Below, piece after piece: positions 1-64,000 of a stretch of DNA of 64,000 bases (positions are counted from its first letter, which is position 1; each line of letters opens with the position of its first letter). Source of the stretch: Paramecium tetraurelia (Eukaryota; Ciliophora; Oligohymenophorea; Peniculida; Parameciidae); the NCBI RefSeq assembly GCF_000165425.1, contig NW_001799644.1:253215-317214 (forward strand), read 5' to 3'. The notes under the pieces were generated by a model. It did no database searches. It saw only the letters and a program-made list of their open reading frames with translations, and was not told the DNA's origin. Position numbers and translations under genes: made by a program.

Positions 1-315
1 TTTAATATCAAGTTAATTGAAAGTGAAAATAGAGTGACTTTTACTTATCTACCAACTATTCACTATGATTATGTTAAACCAGCTGCAACCATCTTATGGG
101 AAGACATACTGTTATAGGATCTCAAACTCATTGAATTCAATAGACATTAACTAGTAGATGAAATCAATTTTATGGTTCACAGTCATCAATTCTAGACAAT
201 CAAGCAATAAATATCACAAGAATCAAAATATTTTAGTGATCATCTTAAAATTATGAATGAGCTCGAAGTATTTTGTAGTTTGAATTACAATGGAAAGAAG
301 CTTAGATGTATATGA
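1..315 (+). CDS. 3' end of an unrecognised protein gene
   Basis: The frame is open from base 1 to a TGA at 313-315 and gives the last 104 residues of a protein whose start lies outside the window. It uses TAA and TAG as Gln several times. The piece is mixed charged and hydrophobic, with no membrane segment; it ends NGKKLRCI. No domain was recognised. It converges on the next gene across about 200 nt of A+T-rich DNA (316-518) in which I see nothing. Confidence 0.7.
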
Positions 316-518
316 TGATTCTAATTTATCTATTTAATTAATATATTATGATCTATAAAAAGTCTATATATCTTAGAATTTATTGTTATATTATATTACT
401 ATAATGAGTAATCACACTCTAATGTATTTTTAAAACAGATTATTAATGTAAAGGTATTAAAGTAATGTCTATTTAGAATTTATAATTATTATTTTAATAA
501 ATTTGCATTAATTAAATT

Positions 519-1205
519 TCAAGACAGTTATAATTATTACTTAATAATAAGTTCATTAAAAATATTTAGTAAGTCCATTTTAGGTATTTAGGGTTTGAGT
601 CTCAAAATCATTTGAATCAAGATTTGATAATCAGTTGCACTGTAGATTCCAAAATCTAAGATTGCTTATTCGATTTCATTCAACAAATCCTCGTACTCTA
701 TGTTAAAATCCTTGACTGTCAATTCTACTTGGTGCCAAGGTCTAGAAAATATAGAGTAAATGACTCACATTTGATCATTCTTCTTATTCACTTTTACTTC
801 ATTAGTCTTGATTTTATATAAAGATCCTAATTATATGGTGCTGAATGGAAAAATCTTTTGAGGAGATTTCAGATTTTTTTATCTTCTCAAAAGGGGTTCT
901 TGGAATAGCAATTAGGTTTCATCGCGAATATTTTTAGGACTCAATGATGTGAAGCTCTCAGAAATAGTCTTGCGTCTAAACAAATAAGTTGGATAGAGCA
1001 AATAATCTTATTTTCTATTGACTCTCTTGCAATTCATAGGTTCAATACTTTGCTTAGGAGAATTGGGAAGTTTTCGTGGCGATATTAAAATCTGAGGGAT
1101 TTGCTATGATATTTCCTTTAACTATTATAAATGATTCCAAATCTGTTGGGATATCATGTTTCTACCACCCAAATTACGCGCATCTGGTGTAAATGGAGGC
1201 ATCAT
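519..1205 (-). CDS. Unknown protein, 219 aa, one intron
   Basis: The start is the first of two adjacent ATG codons (1203-1205). A 27-nt GTGAGT...CTAG intron at 742-768 joins two open frames, and the spliced length is an exact 220 codons with TGA at 519-521. The N-terminal half is basic and rich in Ser, Pro and Gln (start MMPPFTPDARNLGG). The C-terminal 70 residues look like a compact helical domain with many Leu, Ile, Asp and Glu. No family was recognised. The downstream neighbour on the same strand (1370-1938) is a separate small gene. Confidence 0.75.
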
Positions 1206-1369
1206 TCACTTTGAAAAAGTTGTTAAATATAATATAAATTCATTTTTATAATCAAAGTCACATCTCTAATTTCCTTCACATCCTCAATAGATATTCAAAT
1301 GTAACCCAATCATAATTGGTACTCTACACTAATAATACAATAATTATTAGTAATTATTAATAAAAATAA

Positions 1370-1938
1370 TCAAACAAATAGTTTTTCAGTTTGTATGTTT
1401 TCCAAGAATTGTTTAAACTCCCGCATGTTTCTATTGGCTCCTTCCAATGTTTCTTTGATCTGATCCCACTTTTGGGACTTTTGGCTATTATGAAATTTAG
1501 TTGATTTGAACTGGGTAGGCTCAGTTTTCAATTTCGGAGTGAAATTCCTGTTGGTTAGCATGCCTAAGGGTTTTCTAGGGGACATAGGCTATTGGATATT
1601 TATTTATTTGATTTTCTACCATATATGTTACGGCTTTTGGAATAAGATTGATCATATACGACATCAAATTTGTCCAATCTAGGCAATGGACCATCCGGCG
1701 GGACACCTCGAAATGGCTTATCTAGTTGTTGTTCTAGTGTCATTTCCAGAAGAACGCGTGCATATAGCAAAGAATTCTATTTCCAAATAAAATTATGTGT
1801 TGGAGTTCTCACTTTATCCAACCATTACAATATTCTAATCTTCAGGTGTTTTGCATTGATTTTCTAGCAACCATTGTATATTTTATTAATAGCTTCACTC
1901 AATTCTTGATCAAGGGTCTCTGCTCTTGGAGAATTCAT
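1370..1938 (-). CDS. Small protein, 180 aa, possibly DUF4485-like
   Basis: ATG at 1936-1938, one 26-nt GTATAT...AAAAG intron at 1634-1659, TGA at 1370-1372; 181 codons after splicing. The N-terminal 80 residues are helical and contain LYARVLLEMTLEQQL followed by a stretch with PFRG, PP and GPLPRL. From memory this resembles the DUF4485 domain found in some ciliary and centrosomal proteins, but I cannot verify it. The C-terminal half is basic and probably disordered, ending in a short amphipathic helix. In the unspliced sequence only the second exon looks open with standard stops. Confidence 0.75.
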
Positions 1939-3122
1939 TAATTTAACGGATAATATATATATTATTAAATACTTAATATTATATCCACCCAAAGTTAAGT
2001 TTTGAGTTACTTAACCACTATAACTCAAGAAATTCTAGATTCTATTGCTGACAGTAATAGTCCAATGGAAAGCTAACTAAATATAAATATTCATTTTAAA
2101 TAACAATTCCTATTATCTTAATTTACATGGTATCTTAATCTGTAATTTTTATTCATCTGTTAATCATTGAAACTGAAATTAAATCTCAATTTATTTTTTG
2201 CTTAAAATTTATTTGAATTAGTTCAATTTGGCTTATTCAGCTTAATTTAGTAGTTTTCTCAATACTTACCTTTATTAATGTTTTAATTAATCCTAATTAA
2301 ATTTTTAGATTCTTATAAATCATGAATAATTAGAATAGGAATGATTCTATTCTAGATAAAACTATTAATAAATATGTAATATGGTTAGGTTGATTAACCT
2401 TAGTTTAAAAATAACTATTGTTTTTTTGAAACTTAATTATTTATTAAATGTTTAATTGTTATTTAGAATAATTTATAAAAATATAACGTGATTTGAGCAA
2501 CGACTTTGATGTTTAAAAAGTTTTTCAATTTATGAAGAATGAAGGAGGTAAGCTACTGCTAATAGAAAATGTATTTTTCAATTGATTTACCAACATTTTC
2601 ATAGGCCTTGGCTTTTAATTAGGTTTTGAGGTGAACCCTCTAGCTTCAAATTTCAAATCAATAATAAAGTATAGAACAAATTGAAATTCCATCTAAAACA
2701 GATTGATCAACTCACTTAAAAAAAATTTAGATTCACAGTTTATATACATATTCAAAATGTGTTCACATAAGCAGGATCTATTTGTTTAAAGTGATAACTC
2801 TTTTAAATCGATATGTTGATTTGAGAATTTTGACAATATGTCAATAAAAAGGGAGAAAGCTTGGAGAATGACTATTTTAATTGTATTAATCTATAATTTC
2901 CATAATATAGCTATTTCTAAAACGAACAAAGTGGCAATTTACTTTCTGGTTACGGATATAATATTAGATTGATTTAGTCATCTAATTATAAAGTAACTGG
3001 AATCAGCAAGCAAGGATTTAATTGGTTTAAAAAGGATTAATAAATTAACTGAGATTATTCGGTGCATAAAAATATCTAAATTGATAAATAGATATTAACA
3101 TTGACTTTTTTATATTAAATTT
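1939..3122. other. Non-coding stretch of 1.2 kb
   Basis: Very A+T-rich DNA between two divergently transcribed genes. It is long for this compact genome. I find no frame with coding character above about 40 codons, no tRNA-like structure and no clear repeat. It should hold the promoters of the 1370-1938 gene and of the kinase at 3123. A stretch near 2500-2800 is slightly richer in G+C and could be an old gene remnant, but I could not support one. Confidence 0.5.
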
Positions 3123-5599
3123 ATGGATCAAAACAACTGGATATAAAAGTCTTCTGTTTAAGAATTTGGAATTGACAAGAGTGTTTAGCAGCAACAATAG
3201 TAAGGATAACCGCCAGCCTCTTTGATTCGAAGAGTGTCTAAACGTAATGTTGCAATCAGGCCCACTCAGGAGACAGGAATGGCTCAGATTTATGAAACAT
3301 TTCACCCAGAACAAAAAGCATAGACCCTTGATGATATCAAATTCATCATAAAATGCTTTTAAAGTCATTTTGTATTTAGCTCAATGACTGAAACATAATT
3401 GTAATACATTATGTTATCCTTAGAACACAATTGGCACACAGTATGTTCTATTGCAAATTACAAACAGGAGAAGCGATAATCAAATAAGGGGATGGAGCTA
3501 GCTCTTTCTTCATAATTTAGAAGGGAAAAATAAATGTCCTGGTGGATAATGTACCACGTAAAGAATTGACAACCGGATTTGGGTTCGGAGAATTGGCATT
3601 ATTATATAATGCACCCAGGTCAGCCACATGCATGGCAGTGGAAGAATGCTTTCTATGGGGAATTGACAGACACACTTTTAGAAAGAGCATAGAGACCATC
3701 ATGAGGAGTGAATAAGAGAAGAATAGAAAATATTTGGAGAGTGTTAAATTTTTTAGTAATTATATTTGATTAATAAATAGATTAATTAACAAGAGAGTAG
3801 AAGGATGCCGTCGCAGGAGTGCTCATATCTTAAAAATTTAATTAGGGAGAGATCATAGTGAATGAAGGAGATTAGGCTAGTTCATTCTACATTATCGTGG
3901 AGGGTTAATGCGGAGTTTTCAACAAGGATGGATAATAAATAGCAGTTTTGAATCCAAGTGATTCTTTTGGAGAGTCAGCACTCAAACATGAGAATCAGGT
4001 GAGAATGATGACCATTAAATCCATCCAAAAAGATACGAAAGTGTTGGCATTGGGAAAAGATATGATCTAATAGATCTTAGGTGATTAGGTGCAATCCATC
4101 ATCTACAAAAATATCTGCAAATGGGCCTTGAATTCATCTAAGTTATTCAGCAAGACTCAATCCACATATCAAGATAAATTGTTAGAAGGAGTGTAAATTA
4201 AGAAATTGGCTGCAAATTCTAAAGTAATTACAAAGGGAGACAAAGTTGGACAACTAGTCATCCTACTTGATGTCGATGCAGTTGATGAGACCAATGCCAA
4301 AGTACTTAAGGGATCGATCCTAGTCGAAGATACATTACAAGATAAACTCTAAGGCACTTCTCATGTCAAAACATTCACAATTGATGGGGAGGGACATGTA
4401 GCCATCATAGATTATGAATCATTCAGAAAGGCACAAGGCAGTGTTGAGAAGATTTAATAAGGAAAGGCTTAGTAATCAGAAAAGGTCAATGCATATGAAG
4501 AGTAAATCAAAAGCTAACCATTCAAAAATTTAATATACCTTAATAAATTAGGATCAGGTTAATTTGGTTCTGTTTACTTATGCAAATTCAAGGAATTGGA
4601 GACTCTGTTTGCTCTCAAATATGTTACCAGAGCACATGTGTAATAATTTGGAATTCAAAAACACATTTAATAAGAGAAGGCTGTCCTAGAATTGATGGAT
4701 CATCCATTCATTCTTAAATTTTATAGATCCTACAAAGACAATGAAAATATCTATTTCTTGACTGAGTATATTCCAGGAATGGAATTGTTCGATGCCATCA
4801 GAGTTATTGGTAATGCTATTGAAATTATTATCATATAGGATTATTGAGTAAGTATGATGCACAATTCTATGCTGCTCAAATGTTGTTGTAAATGGAATAT
4901 TTGCATACATAACACAGCATTGTTTACAGAGATATTAAACCAGAGAACATTATGGTGGATGATAAGGGATTCTTGAAGTTAATTGATATGGGTACAGCTA
5001 AGTCATTTAAGAATCAATGTAAGAATACTGTTCATAACTATTATAGAATCATCGAAGACATTCACAATCATTGGAACACCTCATTACATGGCACCAGAAG
5101 TAATTTCAGGAAAGGGTTATGGCTACTTTGCAGATCTCTGGAGTGTGGGAGTTTGTATTTATGAATTCATCTGTGGTGGATTGCCATTTGGTGAAGAGGC
5201 AGAAGATCCCTTTGAAATTTACAAGGAAATCATCAAGAAACCCATCAGCTATCCTCACTTTATGTCTGATAAATCTGCCAAGCCTTTCATTGAACAATTG
5301 ATGAATAAGATCCCAGAAGTTAGATTAGGAGGATCCTACACTACTTTGAAGTCTCATGCTTGGTTCAAAGATTTTGATTGGGTAATCAATCATCTTTTAA
5401 CCGTTTCTAGGAAAAGCTATGGACCAAGTCACTGAAAGCTCCCTTATTGCCAGGAAAGGACAAAATCATGACTCCAGCCCAGATTCAGACTGGCTAACAA
5501 CGTGGAGTCTTAGTTCATGATCAAATTTAGAAGGATACTTCTGGGTAGAAGAAGGTATTGGCTAGTGCAAAGGATGCAGAATGGGACAGTGTGTTTTGA
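3123..5599 (+). CDS. cGMP-dependent protein kinase (PKG), 780 aa
   Basis: AGC-family Ser/Thr kinase with N-terminal cyclic-nucleotide-binding domains, expected to be switched on by cGMP. The start MDQNNWIQ follows an in-frame TGA. Residues about 75-200 form the first binding domain with the phosphate cassette [15 protein letters not shown]; a second (about 200-320) has [16 protein letters not shown] and FGESALKH; a third (about 330-440) is degenerate. The kinase domain (about 455-720) shows the Gly loop LGSGQFGSVY, Lys in [21 protein letters not shown] in place of DFG, and GTPHYMAPE. Introns: 3401-3423, 3756-3780, 4810-4838, 5019-5046, 5382-5410; the spliced length is exactly 781 codons. The DMG variant is, as I recall, usual in ciliate PKGs. 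A cyclic-nucleotide phosphodiesterase follows 109 nt downstream. Confidence 0.95.
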
Positions 5600-5708
5600 T
5601 TAGGCTTTGATATTATAATAATAGTACAAATTCCTTTGGTAATCTTTTTATGTTTTTATTCAGTTATGGGTTTATTTTGCATTATATTTTATAATATATT
5701 ATAAAACT

Positions 5709-8543
5709 ATGTAGATCAGCCAGAATCTGAGGAGATGCATCAACTTTCACAAGGTGGTTTAATAGTTATATGAGTCAGGAGAAATAAATTTCAAAGAAAA
5801 GAATAAACTTAAAACTGAATTCAACACCAACAATGAAGACATATTGTATTTGATAGAGGGTAAGAAATACACTTAAATAAGAAGACATGGACAAGGAGGA
5901 TTTTAAACAATAGTTAGTTGAATACATTAAATCTAAGCATTAATCTTTTAAAATACCCAATTCCCCTGGTCTTAGAAGAAAGTCACTACTATCTGAATCC
6001 AGTCCTACCATTGGCAGAAAGAGTGGCTTCTCCAAAGAAAGCAAAATCACAGAAGAAGAATTGATTGACCACATTACTAAGCTTAGAGAAGCACTCTTTG
6101 AAGTTTACCAATCAAGATCGAGTGCCTTCACATTTTTAGTGTAGGATCATCTGAAGTCATTGAGTCAATTCATTTCCAAAATATCTAACAAAAGTCCTTA
6201 GGCTTCCCTCAACTTACTCTAGGAATAGAATATTGCTGAAGACATTGAATAATACTATAAATAATTGAAGAATCAATTTTTGAATACGCATTCTTTGTTA
6301 ATTAACGATAACATAGTTTCGGTTGCTTCCAAACTTGTGTAGAATTTATTGAATTGTGATGAATTCACCTTTATTAATCCTCAGTATGGAATATACGATT
6401 CAACCAAAAATTCTTTCAATAATATTGAATCCGATGATTATTTGCAAGATTTAATATCTGTGACCACCAATGTCAATCTGCTCACTGAAAATCAATCGAA
6501 ACTCTCTCTAATGTTCGCTTAGTATAGCAGAACCTATACTCTCAGAATATAGGATGAGTGTTTCTTCTATCATCAAAGATAAGTCAGAGATACACTTCTA
6601 AATTTGACATTAGATTACAAATGTCTCAATGAAGTTCAAATATTGAGTAAGTTAATATCCAAAGCAACCATCGAAGCAAGAGTATAATTAATTAGCCCTA
6701 TTCAAATTGGAAATATGATAATTGATATAGGAGTGGAATTCGTTAGATGTAGTAAATATCTATTTATTAATCAAATCATTAATTTATTGCGTACTAAATA
6801 CACAATTGAAAAAAAAGAGGCTGAAAGTTAAGGGTCCTTTGGATCCGTTTCATGTACCAATCTTTCTCCTACTAGCAAATAGGCTAAGTTTACTAAAATA
6901 CAATTTAAGGATATATTGCCAATAGAAATTACTATTATTGGAATAAATTTAAATAAGAAAGATGACTTACAGATATATAAGACTATTACTAATCTTTATA
7001 CCAAATACTTAAAGTTCATCGAGTTGAGTTACGATAGGATAATATTTTATAAATATTTTATTAAATCCAAAGATTCAATAATGTTGGAATTCGATAAAGA
7101 GGGCAAGTTGGCCTTTTTATCCAGGCCAATTCCTCCCTCTTTGAGTCGGGAATTTTAGTTAAGCTATTGCCCCAGAGGACATTATTATCAAATAATAAAG
7201 AATGAAATTTTGTTGAAGGTGATTGAACAACACTTGGAGAACAAATGGAATATTTAATATACTGATCAGTTGTATGAGATTTTTATGAAGGCCAGAAATA
7301 AGAAATTCAAGGGATTCGCCATCATATTCTCCGAAGGATTCTTACAAACAAGGAGTTTGGAGACTGAAGCCAAAAAGATTAAATTGAGATAGGAAGCCAC
7401 ATAGTACTTATCGAATTTAGAATAAAACAATCCAGAAATAAAAGATACGATATTGTCCTTCTATATTCCATCACAGGTATAAGTTCCAGGAATTATACAC
7501 AAAAAGAAAAAGAGTATGATTAATGGATTGATTGACACTATCCAAATAAATTTAATTGATTTAGAGAGTATTGAGAAAGAAGCCATTTGTATAGATTAGA
7601 TAGACAGTTTCGATTTCAATATATTCAAAATAGAAAACAATTCGATAGAGAAATAAAGAATAGTTTATTAGATATTGAACAGAAATAATTTTATTGAGAT
7701 ATTTGAGATTGACAAAAACAGATTATGTGAATTTTTGGGTGAATTGGAATATCGATATGACAAACGTAGGAACCCTTTCCACAACTACAATCACGGTGTG
7801 AATGTCATGCATAGTTGTCATGTTATCATGAATAAAATGATCAATTAACCACAATACAAGGTACTCTTTGATTAATTAACTAAACTATCCTTAATCTTGA
7901 GTGGATTGTGTCACGACGTAGGACATACAGGCAGAACAAATATATTTGAAATCAACAATTTTTCTGAAAAAGCCATAAGATATCACGATAAGAATGTATT
8001 GGAATAATACCATGCTGCTACAGCACTGAAATTGTTATTGAAAGAAAGGATGAATTTCTTAAAGAATGTAGACTTTAGGCAATTTAGAGAAAAATTTATA
8101 CAGAACATCATATTCACTGATAAGTAGGAACATTTCAATCTACTCAAATTTTTTGAAGCCAATAATGAGAAAGATATTAAAATTATAACTGGAATGATCA
8201 TTCACACTTCGGATTTTGCAGGGGCATCGGCAAAGTGGCCTATTTCTAAGTAATGGTCTTTGAGAGTGAATCAGGAGTTTTAAGCGCAATTTGAAGAGGA
8301 AGGAAGATTAGGACTACCCTAATAACCATTTATGAAGGATTTATAGAAGGTATTTAAATCATTCTGAATTAGATATCTGTTTTGTCGAAATCAGAAATAG
8401 GGTTCTATAAATTCTTTGTTCGTCCCTTGTATGTATCATTGTCTAAATTTATGGATCATTAATTATAGGATAGAATCGATAATATTGATGAAACCATTAT
8501 CGAATGGGATTCTCTGGCATCTTAAGAGAATCAATAACAATGA
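5709..8543 (+). CDS. Class I 3',5'-cyclic nucleotide phosphodiesterase, 928 aa
   Basis: Hydrolyses cAMP and/or cGMP to the 5'-nucleotide. The catalytic domain is in the last 300 residues: FHNYNHGVNVMHSCH, then LSGLCHDVGHTGRTN (the metal-binding HD pair, near residue 727) and MIIHTSDFAGASAKW (late metal-ligand Asp), in the order typical of the PDE HD superfamily. The long N-terminal region (about 600 aa) lacks an obvious GAF or PAS signature that I can name, but has a GAF-like mixed alpha/beta look around 350-500. Introns at 5860-5884 and 8350-8372; 929 codons after splicing. Substrate preference cannot be read from the sequence. It sits directly behind a PKG gene in the same orientation. Confidence 0.93.
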
Positions 8544-8835
8544 AATTGCTCATTTATTTTTGTATTAAATATATAAATGAGTAACAACATTATTATACTA
8601 AAGTAATCTTAATTATTTTGAATTGTAATTTACCAATATAAATGTGAAGATCACAGAATTCTAAGATATCAATGTATTTATTATCACAAGACTTACAAAA
8701 ATAAATTTTGGAATAAACTTAGACGACAAATGAAATTATCTATAATTTATGCATTACCTGTATGAATTTATTCAATATAATATTTATGCATTATATTTCA
8801 AAAATTGTTATAGAATGAATACTATATGAAAATTA

Positions 8836-10789
8836 TCAGATTTCTTAGAATAAAATATTAAAAGTAGATTTATTCCAGACTTTTTCTTTTGGATCAAAAT
8901 ACTCACCTGGACCAGGCAAATTATCATCTTTTTTATCATAATTAAATCTATTTTCCTAATTAATAATAGCTAGATCTATTACTTTAATATTAAAAGGAGG
9001 ATGAGGATTCTTCTTTTTCTAAAACAAAGATGAACTATTGTGCATTCTAATTTACTCATCTTCTTGTTCATCTTAAACTTCATCAATGGGTTTCTTTTCT
9101 TTATGCATGAATCGAGGTATCGATGATCCAAAGGCTGGTTTATTAATTGCCAAATCAGGATCTTCTTCCTTTTCAACTTTTGTCATTTATTCTATTGTGT
9201 AATTTTTGACATCATATGCACCTGGTGCAGGAAAATGATCCTTAGAAACAGGTGCTGCATCTCCTCTTTTCGTTTTTGAAGTAAACACAGATGCAATTGT
9301 TTTAACTTCCTTTTTGTGTTAATCATATGCTCCTGGGCCTGGTACTTCATCTTCCTGTGGTTTAAATCTCTATTAATTTGATCCAAAATTTCCGATCGGA
9401 GCTCTTTCTAATTTCTTTATCAATCTATCCTCTAACTAACTAGATAGTGATAAGAATTACAGTAATTTTTGGGTTATATGCTTATGGTCCTGGACGTTTC
9501 TCTTAACCCTTAGCTTCAAAACGTAAATTCGTGGATTGAAAAGGAGTTTGCTTTGAAGATATCGCCTCTTTGATGAAATCTTTCTCCAATTCATAATCTC
9601 CAGGACCAACATAACAAGGCATTTTTTTCTCTTGAAATCTTCTACTTTTTGATCCAAAACAGTTTTTTCCAATCTTGGTAGTAGATTGAGTATTGGTTGA
9701 AATGGCTGATTGATTTGAGATATTTCCTAAATATTATCCAGGTCCTGGTGTGGTATCCTTTGAATATTTAATAAAATGGTGTACATCACAAAAAACATAT
9801 TCATCATCCTCTATATAATTGGCTCCGTTCTTTTAGACCATATTCTTTTACTTATCAAAGAAGATTTTCATAAACTATTTTTATTTCTCTTCTTTAGTAG
9901 AATCAAACATTCTTTGAGATTTCGATTGGAAATTTCCAGATGGATTTAACTTATGCAATGGTACTACAGATGTATTTGGATCATAGGTTCCAGGACCAAC
10001 CATTAGTTCCTTTTCCTTTGAGATAGTGGGTGCTAATCTTGGGGCCTTAGATTTGTGCCAAAAACTTCCTTTGTATTTATTTTATTGAAAGGCATCCTTC
10101 ACATCATATTGGCCTGGACCAACTGAATCTTATTAAAGACCTGTAAATTATGGGAATGGAAATTTGTTTACCTCCAAATCATGAGCTAATCTCTTTAAAA
10201 TAATAATTATTACTTCCTTTCTCTAGGTATCCATATACTTAATTTGATGAAGGTATAGATGGTATCGATTGATATTTATTCAATTTCATTATGGTTTCAA
10301 TGTAATGTTGAGATGTATATTGTTGTTGAATAACTTTAGTCCCACTATTGTTTGTATCATATGTTCCTGGACTGAAATCCCTTTAAAAATAAGCAAATAC
10401 CCAGGCGAAAGCATTGTTTTAGGGTGATGGAATCGTTTAGATTAGGATGCGAAAACTGATTGAGGCTGAGGTTTCTCAACAACCTTTACATCAGATTAAG
10501 AGGATTGCAGCACTATATTTTGTCTAAGATGAAAATTGATGAAGGAAATGTACCCTTGCACATCATTAAAGATATTATAACTCCCAGGACCAGGAGAGTT
10601 ATCTTATCTTAATTATTGAGTTCTTGTAACTTGTGTATCGAATGGAGCATTCCCCTACTTTATCCTGAACTATTCATGAGAAAGGTAACTACCAGGACCA
10701 ACCTATTTCAGTTAAATCTGTTTTACATTTGAAGGTGCTCCAGAAGGTTTATTCAGCATATTTCTTTCTGCTTAATATACAAAAGCCAT
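8836..10789 (-). CDS. Sperm-tail PG-rich repeat (STPGR/SHIPPO) protein, about 611 aa
   Basis: About eleven PGPGxY-type repeats run through the whole protein, for example VGPGSYL, SPGPGSYN, VGPGQYDV, VGPGTYDP, TPGPGQY, VGPGDYEL, VPGPGAYDQ and LPGPGEYFDP. Such repeats mark microtubule-associated and axonemal proteins, so a role in cilia is likely in this organism. The start is MAFVYQAERN (10787-10789). Introns at 10381-10400 (20 nt), 9436-9460 (25 nt) and a composite one at 10141-10213 (73 nt); with these removed the gene is exactly 612 codons. A further 30-nt in-frame stretch within about 10515-10550 also has intron-like ends (GTAC...TTAG) and might be spliced. PG motifs on both sides of each junction keep the same frame. 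Confidence 0.88.
10141..10213 (-). other. 73-nt composite intron in the STPGR gene
   Basis: Read on the minus strand, this stretch contains a 21-nt GTAAT...AAAG unit, a 21-nt pseudo-exon and a 31-nt GTAAAC...ACAG unit. Removing the two units alone brings an in-frame TGA into the message. Removing all 73 nt as one intron joins the frame perfectly (YGYLEKG to QQDSVGPGQY). It could be spliced as one long intron or stepwise, inner unit first. Introns of this length are rare here; the rest of the window has 20-31 nt introns almost throughout. Confidence 0.6.
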
Positions 10790-10836
10790 TTATATTAAAA
10801 TAACAATTCGAATATTTTATTATTATATTTCATAAG

Positions 10837-11476
10837 ATGAAAAATGGTCAACAGATCTTGAGAGATGACATTAAAAAATTAGAATTGATACATAAAAGAA
10901 TGAATGAACAGTCCATATGGAAAAACTTTAAAATTGAATCTCTTTTATAGGAAATAAACAATAGAATTTAAATTATCCTTTAAATATTGGAAAGTGATTA
11001 TAAAAGAGAACAATAATCCCAGATTTTCAGAATTTAAAGCTTGAGTGACATTAATACTTAAATGTTAGAAAATTTGGATTCAGATTTGTTGTACTCTTTC
11101 TAACTTGAAGATATGTGCAAAGAACAGTAAGTTAACTAATTACAGGGATTTAATAACAAATAAATTGATGACTAAGAATATATAACTAGACCATAAACTG
11201 AAAGGATTTAGAAGAAAACTCTATAAACTTAAAGTCTCCCGAATCAAGACAAAAAAATAATATCCTTCCAAAATTTCGCAGATCATCAACAAAGGAAAGT
11301 TGATAACACTTAATAGATTAATGAAAAAGGCTATAATTAAAAAGAGATTTAGAAGAATTAAGAAATAGAATAAAAATCTTAAACTCAAAAATAGAATAAG
11401 TAATTTCAATAACCTGATTAATAAAAAGGGATTAATATTGCTTAAATTAATAATTCAAAAATATAATAATAATAGC

Positions 11477-11528
<52 letters not shown>

Positions 11529-12189
11529 TAAACATAATAATTTACCCAATACATTTAAAATGAAAGAAAATATGAATAAATTTAAAATGACCATTGTTCC
11601 TTAAGCTCAAGCAATTGGTAACATCGACAAATGCCCCATCTGCCAAGATTAATTTTTTTCTGGTATTGGTGCATAAGATGAATATGTGATATCACTGAGT
11701 TGTTCTCACCAATTCCATTATAATTGTTTAGAACCTATCTTAAATCATGATCATATTAAGTGCCCTATTTGTAATAAAATATTTGGTAAAATGATAGGAG
11801 ATTAACCTGATGGAGAAATGACTGTATTAAAAATCAAGAAAATATGTCCAGGATATAATTCTGATTCAATATAAATTACATACAACCTTTGGTCAGGAAG
11901 GAGAAATGGTAAAGATTATTAAGGAGCTACGAGAATTGCTTATTTACCGGATAATTAGAAGGGATAATAGGTCTTAAGTTTACTCAGAAAAGCCTTTGAT
12001 TAAAAGTTAACATTTACAATAGGGACTTCACTAACAACAGGTTAGGATAATTGTATCATTTGGAATGGAATTCATCACAAAACTAGTTTAGATGGTGGCA
12101 TATAAAGGTATGGATATCCAGATCCTTAGTATTTGGATAGAGTCCTTGATGAGTTGAAGTAGAAAGGCATTGTTCCTAATTAAAGTTGA
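10837..12189 (+). CDS. RING-Deltex (DTC) domain E3 ubiquitin ligase, 450 aa
   Basis: Single exon. The last 150 residues are a textbook Deltex C-terminal domain: ATRIAYLPDNQKGQQVL, LRKAFDQKLTFTIGTSLT, WNGIHHKTSLDGG and YGYPDPQYLDRVLDELKQKG. Directly before it is a RING finger with CPICQDQF, SLSCSHQFHYNCLEP and CPICNK. Deltex enzymes join RING and DTC in this order and can ubiquitinate protein and, in some members, ADP-ribosylated targets; the His of the IHHKT motif is kept. The N-terminal 280 residues are Gln/Asn-rich, helical then disordered, with a 21-Gln run. The start is the first ATG after the upstream gap; the stop is TGA at 12187-12189. Confidence 0.92.
11464..11526 (+). repeat. TAA trinucleotide run encoding 21 glutamines
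   Basis: Twenty-one consecutive Gln codons inside the RING-DTC gene: three TAA, one TAG, one CAA and then sixteen TAA. In any standard-code organism this would be a wall of stops; here it is in frame with a clear E3 ligase domain downstream. The pure TAA tract should be prone to slippage. Confidence 0.9.
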
Positions 12190-12720
12190 TTTAATAATTA
12201 TTTTTTTTTTTAAATTTATAATTTAAAGAAGCCGATGTCTCGTAGAAAAATATCTCACCATTATAACCTCAATAGAGAAATTAATTCAGGGATTTTGATT
12301 TTGTGAACTAAAGATTATTCCCATGTTTTTTCAAAAAGTCTAAAAACCATAAGAAGATACAGTCATTAATCTGAAACAATATTTGTGCTTTTTAATAAAA
12401 GTGGGGCAGTTGAACTATTATTTAATATATTCCATATAAATCTAAATTACATCATATTAATTTAATCAAAATTAAATAGCTTATACTAATTAAAAATACT
12501 AAAATAATATTTATAATGGCAATAAATAAGCTAAATTTAATCTGTCAACTAAAAAGGTAATTCTTGTTTGTGAAAATATTATATTATATTAATTTTTAAT
12601 TAAATGAGACTTTTTTTGAAAACTAAAATAATTTTAATATCAAATTATATTGATTTAATTTAAGTTCATAAACAAAATTGAAAAAGAGTTAAATAGTATA
12701 TTATTAGACACTAATGATTA
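12190..12720. other. Non-coding A+T-rich gap
   Basis: No convincing gene. A short ATG-led frame at about 12236 (24 codons, MSRRKISHHYNLN) and another at about 12516 end early at TGA. They may be remnants connected with the gene relic that follows, but I cannot show it. Confidence 0.45.
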
Positions 12721-13239
12721 ACCTTCAAAATATATTAATATTTAGAGCCAAAAATTCATGTTAAAGCTAATAAGAAAAATACTTTGAGTCCTTAAATAAA
12801 GTATATTAAATAATAGTTTTATGGATTTAAAAAAAGTGGACATTTCATCTATCTACAATTTCTTAATTAATCTTTGGATTAAAGGGCAATTTGAGATTTC
12901 ATCAAATTAATTAAGCAAAAATCAAACATTAAAATGATAAATTACTTCAAGACGAGGTATTTAGAAAATTTAAGAATTGAAATTAGAAATGATATGGGTC
13001 ACTATTGATACATATTCAAATTGATTCAGGTTAATCAAATAATCTATCGCAAATTCAATACAAAATTAGTTGATCTGCAAAATCATTACTTTGATGGGAA
13101 ATTCTAATTTGAATGAAAATTAATGCAAGGTGATAGCCAGGAAGTACAGGTTTCTTTTAGTAGGGGAGAAATTGATGAATTGGACAACTTGTTAAATGAA
13201 GAATATACCAAATGGGATATACGTTAATAAATATAATGA
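12721..13239 (+). pseudogene. Relic of a host gene, about 170 codons, broken by TGA codons
   Basis: One frame stays protein-like from about 12721 to a TGA at 13237-13239 but is interrupted by several in-frame TGA codons and lacks a usable start. Recognisable protein-like stretches are KKSGHFIYLQFLNQSL, MINYFKTRYLENLRIEIRND, NQIIYRKFNTKLVDLQNHYF and SFSRGEIDELDNLLNEEYTK. No intron placement removes the stops. TAA and TAG occur freely as Gln, so the frame evolved under this nuclear code. The family is not recognised; no transposon or viral motif is seen. It ends 14 nt before the next gene. Confidence 0.5.
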
Positions 13240-13252
13240 TAATTAAAATTAA

Positions 13253-14636
13253 ATGGAGTACTTAACTAATGAAAAACTCCTCAAATAATAACAATCAGCT
13301 CTATTTTCTATCAACAACTCTCGTTCCAATAGTGTATCTCGATTCCCAATTCCTAGTTCAAGAGCCACTCACGATCCTGTTCAACCTCTCCGATCAGCTG
13401 ATTTATTCAATAGATTAGAAGACATACTAAAATAAAAGTAGATGAGTACAACTACAAGAAAGAGATAGAAACAAATTTCATGCATTTTAAATTCATAAGC
13501 AACTCACGAAGCAAAAAAACATTATATTGAAAATAGTTGTTACAAATCTCCCAATAGAATACAGGAGGTACCATCCACTTCTGGGTTTCTGAATGTTGTA
13601 TGTTTCATTTTAACCCTTATTTTAGTATAATATCGAGCCTAGAAGTAGAAAGTAAACATAGCCAGCCTACATCGGTTCTCCTTTGTTAAACTAATAAAAT
13701 TAGAGTGCTAAAAAGAAAAATGTGATTCAGACTCAATTTCAAGAGAGCTACCTTCAAAATCGAAAAAAAAAGGAGAGCTTGAAAAAATTTCAGGATGAGT
13801 TTAACAATATGCAGGAGAAAATCAAAATAAGAAATCATGTATGTAATTATTTTAATTATTCAAAAAGTCTATTTTAAATGAACAACCAGAAAATGGTGGA
13901 CGAGTTGATAAGCAAGAATTGAAAGAGAATAAGATGGAAATCAATATTAGTGCCATTTTAAATAAAGAAAATAATAATAACACAATTAATAAATTGAATC
14001 AATAATTGCAATTGTAAAATAACCATCTGTAAGAGCAATTACTGTTTGAAAAAAATCAAAATTCTAAGCTAAATTTACTGATCAATAATCTAAATGATTA
14101 AATCGCCATTCTTAATAAGTATGCACAATTTTTAACGATATTTTAGACAATTAAATCAGTAAAGCCAATAATCGAATGAAGATTAAGCGAATAGGGATAC
14201 TTAAATTGCATAATTAAAATAGTAGATTTAACAATTGGATTCGAATTTACAGTAAAAGGACAATGAAATCAATAAACAAAAATAGCAAATACTAGAGTTC
14301 AATAATGTGTATAAGGAGATGCAAGAATTAGAGAATCTCTGTTAGTAGATGTCATATTTAAGTATGCAAACTTCTTAATAAAATTTATTAATTCTTGAAA
14401 TTAAAGAGTTGCTTCAAATTCAGTTTAATATTATTGAGAAAGTAACAAATCATAAAGATTTTCCGATAGAGCAGCTGTTAATTTAGAATAAAAAGAAAAG
14501 ACCTTAGATACCAAAATAAGTTGATTATTAAGAATTAAGTCAGGAAACAACTAGAATTATGGAAAATTTAGTTAAATAAATAAAGTCTTCTGTTGATTAG
14601 TTAACCGAAAGATTTATACACGACTTGCTTATTTGA
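13253..14636 (+). CDS. Coiled-coil protein, 432 aa
   Basis: The start MEYLTNEKLLKQQQ lies after a very short gap. Three introns (13598-13625, 13839-13867, 14119-14146) restore one frame of 433 codons. Residues 1-120 are Ser/Arg-rich and probably disordered; residues about 180-430 are a long Gln/Asn/Leu/Lys coiled coil, the usual look of ciliate basal-body or cytoskeletal proteins. No named domain. The second half has many TAA Gln codons. The function is unknown. Confidence 0.82.
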
Positions 14637-14667
14637 GATAATAATATATATAATAAATAAATTAAAG

Positions 14668-15907
14668 ATGGGAAATGTATTTTGCTATGAACGAGTATTT
14701 ATATATAAATGAAAAGGACGATGACAATATTGAGTGGAAATAGCAACTCGAAAGTACTTGCTAAGTAATGAAGAAGCAAATGTGTTGGGCTGAGCCTATA
14801 CTAATTTAGCTTAAAGATCTAAGGGTATCTAACAAGTATTAGAAATAACTACATACCTTTGCTTAGAGTTACGATGAGTCATCACTAGCAGAGATTTAAA
14901 AATCTTTTAGATCTAGATAATCTTCAAAGGAAAGCAGAAACATATAAACAATTATCAAAAGAACAGGATTTACAGAAGAAGATCTAGTTGAGAATTTTAT
15001 CAAACCAAGCAGGGCTTCATTTAATTTAAGTATTCAATCAATAACACCCTCTTACATTTACCATGAGAAAACATCTAATGTGGGGATGGGAGGATCTTAG
15101 GTGAATTTTGAGGATTAGATGTGCTTTTTTGTGCAAATTACAGATAAAATAAAAGAACACTTTGATCAACCGAATGAGTTAGGCGTAATGATAATCCATT
15201 TCAGAAATTCTTTAAATTAATAACATCAAAATCGTTCATTTCAATACTTGCACGAGCAATTGACATTATTTTGTCGAACTCTTTATGATACTATCGTCAT
15301 CTATTACGACATGATAAGTATAAAGAAGAAGTATCAAGCTCATGCAGTTTTATTGAATGAAGAGACTATGCTAAACTTCATTGTCAATTATGTAATGTCA
15401 AATGAAGGTATATATCAAGTCTTATATAATTCATTGCTAAAGGAAATGAGTGAAATTTAAAAATAGACTGAACAATGTTTTAAACAAAATAAAAACATCA
15501 CTGTTGAGGACATGGAAATTCCAAAAGACTTTCAATTGAAATCTTATGTAAATCCATATGGGAAGGCTATATAAACCTTGTAGAAATTGGGTAAAAAATA
15601 TGGACCATCCTCGAAAGTGAAGTTGATAATCAACTTTTCACAACAAATTCAACAACATGCTAGAGAGGGTAATGAGAATAGAGGAACTAGTTTGCTTATG
15701 TAGGCTGATGATCTTTTACCTATTATCAAATACATTTTGATAAAGTCTTAAATATATGATATTGATGTTCATCTTACTTACATAGAGAAATTGATTACCA
15801 ACGGAATGCTCAATTCAACGAGTGGTTACTATGTGGTGACATTGCAAGCAGCCTTAACTTCCTTGAGAAGTAATTTAAATTAATAATAATTTAATTAATA
15901 AAAATGA
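14668..15907 (+). CDS. VPS9-domain protein, likely Rab5-type GEF, about 405 aa
   Basis: The C-terminal region carries a VPS9 domain: ADDLLPIIKYILIKS, DIDVHLTYIEKLI and SGYYVVTLQAALTSL, the Asp and Tyr/Thr motifs that activate Rab5-like GTPases on endosomes. The N-terminus MGNVFCYER looks like a myristoylation signal (Gly2) with a palmitoylatable Cys6, which would put it on membranes. One 22-nt intron at 14695-14716. Read straight, it stops at TGA 15905-15907. A possible 59-nt intron at 15870-15928 would instead replace the Gln-rich end with the 15904-16173 frame, giving 474 aa. Confidence 0.88.
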
Positions 15908-16173
15908 ATATTGTATAATAATATCGAGCAATTATTTATGATCTTCTCAATGTAATATAAGAATAGCAAAACCCTATTTTAGATAATGACATTAAAAAGA
16001 TTAAGGAACGATTCCATTAGTTAGAATTATAAAATCGTCCAAGAAAAATGACAGAGAGCAAACAACTCACAAGGTTATACTCCATACCATAAAAGCCAAA
16101 AATAATGTAAAACAACTAAATCAGAGCTTAATCAACTGCATATCATCAACGATTTATATCATTGAATACTTGA
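15904..16173 (+). CDS. 89-aa frame overlapping the VPS9 gene stop
   Basis: This open frame begins with an ATG that overlaps the VPS9 gene stop (ATGA) and ends at 16171-16173, 12 nt before the copine start. Its product is helical then basic (IIYDLLNVIQEQQNPIL, KKIKERFHQLEL). Overlapping genes are not expected in this genome. The better explanation may be that it is the last exon of the VPS9 gene, joined by a 59-nt GTAATT...CGAG intron (15870-15928), which keeps the frame exactly. Otherwise it is a separate tiny gene. Confidence 0.45.
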
Positions 16174-16185
16174 TTTATAATTATT

Positions 16186-17721
16186 ATGTAATAAACTTAT
16201 AATCCAGATGAAAGAATGCATATTGAGTTATTTTTGGCCGCAAGACAATTGCCCAATCTTGAATTCTTTTCGAAGAGTGATCCATATCTAGAACTCTATT
16301 ATTCATTGGCTGGGCAACAAGAACAATTTCTGGGCAGAACAGAAACTGCTGAATGTAATTTAGATCCAAATTGGGAAAAGACATTTGAAATCGAATATTG
16401 GCCAGACTTGATATAGATGTTGAAATTCTAAATCTTTGATCAAGACAGAATGGGCAGAGAATTTATGGGAGAAGCATAGGTAACCATAAAGGAGATTTTG
16501 TAATACAAAAATTCATTAATTTAACTCTAAATCAAGAGATATGACAAACCAGCAGGGTCTTTAATTTGCAAGGCAGTACTCTTTAAGGAATCCAACCATT
16601 CTGTATAATGGTAATTTTCTGGAATTAATCTTAAAAACATGGATGGCATATTTGGTAAGACAGATCCATTCTTGAAGTTTTATTTGTTTTCAGAAGGAGT
16701 TTGGTGTCAAATTCATTAAACAGAATATATTAAAGATGATCTCAATCCTAAATGGAAGGAATTTGAAGTCTCCCTTTAAAGATTATGTTTCAATGATGAA
16801 AATAAAAAATTCAAAATCGAATGCTTAGATAGACATGAGAAAGGCAAGAATAACTAGATAGTAGGTTCATTTGAAACTAGTATTGATGAGATTTTTAATA
16901 AAAATGTGGATTCATTCTAGTTAATCTAACCGAAAGGAGGATCTGCTGGAACAATTAAAATACTAAATAAAAAGCGAATATACAGAGCCAACTTTGATGA
17001 TTACATCAAATAAGGCACTAAATTTAATGTTATTATTGGAATTGATTACTCTTCCAACAATGGTGTTCCTTCTTTTCCAGATTCCTTGCATACCTACATT
17101 GAGAAGAATAATATTTATTTAAAGGCAGTAAATGACGTTGCTAAAGTGTTGGAAATCTACGACATTAAGAAATTGATTGCATTGTATGGAATGGGAGCTG
17201 AGCCTCACTTTTCTAATTATAATTGTAATAGTTATCAAACACTCTTCCCTTTGACTGGAGATTTCTAAAATCCTTAAGTAACTGGATATTAAGAAGCTGT
17301 CAACAATTATCAGAGTAAACTTCGAGACATTGTTGTTAAAGGAGATCTCCAACTTGAAGATTTCATTAAGTATGTGTAAACTGTAGCTGAACATAATGCA
17401 GGGAAGCTAATTTACACAATAGCTGTGATTATAGGATAGGAATAAATTACAGATTTATAAGTGGTGTAGAATCTAATCTTAAGTGGTACAGAATATTTAT
17501 ATATACTAGGTTAAAAATTACCATATTCTTTGATGTATGTTGGAGTTGGAGAAGATGATTTTAAAGACATTAAATAAATTAATGATCTTATAAACTAATA
17601 AAATCCACCAATTAGAAATAACTTCACTTTTTATTAGTATTAAAAAGAACTTCCATCCAGTTTACTCAAAAAGCAGTTATTGAATGATTTGCCAAAACAA
17701 GTTGTTTCATATCATTAATGA
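16186..17721 (+). CDS. Copine, 511 aa
   Basis: Calcium-dependent phospholipid-binding protein. Single exon, 512 codons. Two C2 domains (about 8-125 and 140-265) carry the Ca2+ ligand patterns SKSDPYLELYY, FDQDRMGREFMG, KTDPFLKFY and DLNPKWKEFE. A von Willebrand A-type copine domain (about 285-505) has FNVIIGIDYSSNN, ALYGMGAEP, TGDFQNPQ and YSLMYVGVGEDDF. The start is MQQTYNPDERM, with TAA Gln codons at 2 and 3. The MIDAS motif reads DYSSN rather than DxSxS. Copines move to membranes on Ca2+ rise and act in trafficking and signalling. Confidence 0.95.
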
Positions 17722-17771
17722 TTAAATTGTAAGTATAATATTGTATCAAATATATAAAACAAATTACAGTT

Positions 17772-19161
17772 TCATTCTTTTAATCCAACTTTTTTCGATT
17801 TTTTAGCTTTTATTCTTGCTAACTTCTCATCTAAGTAAAATAAATAAGGTATATAACAAACACAGCATATCAAGACTGCAAAACCCAATAAAGATGCTGA
17901 CCTTTGAAATCCATACCATTTTGTTAGATAACCACCCAGAATTGGACCAAAGAGTTCTCCCCCTGCTAGACTAGAATTAAAACTACTATAGATTTTAGGA
18001 ACATACATAGCAGATGCAATATTTGCACATTGTGTAGGATACTTGGAATAATCCTTGATAAGAATTTGGTTGAGTTAAGGCAAAGTAAGAACATATGGGA
18101 AACCAGCAGTGAATCCTACGATTGACCATGCTAACATTGTATACAATAATCTTGGATTCAAGTTGGTGAAACTATAATCAGGACCCATATAAAATTGTAA
18201 TAATCCACTGATTACTAAGCCAAAGTACATGAAATATTTTTTATGAGATTTTATCTTAGAAATGAAAATAGTGGAAACTCCAAATGTAGCTGCATTTATA
18301 GATATCCAATAACCTGAATATTCCTCTTAAATATCATATTACTCCAATAAATATATTGCTATTGTTGGGTTATAGAATGTCCATAAGGACAGTGTTAATG
18401 TGTTAGTAATAAAGGATATTACAACTGGATAATTGCAAAGTAGCGTTAAATATGATATGCTAAAATCAGCATCAATTATTGATTCTTGATTTTAAATTGA
18501 TTAATGTAGAATGATAGATTAACTAAGATCGACTTCAGGGACATCCAAGCTCTTTGAAAAGACTATCAGAAGCACTGCTAACCCAAATGAGCAGGCAGCA
18601 AAGAAAAAGAATGGCAAGATGAACCCTCCCAACTAATATAGAGCTGATCCCAATATGGGACCTGCTAAAAATCCAATGGATGTTGAGACTTCTGCTATTG
18701 CTATTTTCTCTTCAATTTATTTAGGAAATAACTAAGGAATAAATGCATAAAACGGTGTCATAAACATGGATGCACCCTATTGATATTTTAATCATATAGA
18801 TACTATTCCACCAATTAATCTGGCCAAAAAACTGCCTAACAGCACTACCCAATAAGATTCAAAATAGTATAAAAAACCAAACATCAGTAAACCCAATCCT
18901 TATTAAGAAATTCCAATGACCATTATTTTTTATCTATTTTCCTATCATAAACATATTTCTTACATGTGTGATAACTTTCCCTAAAATCAACGAAGAAATA
19001 AATTGTCCCAAAGGATGTGCTGCAAATATGATACCTATGATATCCTCAGAAATGTCTCTAGATTTAGCAAATTAAGGGTAAAACGGAGCAATTATTGACA
19101 TAGCAAGATTACAGACTACATTGCATGAAACCAATATAATGAATATTTGTGATTATTTCAT
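17772..19161 (-). CDS. MFS transporter, SLC18-like, 446 aa
   Basis: Polytopic membrane protein with about 12 predicted helices. Start MKQSQIFIILVSCNV follows an in-frame TGA. The segment IFAAHPLGQFISSLILGKVI with its short basic cytoplasmic loop is the MFS motif A region; SIGFLAGPILGSALYQLGG fits the antiporter-type motif C seen in vesicular amine transporters (SLC18/SLC18B1). Introns at 18942-18963 and 18777-18803; 447 codons. The C-terminal tail is short and lysine-rich. The substrate cannot be deduced. It converges on the copine gene with only 50 nt between stops. Confidence 0.88.
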
Positions 19162-19799
19162 TCAATCAATTTTAAATAATACAATTTAATCAAATAAATA
19201 TAAAGAGTTGTTTTTTCAATATATATATTAATAGTCTGCATTAAAATCCATATTATTTCAATGCAACAAAGCACAGATATTTATAAAAGTGCATTCTCAT
19301 AATCCAGAGTTGGTTAGATTGGATGTAATTGAGATTTAAATATTGGGGATGCTTCCCAAGAATAATTTAATTTATCAAATAAGGATAATATATATATACT
19401 TCTGATATTTATACTCAAGAACATATAAAAAGTGTTGTTCACTTATATTACCATAAAATACATGTGGTTAATTTAGATAGACCATTGATTGTTATCAAAA
19501 TTGAGATTAGGTTTTATGTTGTTTAGTGAATGCTCTGATTATTTATCAATTGAATCAATAATAATTTATTAATTAAATCTAAATTAAATTGTACATTTCT
19601 CAAGAAAAAAACAGAATTTGAGTTAATCCACAAATTATAATGCAAGTTAGAAAATGGATAGTTTTGTAAAGCAAATATAAATATTTCTAAATGATTATAT
19701 TTTTAATAAATTCTAAATTATAATCTTGTAATGGAATCCTCCTATTTTTGGGTTTATATTGATATTTGAATTGATTCTATATAATAATTTAATTTTTAT
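19162..19799. other. Non-coding gap between divergent genes
   Basis: About 640 nt of A+T-rich DNA separating the MFS and kinase genes. It should contain both promoters. No frame with coding character, no RNA gene and no repeat was seen. Confidence 0.5.
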
Positions 19800-21202
19800 A
19801 TGAATTAAAACTAAGTTCTCAGTCGTCTCTCTTGCAAGGATATCAATGATTATAGTTTTATAAAGATGTTGGGCACAGGATCATATAGTGAAGTCTTTTA
19901 GGGCAAAAACAAAACAAACGGAGAAGAAACTGCCATCAAAGTGATTGATAAGGTATTTTTAGCAAAGGTGATATAAATATATGATATTTGTAGCAAAATA
20001 AAAGTCATCTCATCTATTTGGAATCTAATGCTCTTACGTCAATAAATCATCCTGGTGTTATAAAATGTTACGCTACGTACGAGTCTAATACAAAGTTATA
20101 TCTCTCCCTTGAATTGATGAATTGGGGCACATTCAGGGATTTCATCAAAGGTATTGTATAACTCATTATTATAAGAAAGACAACTTACAACGAGGGAAAT
20201 TCAATTTTATGCTGCCTAATTGGTTGTCATTTTAGAGCAAGTTCACAAACGAGGAGTAGTTCATAGAGATGTCAAAGTATGACTATTAATGAACTTTAGC
20301 CCGAGAACCTGATGATGACACAGGACAAATTCATAAAGCTAATTGATTTCGGGACCATCCTTTTATTTAAAGGAAACGAGGTTATAAAGGAAGAATCCGA
20401 TATAAAATTTTGCAGAAAATCCAGTTTTTGTGGAACAGGAGAATACTTGTCTCCAGAATTACTTGATCAAAATTGTTGTGGTCCTCAATCAGATCTCTGG
20501 GCACTAGGTGTGATTATTTATGAATTGTTCACTGGAAAAACACCCTTTCAAAGTGACGTTGAATACATTATGTTCCAAAACATCTCAGACAAAGAACCAA
20601 ACTATGATTTAATCAAGGATCAGACTGCTGTGGATTTTATATAGATGCTCTTAACCAAAGATGCAAGCACAAGATTAACAGAAGCTATTGAAAATGATTG
20701 TGATTATTCAATCCTAAAGTAACATCCCTTCTTATCCAATGTGAACTTTGAAACTTTGTGGGTAGAACAAAAAGAAACACAGGAACAACCTAAATTCGAA
20801 AGGAAAAATGTATTATTCTTTATTTACAGTAGATTCTGAGAGGTAAAACAACCTTAGTTAATGATGGAGTATCTTTGATTCTAAGTGGTATTGTTGATAA
20901 ACATTCAGGAGTTCTAATGTTTGGATAATACACGCCTAGAACTATGCAACTAATTTAAAAACATTTTTCTTAAGAACTTTTTTATTATAATCCATATAAA
21001 AAGAAAAATGTAAAGCTTGATATTTATATTCTAGCATCAAATAGAATTGATCAAAGCTAAATGTAAATTAGGGAATGATGGTGAATTTGTAATTACCAGT
21101 AACAATAAAAAATATTTCTTTAAATAAAGAGAACATCCAGCAACTTAGTGGGTGGCCTTAATCAATAATGCAATCTCTTATAACAAATAATTTTAATAAT
21201 GA
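19800..21202 (+). CDS. PDK1-like protein kinase with C-terminal PH domain, 427 aa
   Basis: AGC kinase resembling 3-phosphoinositide-dependent kinase 1. Gly loop MLGTGSYSEVFQG, Lys in AIKVIDK, catalytic HRDVKPEN, LIDFGT and activation segment SFCGTGEYLSPELL (compare PDK1 SFVGTAQYVSPELL). After the kinase domain (about 25-300) the last 110 residues match a PH domain: RGKTTLVNDGVSLIL, YNPYKKKN and a final Trp helix TQWVALINNAI. Introns at 19968-19993, 20151-20175, 20277-20299, 20810-20829 and 21010-21034; 428 codons. It would phosphorylate the activation loops of other AGC kinases, the PKG upstream being an obvious candidate class. Confidence 0.88.
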
Positions 21203-21610
21203 ATATAATAAAGTTAATTAATAACAAAATTCATCAATATTTTACTTATCCAATCTCAAGGTTTGTCAACTCTAATCAATTTTTAAATAACTTCCTTACT
21301 ACACTATTAATTGCATTTTCTTAATTGTTTTTATTTCAGACTCTTGTCATTATTAATTAAATCTAGAATTATTTATAATTCTTCTATTTTCATTAACTAA
21401 TTACTATTAGGAATTAACTGATAACTTATGTTCTTTATAGTTCTTAAATACACTATACAATTAGGTTGTTTGATAGAAGAAAAATGAGTATTTATTATTT
21501 TCAATGAAAAAAATAGTGCAAATAATTTATACTCTATTATATTGTTCTTTTTTGATTATATATAAGGGAGATTAATATCTTTTTTTTATTAATTATTTTT
21601 TATTTTAATA
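21203..21610. other. Non-coding gap upstream of centrin
   Basis: About 410 nt, nothing recognised apart from A+T-rich sequence and a poly-T patch just before the centrin start. Presumably holds the kinase 3' end and the centrin promoter. Confidence 0.45.
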
Positions 21611-22216
21611 ATGGCAAGAAGAGGTCAATAACCACCACAATAATAACAATAAGCTCAACCCGCTCAAAAAAATTAGGCAGGAAAATTCAATCCTGCTGAA
21701 TTTGTGAAACCAGGACTCACTGAAGAAGAAGTTTTGGAAATCAAAGAGGCTTTTGACTTATTTGATACAGATGGGTATGTATTATTTTGAAAATCTTAGT
21801 ACTTAATCAATTGACCCAAAGGAATTAAAGGCTGCTATGACATCATTGGGATTTGAAGCCAAGAATCAAACAATTTATTAAATGATTAGCGATTTGGATA
21901 CAGATGGAAGTGGTCAAATAGATTTTGCTGAATTTTTGAAATTAATGACAGCAAGAATTAGTGAAAGAGATTCTAAAGCTGACATTCAGGTATCTAAATT
22001 AATAATAATTTTCATTAGAAAGTCTTCAATCTTTTTGATTCAGAAAGAGCTGGTTTTATCACTTTGAAGGATCTCAGAAAAGTAGCAAAAGAATTGGGAG
22101 AAACTATGGATGACTCCGAATTATAAGAAATGATTGACAGAGCTGATTCTGATGGGGATACTTAAGTGACATTCGAAGATTTCTATAATATAATGACCAA
22201 AAAGACATTTGCATGA
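21611..22216 (+). CDS. Centrin, 183 aa
   Basis: EF-hand Ca2+-binding protein of basal bodies, infraciliary lattice and contractile fibres. After a basic, Gln-rich tail (MARRGQQPPQQQ) it has [20 protein letters not shown], the standard centrin entry, then four EF-hands: loop 1 DTDGTQSIDPKE, loop 2 [12 protein letters not shown], loop 3 [12 protein letters not shown] (degenerate) and loop 4 DSDGDTQVTFED. Introns at 21775-21799 and 21990-22018; 184 codons. Loops 2 and 4 look fully competent for Ca2+. Paramecium has many centrin paralogues, so the exact subfamily is open. Confidence 0.95.
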
Positions 22217-22302
22217 TTCAAATCAAAAATACATAATAATATACATAAATTCAATTTATTTATGATAACCTGATAAAACATTATATGAAAATAATGTTAA
22301 TC

Positions 22303-23376
22303 TCATTAATCATTCTCCTACCTAGGGTCAATGTATACAGCAGGAATCAAGCCTGCTCTAAAAGTAGATATCACTTTATGGACAAGTTCCGATCTCTTGA
22401 TTTTTGGATGATCATTGTAGTCTTGCTGCTAAAATTCCATGAAATCATTAGCAGGAGCAGGAAGACTATAATAGTGACTATAGAATCCAGAATTACTCCA
22501 AATCACCAGAGAGTACTCTTTTCCCATTTAAATTTTCTGAGGAGTCTTAAAAACTATGTCATAACACCTATCAATAACTTTTTCATGTTTGTGCTTTATA
22601 GTTCTGCTTTCTGTGTAAATGGGCTTTTTTTACAGGTTTTTCTTGTGATACAACCCAACGTTAAAATTAACTGGTTTGCGTTGATGATTAAGCACTTATG
22701 AACAAAACAACATAGGTTATTTGAAACCCAACAGTTTGAAGTTTCGGAGAGCTGTGAATATCATCACGAACTATGCTCCTTATTCCAGTCGCCATGGCCA
22801 ATTTTCTTCATTAAATGTTTTGAGTCTTGGTATTTCCAATTTGTCTAACATTAAGTTTTCATCAATCTTTTCTGGATGCGAATTTCCAATATGCTCTTCT
22901 GACTTAAAATGTTTAAGATTTGATGACTATTTATTTCCATCTTGTCTATCCATAAAAGGTAGACTATTCAACGAGCTAGGGAATTAAGTCTTAGTAGAAC
23001 TAGTAGGTTATTTGATAGCCTCAATAACTCTTTGGAGTTTAGACTAAATGGAATCTTTGAGGATCACAAAAATTTAATGTTTTTTCTTCAGAAAGGCACT
23101 TAGTTATGTTATTTCATTTGGGGGTTTTTCATACTAAATTTCTTGCAATTGTGCAGTTAAATCAGTTTCTATCGATTGAACCAATTTTTGTATCATCACT
23201 TTGAATAGATTTACAATACTAATAGTCTCTTTTACAAAAATATTATCGATCAGATAGGATATAGGAACCGTCTCATGTTCATGTTTGCACTATTTGCATA
23301 GGCATCTAGTTTAACAATTCTAATCAACACAAAAGTTAACTATATCTTCTTTATGCATTGTGCAATAAGGATTCAT
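22303..23376 (-). CDS. B-box zinc-finger protein, possible PHR-type C-terminus, 357 aa
   Basis: Single exon of 358 codons. The first 40 residues hold a B-box-like zinc site: CTMHKEDIVNFCVDQNCQ, then CLCKQCKHEH. A helical, probably coiled-coil segment follows (about 45-125), then a Ser/Asn-rich linker, then a beta-rich C-terminal region (about 200-345) with IQMGKEYSLVIWSNSG and SHYYSLPAPA, which recalls a PHR-type ligand domain. No RING is present. TRIM-like proteins use B-box plus coiled coil for scaffolding. The C-terminal assignment is an inference from pattern only. Confidence 0.75.
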
Positions 23377-23476
23377 TAAAAAACAGCTAATATTAATATA
23401 TATATATAAATTTAATTCAACTAGCAATTAAAACGTACTCAATAATATAGTTAATTAAAATAATTTATATAAATGA

Positions 23477-24004
23477 TCATTGGCTGATGAATAGGCTTCT
23501 CATCATGTAGTTGCCTTTCATTTTCTCTGGCTCATTAGCAGCAGAAAAGTAATTGCTGATACCTGGTATATAGGAAAATGGATCAGCAACTTTATTACTA
23601 GACAATAAATCCAAGAATAGTTGATCAGATATGTATTCTTGAAATACTACTTTTGAATCCTCATCGGAAATGACAGATTCTCTTAAGTCTTTAATTTTGA
23701 TATTGGATTATTTCTCATTTTCTCTCATTTCTACAATTTTACTAAGTCCTTTTGGAATTTTAGATTAATCAGGGTATTTTTTTTTAAGCCATTTCACCAA
23801 GTTATTACCAATCATCTTCGGGAGATTCTTATACTTGATATCAGCCTCTTTAATTGTGACTGTTTCTTGTTTTGTTGTAGTGGTGGGCTATTTAGTATAT
23901 TCTTAGTGGGATTAAAAACAAAACTCATCTTAGTTCTCTTCTTCCATGTGGCTGTTGTGAATATATGAATCTGTATTAAAAAGGTCCAATGAAAGAGCAG
24001 CCAT
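23477..24004 (-). CDS. Unknown protein, 175 aa
   Basis: Single exon, 176 codons from ATG 24002-24004 to TGA 23477-23479. The protein starts MAALSLDLFNTDSYIHN, has a Thr-rich stretch, then a Lys-rich mixed helical region with WLKKKYPDQSKIPKGLSK and a C-terminal part with EYISDQLFLDLLSSNK. No signal peptide, membrane segment or known domain. It lies 100 nt downstream of the B-box gene on the same strand. Confidence 0.7.
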
Positions 24005-24883
24005 TTATAAACCAAAATGATAATTATTTGGTTATTAATATCCACTCTTGAAGTATTCGAATTCTATTACTTTTGTTCAATTTATTAAACTATAATAATA
24101 TATAAATATTTTGAATAATTATTTAAATTATAAACATATACAAAGTTTTAAATAATTAATGATTCTTGAAAATAAACTAAATCATAAAAATTACTAAATA
24201 TTATAATTATTGTCAATTTTTCACAAAAATTAAATAATTATGAAGCTATATTTCTAATGATCTGTTCAAATATTATTCAAGAGCATTTTTTATGATTTAG
24301 AAGCAGTTCTGTTGTAATTTAAAAAATTATAATTTTTTCATTTTTTGTTTTTTAATTATTTTTTTTTTATGGATTTGAGATAATTCGTATTTTTATTTCT
24401 TGAAATTGGGTGTTACTATTTATTATTAGTTGATCATCTAAAGTTTATTGATATTAGAGAAATATATTGGCTATTAATTAAATTCCCTTTTTATTTTGAT
24501 ATTACTCAAATTGAACTCTAAATTCACAAAAAGTGATTACACAATTAGAAAATTGTCTTGATTATTCTAGGATGAATTCAATCGATTTTCTATTTGGTAT
24601 AACATTGACAATTATGATTATTCTGGTAATTAAGTCTACAATTGCTCAATATATTAATGTAAATCATTTTAACATTGTAATTTGATTAATACTAAGGGTC
24701 ACTTTAGTATTCGTATAAAAAAATAATGATGTAAAATTTATCCTGAAACAAATAGAAATAAAAGGGTTTGTTTGCCATAAGGTTTTCATTAATAAATAAA
24801 ATAGAACAATTGCATCCATATTGTATAAATTATTTTTCATTTTAAATACATATTGTTGAAAAAAATATTAATAATAAATCATA
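24005..24883. other. Non-coding stretch with a small secretory-like frame
   Basis: Nearly 880 nt, extremely A+T-rich, between divergent genes. At 24572-24685 (+) lies a 37-codon frame starting MNSIDFLFGITLTIMIILVI, which looks like a signal peptide ending in STIAQ. No continuing exon can be joined with confidence. It may be the first exon of a lost paralogue of the membrane protein gene at 24884, or chance. Confidence 0.35.
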
Positions 24884-26170
24884 ATGAAATTTATATATTT
24901 AGTCATTTTGGAAATAGTCATTGTGGAAAGTCGAAATACGTTCACTTTTTCAATGAATTCAACCGATATTTATGATACAACATTGCAATTTGAAACAGAT
25001 GCATATAGTAGTTCGATTAGTCTTAAATGTGATGTAAAATTTTTCATAAGTCTTAGAATTTATAATACTATCCTTGGAGTTCAACCAGTTATGGTTAATT
25101 TGATGTAACTTCAGAGCAAAGAAGATCTTTATAGTGTTCTGACACCAACTTCACTATTTAATTATCCAATGATTTCAATAAGGAGGAAATTTTGATCTCA
25201 GTTTACGATGCTAAGTATTTCAAAAAGATCGCAATATTCAAATTTTTATCAGACAACACCTATGTTCCTATAACTCCTTTGACTGAAGACTAAGCTTAAT
25301 TATCAGCTCTTAGCTACACTAATAACGACTTTAATATAACTCTATATACTGCTAAGACAATCTATTTGGAGGTTTTTAAGTGTTAAAATTCATAAAGTTA
25401 ACTAACTATGAAAGGTTATGATTCTAACTATCTCGTCCATAATGTGACCAAGATGAGTTCTAAGGAAGCCTTTTATGACATATTATAAGCCAATTAAGGA
25501 GTTTATTATTATAGATTGTCATAGAGTTACTACAGTTCCCCTGATGTGTTTATTAAAGTAATTTAATAAAATATTTATTTAGTATTAAACTGCTCCTTTT
25601 TTTTCAATTGATTAAAACAAGATCAAGGAATACGGTGACAAATATTACAGTGTCTATGCATATGTAAGCTCAAGGAAAATACGAGTCTCCTTCCCTTCAG
25701 TTTAGGTTACAAATAATGAAAATGTTGAATTTACTGTTTTAGTGAGTAGGGATGCTTATGAGGGCAACTACGTAAACTGTGTCAATGGAGATTTTAATCT
25801 TTTTTATAAATACGCATAAACCTATTCCTCTCAATTAAGAACTTTTTATTAGTAAAGAAATTATGGCACCCAAGATGTTGAAGTGGATTTCCCCAATTCA
25901 GAGACTGGATGGTATAATGTTAGAGTGACTGCAGTAGTGGATCATGGATATATCAAACAGACAATTACATACGGCAAATATACAGTCTATTAGGACTATG
26001 AGATTTTCCCAGACACATTATTGGTTCACATCTTAGCTCCCATCATCATTTCCTGCATTGCTTTAATAGGCTTGATTTTTGGAGCCTGCAAGTTTTCAGC
26101 CAAAAAGAAATAGATGCAATAAATGGAATTATTGCAATAGTATTAAAGCAACATTAACCCTTAATATTGA
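24884..26170 (+). CDS. Type I membrane protein, unknown family, 412 aa
   Basis: MKFIYLVILEIVIVESR looks like a signal peptide; the large outer part has scattered Cys and N-glycosylation sites (NFT, NNDFNIT). Near the end HILAPIIISCIALIGLIFG is a transmembrane helix followed by a short Lys/Gln-rich cytoplasmic tail (KFSAKKKQMQQMELL). Introns at 25034-25056 and 25558-25582; 413 codons. The repeated mixed beta-strand pattern with pairs such as YYYRLSQSSYSS resembles secreted adhesion or pre-peptidase-type domains, but no family can be named. Confidence 0.8.
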
Positions 26171-26239
26171 TTACGATAAAAATACAATATTTATATAAAG
26201 TTACTCATCTATATGTATTAATAATGATTGAGAAAGAAT

Positions 26240-27038
26240 TCATTTTCCTTGCTAACAATTGCTATTCTATTGCAGACTTTTAAAAAAGCAAGGATTTGAT
26301 CGGTATAAGTAACTATTAACCTTTCTGACCCCTTCTACTACAAGTAACTCATAATCTGGCACTCTTCCTGCTTTAGAACATGGAAGTTACAGCAAGTTCT
26401 CTCCATATTTATTAAACTAATATATATATCTATTATGAATCGAACCTTTGTAAAATTCTTTGTTAACTCACATTACTAAATTACAGGCTTGAAAAGACTT
26501 AAGTTCACAAATATAGGAATGAAGCAAAAATCAACAAGTGAGATTTACTCCCCATTCATAAATTTCTTATCTTACAACCACTTTTCTACTTATTCAAAAT
26601 TTGTTTTTAATAATTCCTTGTGTTTAAAGAATTTCTTATTCATATATAATAAATACCTCCTCCTCTTGACTAAAAACGAAAATTGACATATTTTTCATTA
26701 TCTCACTTGCATATTCAAATTTTCCTCTGTCCAAAGCCTTTTATATCGGATCAGATGGCATGATCTAGGGGGGTGTCATTTCATCAATATATTCCATAAT
26801 AGCATCGGATTCAAATAAAACAACTATGTAACATAATCATTCATAATATACTGTCATCTCCAATAATTAATATTGGTACTCTAGCCAAAGGACTGATCTT
26901 CAAAAACCATTCAGGTTTGCTATACATTTCTATGAATTTTATCTCAAATTTAATGTTCTTGTAACACATTAGAGCCAGCACTCTCATACTATAAGGGCAT
27001 AATTTAAAGGTAACCAAGGTGTGTTTAAATTTTTGCAT
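26240..27038 (-). CDS. Glutathione S-transferase, omega-like, 239 aa
   Basis: The N-terminal thioredoxin fold contains KLCPYSMRVLALM (a CPY/F-type active site typical of omega and related GSTs with a catalytic Cys), then FIEMYSKPEWFLKISPLARVPIL, where the cis-Pro and the following glutathione-binding loop with E-S-D-A-I are kept. The C-terminal half is all-helical, as expected (DKKFMNGEQISLVDFCF). Introns at 26824-26851, 26635-26656 and 26417-26445 (the last begins GTT); 240 codons. It would conjugate or reduce with glutathione in the cytosol. Confidence 0.88.
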
Positions 27039-27422
27039 TTAATCTGAAACTTAATACAAGAATAAATTTAATTACGCCAATAAAATTCTGAATTCTTTAC
27101 TTTCATACAAAGCATTGTATTTTATACATAAGTAAAGAAATATAGTTCTTTTAAAATTAATTTACTAGTCAGAATTAAGAAACTCTTATCTGTTCTCTAT
27201 TCAAAACAAGATTAATTTCTAATCTATATATTTTACGAGTAATATTCTAAAATTCTTAACTCATAATTCAAAAGAATTATATTAATTGTTATTTGGAGGA
27301 TGAATTATCAAAATTTCAGTCCATTTTTTACTATCTCCAACAATCAATTGTGCATTTTATAAACGCCATGAATTGAATAATATTACTATTATAAAAAAGT
27401 TTCAATATATAAATTATCAAAT
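27039..27422. other. Non-coding gap
   Basis: About 380 nt of A+T-rich sequence between divergent genes; nothing recognised. Confidence 0.45.
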
Positions 27423-29909
27423 ATGAAACGTCGCCCTCAAAGTGCAATCATAGCTAAGATCATTAAGGATAGATAAGAATCAGGGATGAATAAGTAAAAA
27501 TACAATTCTAGCAGAGTTCATAATTGATCTATATAAAAAAACAAACTCCATAATAGGTACCACCCAAGGAATATTTTGAGGATCAGGAACAAATGTACTT
27601 TGCGAATTTGTCATTGAAATAATAGTGTAATGAGTTAAAATTTGAGAATTCAAAACTCAAAGCCTCGGTATCTCAATTGAAAGTACCAATTATATTTATA
27701 GAATAGAAATAAATTATAAAGATAGAGAAGATCGATAAATATTAGGCAAATTGCGATCCTCTTGGAGTGATTTAAGGGGGTGAGGGGAGCATCGTACCAA
27801 TTTTGAAAGCTAAAGTAAAGGAATAGCGTAATTAAATTGAAGAATTATAAACTGATTTGCATTAACAGTATAAGTCTGTTAAATTGACAAAATTATCAGA
27901 GTTATAAAGAGAAATTGAGAATTAGTAAAATGAAATTATGAAGCTCAGATAAGTTATTCAATCTGCTCTCAATATTAATGATTAAGAGTAAACTATAATA
28001 TAATTTATAAAGTTTGGTGAATGATCCAAATATAATCGAAAAGCTCTCAAAATTCACAATCACAGTACACTAATAAGAGAATTCGATTTAATAGTTGATG
28101 AAGTAGAATGATAAATTAAAGCTGGAATATTAGGAAATGTCTAATGATAACGCTAAATTATTAGAAGAAATGAAGTAATTGAATTTTGAGAAAATTAATT
28201 ATAAAAAGCAATTGGATGAATAAACAATCACAGAGAGTGAAATGTATCAATAAAAGAAGAGAGAATTCTTGGAAATGAAATTAGCGTATACATTTTAATT
28301 AATATTACAGTGCTACTTTGAAGTAATTGGATACTTTAAAAGGGGAGTTGTCTTTGTATGAGAATAAGTCAAAATTGTTATAGAAGCACATCAAGGATTA
28401 AGAAAAAGAATTTAAATAGACAATAATGGAATTACAAAAGTAGAAATAAAACTTAGAAGAATAATGCAATAAAAAAGATATCATAATGTATTTTAAATAC
28501 TATTTTAGATAAGATTTAAATGATAGGATTAATATTTTGGATTTATTGAAGCAGAAGAACTCTCCTAAGCCATCTGAGTCTCCTCTCACTTTGCAACTCA
28601 AAAAGTCATTCTTTCCTCCCACAACTTACAGAGATTAAATGACATAATTTCCAGAAAAACAAAATTAGGATATCAATTAGGATGTTAATTGTAAGCCCAT
28701 TAATAAGAATAAATTGGAAAATCTGTTTTAGTAATTAAAATTCAAAATCATCTCTTAAAAATTAACAAAGGAAAGGATTCATTTTACATTTCATAACAAA
28801 GAATTCATATAATTAAGTGATGCAATTTAAGTCTTTATGAATGCACCCTATAACTTTTAAAAATCTGATTCAATAATATTGGGTAGATATCTAATTGGAG
28901 AGGATCAAGGACTCTCAAATTCAATATAATGGTAGGATACATAGGAAGTTAAAGAAATTGTTGAATAATTTTTCAACCACCCTAAGATAAAATCTTAATA
29001 TGTAAATAGATTTATTAATATAATAATAGTTAACATTTTAGACAATTTTGAAACAGAATTACTATTCAAGAGCAGTTAATGAGAAATTAATGTAATGTAA
29101 TATACCAAGTAAAATATACAATAGAGATGACTTCATCTTGCTATTGAAAAATAACTTTAAATTCACATACGAGCAAATAGATTATATGTTGATGATGAAC
29201 TATATATATTCAAACGAAGTAGAAAATATAGATATAAATGCTCTGAGATAATTCATAATACAAGAGTGTGATCTCTAAACAACACTTCATAATTTAACAT
29301 ATGTTTGTTAAGATTCCGTTAGATATGTACCAAAATAAATCAAAAAAGTTTCATATTCAGATGATGATGAATTTAATTATCCTATGGTTGAAAGCAAGAA
29401 TTTGAAATCTAACTAAAAATAGAAAGATGATTCAAAAATTGAAATTAAACCACCTGAATTATCAAATCAAGTACAAAATATCATTACAAGTGAACAATAC
29501 TTAACGTTTTCATGTATAATTTATGATATACTTAGAATTTAAAGTCAGTGATTAATAATAACTCAAAAGTTCAGAATCTAGAAAGCCAAGCAACCATAAT
29601 AATAACAATAGCGATATTTTCCAATATAGTCAATCATTACTACCCATGACCACTTTGAAAAGACCTTCGGATTTATAATAAATGTCATAAGATAACTCAA
29701 TCTAATTTAATATTACAAACTAATTTTAGTCTCCATAAACAAATAAGAAAAGGACGAATTAAATAACTGAATTCTATCCTGGGAAAGAGATTGCTGATTA
29801 AAGGAACATCCAATATAATGTTGATAACGATACATAAATTACTGACATCAATAAAAAGGAGGATGATTATTATGAAGAAATTTTGGAAGAATACATAGAA
29901 GAATTGTGA
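27423..29909 (+). CDS. Large coiled-coil protein, about 787 aa
   Basis: Start MKRRPQSAIIAKIIKDRQ. Residues about 50-430 are a near-continuous coiled coil rich in Gln, Lys, Glu and Leu; the middle (about 480-650) is a mixed globular region (FTFHNKEFIQLSDAIQVFM; FTYEQIDYMLMMNYIY), and the end is acidic. Introns at 27494-27516 (the least certain; a 41-nt alternative also fits), 27988-28012, 28286-28310, 29002-29029 and 29514-29535; with these the length is exactly 788 codons. No named domain. The look is that of a cytoskeletal or ciliary structural protein. Confidence 0.82.
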
Positions 29910-30074
29910 TAATTTATTTAGTAATAAATTATAATTTCATATAATCATTAATCATTAAATAACTATATAAAATATATGCTTTACAATATAATATCAAATA
30001 GTATGATATAAAATTAACATAAATTATCACTCAATAAGTAAGGTAATAATAATTTATATATATGTAATCAGACT

Positions 30075-31756
30075 TCATTAAAATTAAAGCAAGTACTCTT
30101 CAGCATTATATATTTTATTTCCACCATAAATGATCACTTTTTTAATGCTTTTAGCAAATTCACTTAATTCAGCATATTCATTATAACAAGCCCCATCTGT
30201 AAAGCACACTAAGATGCCTTTGATAGTTTACAATAAACCGAATTCTAACCTCTAACATAGAATGGTAAAGTACCGAAATATTTTTAACTCTGGAATCATA
30301 CATGGTTAATATTGATTGCAACTCATCGATCTTCAATTCATTTAAAAACAGATTTTCTAACATTTGAACAATAGCAGATTTCTTTCCTATTATGAAAATA
30401 GGGTTAATCTATACCTTGCGATAAAAAGTTTTGAACATTTTTCAATAGACCCTTTCCAGAATTAGGCATCTTGGATGTGATGGCAGCAAATAAGGATTTA
30501 TATGCGCTTTGCTATTTATTGTTTTAATTAGAAGCCACTCTTTATTTAAAATTAGAAAGAATGTTCAAATATTTTTCATTTTTAATTGAAAACAGCTATT
30601 CAAATTTCTTAAACTCTTATTGGTTGTAATTGTTTAATAACATTAGAATCAATAATCTGAGTTTATCAATTTCCTTGGATTACTCAATTTAAGTATCTTC
30701 TGATTGAGGATAATCATTGATTGCCACAGTATCATTTTATAATATGCTTTATCCCAATTGATAAAATTTATCAAGTGACTTTTATTTTGCAATTTGAGTC
30801 AGTTATTTAGCTAGATTAATGTGTGAATCAACCATCTTTTTTTATTGATTCATTTATGGCACTAAATCAATAGCATTAAGTGCACTCGAAATTTCTTAAT
30901 TTTATTATGACACTTATTAATATTGAGTGTTCCAATCATTTAATTCATTATCAATTTTATCGATTGCATAAGGCAAAGCCAAATTGCATGCTTAGAGCCA
31001 TAAATCATCATATTAAGGTGAGAGATCATATACTTGATCCTCTAATTTAACTTTATTGTATTGAATATTGAGAGTATCATGAAGCAATGCTCCATATGTG
31101 TTTGAATGCATTATTAAAGTATTCAGATCGATGTCTCTGTCTGGTAAGATGATTGCTAGCAGAGGGTAATCTGAATTGATTTCAAATTATTTGAGTTTTT
31201 CAATTAATTCTTTTGCAATTTGTTCAATTTTTGAATTCTTTTGGAATATGATCAATGGTTAGATTTTAAGAGCAATTATGATAGAAAACAATCCATTTAC
31301 AACTTGATTTTCCAGATTAAAGAAATTATGATTAAGAGCAACAAAGTCAAGATTGTGTTCATATACTTTTTATATTTTTTAGACAGCTCCACTAATTTTG
31401 CTAAGCTCTTTGGCCATGTATTCTAATAAAGTGTTTTCAACAGGAGATGAGAAATTAATGTACACTTCTGAATAAAGATCTCTATTAAAATCATCAACCA
31501 TCTTTTCTATACTAGTTTGTATTGGTTGTATGAAATAAATTGCTGTGACTCCATGCAATCTCTCTCGAATTTGATCAAGATTGAAATGAAGAGTAATGCA
31601 CATTTCTCTCAAATCTCCTACCCTGTATATAGTGGACAATCTTTTTTCACAGTAGGAATCATAACAGAGTATTTTAAAAGGGATTCTTATGTCTGGCTTT
31701 AGGATTGGAGTTAAGGCATCTCTTTAGGCTTGAATGAGTGACGTGTTGATTTGCAT
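30075..31756 (-). CDS. SLY1: SLY1-type Sec1/Munc18 (SM) protein, 543 aa
   Basis: SM proteins bind syntaxins and drive SNARE fusion; SLY1/SCFD1 works between ER and Golgi. Diagnostic stretches: RVGDLREMCITLHFNLDQIR, GVTAIYFIQPIQTSIEKM and LYSEVYINFSSPVENTLLEY near the N-terminus; AIILPDRDIDLNTLIMHSN in the middle; and FGLLQTIKGILVCFTDGACY with YNEYAELSEFAK at the end. Introns at 30387-30414 and 30252-30273; 544 codons. It is slightly shorter than animal SLY1 (about 640 aa), the middle linker being reduced and Gln-rich. Confidence 0.9.
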
Positions 31757-31872
31757 TTATAATTAATTTATTATATATATAACCACATTTATAATAATTA
31801 TTCATTCAAATGATTACATGTTTGATTGTGCGCACTATGAGTGATGATACCTTGTTAATAGTGTGTGAGTAA

Positions 31873-33133
<1,261 letters not shown>

Positions 33134-33446
33134 GATTTATAATCCAATAATATATTCATTTATTAATATCAATATAAATATCCTATTTAAGCATCTCAAA
33201 TTATCTGGGTTGTTTATCTAAATTTATCAAAATAAATAGTATTCGTTATATTAATCTAATTTGATTAATATATTTATCTTTCTTATATAAGAAAAAAATA
33301 TTTAAAGATAAGTCAATCATAAGATGAAATTATGTAATCCTCATTTAAGACTCATAAATGAAGATACATTTTACTAATTTAAAAACAGTAAACTACTTAT
33401 TAATACAATTTATCTTATGAGTTTATTTTCTGAATCAATTATATAC
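33134..33446. other. Short non-coding gap between convergent genes
   Basis: About 310 nt, A+T-rich, with no coding or RNA feature recognised. It should contain the 3' ends of the thiolase and monooxygenase transcripts. Confidence 0.45.
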
Positions 33447-34926
33447 TCATGATTATTATTAATATATATGCATATCACTTCTCACAATCATCTTATTCAC
33501 ATTCTCAATATCAATTCTTTAGTGATTAGAATCACAATTTATACTGTACCACTTCCGCTCCCTGTTTTTTAAGACTTCTCTTACTGCTAAAGGTGCCAAT
33601 TATCCTCCATTCTCTCCAATATCTCCTGAATTGTATTTAAAACCTATTTCCTCTTTCGGGAATACCAAGGGTATATAATCATTCACTTATATTCTCTTAT
33701 AAATTGGATCCAATTCTATAAGAGATCCCCCTAGTTTCACACCAGCCTAATATAAAAAATCTGGAGTGTTTTTCATAGAAGCTTTGATAGATTTTGAGCT
33801 TGTTAATATCAAATGTAAATGATTTTGCTATATCAAGAGACTTCTTGTAGAATTTCAAAGCAGTCTCTATATTATCTTGTGCAATCTATTATCTCTCTTG
33901 TTAATAATACAAAAGATCTTTTTATTCTTTGACTTTGTAGGCTAAATTTTGTGCATCTTGAATTCCTGTATTCATTCCAAATCCACCAGCAGGTGGCATT
34001 CCATGACATGCATCTCCAACTAGAACACAGTTATTCTTATAATATTATTCTGCGTAAACAGCACCCATTCTCCAAAAACCAACAGACTTTATTTCGATAT
34101 CATTTACTTAATTTCGTAATGTTTTGTTTATAAGATTTTTAATTAATACATGATCTTACTTTAAGTGTTAAACTTCTTATATGTCAGTTTTACCAGTCAA
34201 TAGATCTAAGGGTATTTGAATAGCAAAGGTGCCATCTTCAATTCTATGTTTAATTATGACTGCTGTAATATCAGAATTATATATGAATGATAACATTGAG
34301 TTGTATTATTCAAGTCTATTTACTAATTACTTGGATGTGAAATGAATATTTAAAAATCTTTAAAGATCTCGATTGCCTATCAATTTGATTTTCAGATAAT
34401 CCCTAACAAAACCATTCAATCCATCACATCCATATAGATAGTCACATGTTATATCATCATTAACTTTGATAATTTTATCCTTGAATTCAATTTTCTTAAT
34501 TTCCTTATTTAATTAAATTTTATCTCTTATTCCCTCTTAGACATGTTGGACAAATAGACTTTATGGTAAATGTGCATAACTTGTATATGAATATTATTTA
34601 TAATCTATTAATTAACGTGTACTATTCAATGGTTATTCTCCAATTCTACGCAAATAAACATAATTAGAAAAATGTTGGATATTTTCTAATGGTAATTAGA
34701 TGTTTAATTCATCTAGAATCTACATATCAACTAGAAAGTAGTACTTCCATTGTTCTCATATTGAGATAATGAGCTGAAGGATGTGCAGATAAAAAGGATT
34801 GCTTTTCGAATATTTGAAAAGGGATGTTAAATCTCTTAAAGTAATGTCCCAAAATGAGACCAACTCTATAAAGTTTATAATGTATTACGGTCCAGCACCA
34901 ACAATCAAATGAGGAATATGCACCAT
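33447..34926 (-). CDS. FAD-dependent aromatic monooxygenase family protein, with an apparent frame break
   Basis: Flavin hydroxylase of the UbiH/phenol hydroxylase group. MVHIPHLIVGAGPVGLILGH is the dinucleotide-binding GxGxxG; CDYLYGCDGLNGFVRDYL holds the GCDG motif; VLVGDACHGMPPAGGFGMNT is the GD motif that contacts FAD ribityl. Introns at 34866-34888 and 34720-34744. Near 33800, in a run of four A on the coding strand, the frame must drop one base to go from FDINKLK to SIKASMKNTPDFLYQAG; the total is one base over a multiple of three. Otherwise complete at about 477 aa. The substrate is unknown. A 43-nt intron could also explain the shift but would delete conserved-looking residues. Confidence 0.82.
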
Positions 34927-35162
34927 GTTTATAATATATTATTAATAATCATCTTTTTTATATCTGTAATTCTTTTTTCATAAAACAATTCAGTTTTAGC
35001 CGATCCCAAATTCACTATTTCAGAACACCCATCTGTATCCTCTTCTTGTTAAATACAAAGTTTGACATATGAATCATATATCATTCATTTGTCATCCCAT
35101 TACTCACATAATCTATCAATTGCAAACCTAGCTATTTACAACAAATCGGGATGATTTACCAT
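34905..35162 (-). pseudogene. 86-codon frame with one internal TGA, overlapping the monooxygenase start
   Basis: Begins MVNHPDLLQIARFAIDRLCE and continues after one TGA into a protein-like stretch ([34 protein letters not shown]). It lies between the B-box/WD40 gene end and the monooxygenase start and overlaps the latter by about 20 nt. No splice removes the stop. Probably a remnant of a lost gene or of a former longer C-terminus of the WD40 gene. The product is not recognised. Confidence 0.35.
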
Positions 35163-35189
35163 TAGTTATTAATATTTATAAGTTTATAT

Positions 35190-36947
35190 TCATTTCTATG
35201 TAATCCAAATCTTTACCTTCTTGTCTGCTGAACAACTAATTAAGTATGTACTGAATTGTAAATCAGTGATTTGATCATTATGAGCATCTAATTCAATAAG
35301 GGATTCAATCAACACCGTAACTTTCCACTTCTAAATTTCTAATAATTCATTAGTTAATTACTTCCAGACACATCCCCCGTATAAAATGTATCTAGTTCAT
35401 TTCCCTCAACTGAAGCTGTAAATGGACTTCTATGCTTTACAGTAGTAACCAATTGTAATGCACTATCCCATAGTCTAATTACTCCATCAGTTCCAATTGT
35501 AATCAATCTGCTGTCATGCATAGGTATTATGCCCACTACTTCATTGTTACTTGATTGTATGACATTGTCAACATGAAACACATTCCCTAATTTCCATTAG
35601 TAGAGTCTTCCCCCTAAGTCTGCTGAAAATAGTTTATTCTCAAATATCGCAAAGCTACAACAATCATATTTATGCATGTAAACCTGTGGAGTTAAATTGA
35701 TAAATAAGTATTCAATTGGTTAATCTGCTATTATTTGTTATTTCAATTTATAAACAATTAATTGAGTTTAAACTAAAATCAAGAATAGATCATTGATCAA
35801 ACCAATCTTATTAATCACTCCAATATTAGGTGTTATAAACTCACCTTTGGGTATCCACTTATCCTTCCTCTTCTCATACATCAATACTTGTGTCTAAGTT
35901 AACAAAGCCAAAAGACTTTAAGTAATTTCAACCACTTATTTAATGTTTTGATTATTGCCCAATTATTACATTAATTTTAAACTAGGGTACTCAAAAAATG
36001 AAACTATTTTCGAACATGTAACAATTTATCCATTCTTCATTCTTATACATGATATCACATATGTTAAATGGTCAATTACTCCATATAATTAAAAATTTTC
36101 TGTTTTCTCAAATTATAATTGAGTATTATCAAATTTAGTTGGTCTTGCAAGTAATGAAGTGTAATCAATTGATTAAATATACTCCTATTATTTATCAGGA
36201 TATAAACTATCCACAAATTCTTAGTAGGTCCCGTATGGCTTAGATGTGTGATACTCCTTTGGATTTGACAAATGAATTGCACTCTAAAACAATCTATCTT
36301 CACGTGATTTAAGTGTATTTTCTAATTTCAATGCATTTTCTAGCTTGATCTACTATTGATCTAATTAATACTAATTTCCAATATAGAATAACCCATCTAA
36401 AACTGTTTTAACTTAATTAATTTATTCTCTCACTTTAGTAACTATTCTAATTTTATCTTTTTCATATTTATTAATCACATCCTATGATCCCTATTACAAT
36501 ATTGGCAATACTAATTATAATCCTTCTTCGTACACCTTACCATCCTTCATCATTTCAATATGATCAATGATATTCTTTAATTATTTACTGTGTATCCATT
36601 GATTATCAATTAGAGATATTAACTTCTATTCCCTCTAATTAAGAATCTAATTCGTCTTTTCTTTTAAGTATTAAAATTCTTTTTTAATATGCTAAATTAT
36701 GTCTTCCTTGAAATAAATTCGTTTCAATCGTTCAACTTCTGATCTTTGTCAATACATATTAGTACCTTTGAAATTCATATAACATCCTATCAACAAACTT
36801 GGAAAGGGGAGTTACATTTGTATCGACATGGCCAATATGCTGTTAGTTGACACATGAATTACATGCCAATTTATATTTGCAATCTAGTTTATTGCAAACA
36901 TGAGTGGTTTGGGAATTATGTTAATAACAATTCATTAAATTGTGCAT
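35190..36947 (-). CDS. B-box zinc-finger and WD40-repeat protein, 570 aa
   Basis: The first 50 residues carry a B-box-like Cys/His cluster (CYQHNSQTTHVCNKLDCK; LACNSCVNQQHIGHV). A coiled coil follows (about 60-230, with KIRIVTKVREQINQVK). The last 300 residues contain WD40-like blades, clearest at the end: IGTDGVIRLWDSALQLVTT and LISCSADKKVKIW. Introns at 36744-36765 and 35339-35361; 571 codons. The order B-box, coiled coil, beta-propeller resembles TRIM-NHL/WD proteins without a RING. The protein stops just after the final KIW motif, so the last blade may close with N-terminal strands. Confidence 0.82.
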
Positions 36948-36980
36948 ACTAATTATTATTAATAATAAATATATCGTTTT

Positions 36981-39900
36981 ATGAGAAAGAGATTTCATTT
37001 GAATAAATGGTACCATTCATTGTATTATTGCCTTTTGTTGATAAGTAAGAAAGAAAATAACGTGTTATAGTCTCTTGGTATAAGGTGTCCTACCTTTCAA
37101 TTATAAATTGGATCTTCTATTGTATATTCACATATTACTTGGGATACAAATGTAAAATTATATAATATTTTTTACTAGTTTTTAGTGAGGAGATACTTAA
37201 ATAGTTCAAGTTAATAATGAAATGCCACCTTATAATCTCATTGACAATAAGTGTATATTTTGTAATAGGATTGTTTCTTAGTTTATTAAATAGTGAAATC
37301 CAATTGGTAATGATAGAAAGGTTGAATTTCAATAGTGAAATATACATATTCGGATATGAAAGTGTATTTGCTTTGATGCTATGTTAATTACTATTGTATT
37401 TGGCAATGGTAGTATTTTTATTGTTTATCTATTGGAATGCTCAAATGCCATAATACGAGTACGTAGAACAGAATGAGAATTACACATTCCAATAGAGAAA
37501 GACTAGTTATTTGAGGTAATAGAGCATTATGGATAAAATAATAATGCTAATAATAGTTTAATTGTGTTTGAATGATGGATTGATTACTTTGTTCTTGGTT
37601 CTATGTATGTTGGTCTGGTTGGCAATTCACTTTCATATTTTGAATAAAAGAAGTCGATTTCGATATTGTCAAATAGTGATCAAGAGTATCATCGTATGTT
37701 CATTTGTGGCATTACTGATGTTGATTTTATCGGGATAATAGAACTATAGTTTCAGCACTTTAAATGGAACTCTGAACATTTATAGAATATTCAGGATATT
37801 TGGAATTTTGATTATGACTACCATCTTAATATTGAGTATGAGAGCATACCACTATTAGATGATAATAGGAGATGAAGAGGAAATCGAAGATTTAGAAAAG
37901 GAAATCTAGAAGGATATGAGATTGAAGATTTCATCATTAGAAATACTTTTAGGAGAGAATTACTTCGGAGTTATTATGATATTGAGTGTTTTTTGGATAT
38001 CAAAATAATTTAGCATATTGAGAGGATTAGTCTATTTAATTCTATTGGTTGGACAATTAAAGAGGAAACATTATAAAGCGACAAGACGTTGGTAGTGTGC
38101 AATTGCTATATTGTACTTAGCATTTGTCTAGTTTTTCCTATTGAAATTGTTTAATATCGCCCTAATTTAAGGTAAGTGCGTACTTTCAGTATTTGGGAGT
38201 GTATGAGCAACCACAATTCAATCCAAACGAATTATTTGCAATTTGGAATTACTTCTATAATAGATTCAATATTATTATGATTGACTTATTCTACATTCTA
38301 ATTGTCAGTTGGCTTGTGTATTCATAATAGACAATCGATGATAGAAGACGTTAAAAGAAGATCAATGATTTGGATAGTAAAGATCGTCCTAATAGAGAAT
38401 AGAAACAAAGTTGTTGGAGTAACTTCAAATCTAATTTGTCGAGTTTCAGTTATCAAATTTAGAAGAGTTTCTTGATTCACTTTGATGAAATAGTCATCAT
38501 ATATAGTTTGATTACTGCCTTAAGTCATGCAGACATATTTAGAGGAGTGTTTTTGATATTCTTTATACTTTATGCTTTTGCTTAACTAGAAAAAAGAAGG
38601 AAGTTTATGAGAAATCATTTAAGCATTGGTTACATTATATTATTCATATTATACTCTATGCAATTGATGTTTTTGGGATCATTACAAACACTCAATTTTA
38701 TATTTAAATTTGGTGGGTTAGATGAAGTTACTTAATAGTTCAAATTCTCTTTTTATTTTATCTACAAATACTATGATATAATTATTGGATGTGTCTTATT
38801 AACATTTTAAATTTAAGTAATCCAAAAAAGTGATCATTATTAAGAATATAAGAAGAAATTAAATGATTACAATCTCGATTATTTAAGGTAAATATTGCAA
38901 ACTAATGGATTGATTTTCTGTTAAATCATCGCTTTGATTGTGGCCTTTATTCCACCTGCAAACTTATTATCACTAATATTCATCTTCTTTTTCTAACTGT
39001 TTCTCTATTTGTATTATATACATGGACAACTAAATATCATTATGGACAGATTATATCAATATTGGCCACTCATGATCACTCTAACATTGATAATTCTGAT
39101 TGTCAGATACACATACACAATTAAATTCTTTTACTATTTTGTGGAATTGTACTTTTAATAACCCACTCTTTTAAGTGACTTTGGATTGGATCCAAATTTT
39201 AACACTCTCAAATTAGCAGGAACTGGAATTGCATTACTAGTCTTATGTGCATATAAGAGAGCCTATTTGGCACCATTAATAGAACAATAGAAATAGCAGA
39301 AATAAATCTACAAAAAAGGCACCCTTGCATATTACATTTATTGCATTCATATCAAACTCTGTGTGTACAGTGTTTATCACATACAAAAAGTGACTTTCAT
39401 GTTTTCATTCTTTATTTCTGTGTACTAGTAAAGTTACATAGGTTTCTTATTTGGCATTATGATTTTCTTAATCATGCTCAATGAAATGAATAACAATTGG
39501 TAAAACACATCCATACCATTTTTGGTTATTATATTTGTTCAGATTCTCATTTAATATATATTCCAAGCAGAACTACTAAGAAATGCTTAGGGTTAGGAAA
39601 CTATCTCCTGGATTGGAATTGAGAACTAATATCAGAACAAATATTGGTATTTATTGATTATGTTTCACCTATCAGAAATGCTTTAGGTTCTGAATGTAAT
39701 GTTTAAATAATAAGTAAATGATTATCTTTAATTATTCCTTATATCTACAGACAGAGAAATCAGTAACCTTAATTTACTTTAACAATTGTTACATTCATTA
39801 CAAGAAAATATCATATAAGAGTAGAATAGTGTTGAATCAGATGCCTCATAATAATAACAAATAGAATTGCAAGCACGAGATGAAAATTCACAGGAATCTA

Positions 39901-42900
39901 TTTTTTATGATGAATTGGATGAGTAAAATGAAAGATTTGCGAAGATTCAAAGTTACTACATTCTTAAGTCAAGTATGCAATAGGAATAGTTTTATTATAG
40001 AGTCTATCCCTTTTATAGAGCTCTTAAATTCCATTAATCAGTTGATAATCTCTTTACTTAAATTGGATTGGAAGTATGTTTATTTTTTATTGTTATTACT
40101 GCATATTATCAAAGGAATTTCTTTTCTGTTTTCTACATTGTGGTTGCTAGTGCATTTGCCAATAAATCACATTTATTAGATAGACATTAGAAATTAGGCA
40201 TATTTGGATAAGCATGGGGAGCATTGTGTATATTATAGATGTTGGAAGTCATAAGAAAATATGCTACATTGTAATGGACTCCTCCATCATGGGATGTTCG
40301 AAAACCATGGTGGTATTTTAGTTACTCTTGTGATCCTAGAGGAAAGGAGTCATTTAATAATGATGACCCTGATGATTCTACAAGTGATTTCATGAAATGC
40401 CAAACAGATTGGAATTATTGGCTGTCTTTATAAGGATATACTAATTGGGATTTGTGGATCAACTTCATTGCCTTACTCATCTCCTTGTGTTATTATCGAC
40501 ATTTCAAGACTGTTTAAAGAAGACAATAAGAATAGGAGATTCAAGATCACTTACATCCTGAGGTAGAATAGATTTAAGCTAATGTGATGGATAAAAATGA
40601 TTTCACTTATGAAGAAAACAGAACTAAAATTACAGATTTCATAAAGTTTTTCATCTTTTGTTATTTCTATAAATTCGCTTTGATTATATTTTTATTGATA
40701 GGAATGTCATCGGATATCCAATCTTATACAGAAGTGATCTCTTGTATCTATTTCTTTTTGGCAATCAATCTATTGTATATGAGTGAGAAATTAGAGAAGG
40801 ACAGAAATATAATTTGGGGTAAGTTGATATTATTTAATACAATTGTAATGATAGCAATGTCATTGTATTAAGCCCCTTTTATCAAATGTCCAATCATCTA
40901 TGAAAATGATAGGTATTATTATGATAATGTGGAATGTGTGCAGATTCAACTCAACAATCATTATTACAATAGTGATTTCTTTATCTTCTTATAAGATGAG
41001 TTCCAATTATTGGCAAAACAAACTAATGATGTATTTAAGAAGTATGAAGGGGTGTCCACTTTAGATGTGATTTACATGTTCTTATCTCATCTCTTAGGTT
41101 TGAATAAAACTTTAGAGTATTAAATTTATTGTTAACATTAGTTTCCGATTTGGTTTCTGTAAGGAGACTTTGATGGCTTTCTTCTTTTTGCTTGGTCTAC
41201 TACAAAGGAATATTTGGGCACATCCTTATATGAAATAATATGTTGATCCATATTTGTAGAGACAATAATAGAAATAGAAGATAAGTGCAATTATAATTGG
41301 TGGAGGGAATTCATTTAAAAAGAATTTGGGATTTCAAGTACGTGTAAGCATAAAAATAAGTGCATGAGAGTCTACAATAGAGAGTGTAAAACAGAGTTGA
41401 AAAATGGGATAATTTCTTTTAGTTTGATGATAATAAAAGTTTGAAAAAGAAGAGTTTCTTTTATTTAACTCCGAGGAGAGAAGAATAATTTTAGATCATC
41501 TAATTTACTGAAGAACGATCAGAGGACAATTAATAACATACAAGTTTTGATTCTGAAAAGTTCTAAGGATTCAAAGGGGAACCAAAGAAATTGATCAAGG
41601 CTGAAAGAATTACACAATAAAATAAAGCTCCAGTAATACATTTGTATGATGCCTGTTGTATTGTTAAAAATTCTATTAATAAAAAAGATTTGAGATTGAG
41701 ATTAAAGAAATTGATGTTATTGGAAGAAAAACGATAATTGGAGAAGGTCTATTTGAATGATAGAATAGGTTTAACAAATTATCACGTTGGAGTAATTGAT
41801 GAAATTGATAGAAAAATTATACAAGTTGACAATGAAATAGCTTAGTTATTTAAGGTGTAACAATTAAGAAAATCTATATCCATGAGAGACATTAAAATGA
41901 TACCATTTGAAGAGTACAAAGAGGATCGCAAGTCTTTTGAAATGCTTAGTGAAAGAGATGAAAGACTATAATAAATATCCGAAGAGGAAAGTGCTAAAGA
42001 TTTTAAGAAACCTGAAGAAGAGTAATCGGATGATGAAAATTCAATTGTATAACCATAGAAGTCATTCTCAGAAAAATTGAAAGATCTAATCATCTACATA
42101 CTCACTCATGACACTTACATTCGAGAATAAGAGTAATAATAAAATGAAATAGACAAAAAGAAATTGTCAGTTCTAATATTTGTTTTTGTTGCACATTACT
42201 TTTAAGTAGTTTGCGTATTATTGATGGTTGTTAATGCCTGTTTCAATGCTAATATAATCGCATTATTCTATCCATTTTCAGCCTTCCTTTATGGCTTATT
42301 AGAGAATCCCGTTCCCTCCAGAAGGTACTGGAACTTCCTACTAATCTATACGATAATAATAATTTCATTGAAATTCATATACTAAATGCCCATCTTCTGT
42401 GATTCACCACCATATAGATTTATAGGCTTTTCTTAAGAAGAAGCATGTGAACCTAGAGTAACTACTTAATAGGAGAAAATCACAAGAATAGACTATGTTA
42501 TTGGTATTCGAAAATATTAAGGAGCTGAAACATTCATGAATGCCATTTGGATTGAATTACTATTGTTTATTGCTTTTTTGATCTAGAGGTATTTGTTGCA
42601 ATCTTAGGGAATTTGGGATTACATGAAATTGTCATTAGATCAATATTTCATACCTTAATTCTAATAGCAAGTAGAAGATTAATTAAGTGAACATAAATAG
42701 GAATCTAGCTCTAAGGAATCTGAACAAGAAAGTGACGATTTCTCAGAAAATCATTAGGTTTAAGAACAATAGAAAGAACAATAGACAGTAATGATATCAA
42801 TCTAAGATACCTGTACATCAGTGTGGCAGTAAATAGTCAAGTACTATTATCGTTTATTCCCTCATGCTTTATCGACTATCTACATTCAAAGGAAATATGA

Positions 42901-44787
42901 TCCGGCAACTAAATAGATGATAATAAAAGATGGAGTAGTTTTGCCAGAATAGATTAAAGTGGGTAGAGATTTCTATGCACCAGGATTTATTATTTGTTTA
43001 ATTATTTTAGTGTACTTCCTATTGTTCTACCCAAATATCATAGCCAAACGAAGTTATGCTCACATTACTTAAGGGTAAAGTCAAAGATTTTCATCTGAAG
43101 TCATATTTGTACTGTTAGTTGTCATTGCTATCATAATTACTGATAGAGCACTATTTATTATGAGGAAAGTAACTAAGGATCCAAGAAATGATAAGTAAAA
43201 TTAGAGTGGAAATGATATTCAGAAATACACTTTGATGATTAAAGTAGCCATTCATTTCATTTTAATAATTGTTGTTCATTATTACTTCTTTTTTGTTATA
43301 CCTTAAAAGACTAATAAAAGTATGATTAATTTAATATATTTTAGGGTTCTAAGAATCATACTATCTAATATTTGCATATATTCTAGTTTGTATATATTTT
43401 ATGATTTCATCTGTGTAAATAAGATATGGATATCCTATATAGAAGTATACTTAGATATTTACTAATTCCCATAAACCAGCCAATTCAATGGCATTTAAGA
43501 TTTATAGAATGATTCCCTTTTTATATGAATTGAGAGTTATTATTGATTGGACATTTACTACTACAGCTTTGGATCTAATTTAATGGTTTAGACTTGAGGA
43601 TATCTTTGCTAATCTATACATCTGTTAAGCATATTAGGATTCTCGTATTGAAAATCATAAGTTGGGAGATCCAAGATCATCATCTGATAAATGTTTAAAT
43701 GGATGTCTCTATTCTATGTTCATTGTTTTTATTATCATCTTGCCAATTCTGATTTTTAGTACTTTAAATCCAGCTGTAGAAATCAATAATATCACAAATG
43801 GTAAATTTAGTATTAAGGCTGCTTTCTTTGGTTCAGATGATAAGTTATTCTTTACATTATTTTAAGTAAATGATTTAGAGTTATTGGATATACCGAATGA
43901 ACAATTTAAGAAAATATAAAAGATTTATGGCGAAATTGAAACATCATGGTAAGAGAGAATGTAAAAGGTTAGAATCAAGAGATTCAGTGATCTTGAATGG
44001 AATCTTCCAGAAAATTATAGAGATCAAATTAGAAATATGATAAAATCGTAATAATATTAAGTAGAAATCCAATGTGAGTGGGTATTCCAGAAGAGTGATA
44101 GTTAAGGAGGGGCAAAATCATTCACAGGACAGTCAATCGTATAAGCACCTGACACTTTTGTTAATAATTTTGGTAAGATCTTAGCTCCAAGAGCACCAGA
44201 TGCAGTATTTGATATAAGGGAATTAGTTCCTAAATTCTTATATGTTGGAGAGTCTGCTGAGACTCAAGCATTACGATTGGAACCAGTTAATATAAGAGAA
44301 GAAATCAGTTATTATTAAGATATTCGTTTGATCCACAAAAAGACAAGTGATTTTGTATTCTTTGAATTGGTGCCCAATGATGATTCAACTGATTTGAAGT
44401 AGATTGGAGGTATATTTTGATTAATATGTTCTAGCATCATCATAAAATAGAGTTGAATTCTTTGTATTGAATGAATTAGCATTTGGTAGTTTGATTGGAG
44501 CATTGTCCACAAATATGTCAATAATAAGTATATATGCAACATTTGTGTTGACAATCGGTAGGTTTTTGAGATTTGCATATGACAAAATAAGTACTAGAGT
44601 GATGTTTGAGGAGATGCCAGAAACATATGAATTATTTGATTTGTGTTAAAGCATTTACATAGCAAGAGTGGATGGAGATTTCATTAAGGAGGAAATATTT
44701 TATGAATTGCTGATTAGGATATATAGAAGTCCGGAGATACTATTTAAAATGACAGGTGCTTCAATTTACGATAGATAAAAGAAATGA
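36981..44787 (+). CDS. PIEZO: Piezo mechanosensitive cation channel, about 2,550 aa
   Basis: Very large polytopic protein, hydrophobic helices in repeated groups of about four from the N-terminus onward, as in the Piezo blade. The C-terminal fifth is diagnostic: MIPFLYELRVIIDWTFTTTA, then DIFANLYICQAY, an extracellular cap region after STLNPAVEINNIT, and the end IGRFLRFAYDKISTRVMFEE with ETYELFDLCQ and IRIYRSPEILFKMTG, matching the pore helix and C-terminal domain of animal Piezo (FEELP; YRSPE). Introns at 37045-37070, 38172-38199, 41117-41141, one near 41338-41368 (19 or 31 nt), 43320-43344 and 44410-44434; lengths come out as exact codons. Stretch-gated Ca2+/Na+ entry at the plasma membrane is the expected role. 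Confidence 0.95.
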
Positions 44788-44822
44788 TTCTAATTAATAT
44801 ATATATTATTTGATAATTAAAT

Positions 44823-47070
44823 ATGAGTTCTGGAAGTGAGAAGTTGGATTAGGTGCATCAACATCACTTGATGGCACCTTTGAAACCTTTCTTTCCTAAT
44901 CAGAATTTGGAAGATAAGAGGATCAGAACTGCAGCCAGAGAATTTCATGATTTTCTCAAGGAAGCAATAGATGAAGAACATTAACACCTATTGAATGCAG
45001 ATCAATCTATAATAAATGATGAGATAGTCAAGATGGCATTACCAGAAACTAAAGCTGAAATCAAAGAATTAATTTATGAATTAAAACGAATCCAAAATGA
45101 AGAAGAATAGCTGTTATTGCATTTTATAGGATAAGCCAAACAACTAGATAATAATGATAAAACGACTCCAAAAAGATTAAAGGATTATTTTGAAGGATTC
45201 TATTATGAAGTTATGATTAGAAGTAGTGACAAAAAGAAATTGTATGAAAAAGTCTTGTTGCGAGAAGAATAATTGTAAATATCACTTAAATATCAAGACA
45301 GAAGCATTTATCCTAATTGGAAATTAATTTGAATAAAATTGAAAAGAATTATGAATCTATCAAAAAGTGGCATGAAATTAGATCCCTAAGACAGACTGGG
45401 TATGATATTTCATCTATTTTAATAGGAGATTTAAAAACAGTACAACTAAAATATAGAAAATACAAATTCCAAATAATGTTTCAGTCTAAGCTTTGAGTTA
45501 GGATTTCCTCACAAAAAACGTAAATATACAACAATAAGAATAATCGGTATTGCATGAAGATGTCATGACCAAACCAAATGCAATCACTTCAGGATACAAT
45601 CTGGAGTATAAACCTATTCAATATAAGGAAATATAGTCAGATTTGAAAGAAATTGAAATCGATGAAACAAGTGTCTATGATTGGATTGTCGATATTGATT
45701 TAATCACTACTATTGCTAAAAATGGATGGAAAGTATATTTATCAAAGAAGTTTGCAGATGCACAAGTCAAATAAGAGTCTGAAATACCTAATTATGGATT
45801 TACTAAATAATAACACAAAGCCTAATGGGAAGGTGCCGCTGTTGCAGTTGTTGGTTTATATGATAAAGGAAAAACCTTCGTACTCAATAATCTTACATCT
45901 TCAAATTTACCTTCAGGGAAGAAGGTAACTACAAAAGGAGTCTCATTTAAGCATGTGAATGTTGATTCAGGTACATAATTGATACTTGTTGATACTGCAG
46001 GTAGTTATTCGCCTGTTAAAATTACAAATGAATTGAGTATTGTTGAAAAAGAAGCCACAGAGATGTTTATTACTGACTTAGTTTTTGAGATTTCAGATTA
46101 TTTCATTTGTGTAGTCAATGATTTCACAAGTCTTGATTAAAGATATTTGGATAGATTGAGTAGAAATTTATAGAACTCTCCAAATAAAACATTCAGAGAA
46201 ATTATTGTTATACACAATCTTAAAGAAGTAGAATCACCTGAGATCTTAGAACATGTTTGGAGTACTCAAGTTACTCAAATCTATTAGAATGGATCAATCT
46301 AAAGGACTAAGGTTGCATCAATTAATCCTATCAATCATCAATTGTAAGAAAAACATGTCTTATGGTTCAAAACTGAATTTACTAGACATGTTTGTTTAGT
46401 TAATGATGACTCATATCTAGGAATGTCAATTAACCCTTGGGTTTTTTCATTGTTGAGATATTGGTTAAAGGCAGTATTTGTTCCAGTTAATAGATAATTC
46501 TCAGTTGTAGATAGCATCATTCAATTTAGTAAGGTATGTATTTATTCACCAATTCATTTAGACTAAATTATCATCTTATTTCAGAACCATACTTACACTT
46601 CAGATTTAAGATACTGATGACTTCTTAGTTAAGACTATTGTTACTTAATAAGAAGTGTAGGATAGCAATGTCAGAATACCTTAAGTCTCTATTGATTCTA
46701 GTGGTTTGATAATGACCAGACCTGACAGTTTCTTGCCTAACACTGACATTATTGCTACTGATTAGTACATTATTTACATGGATGTGCCTGGATTAACCAA
46801 AAATGAAATCCTTGTGTATCGTTAAAATGTTGTAACAATTATTAAAGGAATACGTAAGAGACCTTATGATGTAATTCAATTTCTTTAAATTTTAAGTCTG
46901 AGAAACTAGAACGTAGTGAACGTAAGTATGGTGAGTTTGCTTTGTCATTCAAAATTCCAGAGATCTATGAAAGGAAATGGAGCACTTTTACGGTTGAAAA
47001 TGGAGTGCTGACAATTGTTTATGAAAAAGATAAAGATGATTAAATTGTCAGATAAAAGAAACAAGAGTGA
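44823..47070 (+). CDS. P-loop GTPase fused to an Hsp20/alpha-crystallin domain, 714 aa
   Basis: N-terminal 200 residues: helical, charged, with coiled coil. Near residue 325-335 AVAVVGLYDKGKTFVLNNLT is a Walker A/G1 loop; near 370 LILVDTAGSYSP is G3; EIIVIHNLKEVES near 440 may take the G4 place, though it lacks NKxD. From about 610 to the end there is an alpha-crystallin/CS-type sandwich: TDQYIIYMDVPGLTKNEILV, NVVTIIKGIRKRP, YGEFALSFKIPE and VENGVLTIVYEK, all small-heat-shock hallmarks. Introns at 45275-45297, 45400-45425, 46534-46561 and 46871-46896; 715 codons. I know no standard family with this order. A GTP-driven, chaperone-tipped machine is a guess. Confidence 0.85.
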
Positions 47071-47109
47071 TTTGATATATTATATTAATATATATATATG
47101 ATATTTGTG

Positions 47110-48232
47110 TCACATTAATTAATTAGGTAAATTTGAATAAACCATCATGTTCTCATTATTAAAATCAACGAATTGATTCTAAGATAAAAGAATAATAATA
47201 CATTTGAAAAATTGAAGTTTGGTAATTCAGGCATAAAATTAGGTTTTATTACCGATTTTAATGGTTATTACACCTTTTTAATACCAAAATTGAATGATTT
47301 CTTTCCTTTACTTAATCCGAACATTTTGTATTCATCATAAATTTTGATCAATAATTGTTCTACTAATTGACAGGCCTAAATTAATAGTAATTAATTGTAC
47401 TCTAAGAAAGAGATGATTATGTTTAGAGGACACACATAAATGTAAAGGTTCTTGGGATTCTCTTTTTTCAGGTCCTTCCTTATATCCTGATCCTCTTCCT
47501 CTTAATCTTAACTTAACCAAATCTTATTCTTTTGTATCACAATCAAAAAGACATTAATCAATTATCTTTTTCATGTTACATCCTTTGGCCCCTCAAATAA
47601 ATTAATTTAATACCTATGATCTTACGAGCTACTTGGAAATCTTTGTCATTGTCTATTTGTACATCATATCTACAAGTAAACTTCTATTGATTTGAATCTT
47701 GAATTTCCATAATTTCTAAAAGATCTTATTGACTAGTGAATTCTATTTTTATAGTGACATCTAATTCTTTGATTTAATGTTTGTTTAATAGTTTATAAAC
47801 AATGAAAGCATCAAAAACTGAATTGAATTTAATTATGATTGGCGCCATTGACCTTTGTATAGACTTATTTGACCTCTCCAAAATTTTCACAAACCTAAGT
47901 TTTTAATATAAAATTCTCGTTACTTATTTAATATCATCTTAATCAAGTTCAATTTCATAATTATCCTCACTTGATAATTCGACAGTTAAATATTAATGGG
48001 GATATTGTCTGCTCTTTGTTTAGGATTATAAATATTTACTTTCTGTTTCAACATAGCACTTATTCTCTATTTCACTTTCTGATCATGAATAATCAGATTG
48101 ATTTACTCTCTATTAGTGGGTGAAGCATTGACTAAACTGTCATCACTTTATTCTAACTATAAAGTAAATAAGAAATCATACAAGGAAATTGGTCATGTCC
48201 TCAATTTGCTATGAGATCTCTTGAAAGCTCAT
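47110..48232 (-). CDS. KH-domain RNA-binding protein, 333 aa
   Basis: The KH domain sits in the middle-to-late part: VARKIIGAKGCNMKKIIDQC is the helix-GxxG-helix core, followed by KLRLRGRGSGYKEGPEKRES and EPLHLCVSSKHNHLF, as in the Khd4/BBP-like and related large KH domains. The N-terminal half (about 1-150) is acidic and helical. Introns at 48157-48181, 48014-48039, 47592-47613, 47376-47400 and 47178-47200; 334 codons. Choosing the 22-nt rather than a 31-nt third intron restores IGAKG in the GxxG loop. It likely binds single-stranded RNA. Confidence 0.87.
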
Positions 48233-48305
48233 TAATTATTCTGTTAAAATAATATATTTTGTATTATTATTCATATGATATCTTCACTTTATAATTGTTT
48301 TTCAA

Positions 48306-48785
48306 ATGGGATCTTTGTGTATTTAGGAACAGAAAGACGTCTACAAATTCTCTGCTGATAAGAATATTAAGGTGTTTTGGCACCAGAACGAGGTCTATTA
48401 AGTAGTAAGCATCACTACCTTGCCCTCTCAGGAGTTCTCAAGCCTTATTTAAATGAGACTAACCAGTGTCTATCTGCACAAGTATTCATCAATCCACCAT
48501 GACTATCTCTATTCACATTTAGAATTAATACTATTTACAAAATATAATTATCTCTTCCACTCCCATTGCTAATATAATGCAGAGTCTTATTGCTAGATTG
48601 AGGTCGATATATTTTCGTTGATTTCTTAGGCTAAAAACTTCCAATGGGAGGTTGATGACATCTTTAAGCATGTAATGTCAACCCACCGTTATCAAATTAG
48701 ACATATGTATCACGCCCTGATTTTCAATAAATCTTCTGTCATACCTGTTCCATCAGAATAATAAAAATTGGCCTTAGCATATTGA
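48306..48785 (+). CDS. Small unknown protein, 159 aa
   Basis: Single exon, 160 codons, TGA at 48783-48785. The N-terminus MGSLCIQEQ could be N-myristoylated and palmitoylated. The rest is rich in aromatic residues, His and Ser (VYLHKYSSIHHDYLYSHLEL; WEVDDIFKHVMSTHRYQIR) and looks like a compact all-helical protein. No family recognised. It sits between a divergent KH gene and a convergent coiled-coil gene. Confidence 0.55.
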
Positions 48786-48851
48786 GCTTCCGTTTTGATG
48801 TTCCCAGACTTCATCAATTTAATCAAGTAAATTACTATTATAAAAAATATA

Positions 48852-51800
48852 TCATTTAATTTCAATATTCTTGTCCTCCTTCTACATATTTAATTATTCC
48901 TGCAATAACTAGCATTCTTCAACTAAGTGAAACTAAAACATATAATGGATAAACTTACAATTTATTGCTGGCATTTCTTATGTACATCTTCATCCTAAAT
49001 TTAACTAATGTTATCAAAAAATGAGTCATCTCCATATAAGATTTCCTGTCTTAATGAAAAATTCAAAATATTTAAACTATGTTGCTCTGACTGATCTTAA
49101 TCCAAATCATTAAAACTCATTCTCTGAGGCAAGTTTTATTTCATCTCCTATATTTATTAAACTAACTTCTTGCATTCCATCTCGTAATACATAGCTTTTT
49201 ACTAAACAAATAAATGAATACAATTACTTCTGATTTATCGACAATCTATTAATATTGTTATAAATTGAATTTTGTGTCATCAATGCATTTTTATTATTTT
49301 TCTGCTTACAATAACTTATTCTATATTTCCCCAATCTTCTTTCTATATTCATTAACATTTTGTCTTTGTTGCTCTGTCAATAAGGATTTCATAGATTGCA
49401 TAGTCAAATTAACTCTATTATGTAAGAATTCTTGCATAAGTCCATCCAATAATTACGAATAAGCCTCTATTGATTTTACATCCTATACATTATTGCTTTA
49501 CTTCTTCTATTCACTCTACTTCAACTCCTTAATTTTCATGAGAATATCACCTTCTCCTTCGAATTCATTTTGTATTTTCTTATATTTATCTCGAACATCA
49601 ATTAATCCAACTATTTAATTACTAATCACCTATATCTACTTTTCAACATCTTCTTCTTCATCCTCTGTCAATAATTCAGAATATAATTAAAATATCAATG
49701 TTGAATATTAAGATTACTTGTCTAATAATTCTTAAAATTCATTCTTTATTTAAGTTAATGCATTTATAACATTCTCCTCACTTACCTCCTAAATAGATAA
49801 CTCCTATTATAAAATCTAATTAATTTTGTTCTATTCCTAATTTTCAATTCGATTCTTCTCCCCAATCTCAAAAATCTTTAATCTATATTCATTCTCCCTC
49901 CTTCTCACTTCTTCTATTAAATCAGTATTCTCCTCTTGTAATTCACTCAATCTCATGACCAATTCCCTATTTTAATTTCCAAGTTCATTTATTTAACTCT
50001 CCAATTCCTACTTCTGATTCTCTGCTGTCAAATCACAATTTTATACTTAAATATTTTTAATTTCTAAGTCTTATTAAATTTTCTCAATATTTGTTCTCAT
50101 TTAATGAATCTTCAAATTCAATTATGACTTTTCTTCCATTATCATAGTCAGTTATTCGTTTAATTGCAATACTTATTACTAATATTATTCAATTAAAATG
50201 CCTTATTCTTATGTCTCTTTCTCTTTAGATAATAATTAATCATTCAATTATTGATAAGTTATTTATTGATTTTTTAGGGTTTCAACCAAATTTACATTCT
50301 TCTATTACAATTCCTCTGTTACTTTTTCCTTCTCAGCTTACATGGATTGTATTAACTGTTTTAATTCAGTTTATTCCTAATTTGATTAACTTAAATTAAT
50401 TAGTTTTTCATCAAATTCTTGCTCCAATTTCTCCTGTAACTTTTTTTGGTTACTTAATATTTAAATTTGATTTTAAATTTCTTAATCTCGATCTTTTAAT
50501 AGATTAAACATATTATCTATTTCTATTTATTTCAGTTTATTTTCATCATTTATGTTGTCAATAGCCTCCTATTTTTAATCCACTGAATTATGGAGATCTT
50601 TTATTTAATTTTCTTTCTTTTTTATATCTTCTTGCAATATTTCTATTTGTTTCAATTGTTCTGCATTTTTATTTTATAAATCCGAGAACTAATTTTTTAT
50701 TCCATTTAACTCATTATAATTGTTCTCTAATTGTTATTATTACTTTTTAACTAAATCTTATTATTGCAAAACCATTTCACTTAACTATAAATTCATTTAG
50801 CTTTCAAGATCTTTCACTTATATCTGTAGTTGAGCTATTAATTTGTTTTATTCTTCAATCTTCTAATTTAAGTTACTTATTGTTTTTGAATTTAATTCTG
50901 ATTATCCAAATATTTATTATTATAAATCTTAATTTTAATCTTTATAAAGACTCACTTCTTTGGAAATCAACATCAATTTTCCATTCAATTCTTCATTATC
51001 TAATAGTTTTTCATTTAATAACTTATCAATTTAATCAACTTCATTTTATTTTTATTTTAATTATTCTTTTAATTGTAATACTTCTTGTTCTTTTATTTAT
51101 TCTTCATTAATCATTTTAAGTTAGTCTTATTCTATTTAATTTCTCTTTTCATTTATTTATTTGAATTGATCATTTAATTTACCAATTTCAGATTTATAAT
51201 TAATTTCTATTGTTCTAATTTTTTCATCCTTCAATTAAAGTTATTCTTTCCATTTCTACTATTCATTTTAAGATTCCTATTAAAGTGTTTCTAACTATTG
51301 AATTAATTACCTATATAATTGTTGATTGGATGATGACTATGAGTAAATATCTTTATTTTTTTATTCTAATAAAGCTATTTTGTTTTCGGAAGTTGAGAGC
51401 TACTCAAGTAAACCCTACTTCTCTTCCTCTTTCTTCTAAATTTATTATTACATTTATTAATTAATTTGATTCAACAAATTTTCTTTTTATTATAGCTCTA
51501 AATCTAAGTTGTCCTAATTATTTTTGATCTAATTTTAATGCTATTCAATAACTTTTTCATATTATTCTTTTTATTATTAAAGTTAGTTCTACAAATCTTA
51601 GATTTAATAACTAATTTCTAGTAATTTAGATTCTTTTTCTTAATTGTTTTATTCTTAAACTTATTACAATTAATTTTGCATTTGTTATAATAATGTTTCA
51701 TGCTGTTCCTATTCATTTAATAACTAAGATTTCAAATTCTCTATAGTTTATTATTATTGCTAGATATTATTGTTAAGTTGTGTTGATTCCAATTTCAATT

Positions 51801-54599
51801 ATTCAAGTTGATTCTAAGTTGCACTTAAAGCTTGATATAATTATTCTGTTGACATATTCTTTTCCATTAACTTTTTATCAAGGACTTCAAGATTAGATTT
51901 TAATTAGTTTATTAGAGCTGTTTGATCTTATATTGTTTTATTCAATTCTGATTGGTTTTATTTGTTGATATTGTCCTATTGTTCTACGTATTTCTTATAT
52001 TTTGAGCATTCTTGTTATGCATCATGATATAATAATTATTAATTTTAGATCAATTCCTATTGATCAAGCACAACTTACTTTGTCTAATTCAATTCTAATG
52101 CTTACAATTCATACTAATCTTTTATTGATTGCATTGATTCACTATTATTTTATAATAATGTCTCATTCTCTAAATTGGCTCTCTATAATTATATTTATGA
52201 TTCATTTAATAGTTTCTTTTATTCACCAATAATCATTTAATTTTATTCATTTAGTCTTTCAAAAGATTATAATTTCTATTATAATATTTCTTATGATTAT
52301 TTGTGTTAATCTTGCAAAATCTTAACTTACTTTTAATGATCATTAGTTTATTTAAGTAATTCTTTTTTGAGTTTGGAGATACTTTCCTCTTAGTTTCTTC
52401 TTTCATTTTCAGTTTATTAATATTTCTCAGATAGATCTTTAATTTCATTCAATTAATTTTCAGATAATTTAATGAATTCGTTAATCTTTTGTTCATACTA
52501 TTCTTAATTCTTTTGGTAATCTTTTTTCATCAGTTTAATTGTATCTTAATCTTATTGCTGTTGAGAATAAAATTCAATATTTTATGATTAAATAGCTTTG
52601 TATTCTTCCTCCAATGCACTATGCTCAATTTCTTTATTTGAAATGATTTCTTACAATTTTTTAAGCTTCTCTTAAAATAATAGATTGTCTTTGTTAATTT
52701 TATCCTTTAGTATCTGTTCAGCTTCTGTTAGTAAGGATATCTAATTATCTGATTACTCTATTTGGCTGTGAAGATCAATAATTAATTAATGCAGTCTTGT
52801 AATTTCTGATTTATTCTATTCGATTATTGTTAATTGACTTTCTTCTTATTAAGATGATTTCAATTAGTTTTATAAAATAACTTAATTCAATCTTTCGATT
52901 TCTTTTTTTAATTAACTAATTTATGTTTGTTATTCATTGTATGTCAACTTGAGTTCTTATGATTTAGTGATGTCTTCTTTTAGTTTTTTAGTTTATTCAT
53001 TTAGATTTAAAATTTCCTATTGTTTATTTTATAATGCAGATACACTGATTTAGGTTTATCTGTTAAATTCATTCTATAGGCTTTCGCTCTTAAGCAATAA
53101 TTCCTTATTAGTGTTAGAAAGTTGATCATGAAGTTCTTTATAATTTTTGAGCTGCAATTCGTAATTTTAAAATTCTAACTTATATTTACTTTATATTTCT
53201 TCTATCTATTGCTTGGCTTTAATATGAGTGTTATTTAATTCTTTATTAATTATTAATATTTCCTCAGATTGGTTGAATAATTTATCATTAATGGCATCAA
53301 GTAACCCCTTAAAATCATTTTATTTATGGACTATCTTATTATTTTGGATGATCTCTTTCAATCTCATTACAAGAGTTTCTTGAAATTATTAAAACTCATA
53401 TTATTCAGATTCTCTTTAATTAATGATTTCCTAGATTTCACCTAATTATTTCAGCCATTTTGCTATGCTATCACCAATAACTCCTTAAAATTAATAAGCG
53501 TCTTGGAATTTTAATGCTGAGTGGTGACCAATCTTATTTAAATATTAATAATAAGATTTAATATTAGTTTCTAATTCAGATATAGCTTATCGAAGAGTAG
53601 AAATCTATTTTTAACATGTTAAATCAATTTCTAGAAACTTCTTCCATAAATCTTGATTATTCTCACAGATTTGAGCAGAATATTTGAGAATCTCCTCCTT
53701 TTATTCACACATATGCTTAAAGGATTCTTTGTAATAGAGATGAGTAGTTACTTAATGAATTTTGGATGAGAGTGCTCTTCTCATTTTCGATGTCTCCATT
53801 CAAACTATTGTTCTTTGATAGATTTTCAATAGCCTCATAATTCTTCTAATCTAGATCCTTAATTAAAGATAATAACAAGGGTTCATAGGTTTCTGGGAAA
53901 TTTTCTTTGTTTTTTGGATACGCCCCATTTAATATTTCATTCAATTCATTCTTTTTGGAGAAAGATGTTTTGGCACTTTTCTTACCTGATTTATACAATT
54001 CCAATTCCTTTTCACTCTTGTCTAATAACTAATACAATTTCTTGATGCACACTTTTCTACTCTAAAAATAATATTAATGTAATTTAATTACTTCTGCTTT
54101 CTTTTCGGCTTTCTGCAATTACATCTTTAATTATGCCAGATTGGATAGAGATTGTGAATTGATGTTATCACTGACTCTTTTTCTTAAGGTATCATTTTCT
54201 TATTTGATCTTTTCTAATTGCACAGCTAATGAATCAGCAGATTCTAAGACATCCTACTAATCGATGAAATAATTACCAATCTCATTTCCACTTATGTTCT
54301 AATTTACATATAGGTTCGAATGATCTTATCATCAGTGTTATTTTCAATTGCATTGTTTGCTGCTCTAATTAAATTAAAAATTAAGCCAGGTTCTCTGGGA
54401 GATTATAATTTTAACTAAGGTGAAAGAGGTAGCTTTTTTTAACTTCCTGGTGATGATATACTCATCAGATCGACTTTCTTTTATTCGCATTATTTAAATT
54501 TATATTTTTCTCTACTTTGACTCTATTATCTAGGTCTTTGTCCAATTTATAGAGAAGACCTTGCAGTTAATTCATAAACTGAAAGGAGAAGATCTGCAT
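48852..54599 (-). CDS. Giant coiled-coil protein, about 1,870 aa
   Basis: Almost the whole product is one uninterrupted coiled coil, extremely rich in Gln (mostly TAA), Glu, Lys, Leu and Asn, like ciliate basal-body, striated-rootlet or golgin proteins. The N-terminal about 150 residues are less regular, with SISSPGSQKKLPLSPQ and a helical block GLIFNLIRAANNAIENN. Introns supported: 54257-54276, 53727-53751, 49202-49227 and 48933-48958; a 30-nt in-frame one at 54062-54091 is likely. The start is uncertain: ATG at 54597-54599 with a 38-nt intron, or ATG at 54661-54663. The stop is TGA 48852-48854. The function is not readable; a structural scaffold is likely. Confidence 0.8.
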
Positions 54600-54758
54600 T
54601 ATTTTAATTGTTATTTCGCCTAATTTATTCAGTGGTTTACCTTTACTCAAGAGTTCGTTGCATTTTATGTTTTGAATTCAAAAATATTAATTATATACAA
54701 TACTTGTTAAAATAAAAATTAACTATATTTGTTTGAATATTCAATGAAAATGTAAAAA

Positions 54759-57700
54759 TCATTTGATGAACTATTAAAAGTACTTCTATTTCTCCTATCC
54801 CTATAATTCAGCCATGAATTCATCGAACTGTTCTACTTTCTATAATAAAGTTTCTTCATCTATTTCACTCTCCTATGATTTCTTATACATCTCCTAAATC
54901 TCCTAAGCCAATGTGCAATTCTTTATGAATTTCTCTAGTTTCTCTTAATATTTATTCCTATAAAAGGCATCCTTATTTTTATTATTGGCTTTTAAAGAAA
55001 TAGCAATAAACTTCAAAACCGTCTCTTTACAAGATAAAGTAGGATATTTGGGTTTCTAATATCCTAATTGAGCCAAAACTCTTATGATAATGTTCTTTAG
55101 ATGTAATTCCAAATAAGATGTGCAGTCACCTCTTTTCGCCACCTTCTTTGCAATATTCTACAATTTATATCTATATTTAATATACCTTGACAGCCTATAA
55201 TTCTCCCAATTACATTTTATCAGGTAATCTGGCATGCTTGTATCTCTAAGGATTCATTTCAAATAATTGCATGTTATGTGCATTAGCAAATATCAATTGT
55301 TAATTCTTATGGACAATCACTAAGTTACTTAGTCCCTTCACTAAATTGTTGTTAATCAATTCAACTGGACAATGACCTAAATGTATTAATGATTAGATAA
55401 TACCTTTATATTCTGGATATGGATCGAATTTATCTCCAACAGTTAGTTATCTTGGTATCTTATATTTTTCAATTGAATTATTGCAATAATGAGTGGGATT
55501 CTTGATAAAATCTTATTCAGTATCTTCACTTGATAAGAAGAATAATTAATCATCATAAAACAATAGATATGGACTTCTTAACTAACTGGCCATATAATTC
55601 TTTTTAGCTTTTATTAACACAGGACAATAATTGTACAATGGACTTAATTTTTGAATGATTTATTCTTCAGTCAAAGTCAATGAACTTACTCTTACTGGCT
55701 CCTATGTAATTAATGCTCTGGCCACCAAAGCTCGAGAATATAAACTCGCTTAGATGCACTTAGTACATAATGAGATCATTCCCCAACTGGATACTTATCC
55801 AACTTACAGATATCTCACATTATTGAAATGTGATTAATAATATGCTGCTAATAATGAAGTTTGATTGGCTTATAATCTTTAATGAACAACGTGATCAATA
55901 CCACCAAATTTTGGATTTAATTTACGAATTACATATTCATCATCCTTATCACAAACAAATACCACTGTTGGAATGATACCTACCTTTGATAATGCTAAAG
56001 CCTCATCAATGGTTCTTGGATATCCATCTAAAATGTAGCCTTAATTGTAAATATCAGCCAATTAAATTCTTTTTTGGATAATTTAAATAATGGATTAGGT
56101 ATCAACCTCCTTGCCTTCTTTCAATTAATTTTTGATGTTTACAGCCAATAAATCAGTTTAATTAGTAACAAATTCAGCCAGTAGATGAGATACTTTGACT
56201 CTTGCTAATTTAAGTTTTTCACTTAACAATCTAACAATCTCTGTTTTTCCTGACTTAACCTTTCCTAAAATGAATATAGTAGGTTTGATTTAAACATCAG
56301 AAGGAACTGTAGGCTTATAAAAGTATTTGTAAGGTCTTTAACATACTTATTCTCTTTATTCCTCATTATCAAGATAGTAAATTCTATTTCTATATAAAAC
56401 TGGATAATCTCTGCAATGAGGAACATTTTATAAGGTAATAGCATTTCTATTTCCATATTTAGATTATTTATGAGTGTATAATTTTTCATAGGTATCTAAC
56501 TTATTTAATTTATAATTTGTTGGATCTGGATATAAATTTAATTTTTAACATTATTCTTTTTCTAACATATTTTCTCTATATTCTCTGTCCATAACATTTT
56601 CTAATTAAGATGTAATTCTTTCTGTGACATTTTCAATATTAGTATCAGTACTGAGGATTACTGCATTGATTTTTAAATCTTCAAATTATTTTTATAATTC
56701 TTCAATTTTAGCCACATCTGCTTCATATTACAATTATAATTTATCTTTCTATTCTTTTATCATATCATCTAATTTAGGTGCTTCTGGATCTTCTTCTTCA
56801 CCTTGAGGTGCATCCAAAGATGGCAACTCTTCTGCTCCTTCTTCAATAGCCTTATTTCTTGCCTCCACTCTTTCTTAATACCTTTTCTATCTTAACTCTT
56901 CCATTTTCGTCTAATATTCATCTTCAATAACTTTCTAATTGAAATTTCGTTTAAAGAAGTTTTCTTATTCTACTTTTAATAAAATAACATATTCAGGTAA
57001 TTTTTTGGCTTCAACCAATAAATCAACAATTGGAGTTGAAACAATCTCTTCTGAAACATCAAAGAAATTAGCATTAATAATAACACCAGCACAATCTAAG
57101 ATTTTATTTAATACTTCAATTTCATGAGCTTTGCGATCGAAATCAGCAGGATCTTCAGTGATTTCAGCATCTGGAATTTCTTTACCCTCAGCATCTAATT
57201 CCTTAGGTTTAAATCCTTTCAAGTAATATCTATTCAATTATCTATTCTTTTTATTAATTTCTAAATTTTAAATTAAATTAGCTTTCAAATCTAAAACTGG
57301 TAACTTATATAATCTATTCAATATTTTCAATTGAGTTCGCAACCCACTTCCTCTTACACCAATAAACATAATTCTTGGTTGTGGTATTGTAATTTATGAT
57401 GGAACATACAATTAGACATTATCTTTGAATATTTATTATTCTTTCTCTCCATAAAATCTATATACCCTCCCTCTAACTAAAGCAATAATTTCTTCCTTTC
57501 CTGGTACTAACCAATTGGTTTTTTATAATGTAACAGGACAATAATTAGCATAATCACCATAAGGAATAGGTTCTTCCCCCTCTTATACATCTGCTGGTAC
57601 TCTCACTAGGCTTTCATCATCAGCTCGAATATAAAATGGGTCCAAAGCTAAACGTACTCTAGACCAGACTTCCTCTTTTGTTCCATCAATAGGTACTTCT

Positions 57701-60700
57701 TTAACATTCTCTTCTTAATAAGCTTCTTTTAACAATGCAGACAAAGCATTGACTTAAGTTAATTCTTATTCAATTAAAAGGTCAGGATTACGTTATAATA
57801 ATAATTATCCTGCTTCTTCTGATCTATCTTAAAGCATTAGAATCTTATCTATTTTAATTCCCCATAGATTCAATTAATCAATTTATTCCTATGTTTATGG
57901 ATACCCAATGATCACAATCCCTTTTGGTTTAGATGTTTCAGGGACTTTCAATTCATTATCCAATAATGGTATGATCTCTTTAGTTGGTACATCTTCAGGA
58001 GGTGGAGTGACTGGTTTAACATTCTCTTCCACAACCTCAACTACTTCTTCCTTCTTCTTCTTTGCTTATTACTTTTTAGCTTCCTTCTTTTTCTTCTCTT
58101 CATCCTCTTCAGGTGGTTGTTCTTCCTCTTCCTTCTTTGGTTCTCCCCATCCTGGAGGTTTCCTTTGTAATGGTATATTTAAATAATTTAACACCATAGG
58201 TAATACATCTTTAATAGCATTTCCTTTATAGAACTCTTTCCATTCAGCTTCTGTTAAATGAATATCATTTACTCTTGGATCAAATGTAGATGCTAAATGT
58301 TTGGTTCTTTCTTGTTAAGCCTAAACCTTCTTTCTCACAATATCTTCAACATCTACTAATGTCCAGCCATAATACTCAGCTAATTAACTGGCTACAGTAT
58401 TCTTGCCTGAGCACTTAGGACCTTATACCGATACAATGTAAGTTTTAGGCAATTATGGAGGTTTACATAAATATTTTCTAGGATAATTGATGAATTTATT
58501 TTAATTTTCTTCATTATCAAACAAAAACACTCTGCCAGCATATTCACAAGCGAATTCTGCCTTGCCTGGAATAATCTTGTCTTTTAACACTAATTCAACT
58601 GCATCAACCTATTACCATTATGACCACATTCTGTAAACCTTTTCATCAGTTAAATTCAATCCTAACAAATCCTTTTCAGAACCACCCTCTAATTTAACAG
58701 CTAATGGTCTTAAGGGTTACCCTTTCAAAATTTAGGCAGATACACGATCAACTAATTATTAAGTTGTCAAACCAGCAGATTGGAGTGTAATAATATTTTG
58801 ATCTGGTAAGTGATCGTATAATGATAATAATTTCTATTATGATTTCTAAAAACTTTGAAGTGATTCAACTAAGAATTCTTAATCTAGAGGTCTATAAAAT
58901 AGATCCTTTTCTGGTATAATGGGTGGTTTTTCTTCGTCGTCTGGATTGTCTCCTTAATCATCTTCTTCATCTGGATCATTTGGATCTTTGTATTTTATTT
59001 TAGGCCTCTTCTATTCCTCTCTGTCAAATTATGAAGTTGCAACTAAATCATCTTGTTTTTCCATTATTCTAGCAGCAAAATGCAATACATCTTCGTCTGA
59101 TTATTCTAAATTAACAACATGTGTGAAATATCTACACCCTATTTTCGGTAATACCATTTTGTTTGATAGTATTGAATTCACCCAAAATTGATTCTCCAAA
59201 GGTAGATCTAATATATAACCTTTATTTTTAGGTAAATCTTATTATAGTTCAACATTAAACAACTATTCCAATTGTTCTTAATTCAATTCCCTTCCAAATT
59301 TCAATGAATCAATCACTTCTCTCCTCCAAAGGATTCAAAAATTCTTTTAGGATTCCCTTCTTCATCCATTTATGGATTATTTTCATTTTCTGCTACTTTT
59401 GCATAGATTCTTTGAATTCCCTTTTCCAAGTCCAAGTATTCTAGATCAAGTGATTTAGCCAATACCTTAGCAAATGTACTCCTACCACTTCTAGGTTTTC
59501 CAATCAAGAATATTTAAGGAGGTGCTTGATTTGCATATTCAATTACATCATCTTCATAAGGATTCTTACTATCAATTGGTAATTACCCTTTAGGCGATAT
59601 GAATTTACTCAAATATGATTAAAATGATGGTAATTAAACATTTGATTATTATTCTTAGATAATTTCTAAAGCAGACTCTAATTATTATTAATTTTTTGGT
59701 TAATTTAGATCACCCAAGAAAGTTCTTAGGATTGATGGAATGTTCTTTGGTTATCTTTTATCAGGATTGGATGATCTTGTAATATCAAAGGTTTATAATT
59801 AGGAAGTTAACAGCTATCTTTTTTTGCTGATACTATCTTTCTTTCCCATTTCTTGTTTACTTTACTTTTTTAATCAATTCTATAATCTTCTTCAGTAAAG
59901 AATTCACTTTTGATGTTTATTGTTAATTTTTCTTCTTCATAATTGCTTAATGGATACTAGGACCATTAAACATCTCTGGTGATTTATTTACACAACTTAT
60001 AATATTGTGAATGTAATCCATAAGAATCATCATTCTATTCTATGATAAATTATAATCCAATCTCTGGAACTAATTGACTATTAGGTAATGTTAACAAGAA
60101 TGTTTCAGTCACATTGCCAACCAATTTGATTTCCTTAGCAAAGGGATATTAAGCTGATGTAAAATGTTTGTATTCAGTTTGTTGACAACTATTATTTATC
60201 AAAGCATATATAATGCATTCGCAACTCATTCCAATAGGAATAATTTCATTGAGTGGTGCCAATCTATATTTGATTATTCTACTAGGAATGACATTTGCAC
60301 TCTACAATTATTCTTCATTATAGATGTACTATTCAGTATAATAGATTGGGAAGTAAGACTTTTTGGAATCACTTTTCAAACTCTATTCAATTTTATCTGC
60401 ATTATGTATTTTTACAAGTATATGATAATCTATGTCTTTCTTTGTGTCATCTATTGATCATTATATCACAATACCTTTCACATCTATCAATTATCGACGA
60501 TATATGCGAGCATGAATTGTTTTCAAAAGGTAAATTACAGAACTCAAATCTGGCTGAATAATTAGTTAAAACAACAATTAAGTTAATGCATCTACAAACA
60601 CTTGATAACTCGAGTATTCTGGCAAGTTGGGATCCACATCTGTCATCGATTCTAAATACTATTATGATAACTGTTTCAGACTTTCATCTGGCAAACATAT

Positions 60701-60946
60701 TACACACTTCATTATTGCTGTAATAACCTATAATAACAATATATATTCACTTCTAACAACTCAGTTGTCAATACTTTTCCCTATGGATTCTTTCCAATCT
60801 GGTCCCAAAACTTCAACACATTCTTCTAGTATTCCAAATTCTGGGATAAGCTCACGATAAACTTCACACTCAAATTATCTCCTCTCTATAATCGATCTGT
60901 ATTGTATAATTAAACACTTACTTTTGTAAAAGAGTGGATTTTACAT
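54759..60946 (-). CDS. Multi-adenylate-kinase protein, AK9-like, about 2,020 aa, with an apparent frame break
   Basis: At least four adenylate-kinase modules: P-loops FLIGKPRSGRSTFAKVLAK, VSVQGPKCSGKNTVASQL, FIGVRGSGLRTQLK and FILGKVKSGKTEIVRLL, with NMP-binding/LID pieces such as GYILDGYPRTIDEAL. C-terminal stretches KGIIQSLIHLGHCPVEL and ANAHNMQLFEM recall human AK9 tail repeats. The N-terminal about 350 aa lack a P-loop; they join through a 20-nt intron (59841-59860). Other introns: 60897-60921, 60728-60750, 60451-60474 and 55158-55185. Near 59330 one base seems missing between NPKRIFES and LWRREVIDS. If that intron is not used, the kinase part starts at MGKKDSISK (59849). Such proteins supply nucleotides in cilia. 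Confidence 0.83.
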
Positions 60947-60973
60947 ATTTGTTTTTATTAATTTAATATCTAT

Positions 60974-61903
60974 ATGGGAGGAGGATAGTCAAAGGCTTAA
61001 AAATTATAATCCTAACGAAGAGCCAACAAACCCCAATTACCACAACATTAGACCCCAGAATAACATTATCAATTCCTTATTAGCGAACCTATAAGCAGAT
61101 ACCTTTGGGGTACTCAATTTGATTACGAAACCCTCATCTCAGAAATCCTAATCAGCATTAGTATCAAAAGATTTATGGATTACTTACAATACTTTAAGCC
61201 TCACATTAGATACATCAAAAAGGCTGAAAAATTATACAACGATGTCACATAATGTTGCTTATACGAAGCAAAATTCAATGATTAAGATAAAAAGTTCATG
61301 ATTGGTGTCCTTATTCTCTTCTTTAGCCTATACCATATATCTAAATTCTAAGTAATTTTTAGTTCATCCGAGAAAAAGTGGTGGGAGGGTAACTATTTTT
61401 AATCACTTCAAAAACATGTTGAGTTACCACCCAAAGACAATGAAAGCTATATTTAAACGTTTGCTGTCTTTATGTCTGATTATTTCTAAAACAGATTTCA
61501 AGAGTTAAAACCATAAAATGATAATAAAAAAGTTGATCTTGTATCTGTAAGAGTATTAGCGGATTATTATTTGTAATTCTTATACAGTGATTGTTTGTCA
61601 TACCTTACAGATGCTGATTAATTTGTTAAAGAATATGCTCAATCAAAATAAGAAAATTATCAAACCTAAGGAAGATTCAAATTAGAAAGTAATATCAAAA
61701 TCATTACTAAATAATAAAAATAATAACAACAATTATTGTACTAATAATAGCTTCACAATTCAAAAACTCCCTCATAATAGATCGAAGATATGGAAAGACA
61801 ATTCAAATTCTTATCTGATCATTCTATGATAGAAAATGCACTGATCGAAGAGTAAAATAAAGAGTTAACACAATAAGTACAAGAAACCCCAAAATAAGAA
61901 TGA
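60974..61903 (+). CDS. Unknown protein with myristoylation-like start, 309 aa
   Basis: Single exon of 310 codons, starting only 27 nt from the divergent AK9-like gene start. MGGGQSKAQKLQ fits an N-myristoylation signal with nearby basic residues. The central part (about 40-230) is a well-formed helical domain with many aromatic residues (YLWGTQFDYETLISEI; KKFMIGVLILFFSLYHISKF). The last 80 residues are Gln-rich coiled coil. The hydrophobic stretch in the middle is amphipathic rather than a clear membrane helix. No family recognised. Confidence 0.78.
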
Positions 61904-63335
61904 ATAATTATAACAATATTCTTACTAAATTTCAACATTATTATATATATACTTAAAATTTATATAAAAATATTTGTTTTTTTCAATTATTAGTTTTTGT
62001 AAATAAATTTCTAATACTTATTAGGCTTTACATCTCACATACAATAATCATAATTAATCTAATAGGATTTAATCGAAAGTATCTTGTTTAGAGCATTTTG
62101 TAATAAAATCATATCCATCAAAATTTCAATTGTTTTAAGGAATTAAATAAAAAAAAACATAAAATAAATAATAAAAAATAGTTCTGACTGTTCACAATTA
62201 TATTAGCCAAATCATGCTATTTAGAATATATAGAATTCATAATTTGAACATCGAGCTCAATTTTTTAACTTTTACGTAATAATAAAATAAATTATATTGT
62301 ATTGATTAGGAAGGCTTGTAATAAAACTTAATAAAAATTATATTTAATATTATTTTTTTGATATAATTTATTAAATATGCAAAAAATTGTCTTTCTTTCA
62401 ATTTCATTAATTATTTATCAATTAAACTTTCGTTTATTAATCAGTTTAGGATATATTGCAAAAGTACTGTATTTCCTAAATTTAAGAAGTCTCTAGAATT
62501 ACAATTATATAGGCTTGAAGCCTTAAAATAAATTACAAATTCATAATTGTAACTTCAAGAAATCAATTTAAAAATACATAAATTAGTGAAAAATACTCTT
62601 AAGATTATATTTCTAGATTTAGATTACTTTTGAGTCCGATCTATGCTTTGATATTTTAAATAAATGTGTTTTATTTTGAATATACTATAAGAATATTTAA
62701 AATAAACTTAAAACAGAATTTAAAGGAAAATAAAATAATAATAACAACTTATTAAGTTTGAGATGAAAATATTTTCAAATTACTGTTCACTAACATCTTT
62801 AGAGATCGCAACAAAAATAGCATAAAAATACTAATTTCATTACTTAGAGATCTAAATAACTAAATTTAGATAGAGAGTGTTCATTTTCTATCTTCTATAA
62901 GTTAGTATAAAATATCCAAAATTTATTCTAAATCAATACTCAATTTTGCAAGTGAAAATATTGACTTGCAAAAGAATATATATTTGTAATATAATAACAA
63001 TAATTTTCATATAAATAAATTCAATTAAAAATAAAAACCATCTAAATTAGTTGCTATGAATTAAATACTAATATTTTTAATTTGAAACCGGCTAGTAAGT
63101 ATCATAAATAAAAATCTCAAACAAGAGTCAAAATCATAAAAATTTGATTAAAATCAGAGGACCATCAATGTAAATAAATTTTGTATTCATACAGAATAAA
63201 AATCAATGTATTACAATCTAAATTATTAATTTGTATCCAAATGGATTAAAATGGTAATCTAAATTTATTTAATTTTGTTGTAACCAAATAATAACTAAAA
63301 TTAATAATTATTAAAAATTGTAATAAATATTATAC
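61904..63335. other. Long non-coding stretch, 1.4 kb
   Basis: About 80% A+T. No frame with coding character on either strand, no RNA gene, no tandem repeat and no telomeric G/C-rich repeats. It is the longest non-coding piece in the window and lies between two convergent genes, where compact spacing would be expected. It may be a gene graveyard or a chromosome-fragmentation region. Confidence 0.5.
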
Positions 63336-64000
63336 TCATAATTCATTCTCAAAATTATCTTCATCATTCGAATTACCTTTTAGTTAGAAGAACAAATTTA
63401 TAATGATATTAATAAAACGATTATGGTGGCTCCAAACAATATGTAAAAGGATGGTGCATCAAATACGTGTGCTTTTTGAATTGTAACTATTATCTCAGCA
63501 TTTCCTGAGTCGTAATAATTATAGGCTGTTAAAATTAAAATAATTTAATTTCGTTATTCAGTCAAATTTACCTTATAGAGAATATATTTATTGAAAGGTC
63601 AAATGAGCTCCATTATTCAAAAGAACCAATATTTTTACAGATGAATTGTTTTATGCTATTAATGAAAAGCGATAACCACAGTTGTATTAAGTGTAAAAAT
63701 TATGTCCACTTTAAAAAAGAAGAAGAGTTGAAGAAGTAAATTTTAATAATTTGAAATATTATAAACAGTAATCATATGTATTTGAGATGGTATGCTGGAA
63801 GAATTAGAATACATAAATACTAATAATCCTTAATCGTATTGTGGTGGTCGTGAGATAATAAAATTATGTTTCTTAAAGGGTGTGAATGTTTATATAATGT
63901 TTTAGATGATTATTTGACTGGGTGTTATTTATGTTTTAATGATTATCAAAAGAAAGAAAAAAAATAAATTAGAATTAGAATTAGAATTAGATATCCAATT
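63336..64000 (-). CDS. Type I membrane protein, 5' part beyond the window
   Basis: The frame is open from the right edge. Visible pieces: a Gln/Phe repeat near the edge, TIRLRIISIYVFQFF, NFYTQYNCGYRFSLIAQNNS, KILVLLNNGAHLTFQQIYSL, then after a 46-nt intron (63526-63571) AYNYYDSGNAEIIVTIQKAH and a transmembrane helix PSFYILFGATIIVLLISL. The tail is uncertain: a 29-nt intron gives an end NEL at TGA 63336-63338; an alternative frame gives an acidic tail with the same end. The outer part has N-glycosylation sites and looks beta-rich, as in lectin-like ciliate surface proteins. Family unknown. Confidence 0.6.
63967..63990 (-). repeat. Four tandem AATTAG hexamers (Gln-Phe repeat)
   Basis: Four perfect AATTAG units. 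On the minus strand they read in frame as TAATTC-type codon pairs, giving repeated Gln-Phe in the partial membrane-protein gene. The short array may vary in copy number. It does not resemble Paramecium telomeres. Confidence 0.7.

Follow-up and report, generated by a model that had tools for sequence, protein, structure and literature searches.

A GTPase domain and a C-terminal alpha-crystallin domain (ACD) are very likely encoded by one fused gene of the ciliate Paramecium tetraurelia, and their pairing in a single ciliate gene appears to be an unusual architecture. In our best reading, the predicted protein would act as a GTP switch or scaffold in which the ACD serves as a pairing or partner-binding head. 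We assign a probability of about 0.6 to this explanation as a whole, weighted towards the fused gene; the GTP-dependent scaffold mechanism taken by itself is put forward only tentatively. Small heat-shock proteins are described as nucleotide-independent holdases. If conserved, a natural fusion of the two domains would offer a ready system for asking whether such chaperones take nucleotide control and would add a partner domain to the ACD fold.

The gene was identified in a DNA stretch of 64,000 nucleotides, referred to as the window, to which all positions refer. Splicing of the segment 44823-47070 on the plus strand yields an open frame of 714 amino acids when translated with the ciliate code (table 6), in which TAA and TAG specify glutamine. 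The frame contains 32 such codons (23 TAA and 9 TAG), and its single TGA is the last codon, at 47068-47070. In the predicted protein, about 318 charged, partly helical residues are followed by the G domain, a linker and the C-terminal ACD (Table 1). The initial annotation had proposed one spliced frame with a GTPase ahead of an ACD, and this is borne out by the 714-residue frame with its four introns and by HSP20 and MMR_HSR1 matches above their cut-offs. The motifs quoted at that time are all present: GLYDKGKT at aa 328, LVDTAG at aa 372, HNLKE at aa 448, MDVPGL at aa 627 and VENGVLTIVYEK at aa 690.

Table 1. Predicted structure of the GTPase-ACD gene; positions are those of the window.
Feature	Position	Strand	Description
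Exon 1	44823-45274	+	aa 1-150; opens the N-terminal region; charged and in part amphipathic-helical, without a Pfam family
Intron 1	45275-45297	+	23 nt, GTA...AAG; required for the open frame; end not TAG
Exon 2	45298-45399	+	continuation of the N-terminal region; coding score -0.08 per codon, best among the three plus frames
Intron 2	45400-45425	+	26 nt, GTA...TAG; a GAG end at 45428 (+3 nt, frame kept) is preferred by the gene-finding script
Exon 3	45426-46533	+	aa 185-554; remainder of the N-terminal region and the entire GTPase domain
GTPase core	45826-46281	+	about aa 319-470; Pfam MMR_HSR1; Era and GBP5 matched weakly in the PDB
Intron 3	46534-46561	+	28 nt, GTA...TAG; joint where the GTPase exon meets the exons of the ACD
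Exon 4	46562-46870	+	aa 555-657; linker, then first half of the ACD
Intron 4	46871-46896	+	26 nt, GTA...AAG, within the ACD; a 32-nt version ending in GAG also keeps the frame
Exon 5	46897-47070	+	second half of the ACD; tail lacking I-x-I; ends at the TGA

Splice signals and coding statistics indicate that the five exons probably belong to a single transcript. One gene at 44871-47070, with four introns and all five exons joined, was predicted by a crude gene-finding script whose training set was eight other open reading frames of the window, which ignored domains and whose penalties were set by hand. Its prediction differs from the structure in Table 1 at two points, the start being placed at Met17 (44871) and intron 2 being three bases longer. 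The script accepted only GT...AG introns of 18-39 nt, so that longer introns would escape it, and it also calls doubtful genes, such as one antisense to the GTPase-ACD gene (45618-46106). Coding scores are weak in exon 2 and in aa 470-554 (-0.12 per codon), both of which still score best in this frame among the three plus frames, and strong downstream of intron 4 (aa 658-714, +0.53 per codon).

Introns 2 and 3 end in TAG and introns 1 and 4 in AAG. For comparison, 39 introns with a GTA start were chosen by eye, not blind, from the 57 predicted by the script outside the gene, and some of them may be false; they measure 20-31 nt, and 31 end in TAG, six in AAG, one in CAG and one in GAG. By this measure intron 3 is typical and introns 1 and 4 are of a minority kind. 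Predicted introns in the window are mostly 20-30 nt long, and those ending in AAG include 20151-20175, 27988-28012 and 53727-53751. Short introns, a low G+C content and in-frame TAA and TAG codons give the window the look of ciliate DNA and fit Paramecium. Among other boundaries tried for intron 3, 46538-46561, 46529-46561 and 46507-46529 led to a stop at 573, 570 and 604 amino acids, respectively, and 46534-46585 was rejected because, although it keeps the frame (706 amino acids), it does not end in AG. Alignments of the ACD with PDB and plasmid sequences cross the joint at intron 4 without a break.

Two adjacent genes would result if intron 3 were left unspliced: a GTPase gene ending at the TGA at 46615-46617 and a small heat-shock gene starting from the ATG at 46712. 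The unspliced GTPase frame does meet this TGA, and the ATG lies in frame ahead of the ACD (MTRPDSF, aa 605); however, several observations make this arrangement very improbable. The 50 codons after intron 3 contain no ATG, the first being that at 46712, and in the ACD frame this linker has a hexamer coding score of +0.09 per codon, compared with -0.42, -0.77, -0.30, -0.09 and -0.48 in the other five frames. In a leave-one-out calibration on the eight other open reading frames, with a null set free of intergenic DNA, this score was reached by 8 of 640 wrong-frame stretches of 150 nt and by 59 of 128 right-frame ones; it was matched or exceeded in 18% of 4072 untrained TGA-free segments, a set that includes real genes. 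The total coding score is +4.6 for the linker versus -10.7 for the unspliced end of the GTPase frame. The 94-nt gap between the two supposed genes (46618-46711) has a G+C content of 31%, and its 31 codons score +0.27 each in the ACD frame, while the five remaining frames give -0.80 to -0.03. The G+C content is 29% in 46562-46713, 6% in the 35 nt upstream of the gene and 13% in the 67 nt downstream of it, and ranges from 21 to 34% per 2-kb block across the window. The ordinary 28-nt GTA...TAG joint, the ATG-free linker coding in the right frame and the linking of the exons by the script thus argue against two separate genes. A decaying gene, in which the introns ending in AAG would be frameshifts of a pseudogene or assembly errors, is suggested by introns 1 and 4, which share this ending and each of which repairs a change of frame. 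Against such decay, which we consider scarcely probable, both introns start with GTA and have ordinary lengths of 23 and 26 nt, the same ending occurs in six of the 39 hand-picked introns of the window (some of which may be false), and the coding statistics past intron 4 are strong. The fused gene is the preferred structure.

The identity of the ACD is supported by the HSP20/alpha-crystallin family of Pfam, which matched the whole protein at aa 620-707 with an E-value of 1e-10 and a score of 42.1 bits (cut-off 20.8) and the ACD piece alone with 5.3e-12. The NCBIfam model Hsp18_Clos matched at 1.3e-8, under its cut-off. The GTPase was recognized in the whole protein as MMR_HSR1 (aa 324-431, E 2.7e-7, 31.1 bits with a cut-off of 21.9). 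With both scores above their cut-offs, objections from profile searches to either domain fail, and the earlier placement of the ACD in the last 100 or so residues and of the GTPase in the middle of the protein is upheld. No CS/p23 family appeared among the 10 Pfam rows obtained up to an E-value of 10 with the whole protein; this and the HSP20 match assign the ACD to the heat-shock type. In the PDB, the best matches of the ACD were to a bacterial-type protein, the low-molecular-weight heat shock protein 3gt6 (E 2.4e-7), and to plant proteins, namely the 18.1 protein (2.3e-4) and the 16.9B protein (7e-4). The NGVL (G-x-L) motif is retained, as VENGVLTIVYEK aligns with NGVLEI of the 3gt6 protein. 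The presumed beta6 stretch is present with a two-residue deletion relative to the same protein, and its retention makes ACD pairing possible. A C-terminal I-x-I is absent, as aa 696-714 contain no [IV]-x-[IVL]. This motif is not universal among small heat-shock proteins, but a tail that lacks it makes canonical small-heat-shock oligomers doubtful. The full-length ACD and the NGVL motif are shared with the HSP20 small heat-shock proteins (PF00011; 3gt6; wheat-type Hsp16.9, 1gme). Those proteins are small and stand alone, whereas the ciliate ACD, with no I-x-I behind it, ends a protein of 714 amino acids that carries a GTPase ahead of it.

A tblastn search of 72,556 plasmid records with the ACD gave matches in 1289, all but one of which covered at least 80% of the query, and the best E-value among the matches listed was 2e-6. 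The best 20 of the 1289 were each in one piece, and because each listed match is unbroken, they span the position of intron 4. In two of the 1289 records, the bacterial relative is a separate gene, of 495 and 510 bp respectively, and has a further Hsp20 gene as its neighbour.

The GTPase is, by its motifs and profile matches, of the TRAFAC type with GBP-like G1 and G2, and is placed in no named subfamily. When the protein was cut in three, MMR_HSR1 again exceeded its cut-off (6.6e-8, 33.1 bits). With the whole protein, FeoB_N (2.8e-4) and GBP (3.9e-4, 20.1 versus 21.1 bits) fell below their cut-offs, whereas the GBP profile rose above its own with the G domain alone (2.2e-5, 24.2 bits); the NCBIfam model small_GTP matched at 6e-4, under its cut-off. 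PDB matches of the G domain alone were weak (Era, E 0.0076; GBP5, E 0.11). With the GB1/RHD3 GTPases (GBP, PF02263; GBP5, 7ckf) the protein has in common the VGLYxxGK[ST] form of G1 and the TKG of G2, which reads TTKG here. In the GB1/RHD3 GTPases G3 is DxEG (DTEG) and G4 is the guanine-specifying RD. In the ciliate protein, by contrast, the Glu of DTEG is Ala (DTAG, aa 374) and RD is replaced by the KE of a G4-like NLKE (aa 449), which would be a conservative change. The arginine finger of the GBPs is the residue following GLY, a position occupied by D here, and a Pfam scan did not find the GBP helical-domain family in the protein. Era/MMR_HSR1 TRAFAC GTPases (PF01926; Era, 3iev) provide the best Pfam match of the G domain, and DTAGSYSP aligns with DTPGIYEP of Era. 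They have NKxD at G4, in contrast to NLKE in the ciliate protein, which also differs from them in its fused ACD; the KH domain, a feature of Era, gave no row in the Pfam scan of the whole protein. The G4 motif is thus non-canonical, as the initial annotation had stated, and together with the DTAG at G3 it keeps the GTPase outside the named subfamilies despite its GBP-like G1 and G2. The G domain likely binds a nucleotide, presumably GTP. Fast GTP hydrolysis is uncertain and the reaction may be slow, because D at the arginine-finger position and the change from DTEG to DTAG affect residues with catalytic roles. Single-sequence structure models of exon 3 (369 amino acids) and of the G domain (187 amino acids) had a mean pLDDT of 33.4 and 39.5, which is very low confidence.

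The N-terminal 318 residues searched alone matched no Pfam family, all rows having E-values of at least 0.17. They had been described earlier as helical. This holds for amphipathicity, as aa 70-170 have the strongest alpha-helical amphipathicity among the 11 segments tested (z 3.2 relative to shuffles). A coiled coil, by contrast, is not supported, since the 7-residue repeat in the same residues, equalled by 48 of 500 shuffles, is unconvincing.

In the mechanism we propose by analogy, GTP binding would alter the G domain or pair the G domains of two copies. GBP-, septin- and Era-type GTPases are models for such GTP-driven changes or pairing. Paired G domains would bring the ACDs together, the ACDs may themselves pair, and the joined ACDs would then hold partner or client proteins. 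The gene structure is drawn from sequence statistics and the domains from profiles; from these we infer GTP binding, pairing and the binding of partners or clients. A GTP scaffold in which the G domains pair and thereby present the ACDs in pairs is the most economical mechanism.

The interpretation given in the initial annotation, a nucleotide-regulated chaperone that might be an oligomeric machine, is partly supported, in that the domains, their order and their location in one gene are well supported. A GTPase cycle that makes the ACD bind unfolded clients and let them go, and thus a nucleotide-dependent small heat-shock protein, would agree with the HSP20 profile match, the NGVL motif and the presumed beta6 stretch, which but for its two-residue deletion is kept and would permit ACD pairing. 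Such a chaperone is nonetheless unlikely, as the tail lacks I-x-I, the GTPase and the long region before it occupy the place of the short N-terminal arm of small heat-shock proteins, and a G domain with D at the arginine-finger position and DTAG may hydrolyze GTP slowly. The bolder version, a nucleotide-controlled small heat-shock protein invented by ciliates, in which a divergent GBP/Era-like GTP cycle would assemble and release ACDs as a GTP-gated holdase or an aggregate scaffold, is rather improbable. The ACD might instead be an interaction or localization module only, by which the GTPase is carried to the cortex, a cilium or a membrane, with no chaperone activity. CS/p23-like folds can act in this way, and a single ACD devoid of I-x-I inside a large multidomain protein with a long charged N-terminal region would fit such a role. 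The match to HSP20 and the absence of CS/p23 from the 10 Pfam rows argue against it, and we regard this role as doubtful.

Relatives of the protein were sought in several collections. Scans of viral contigs gave 8, 14, 6, 34 and 134 pattern matches and those of prokaryotic genome contigs 127 and 22, among which tblastn confirmed no relative; a search of phages with the whole protein gave no match. The contig scans are insensitive, five of the seven having used single-sequence peptide patterns, and their negative results weigh little because the ACD query missed in 84,980 prokaryote species, whereas tblastn found the 1289 plasmid records. In the literature, as far as titles or the opening lines of abstracts convey, no GTPase-ACD fusion was found; this includes a study of HSP20 gene numbers in corals (PMC6214176) and one of Pfam counts in a fungus (PMC4835503), whose passages on these subjects mention no such fusion. 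An automatic annotation of the architecture may well exist in public protein databases, outside the reach of a literature search.

A gene for a Piezo mechanosensitive channel (about 38145-44787, +) ends 35 nt upstream of the start of the GTPase-ACD gene, and three of its frames match PF23188 (6.6e-30), PF24874 (2.2e-44) and PF12166 (5.1e-18). On the same strand, the crude script delimits two neighbouring genes at 3123-5599 and 5709-8543, which encode a protein kinase that carries a cyclic-nucleotide-binding domain and a cyclic-nucleotide phosphodiesterase. The minus strand carries an open frame of 1552 amino acids at 49144-53799, without a Pfam family at an E-value of 0.001, and a frame of 1402 amino acids at 55129-59334, in which aa 1022-1168 form an adenylate kinase domain.
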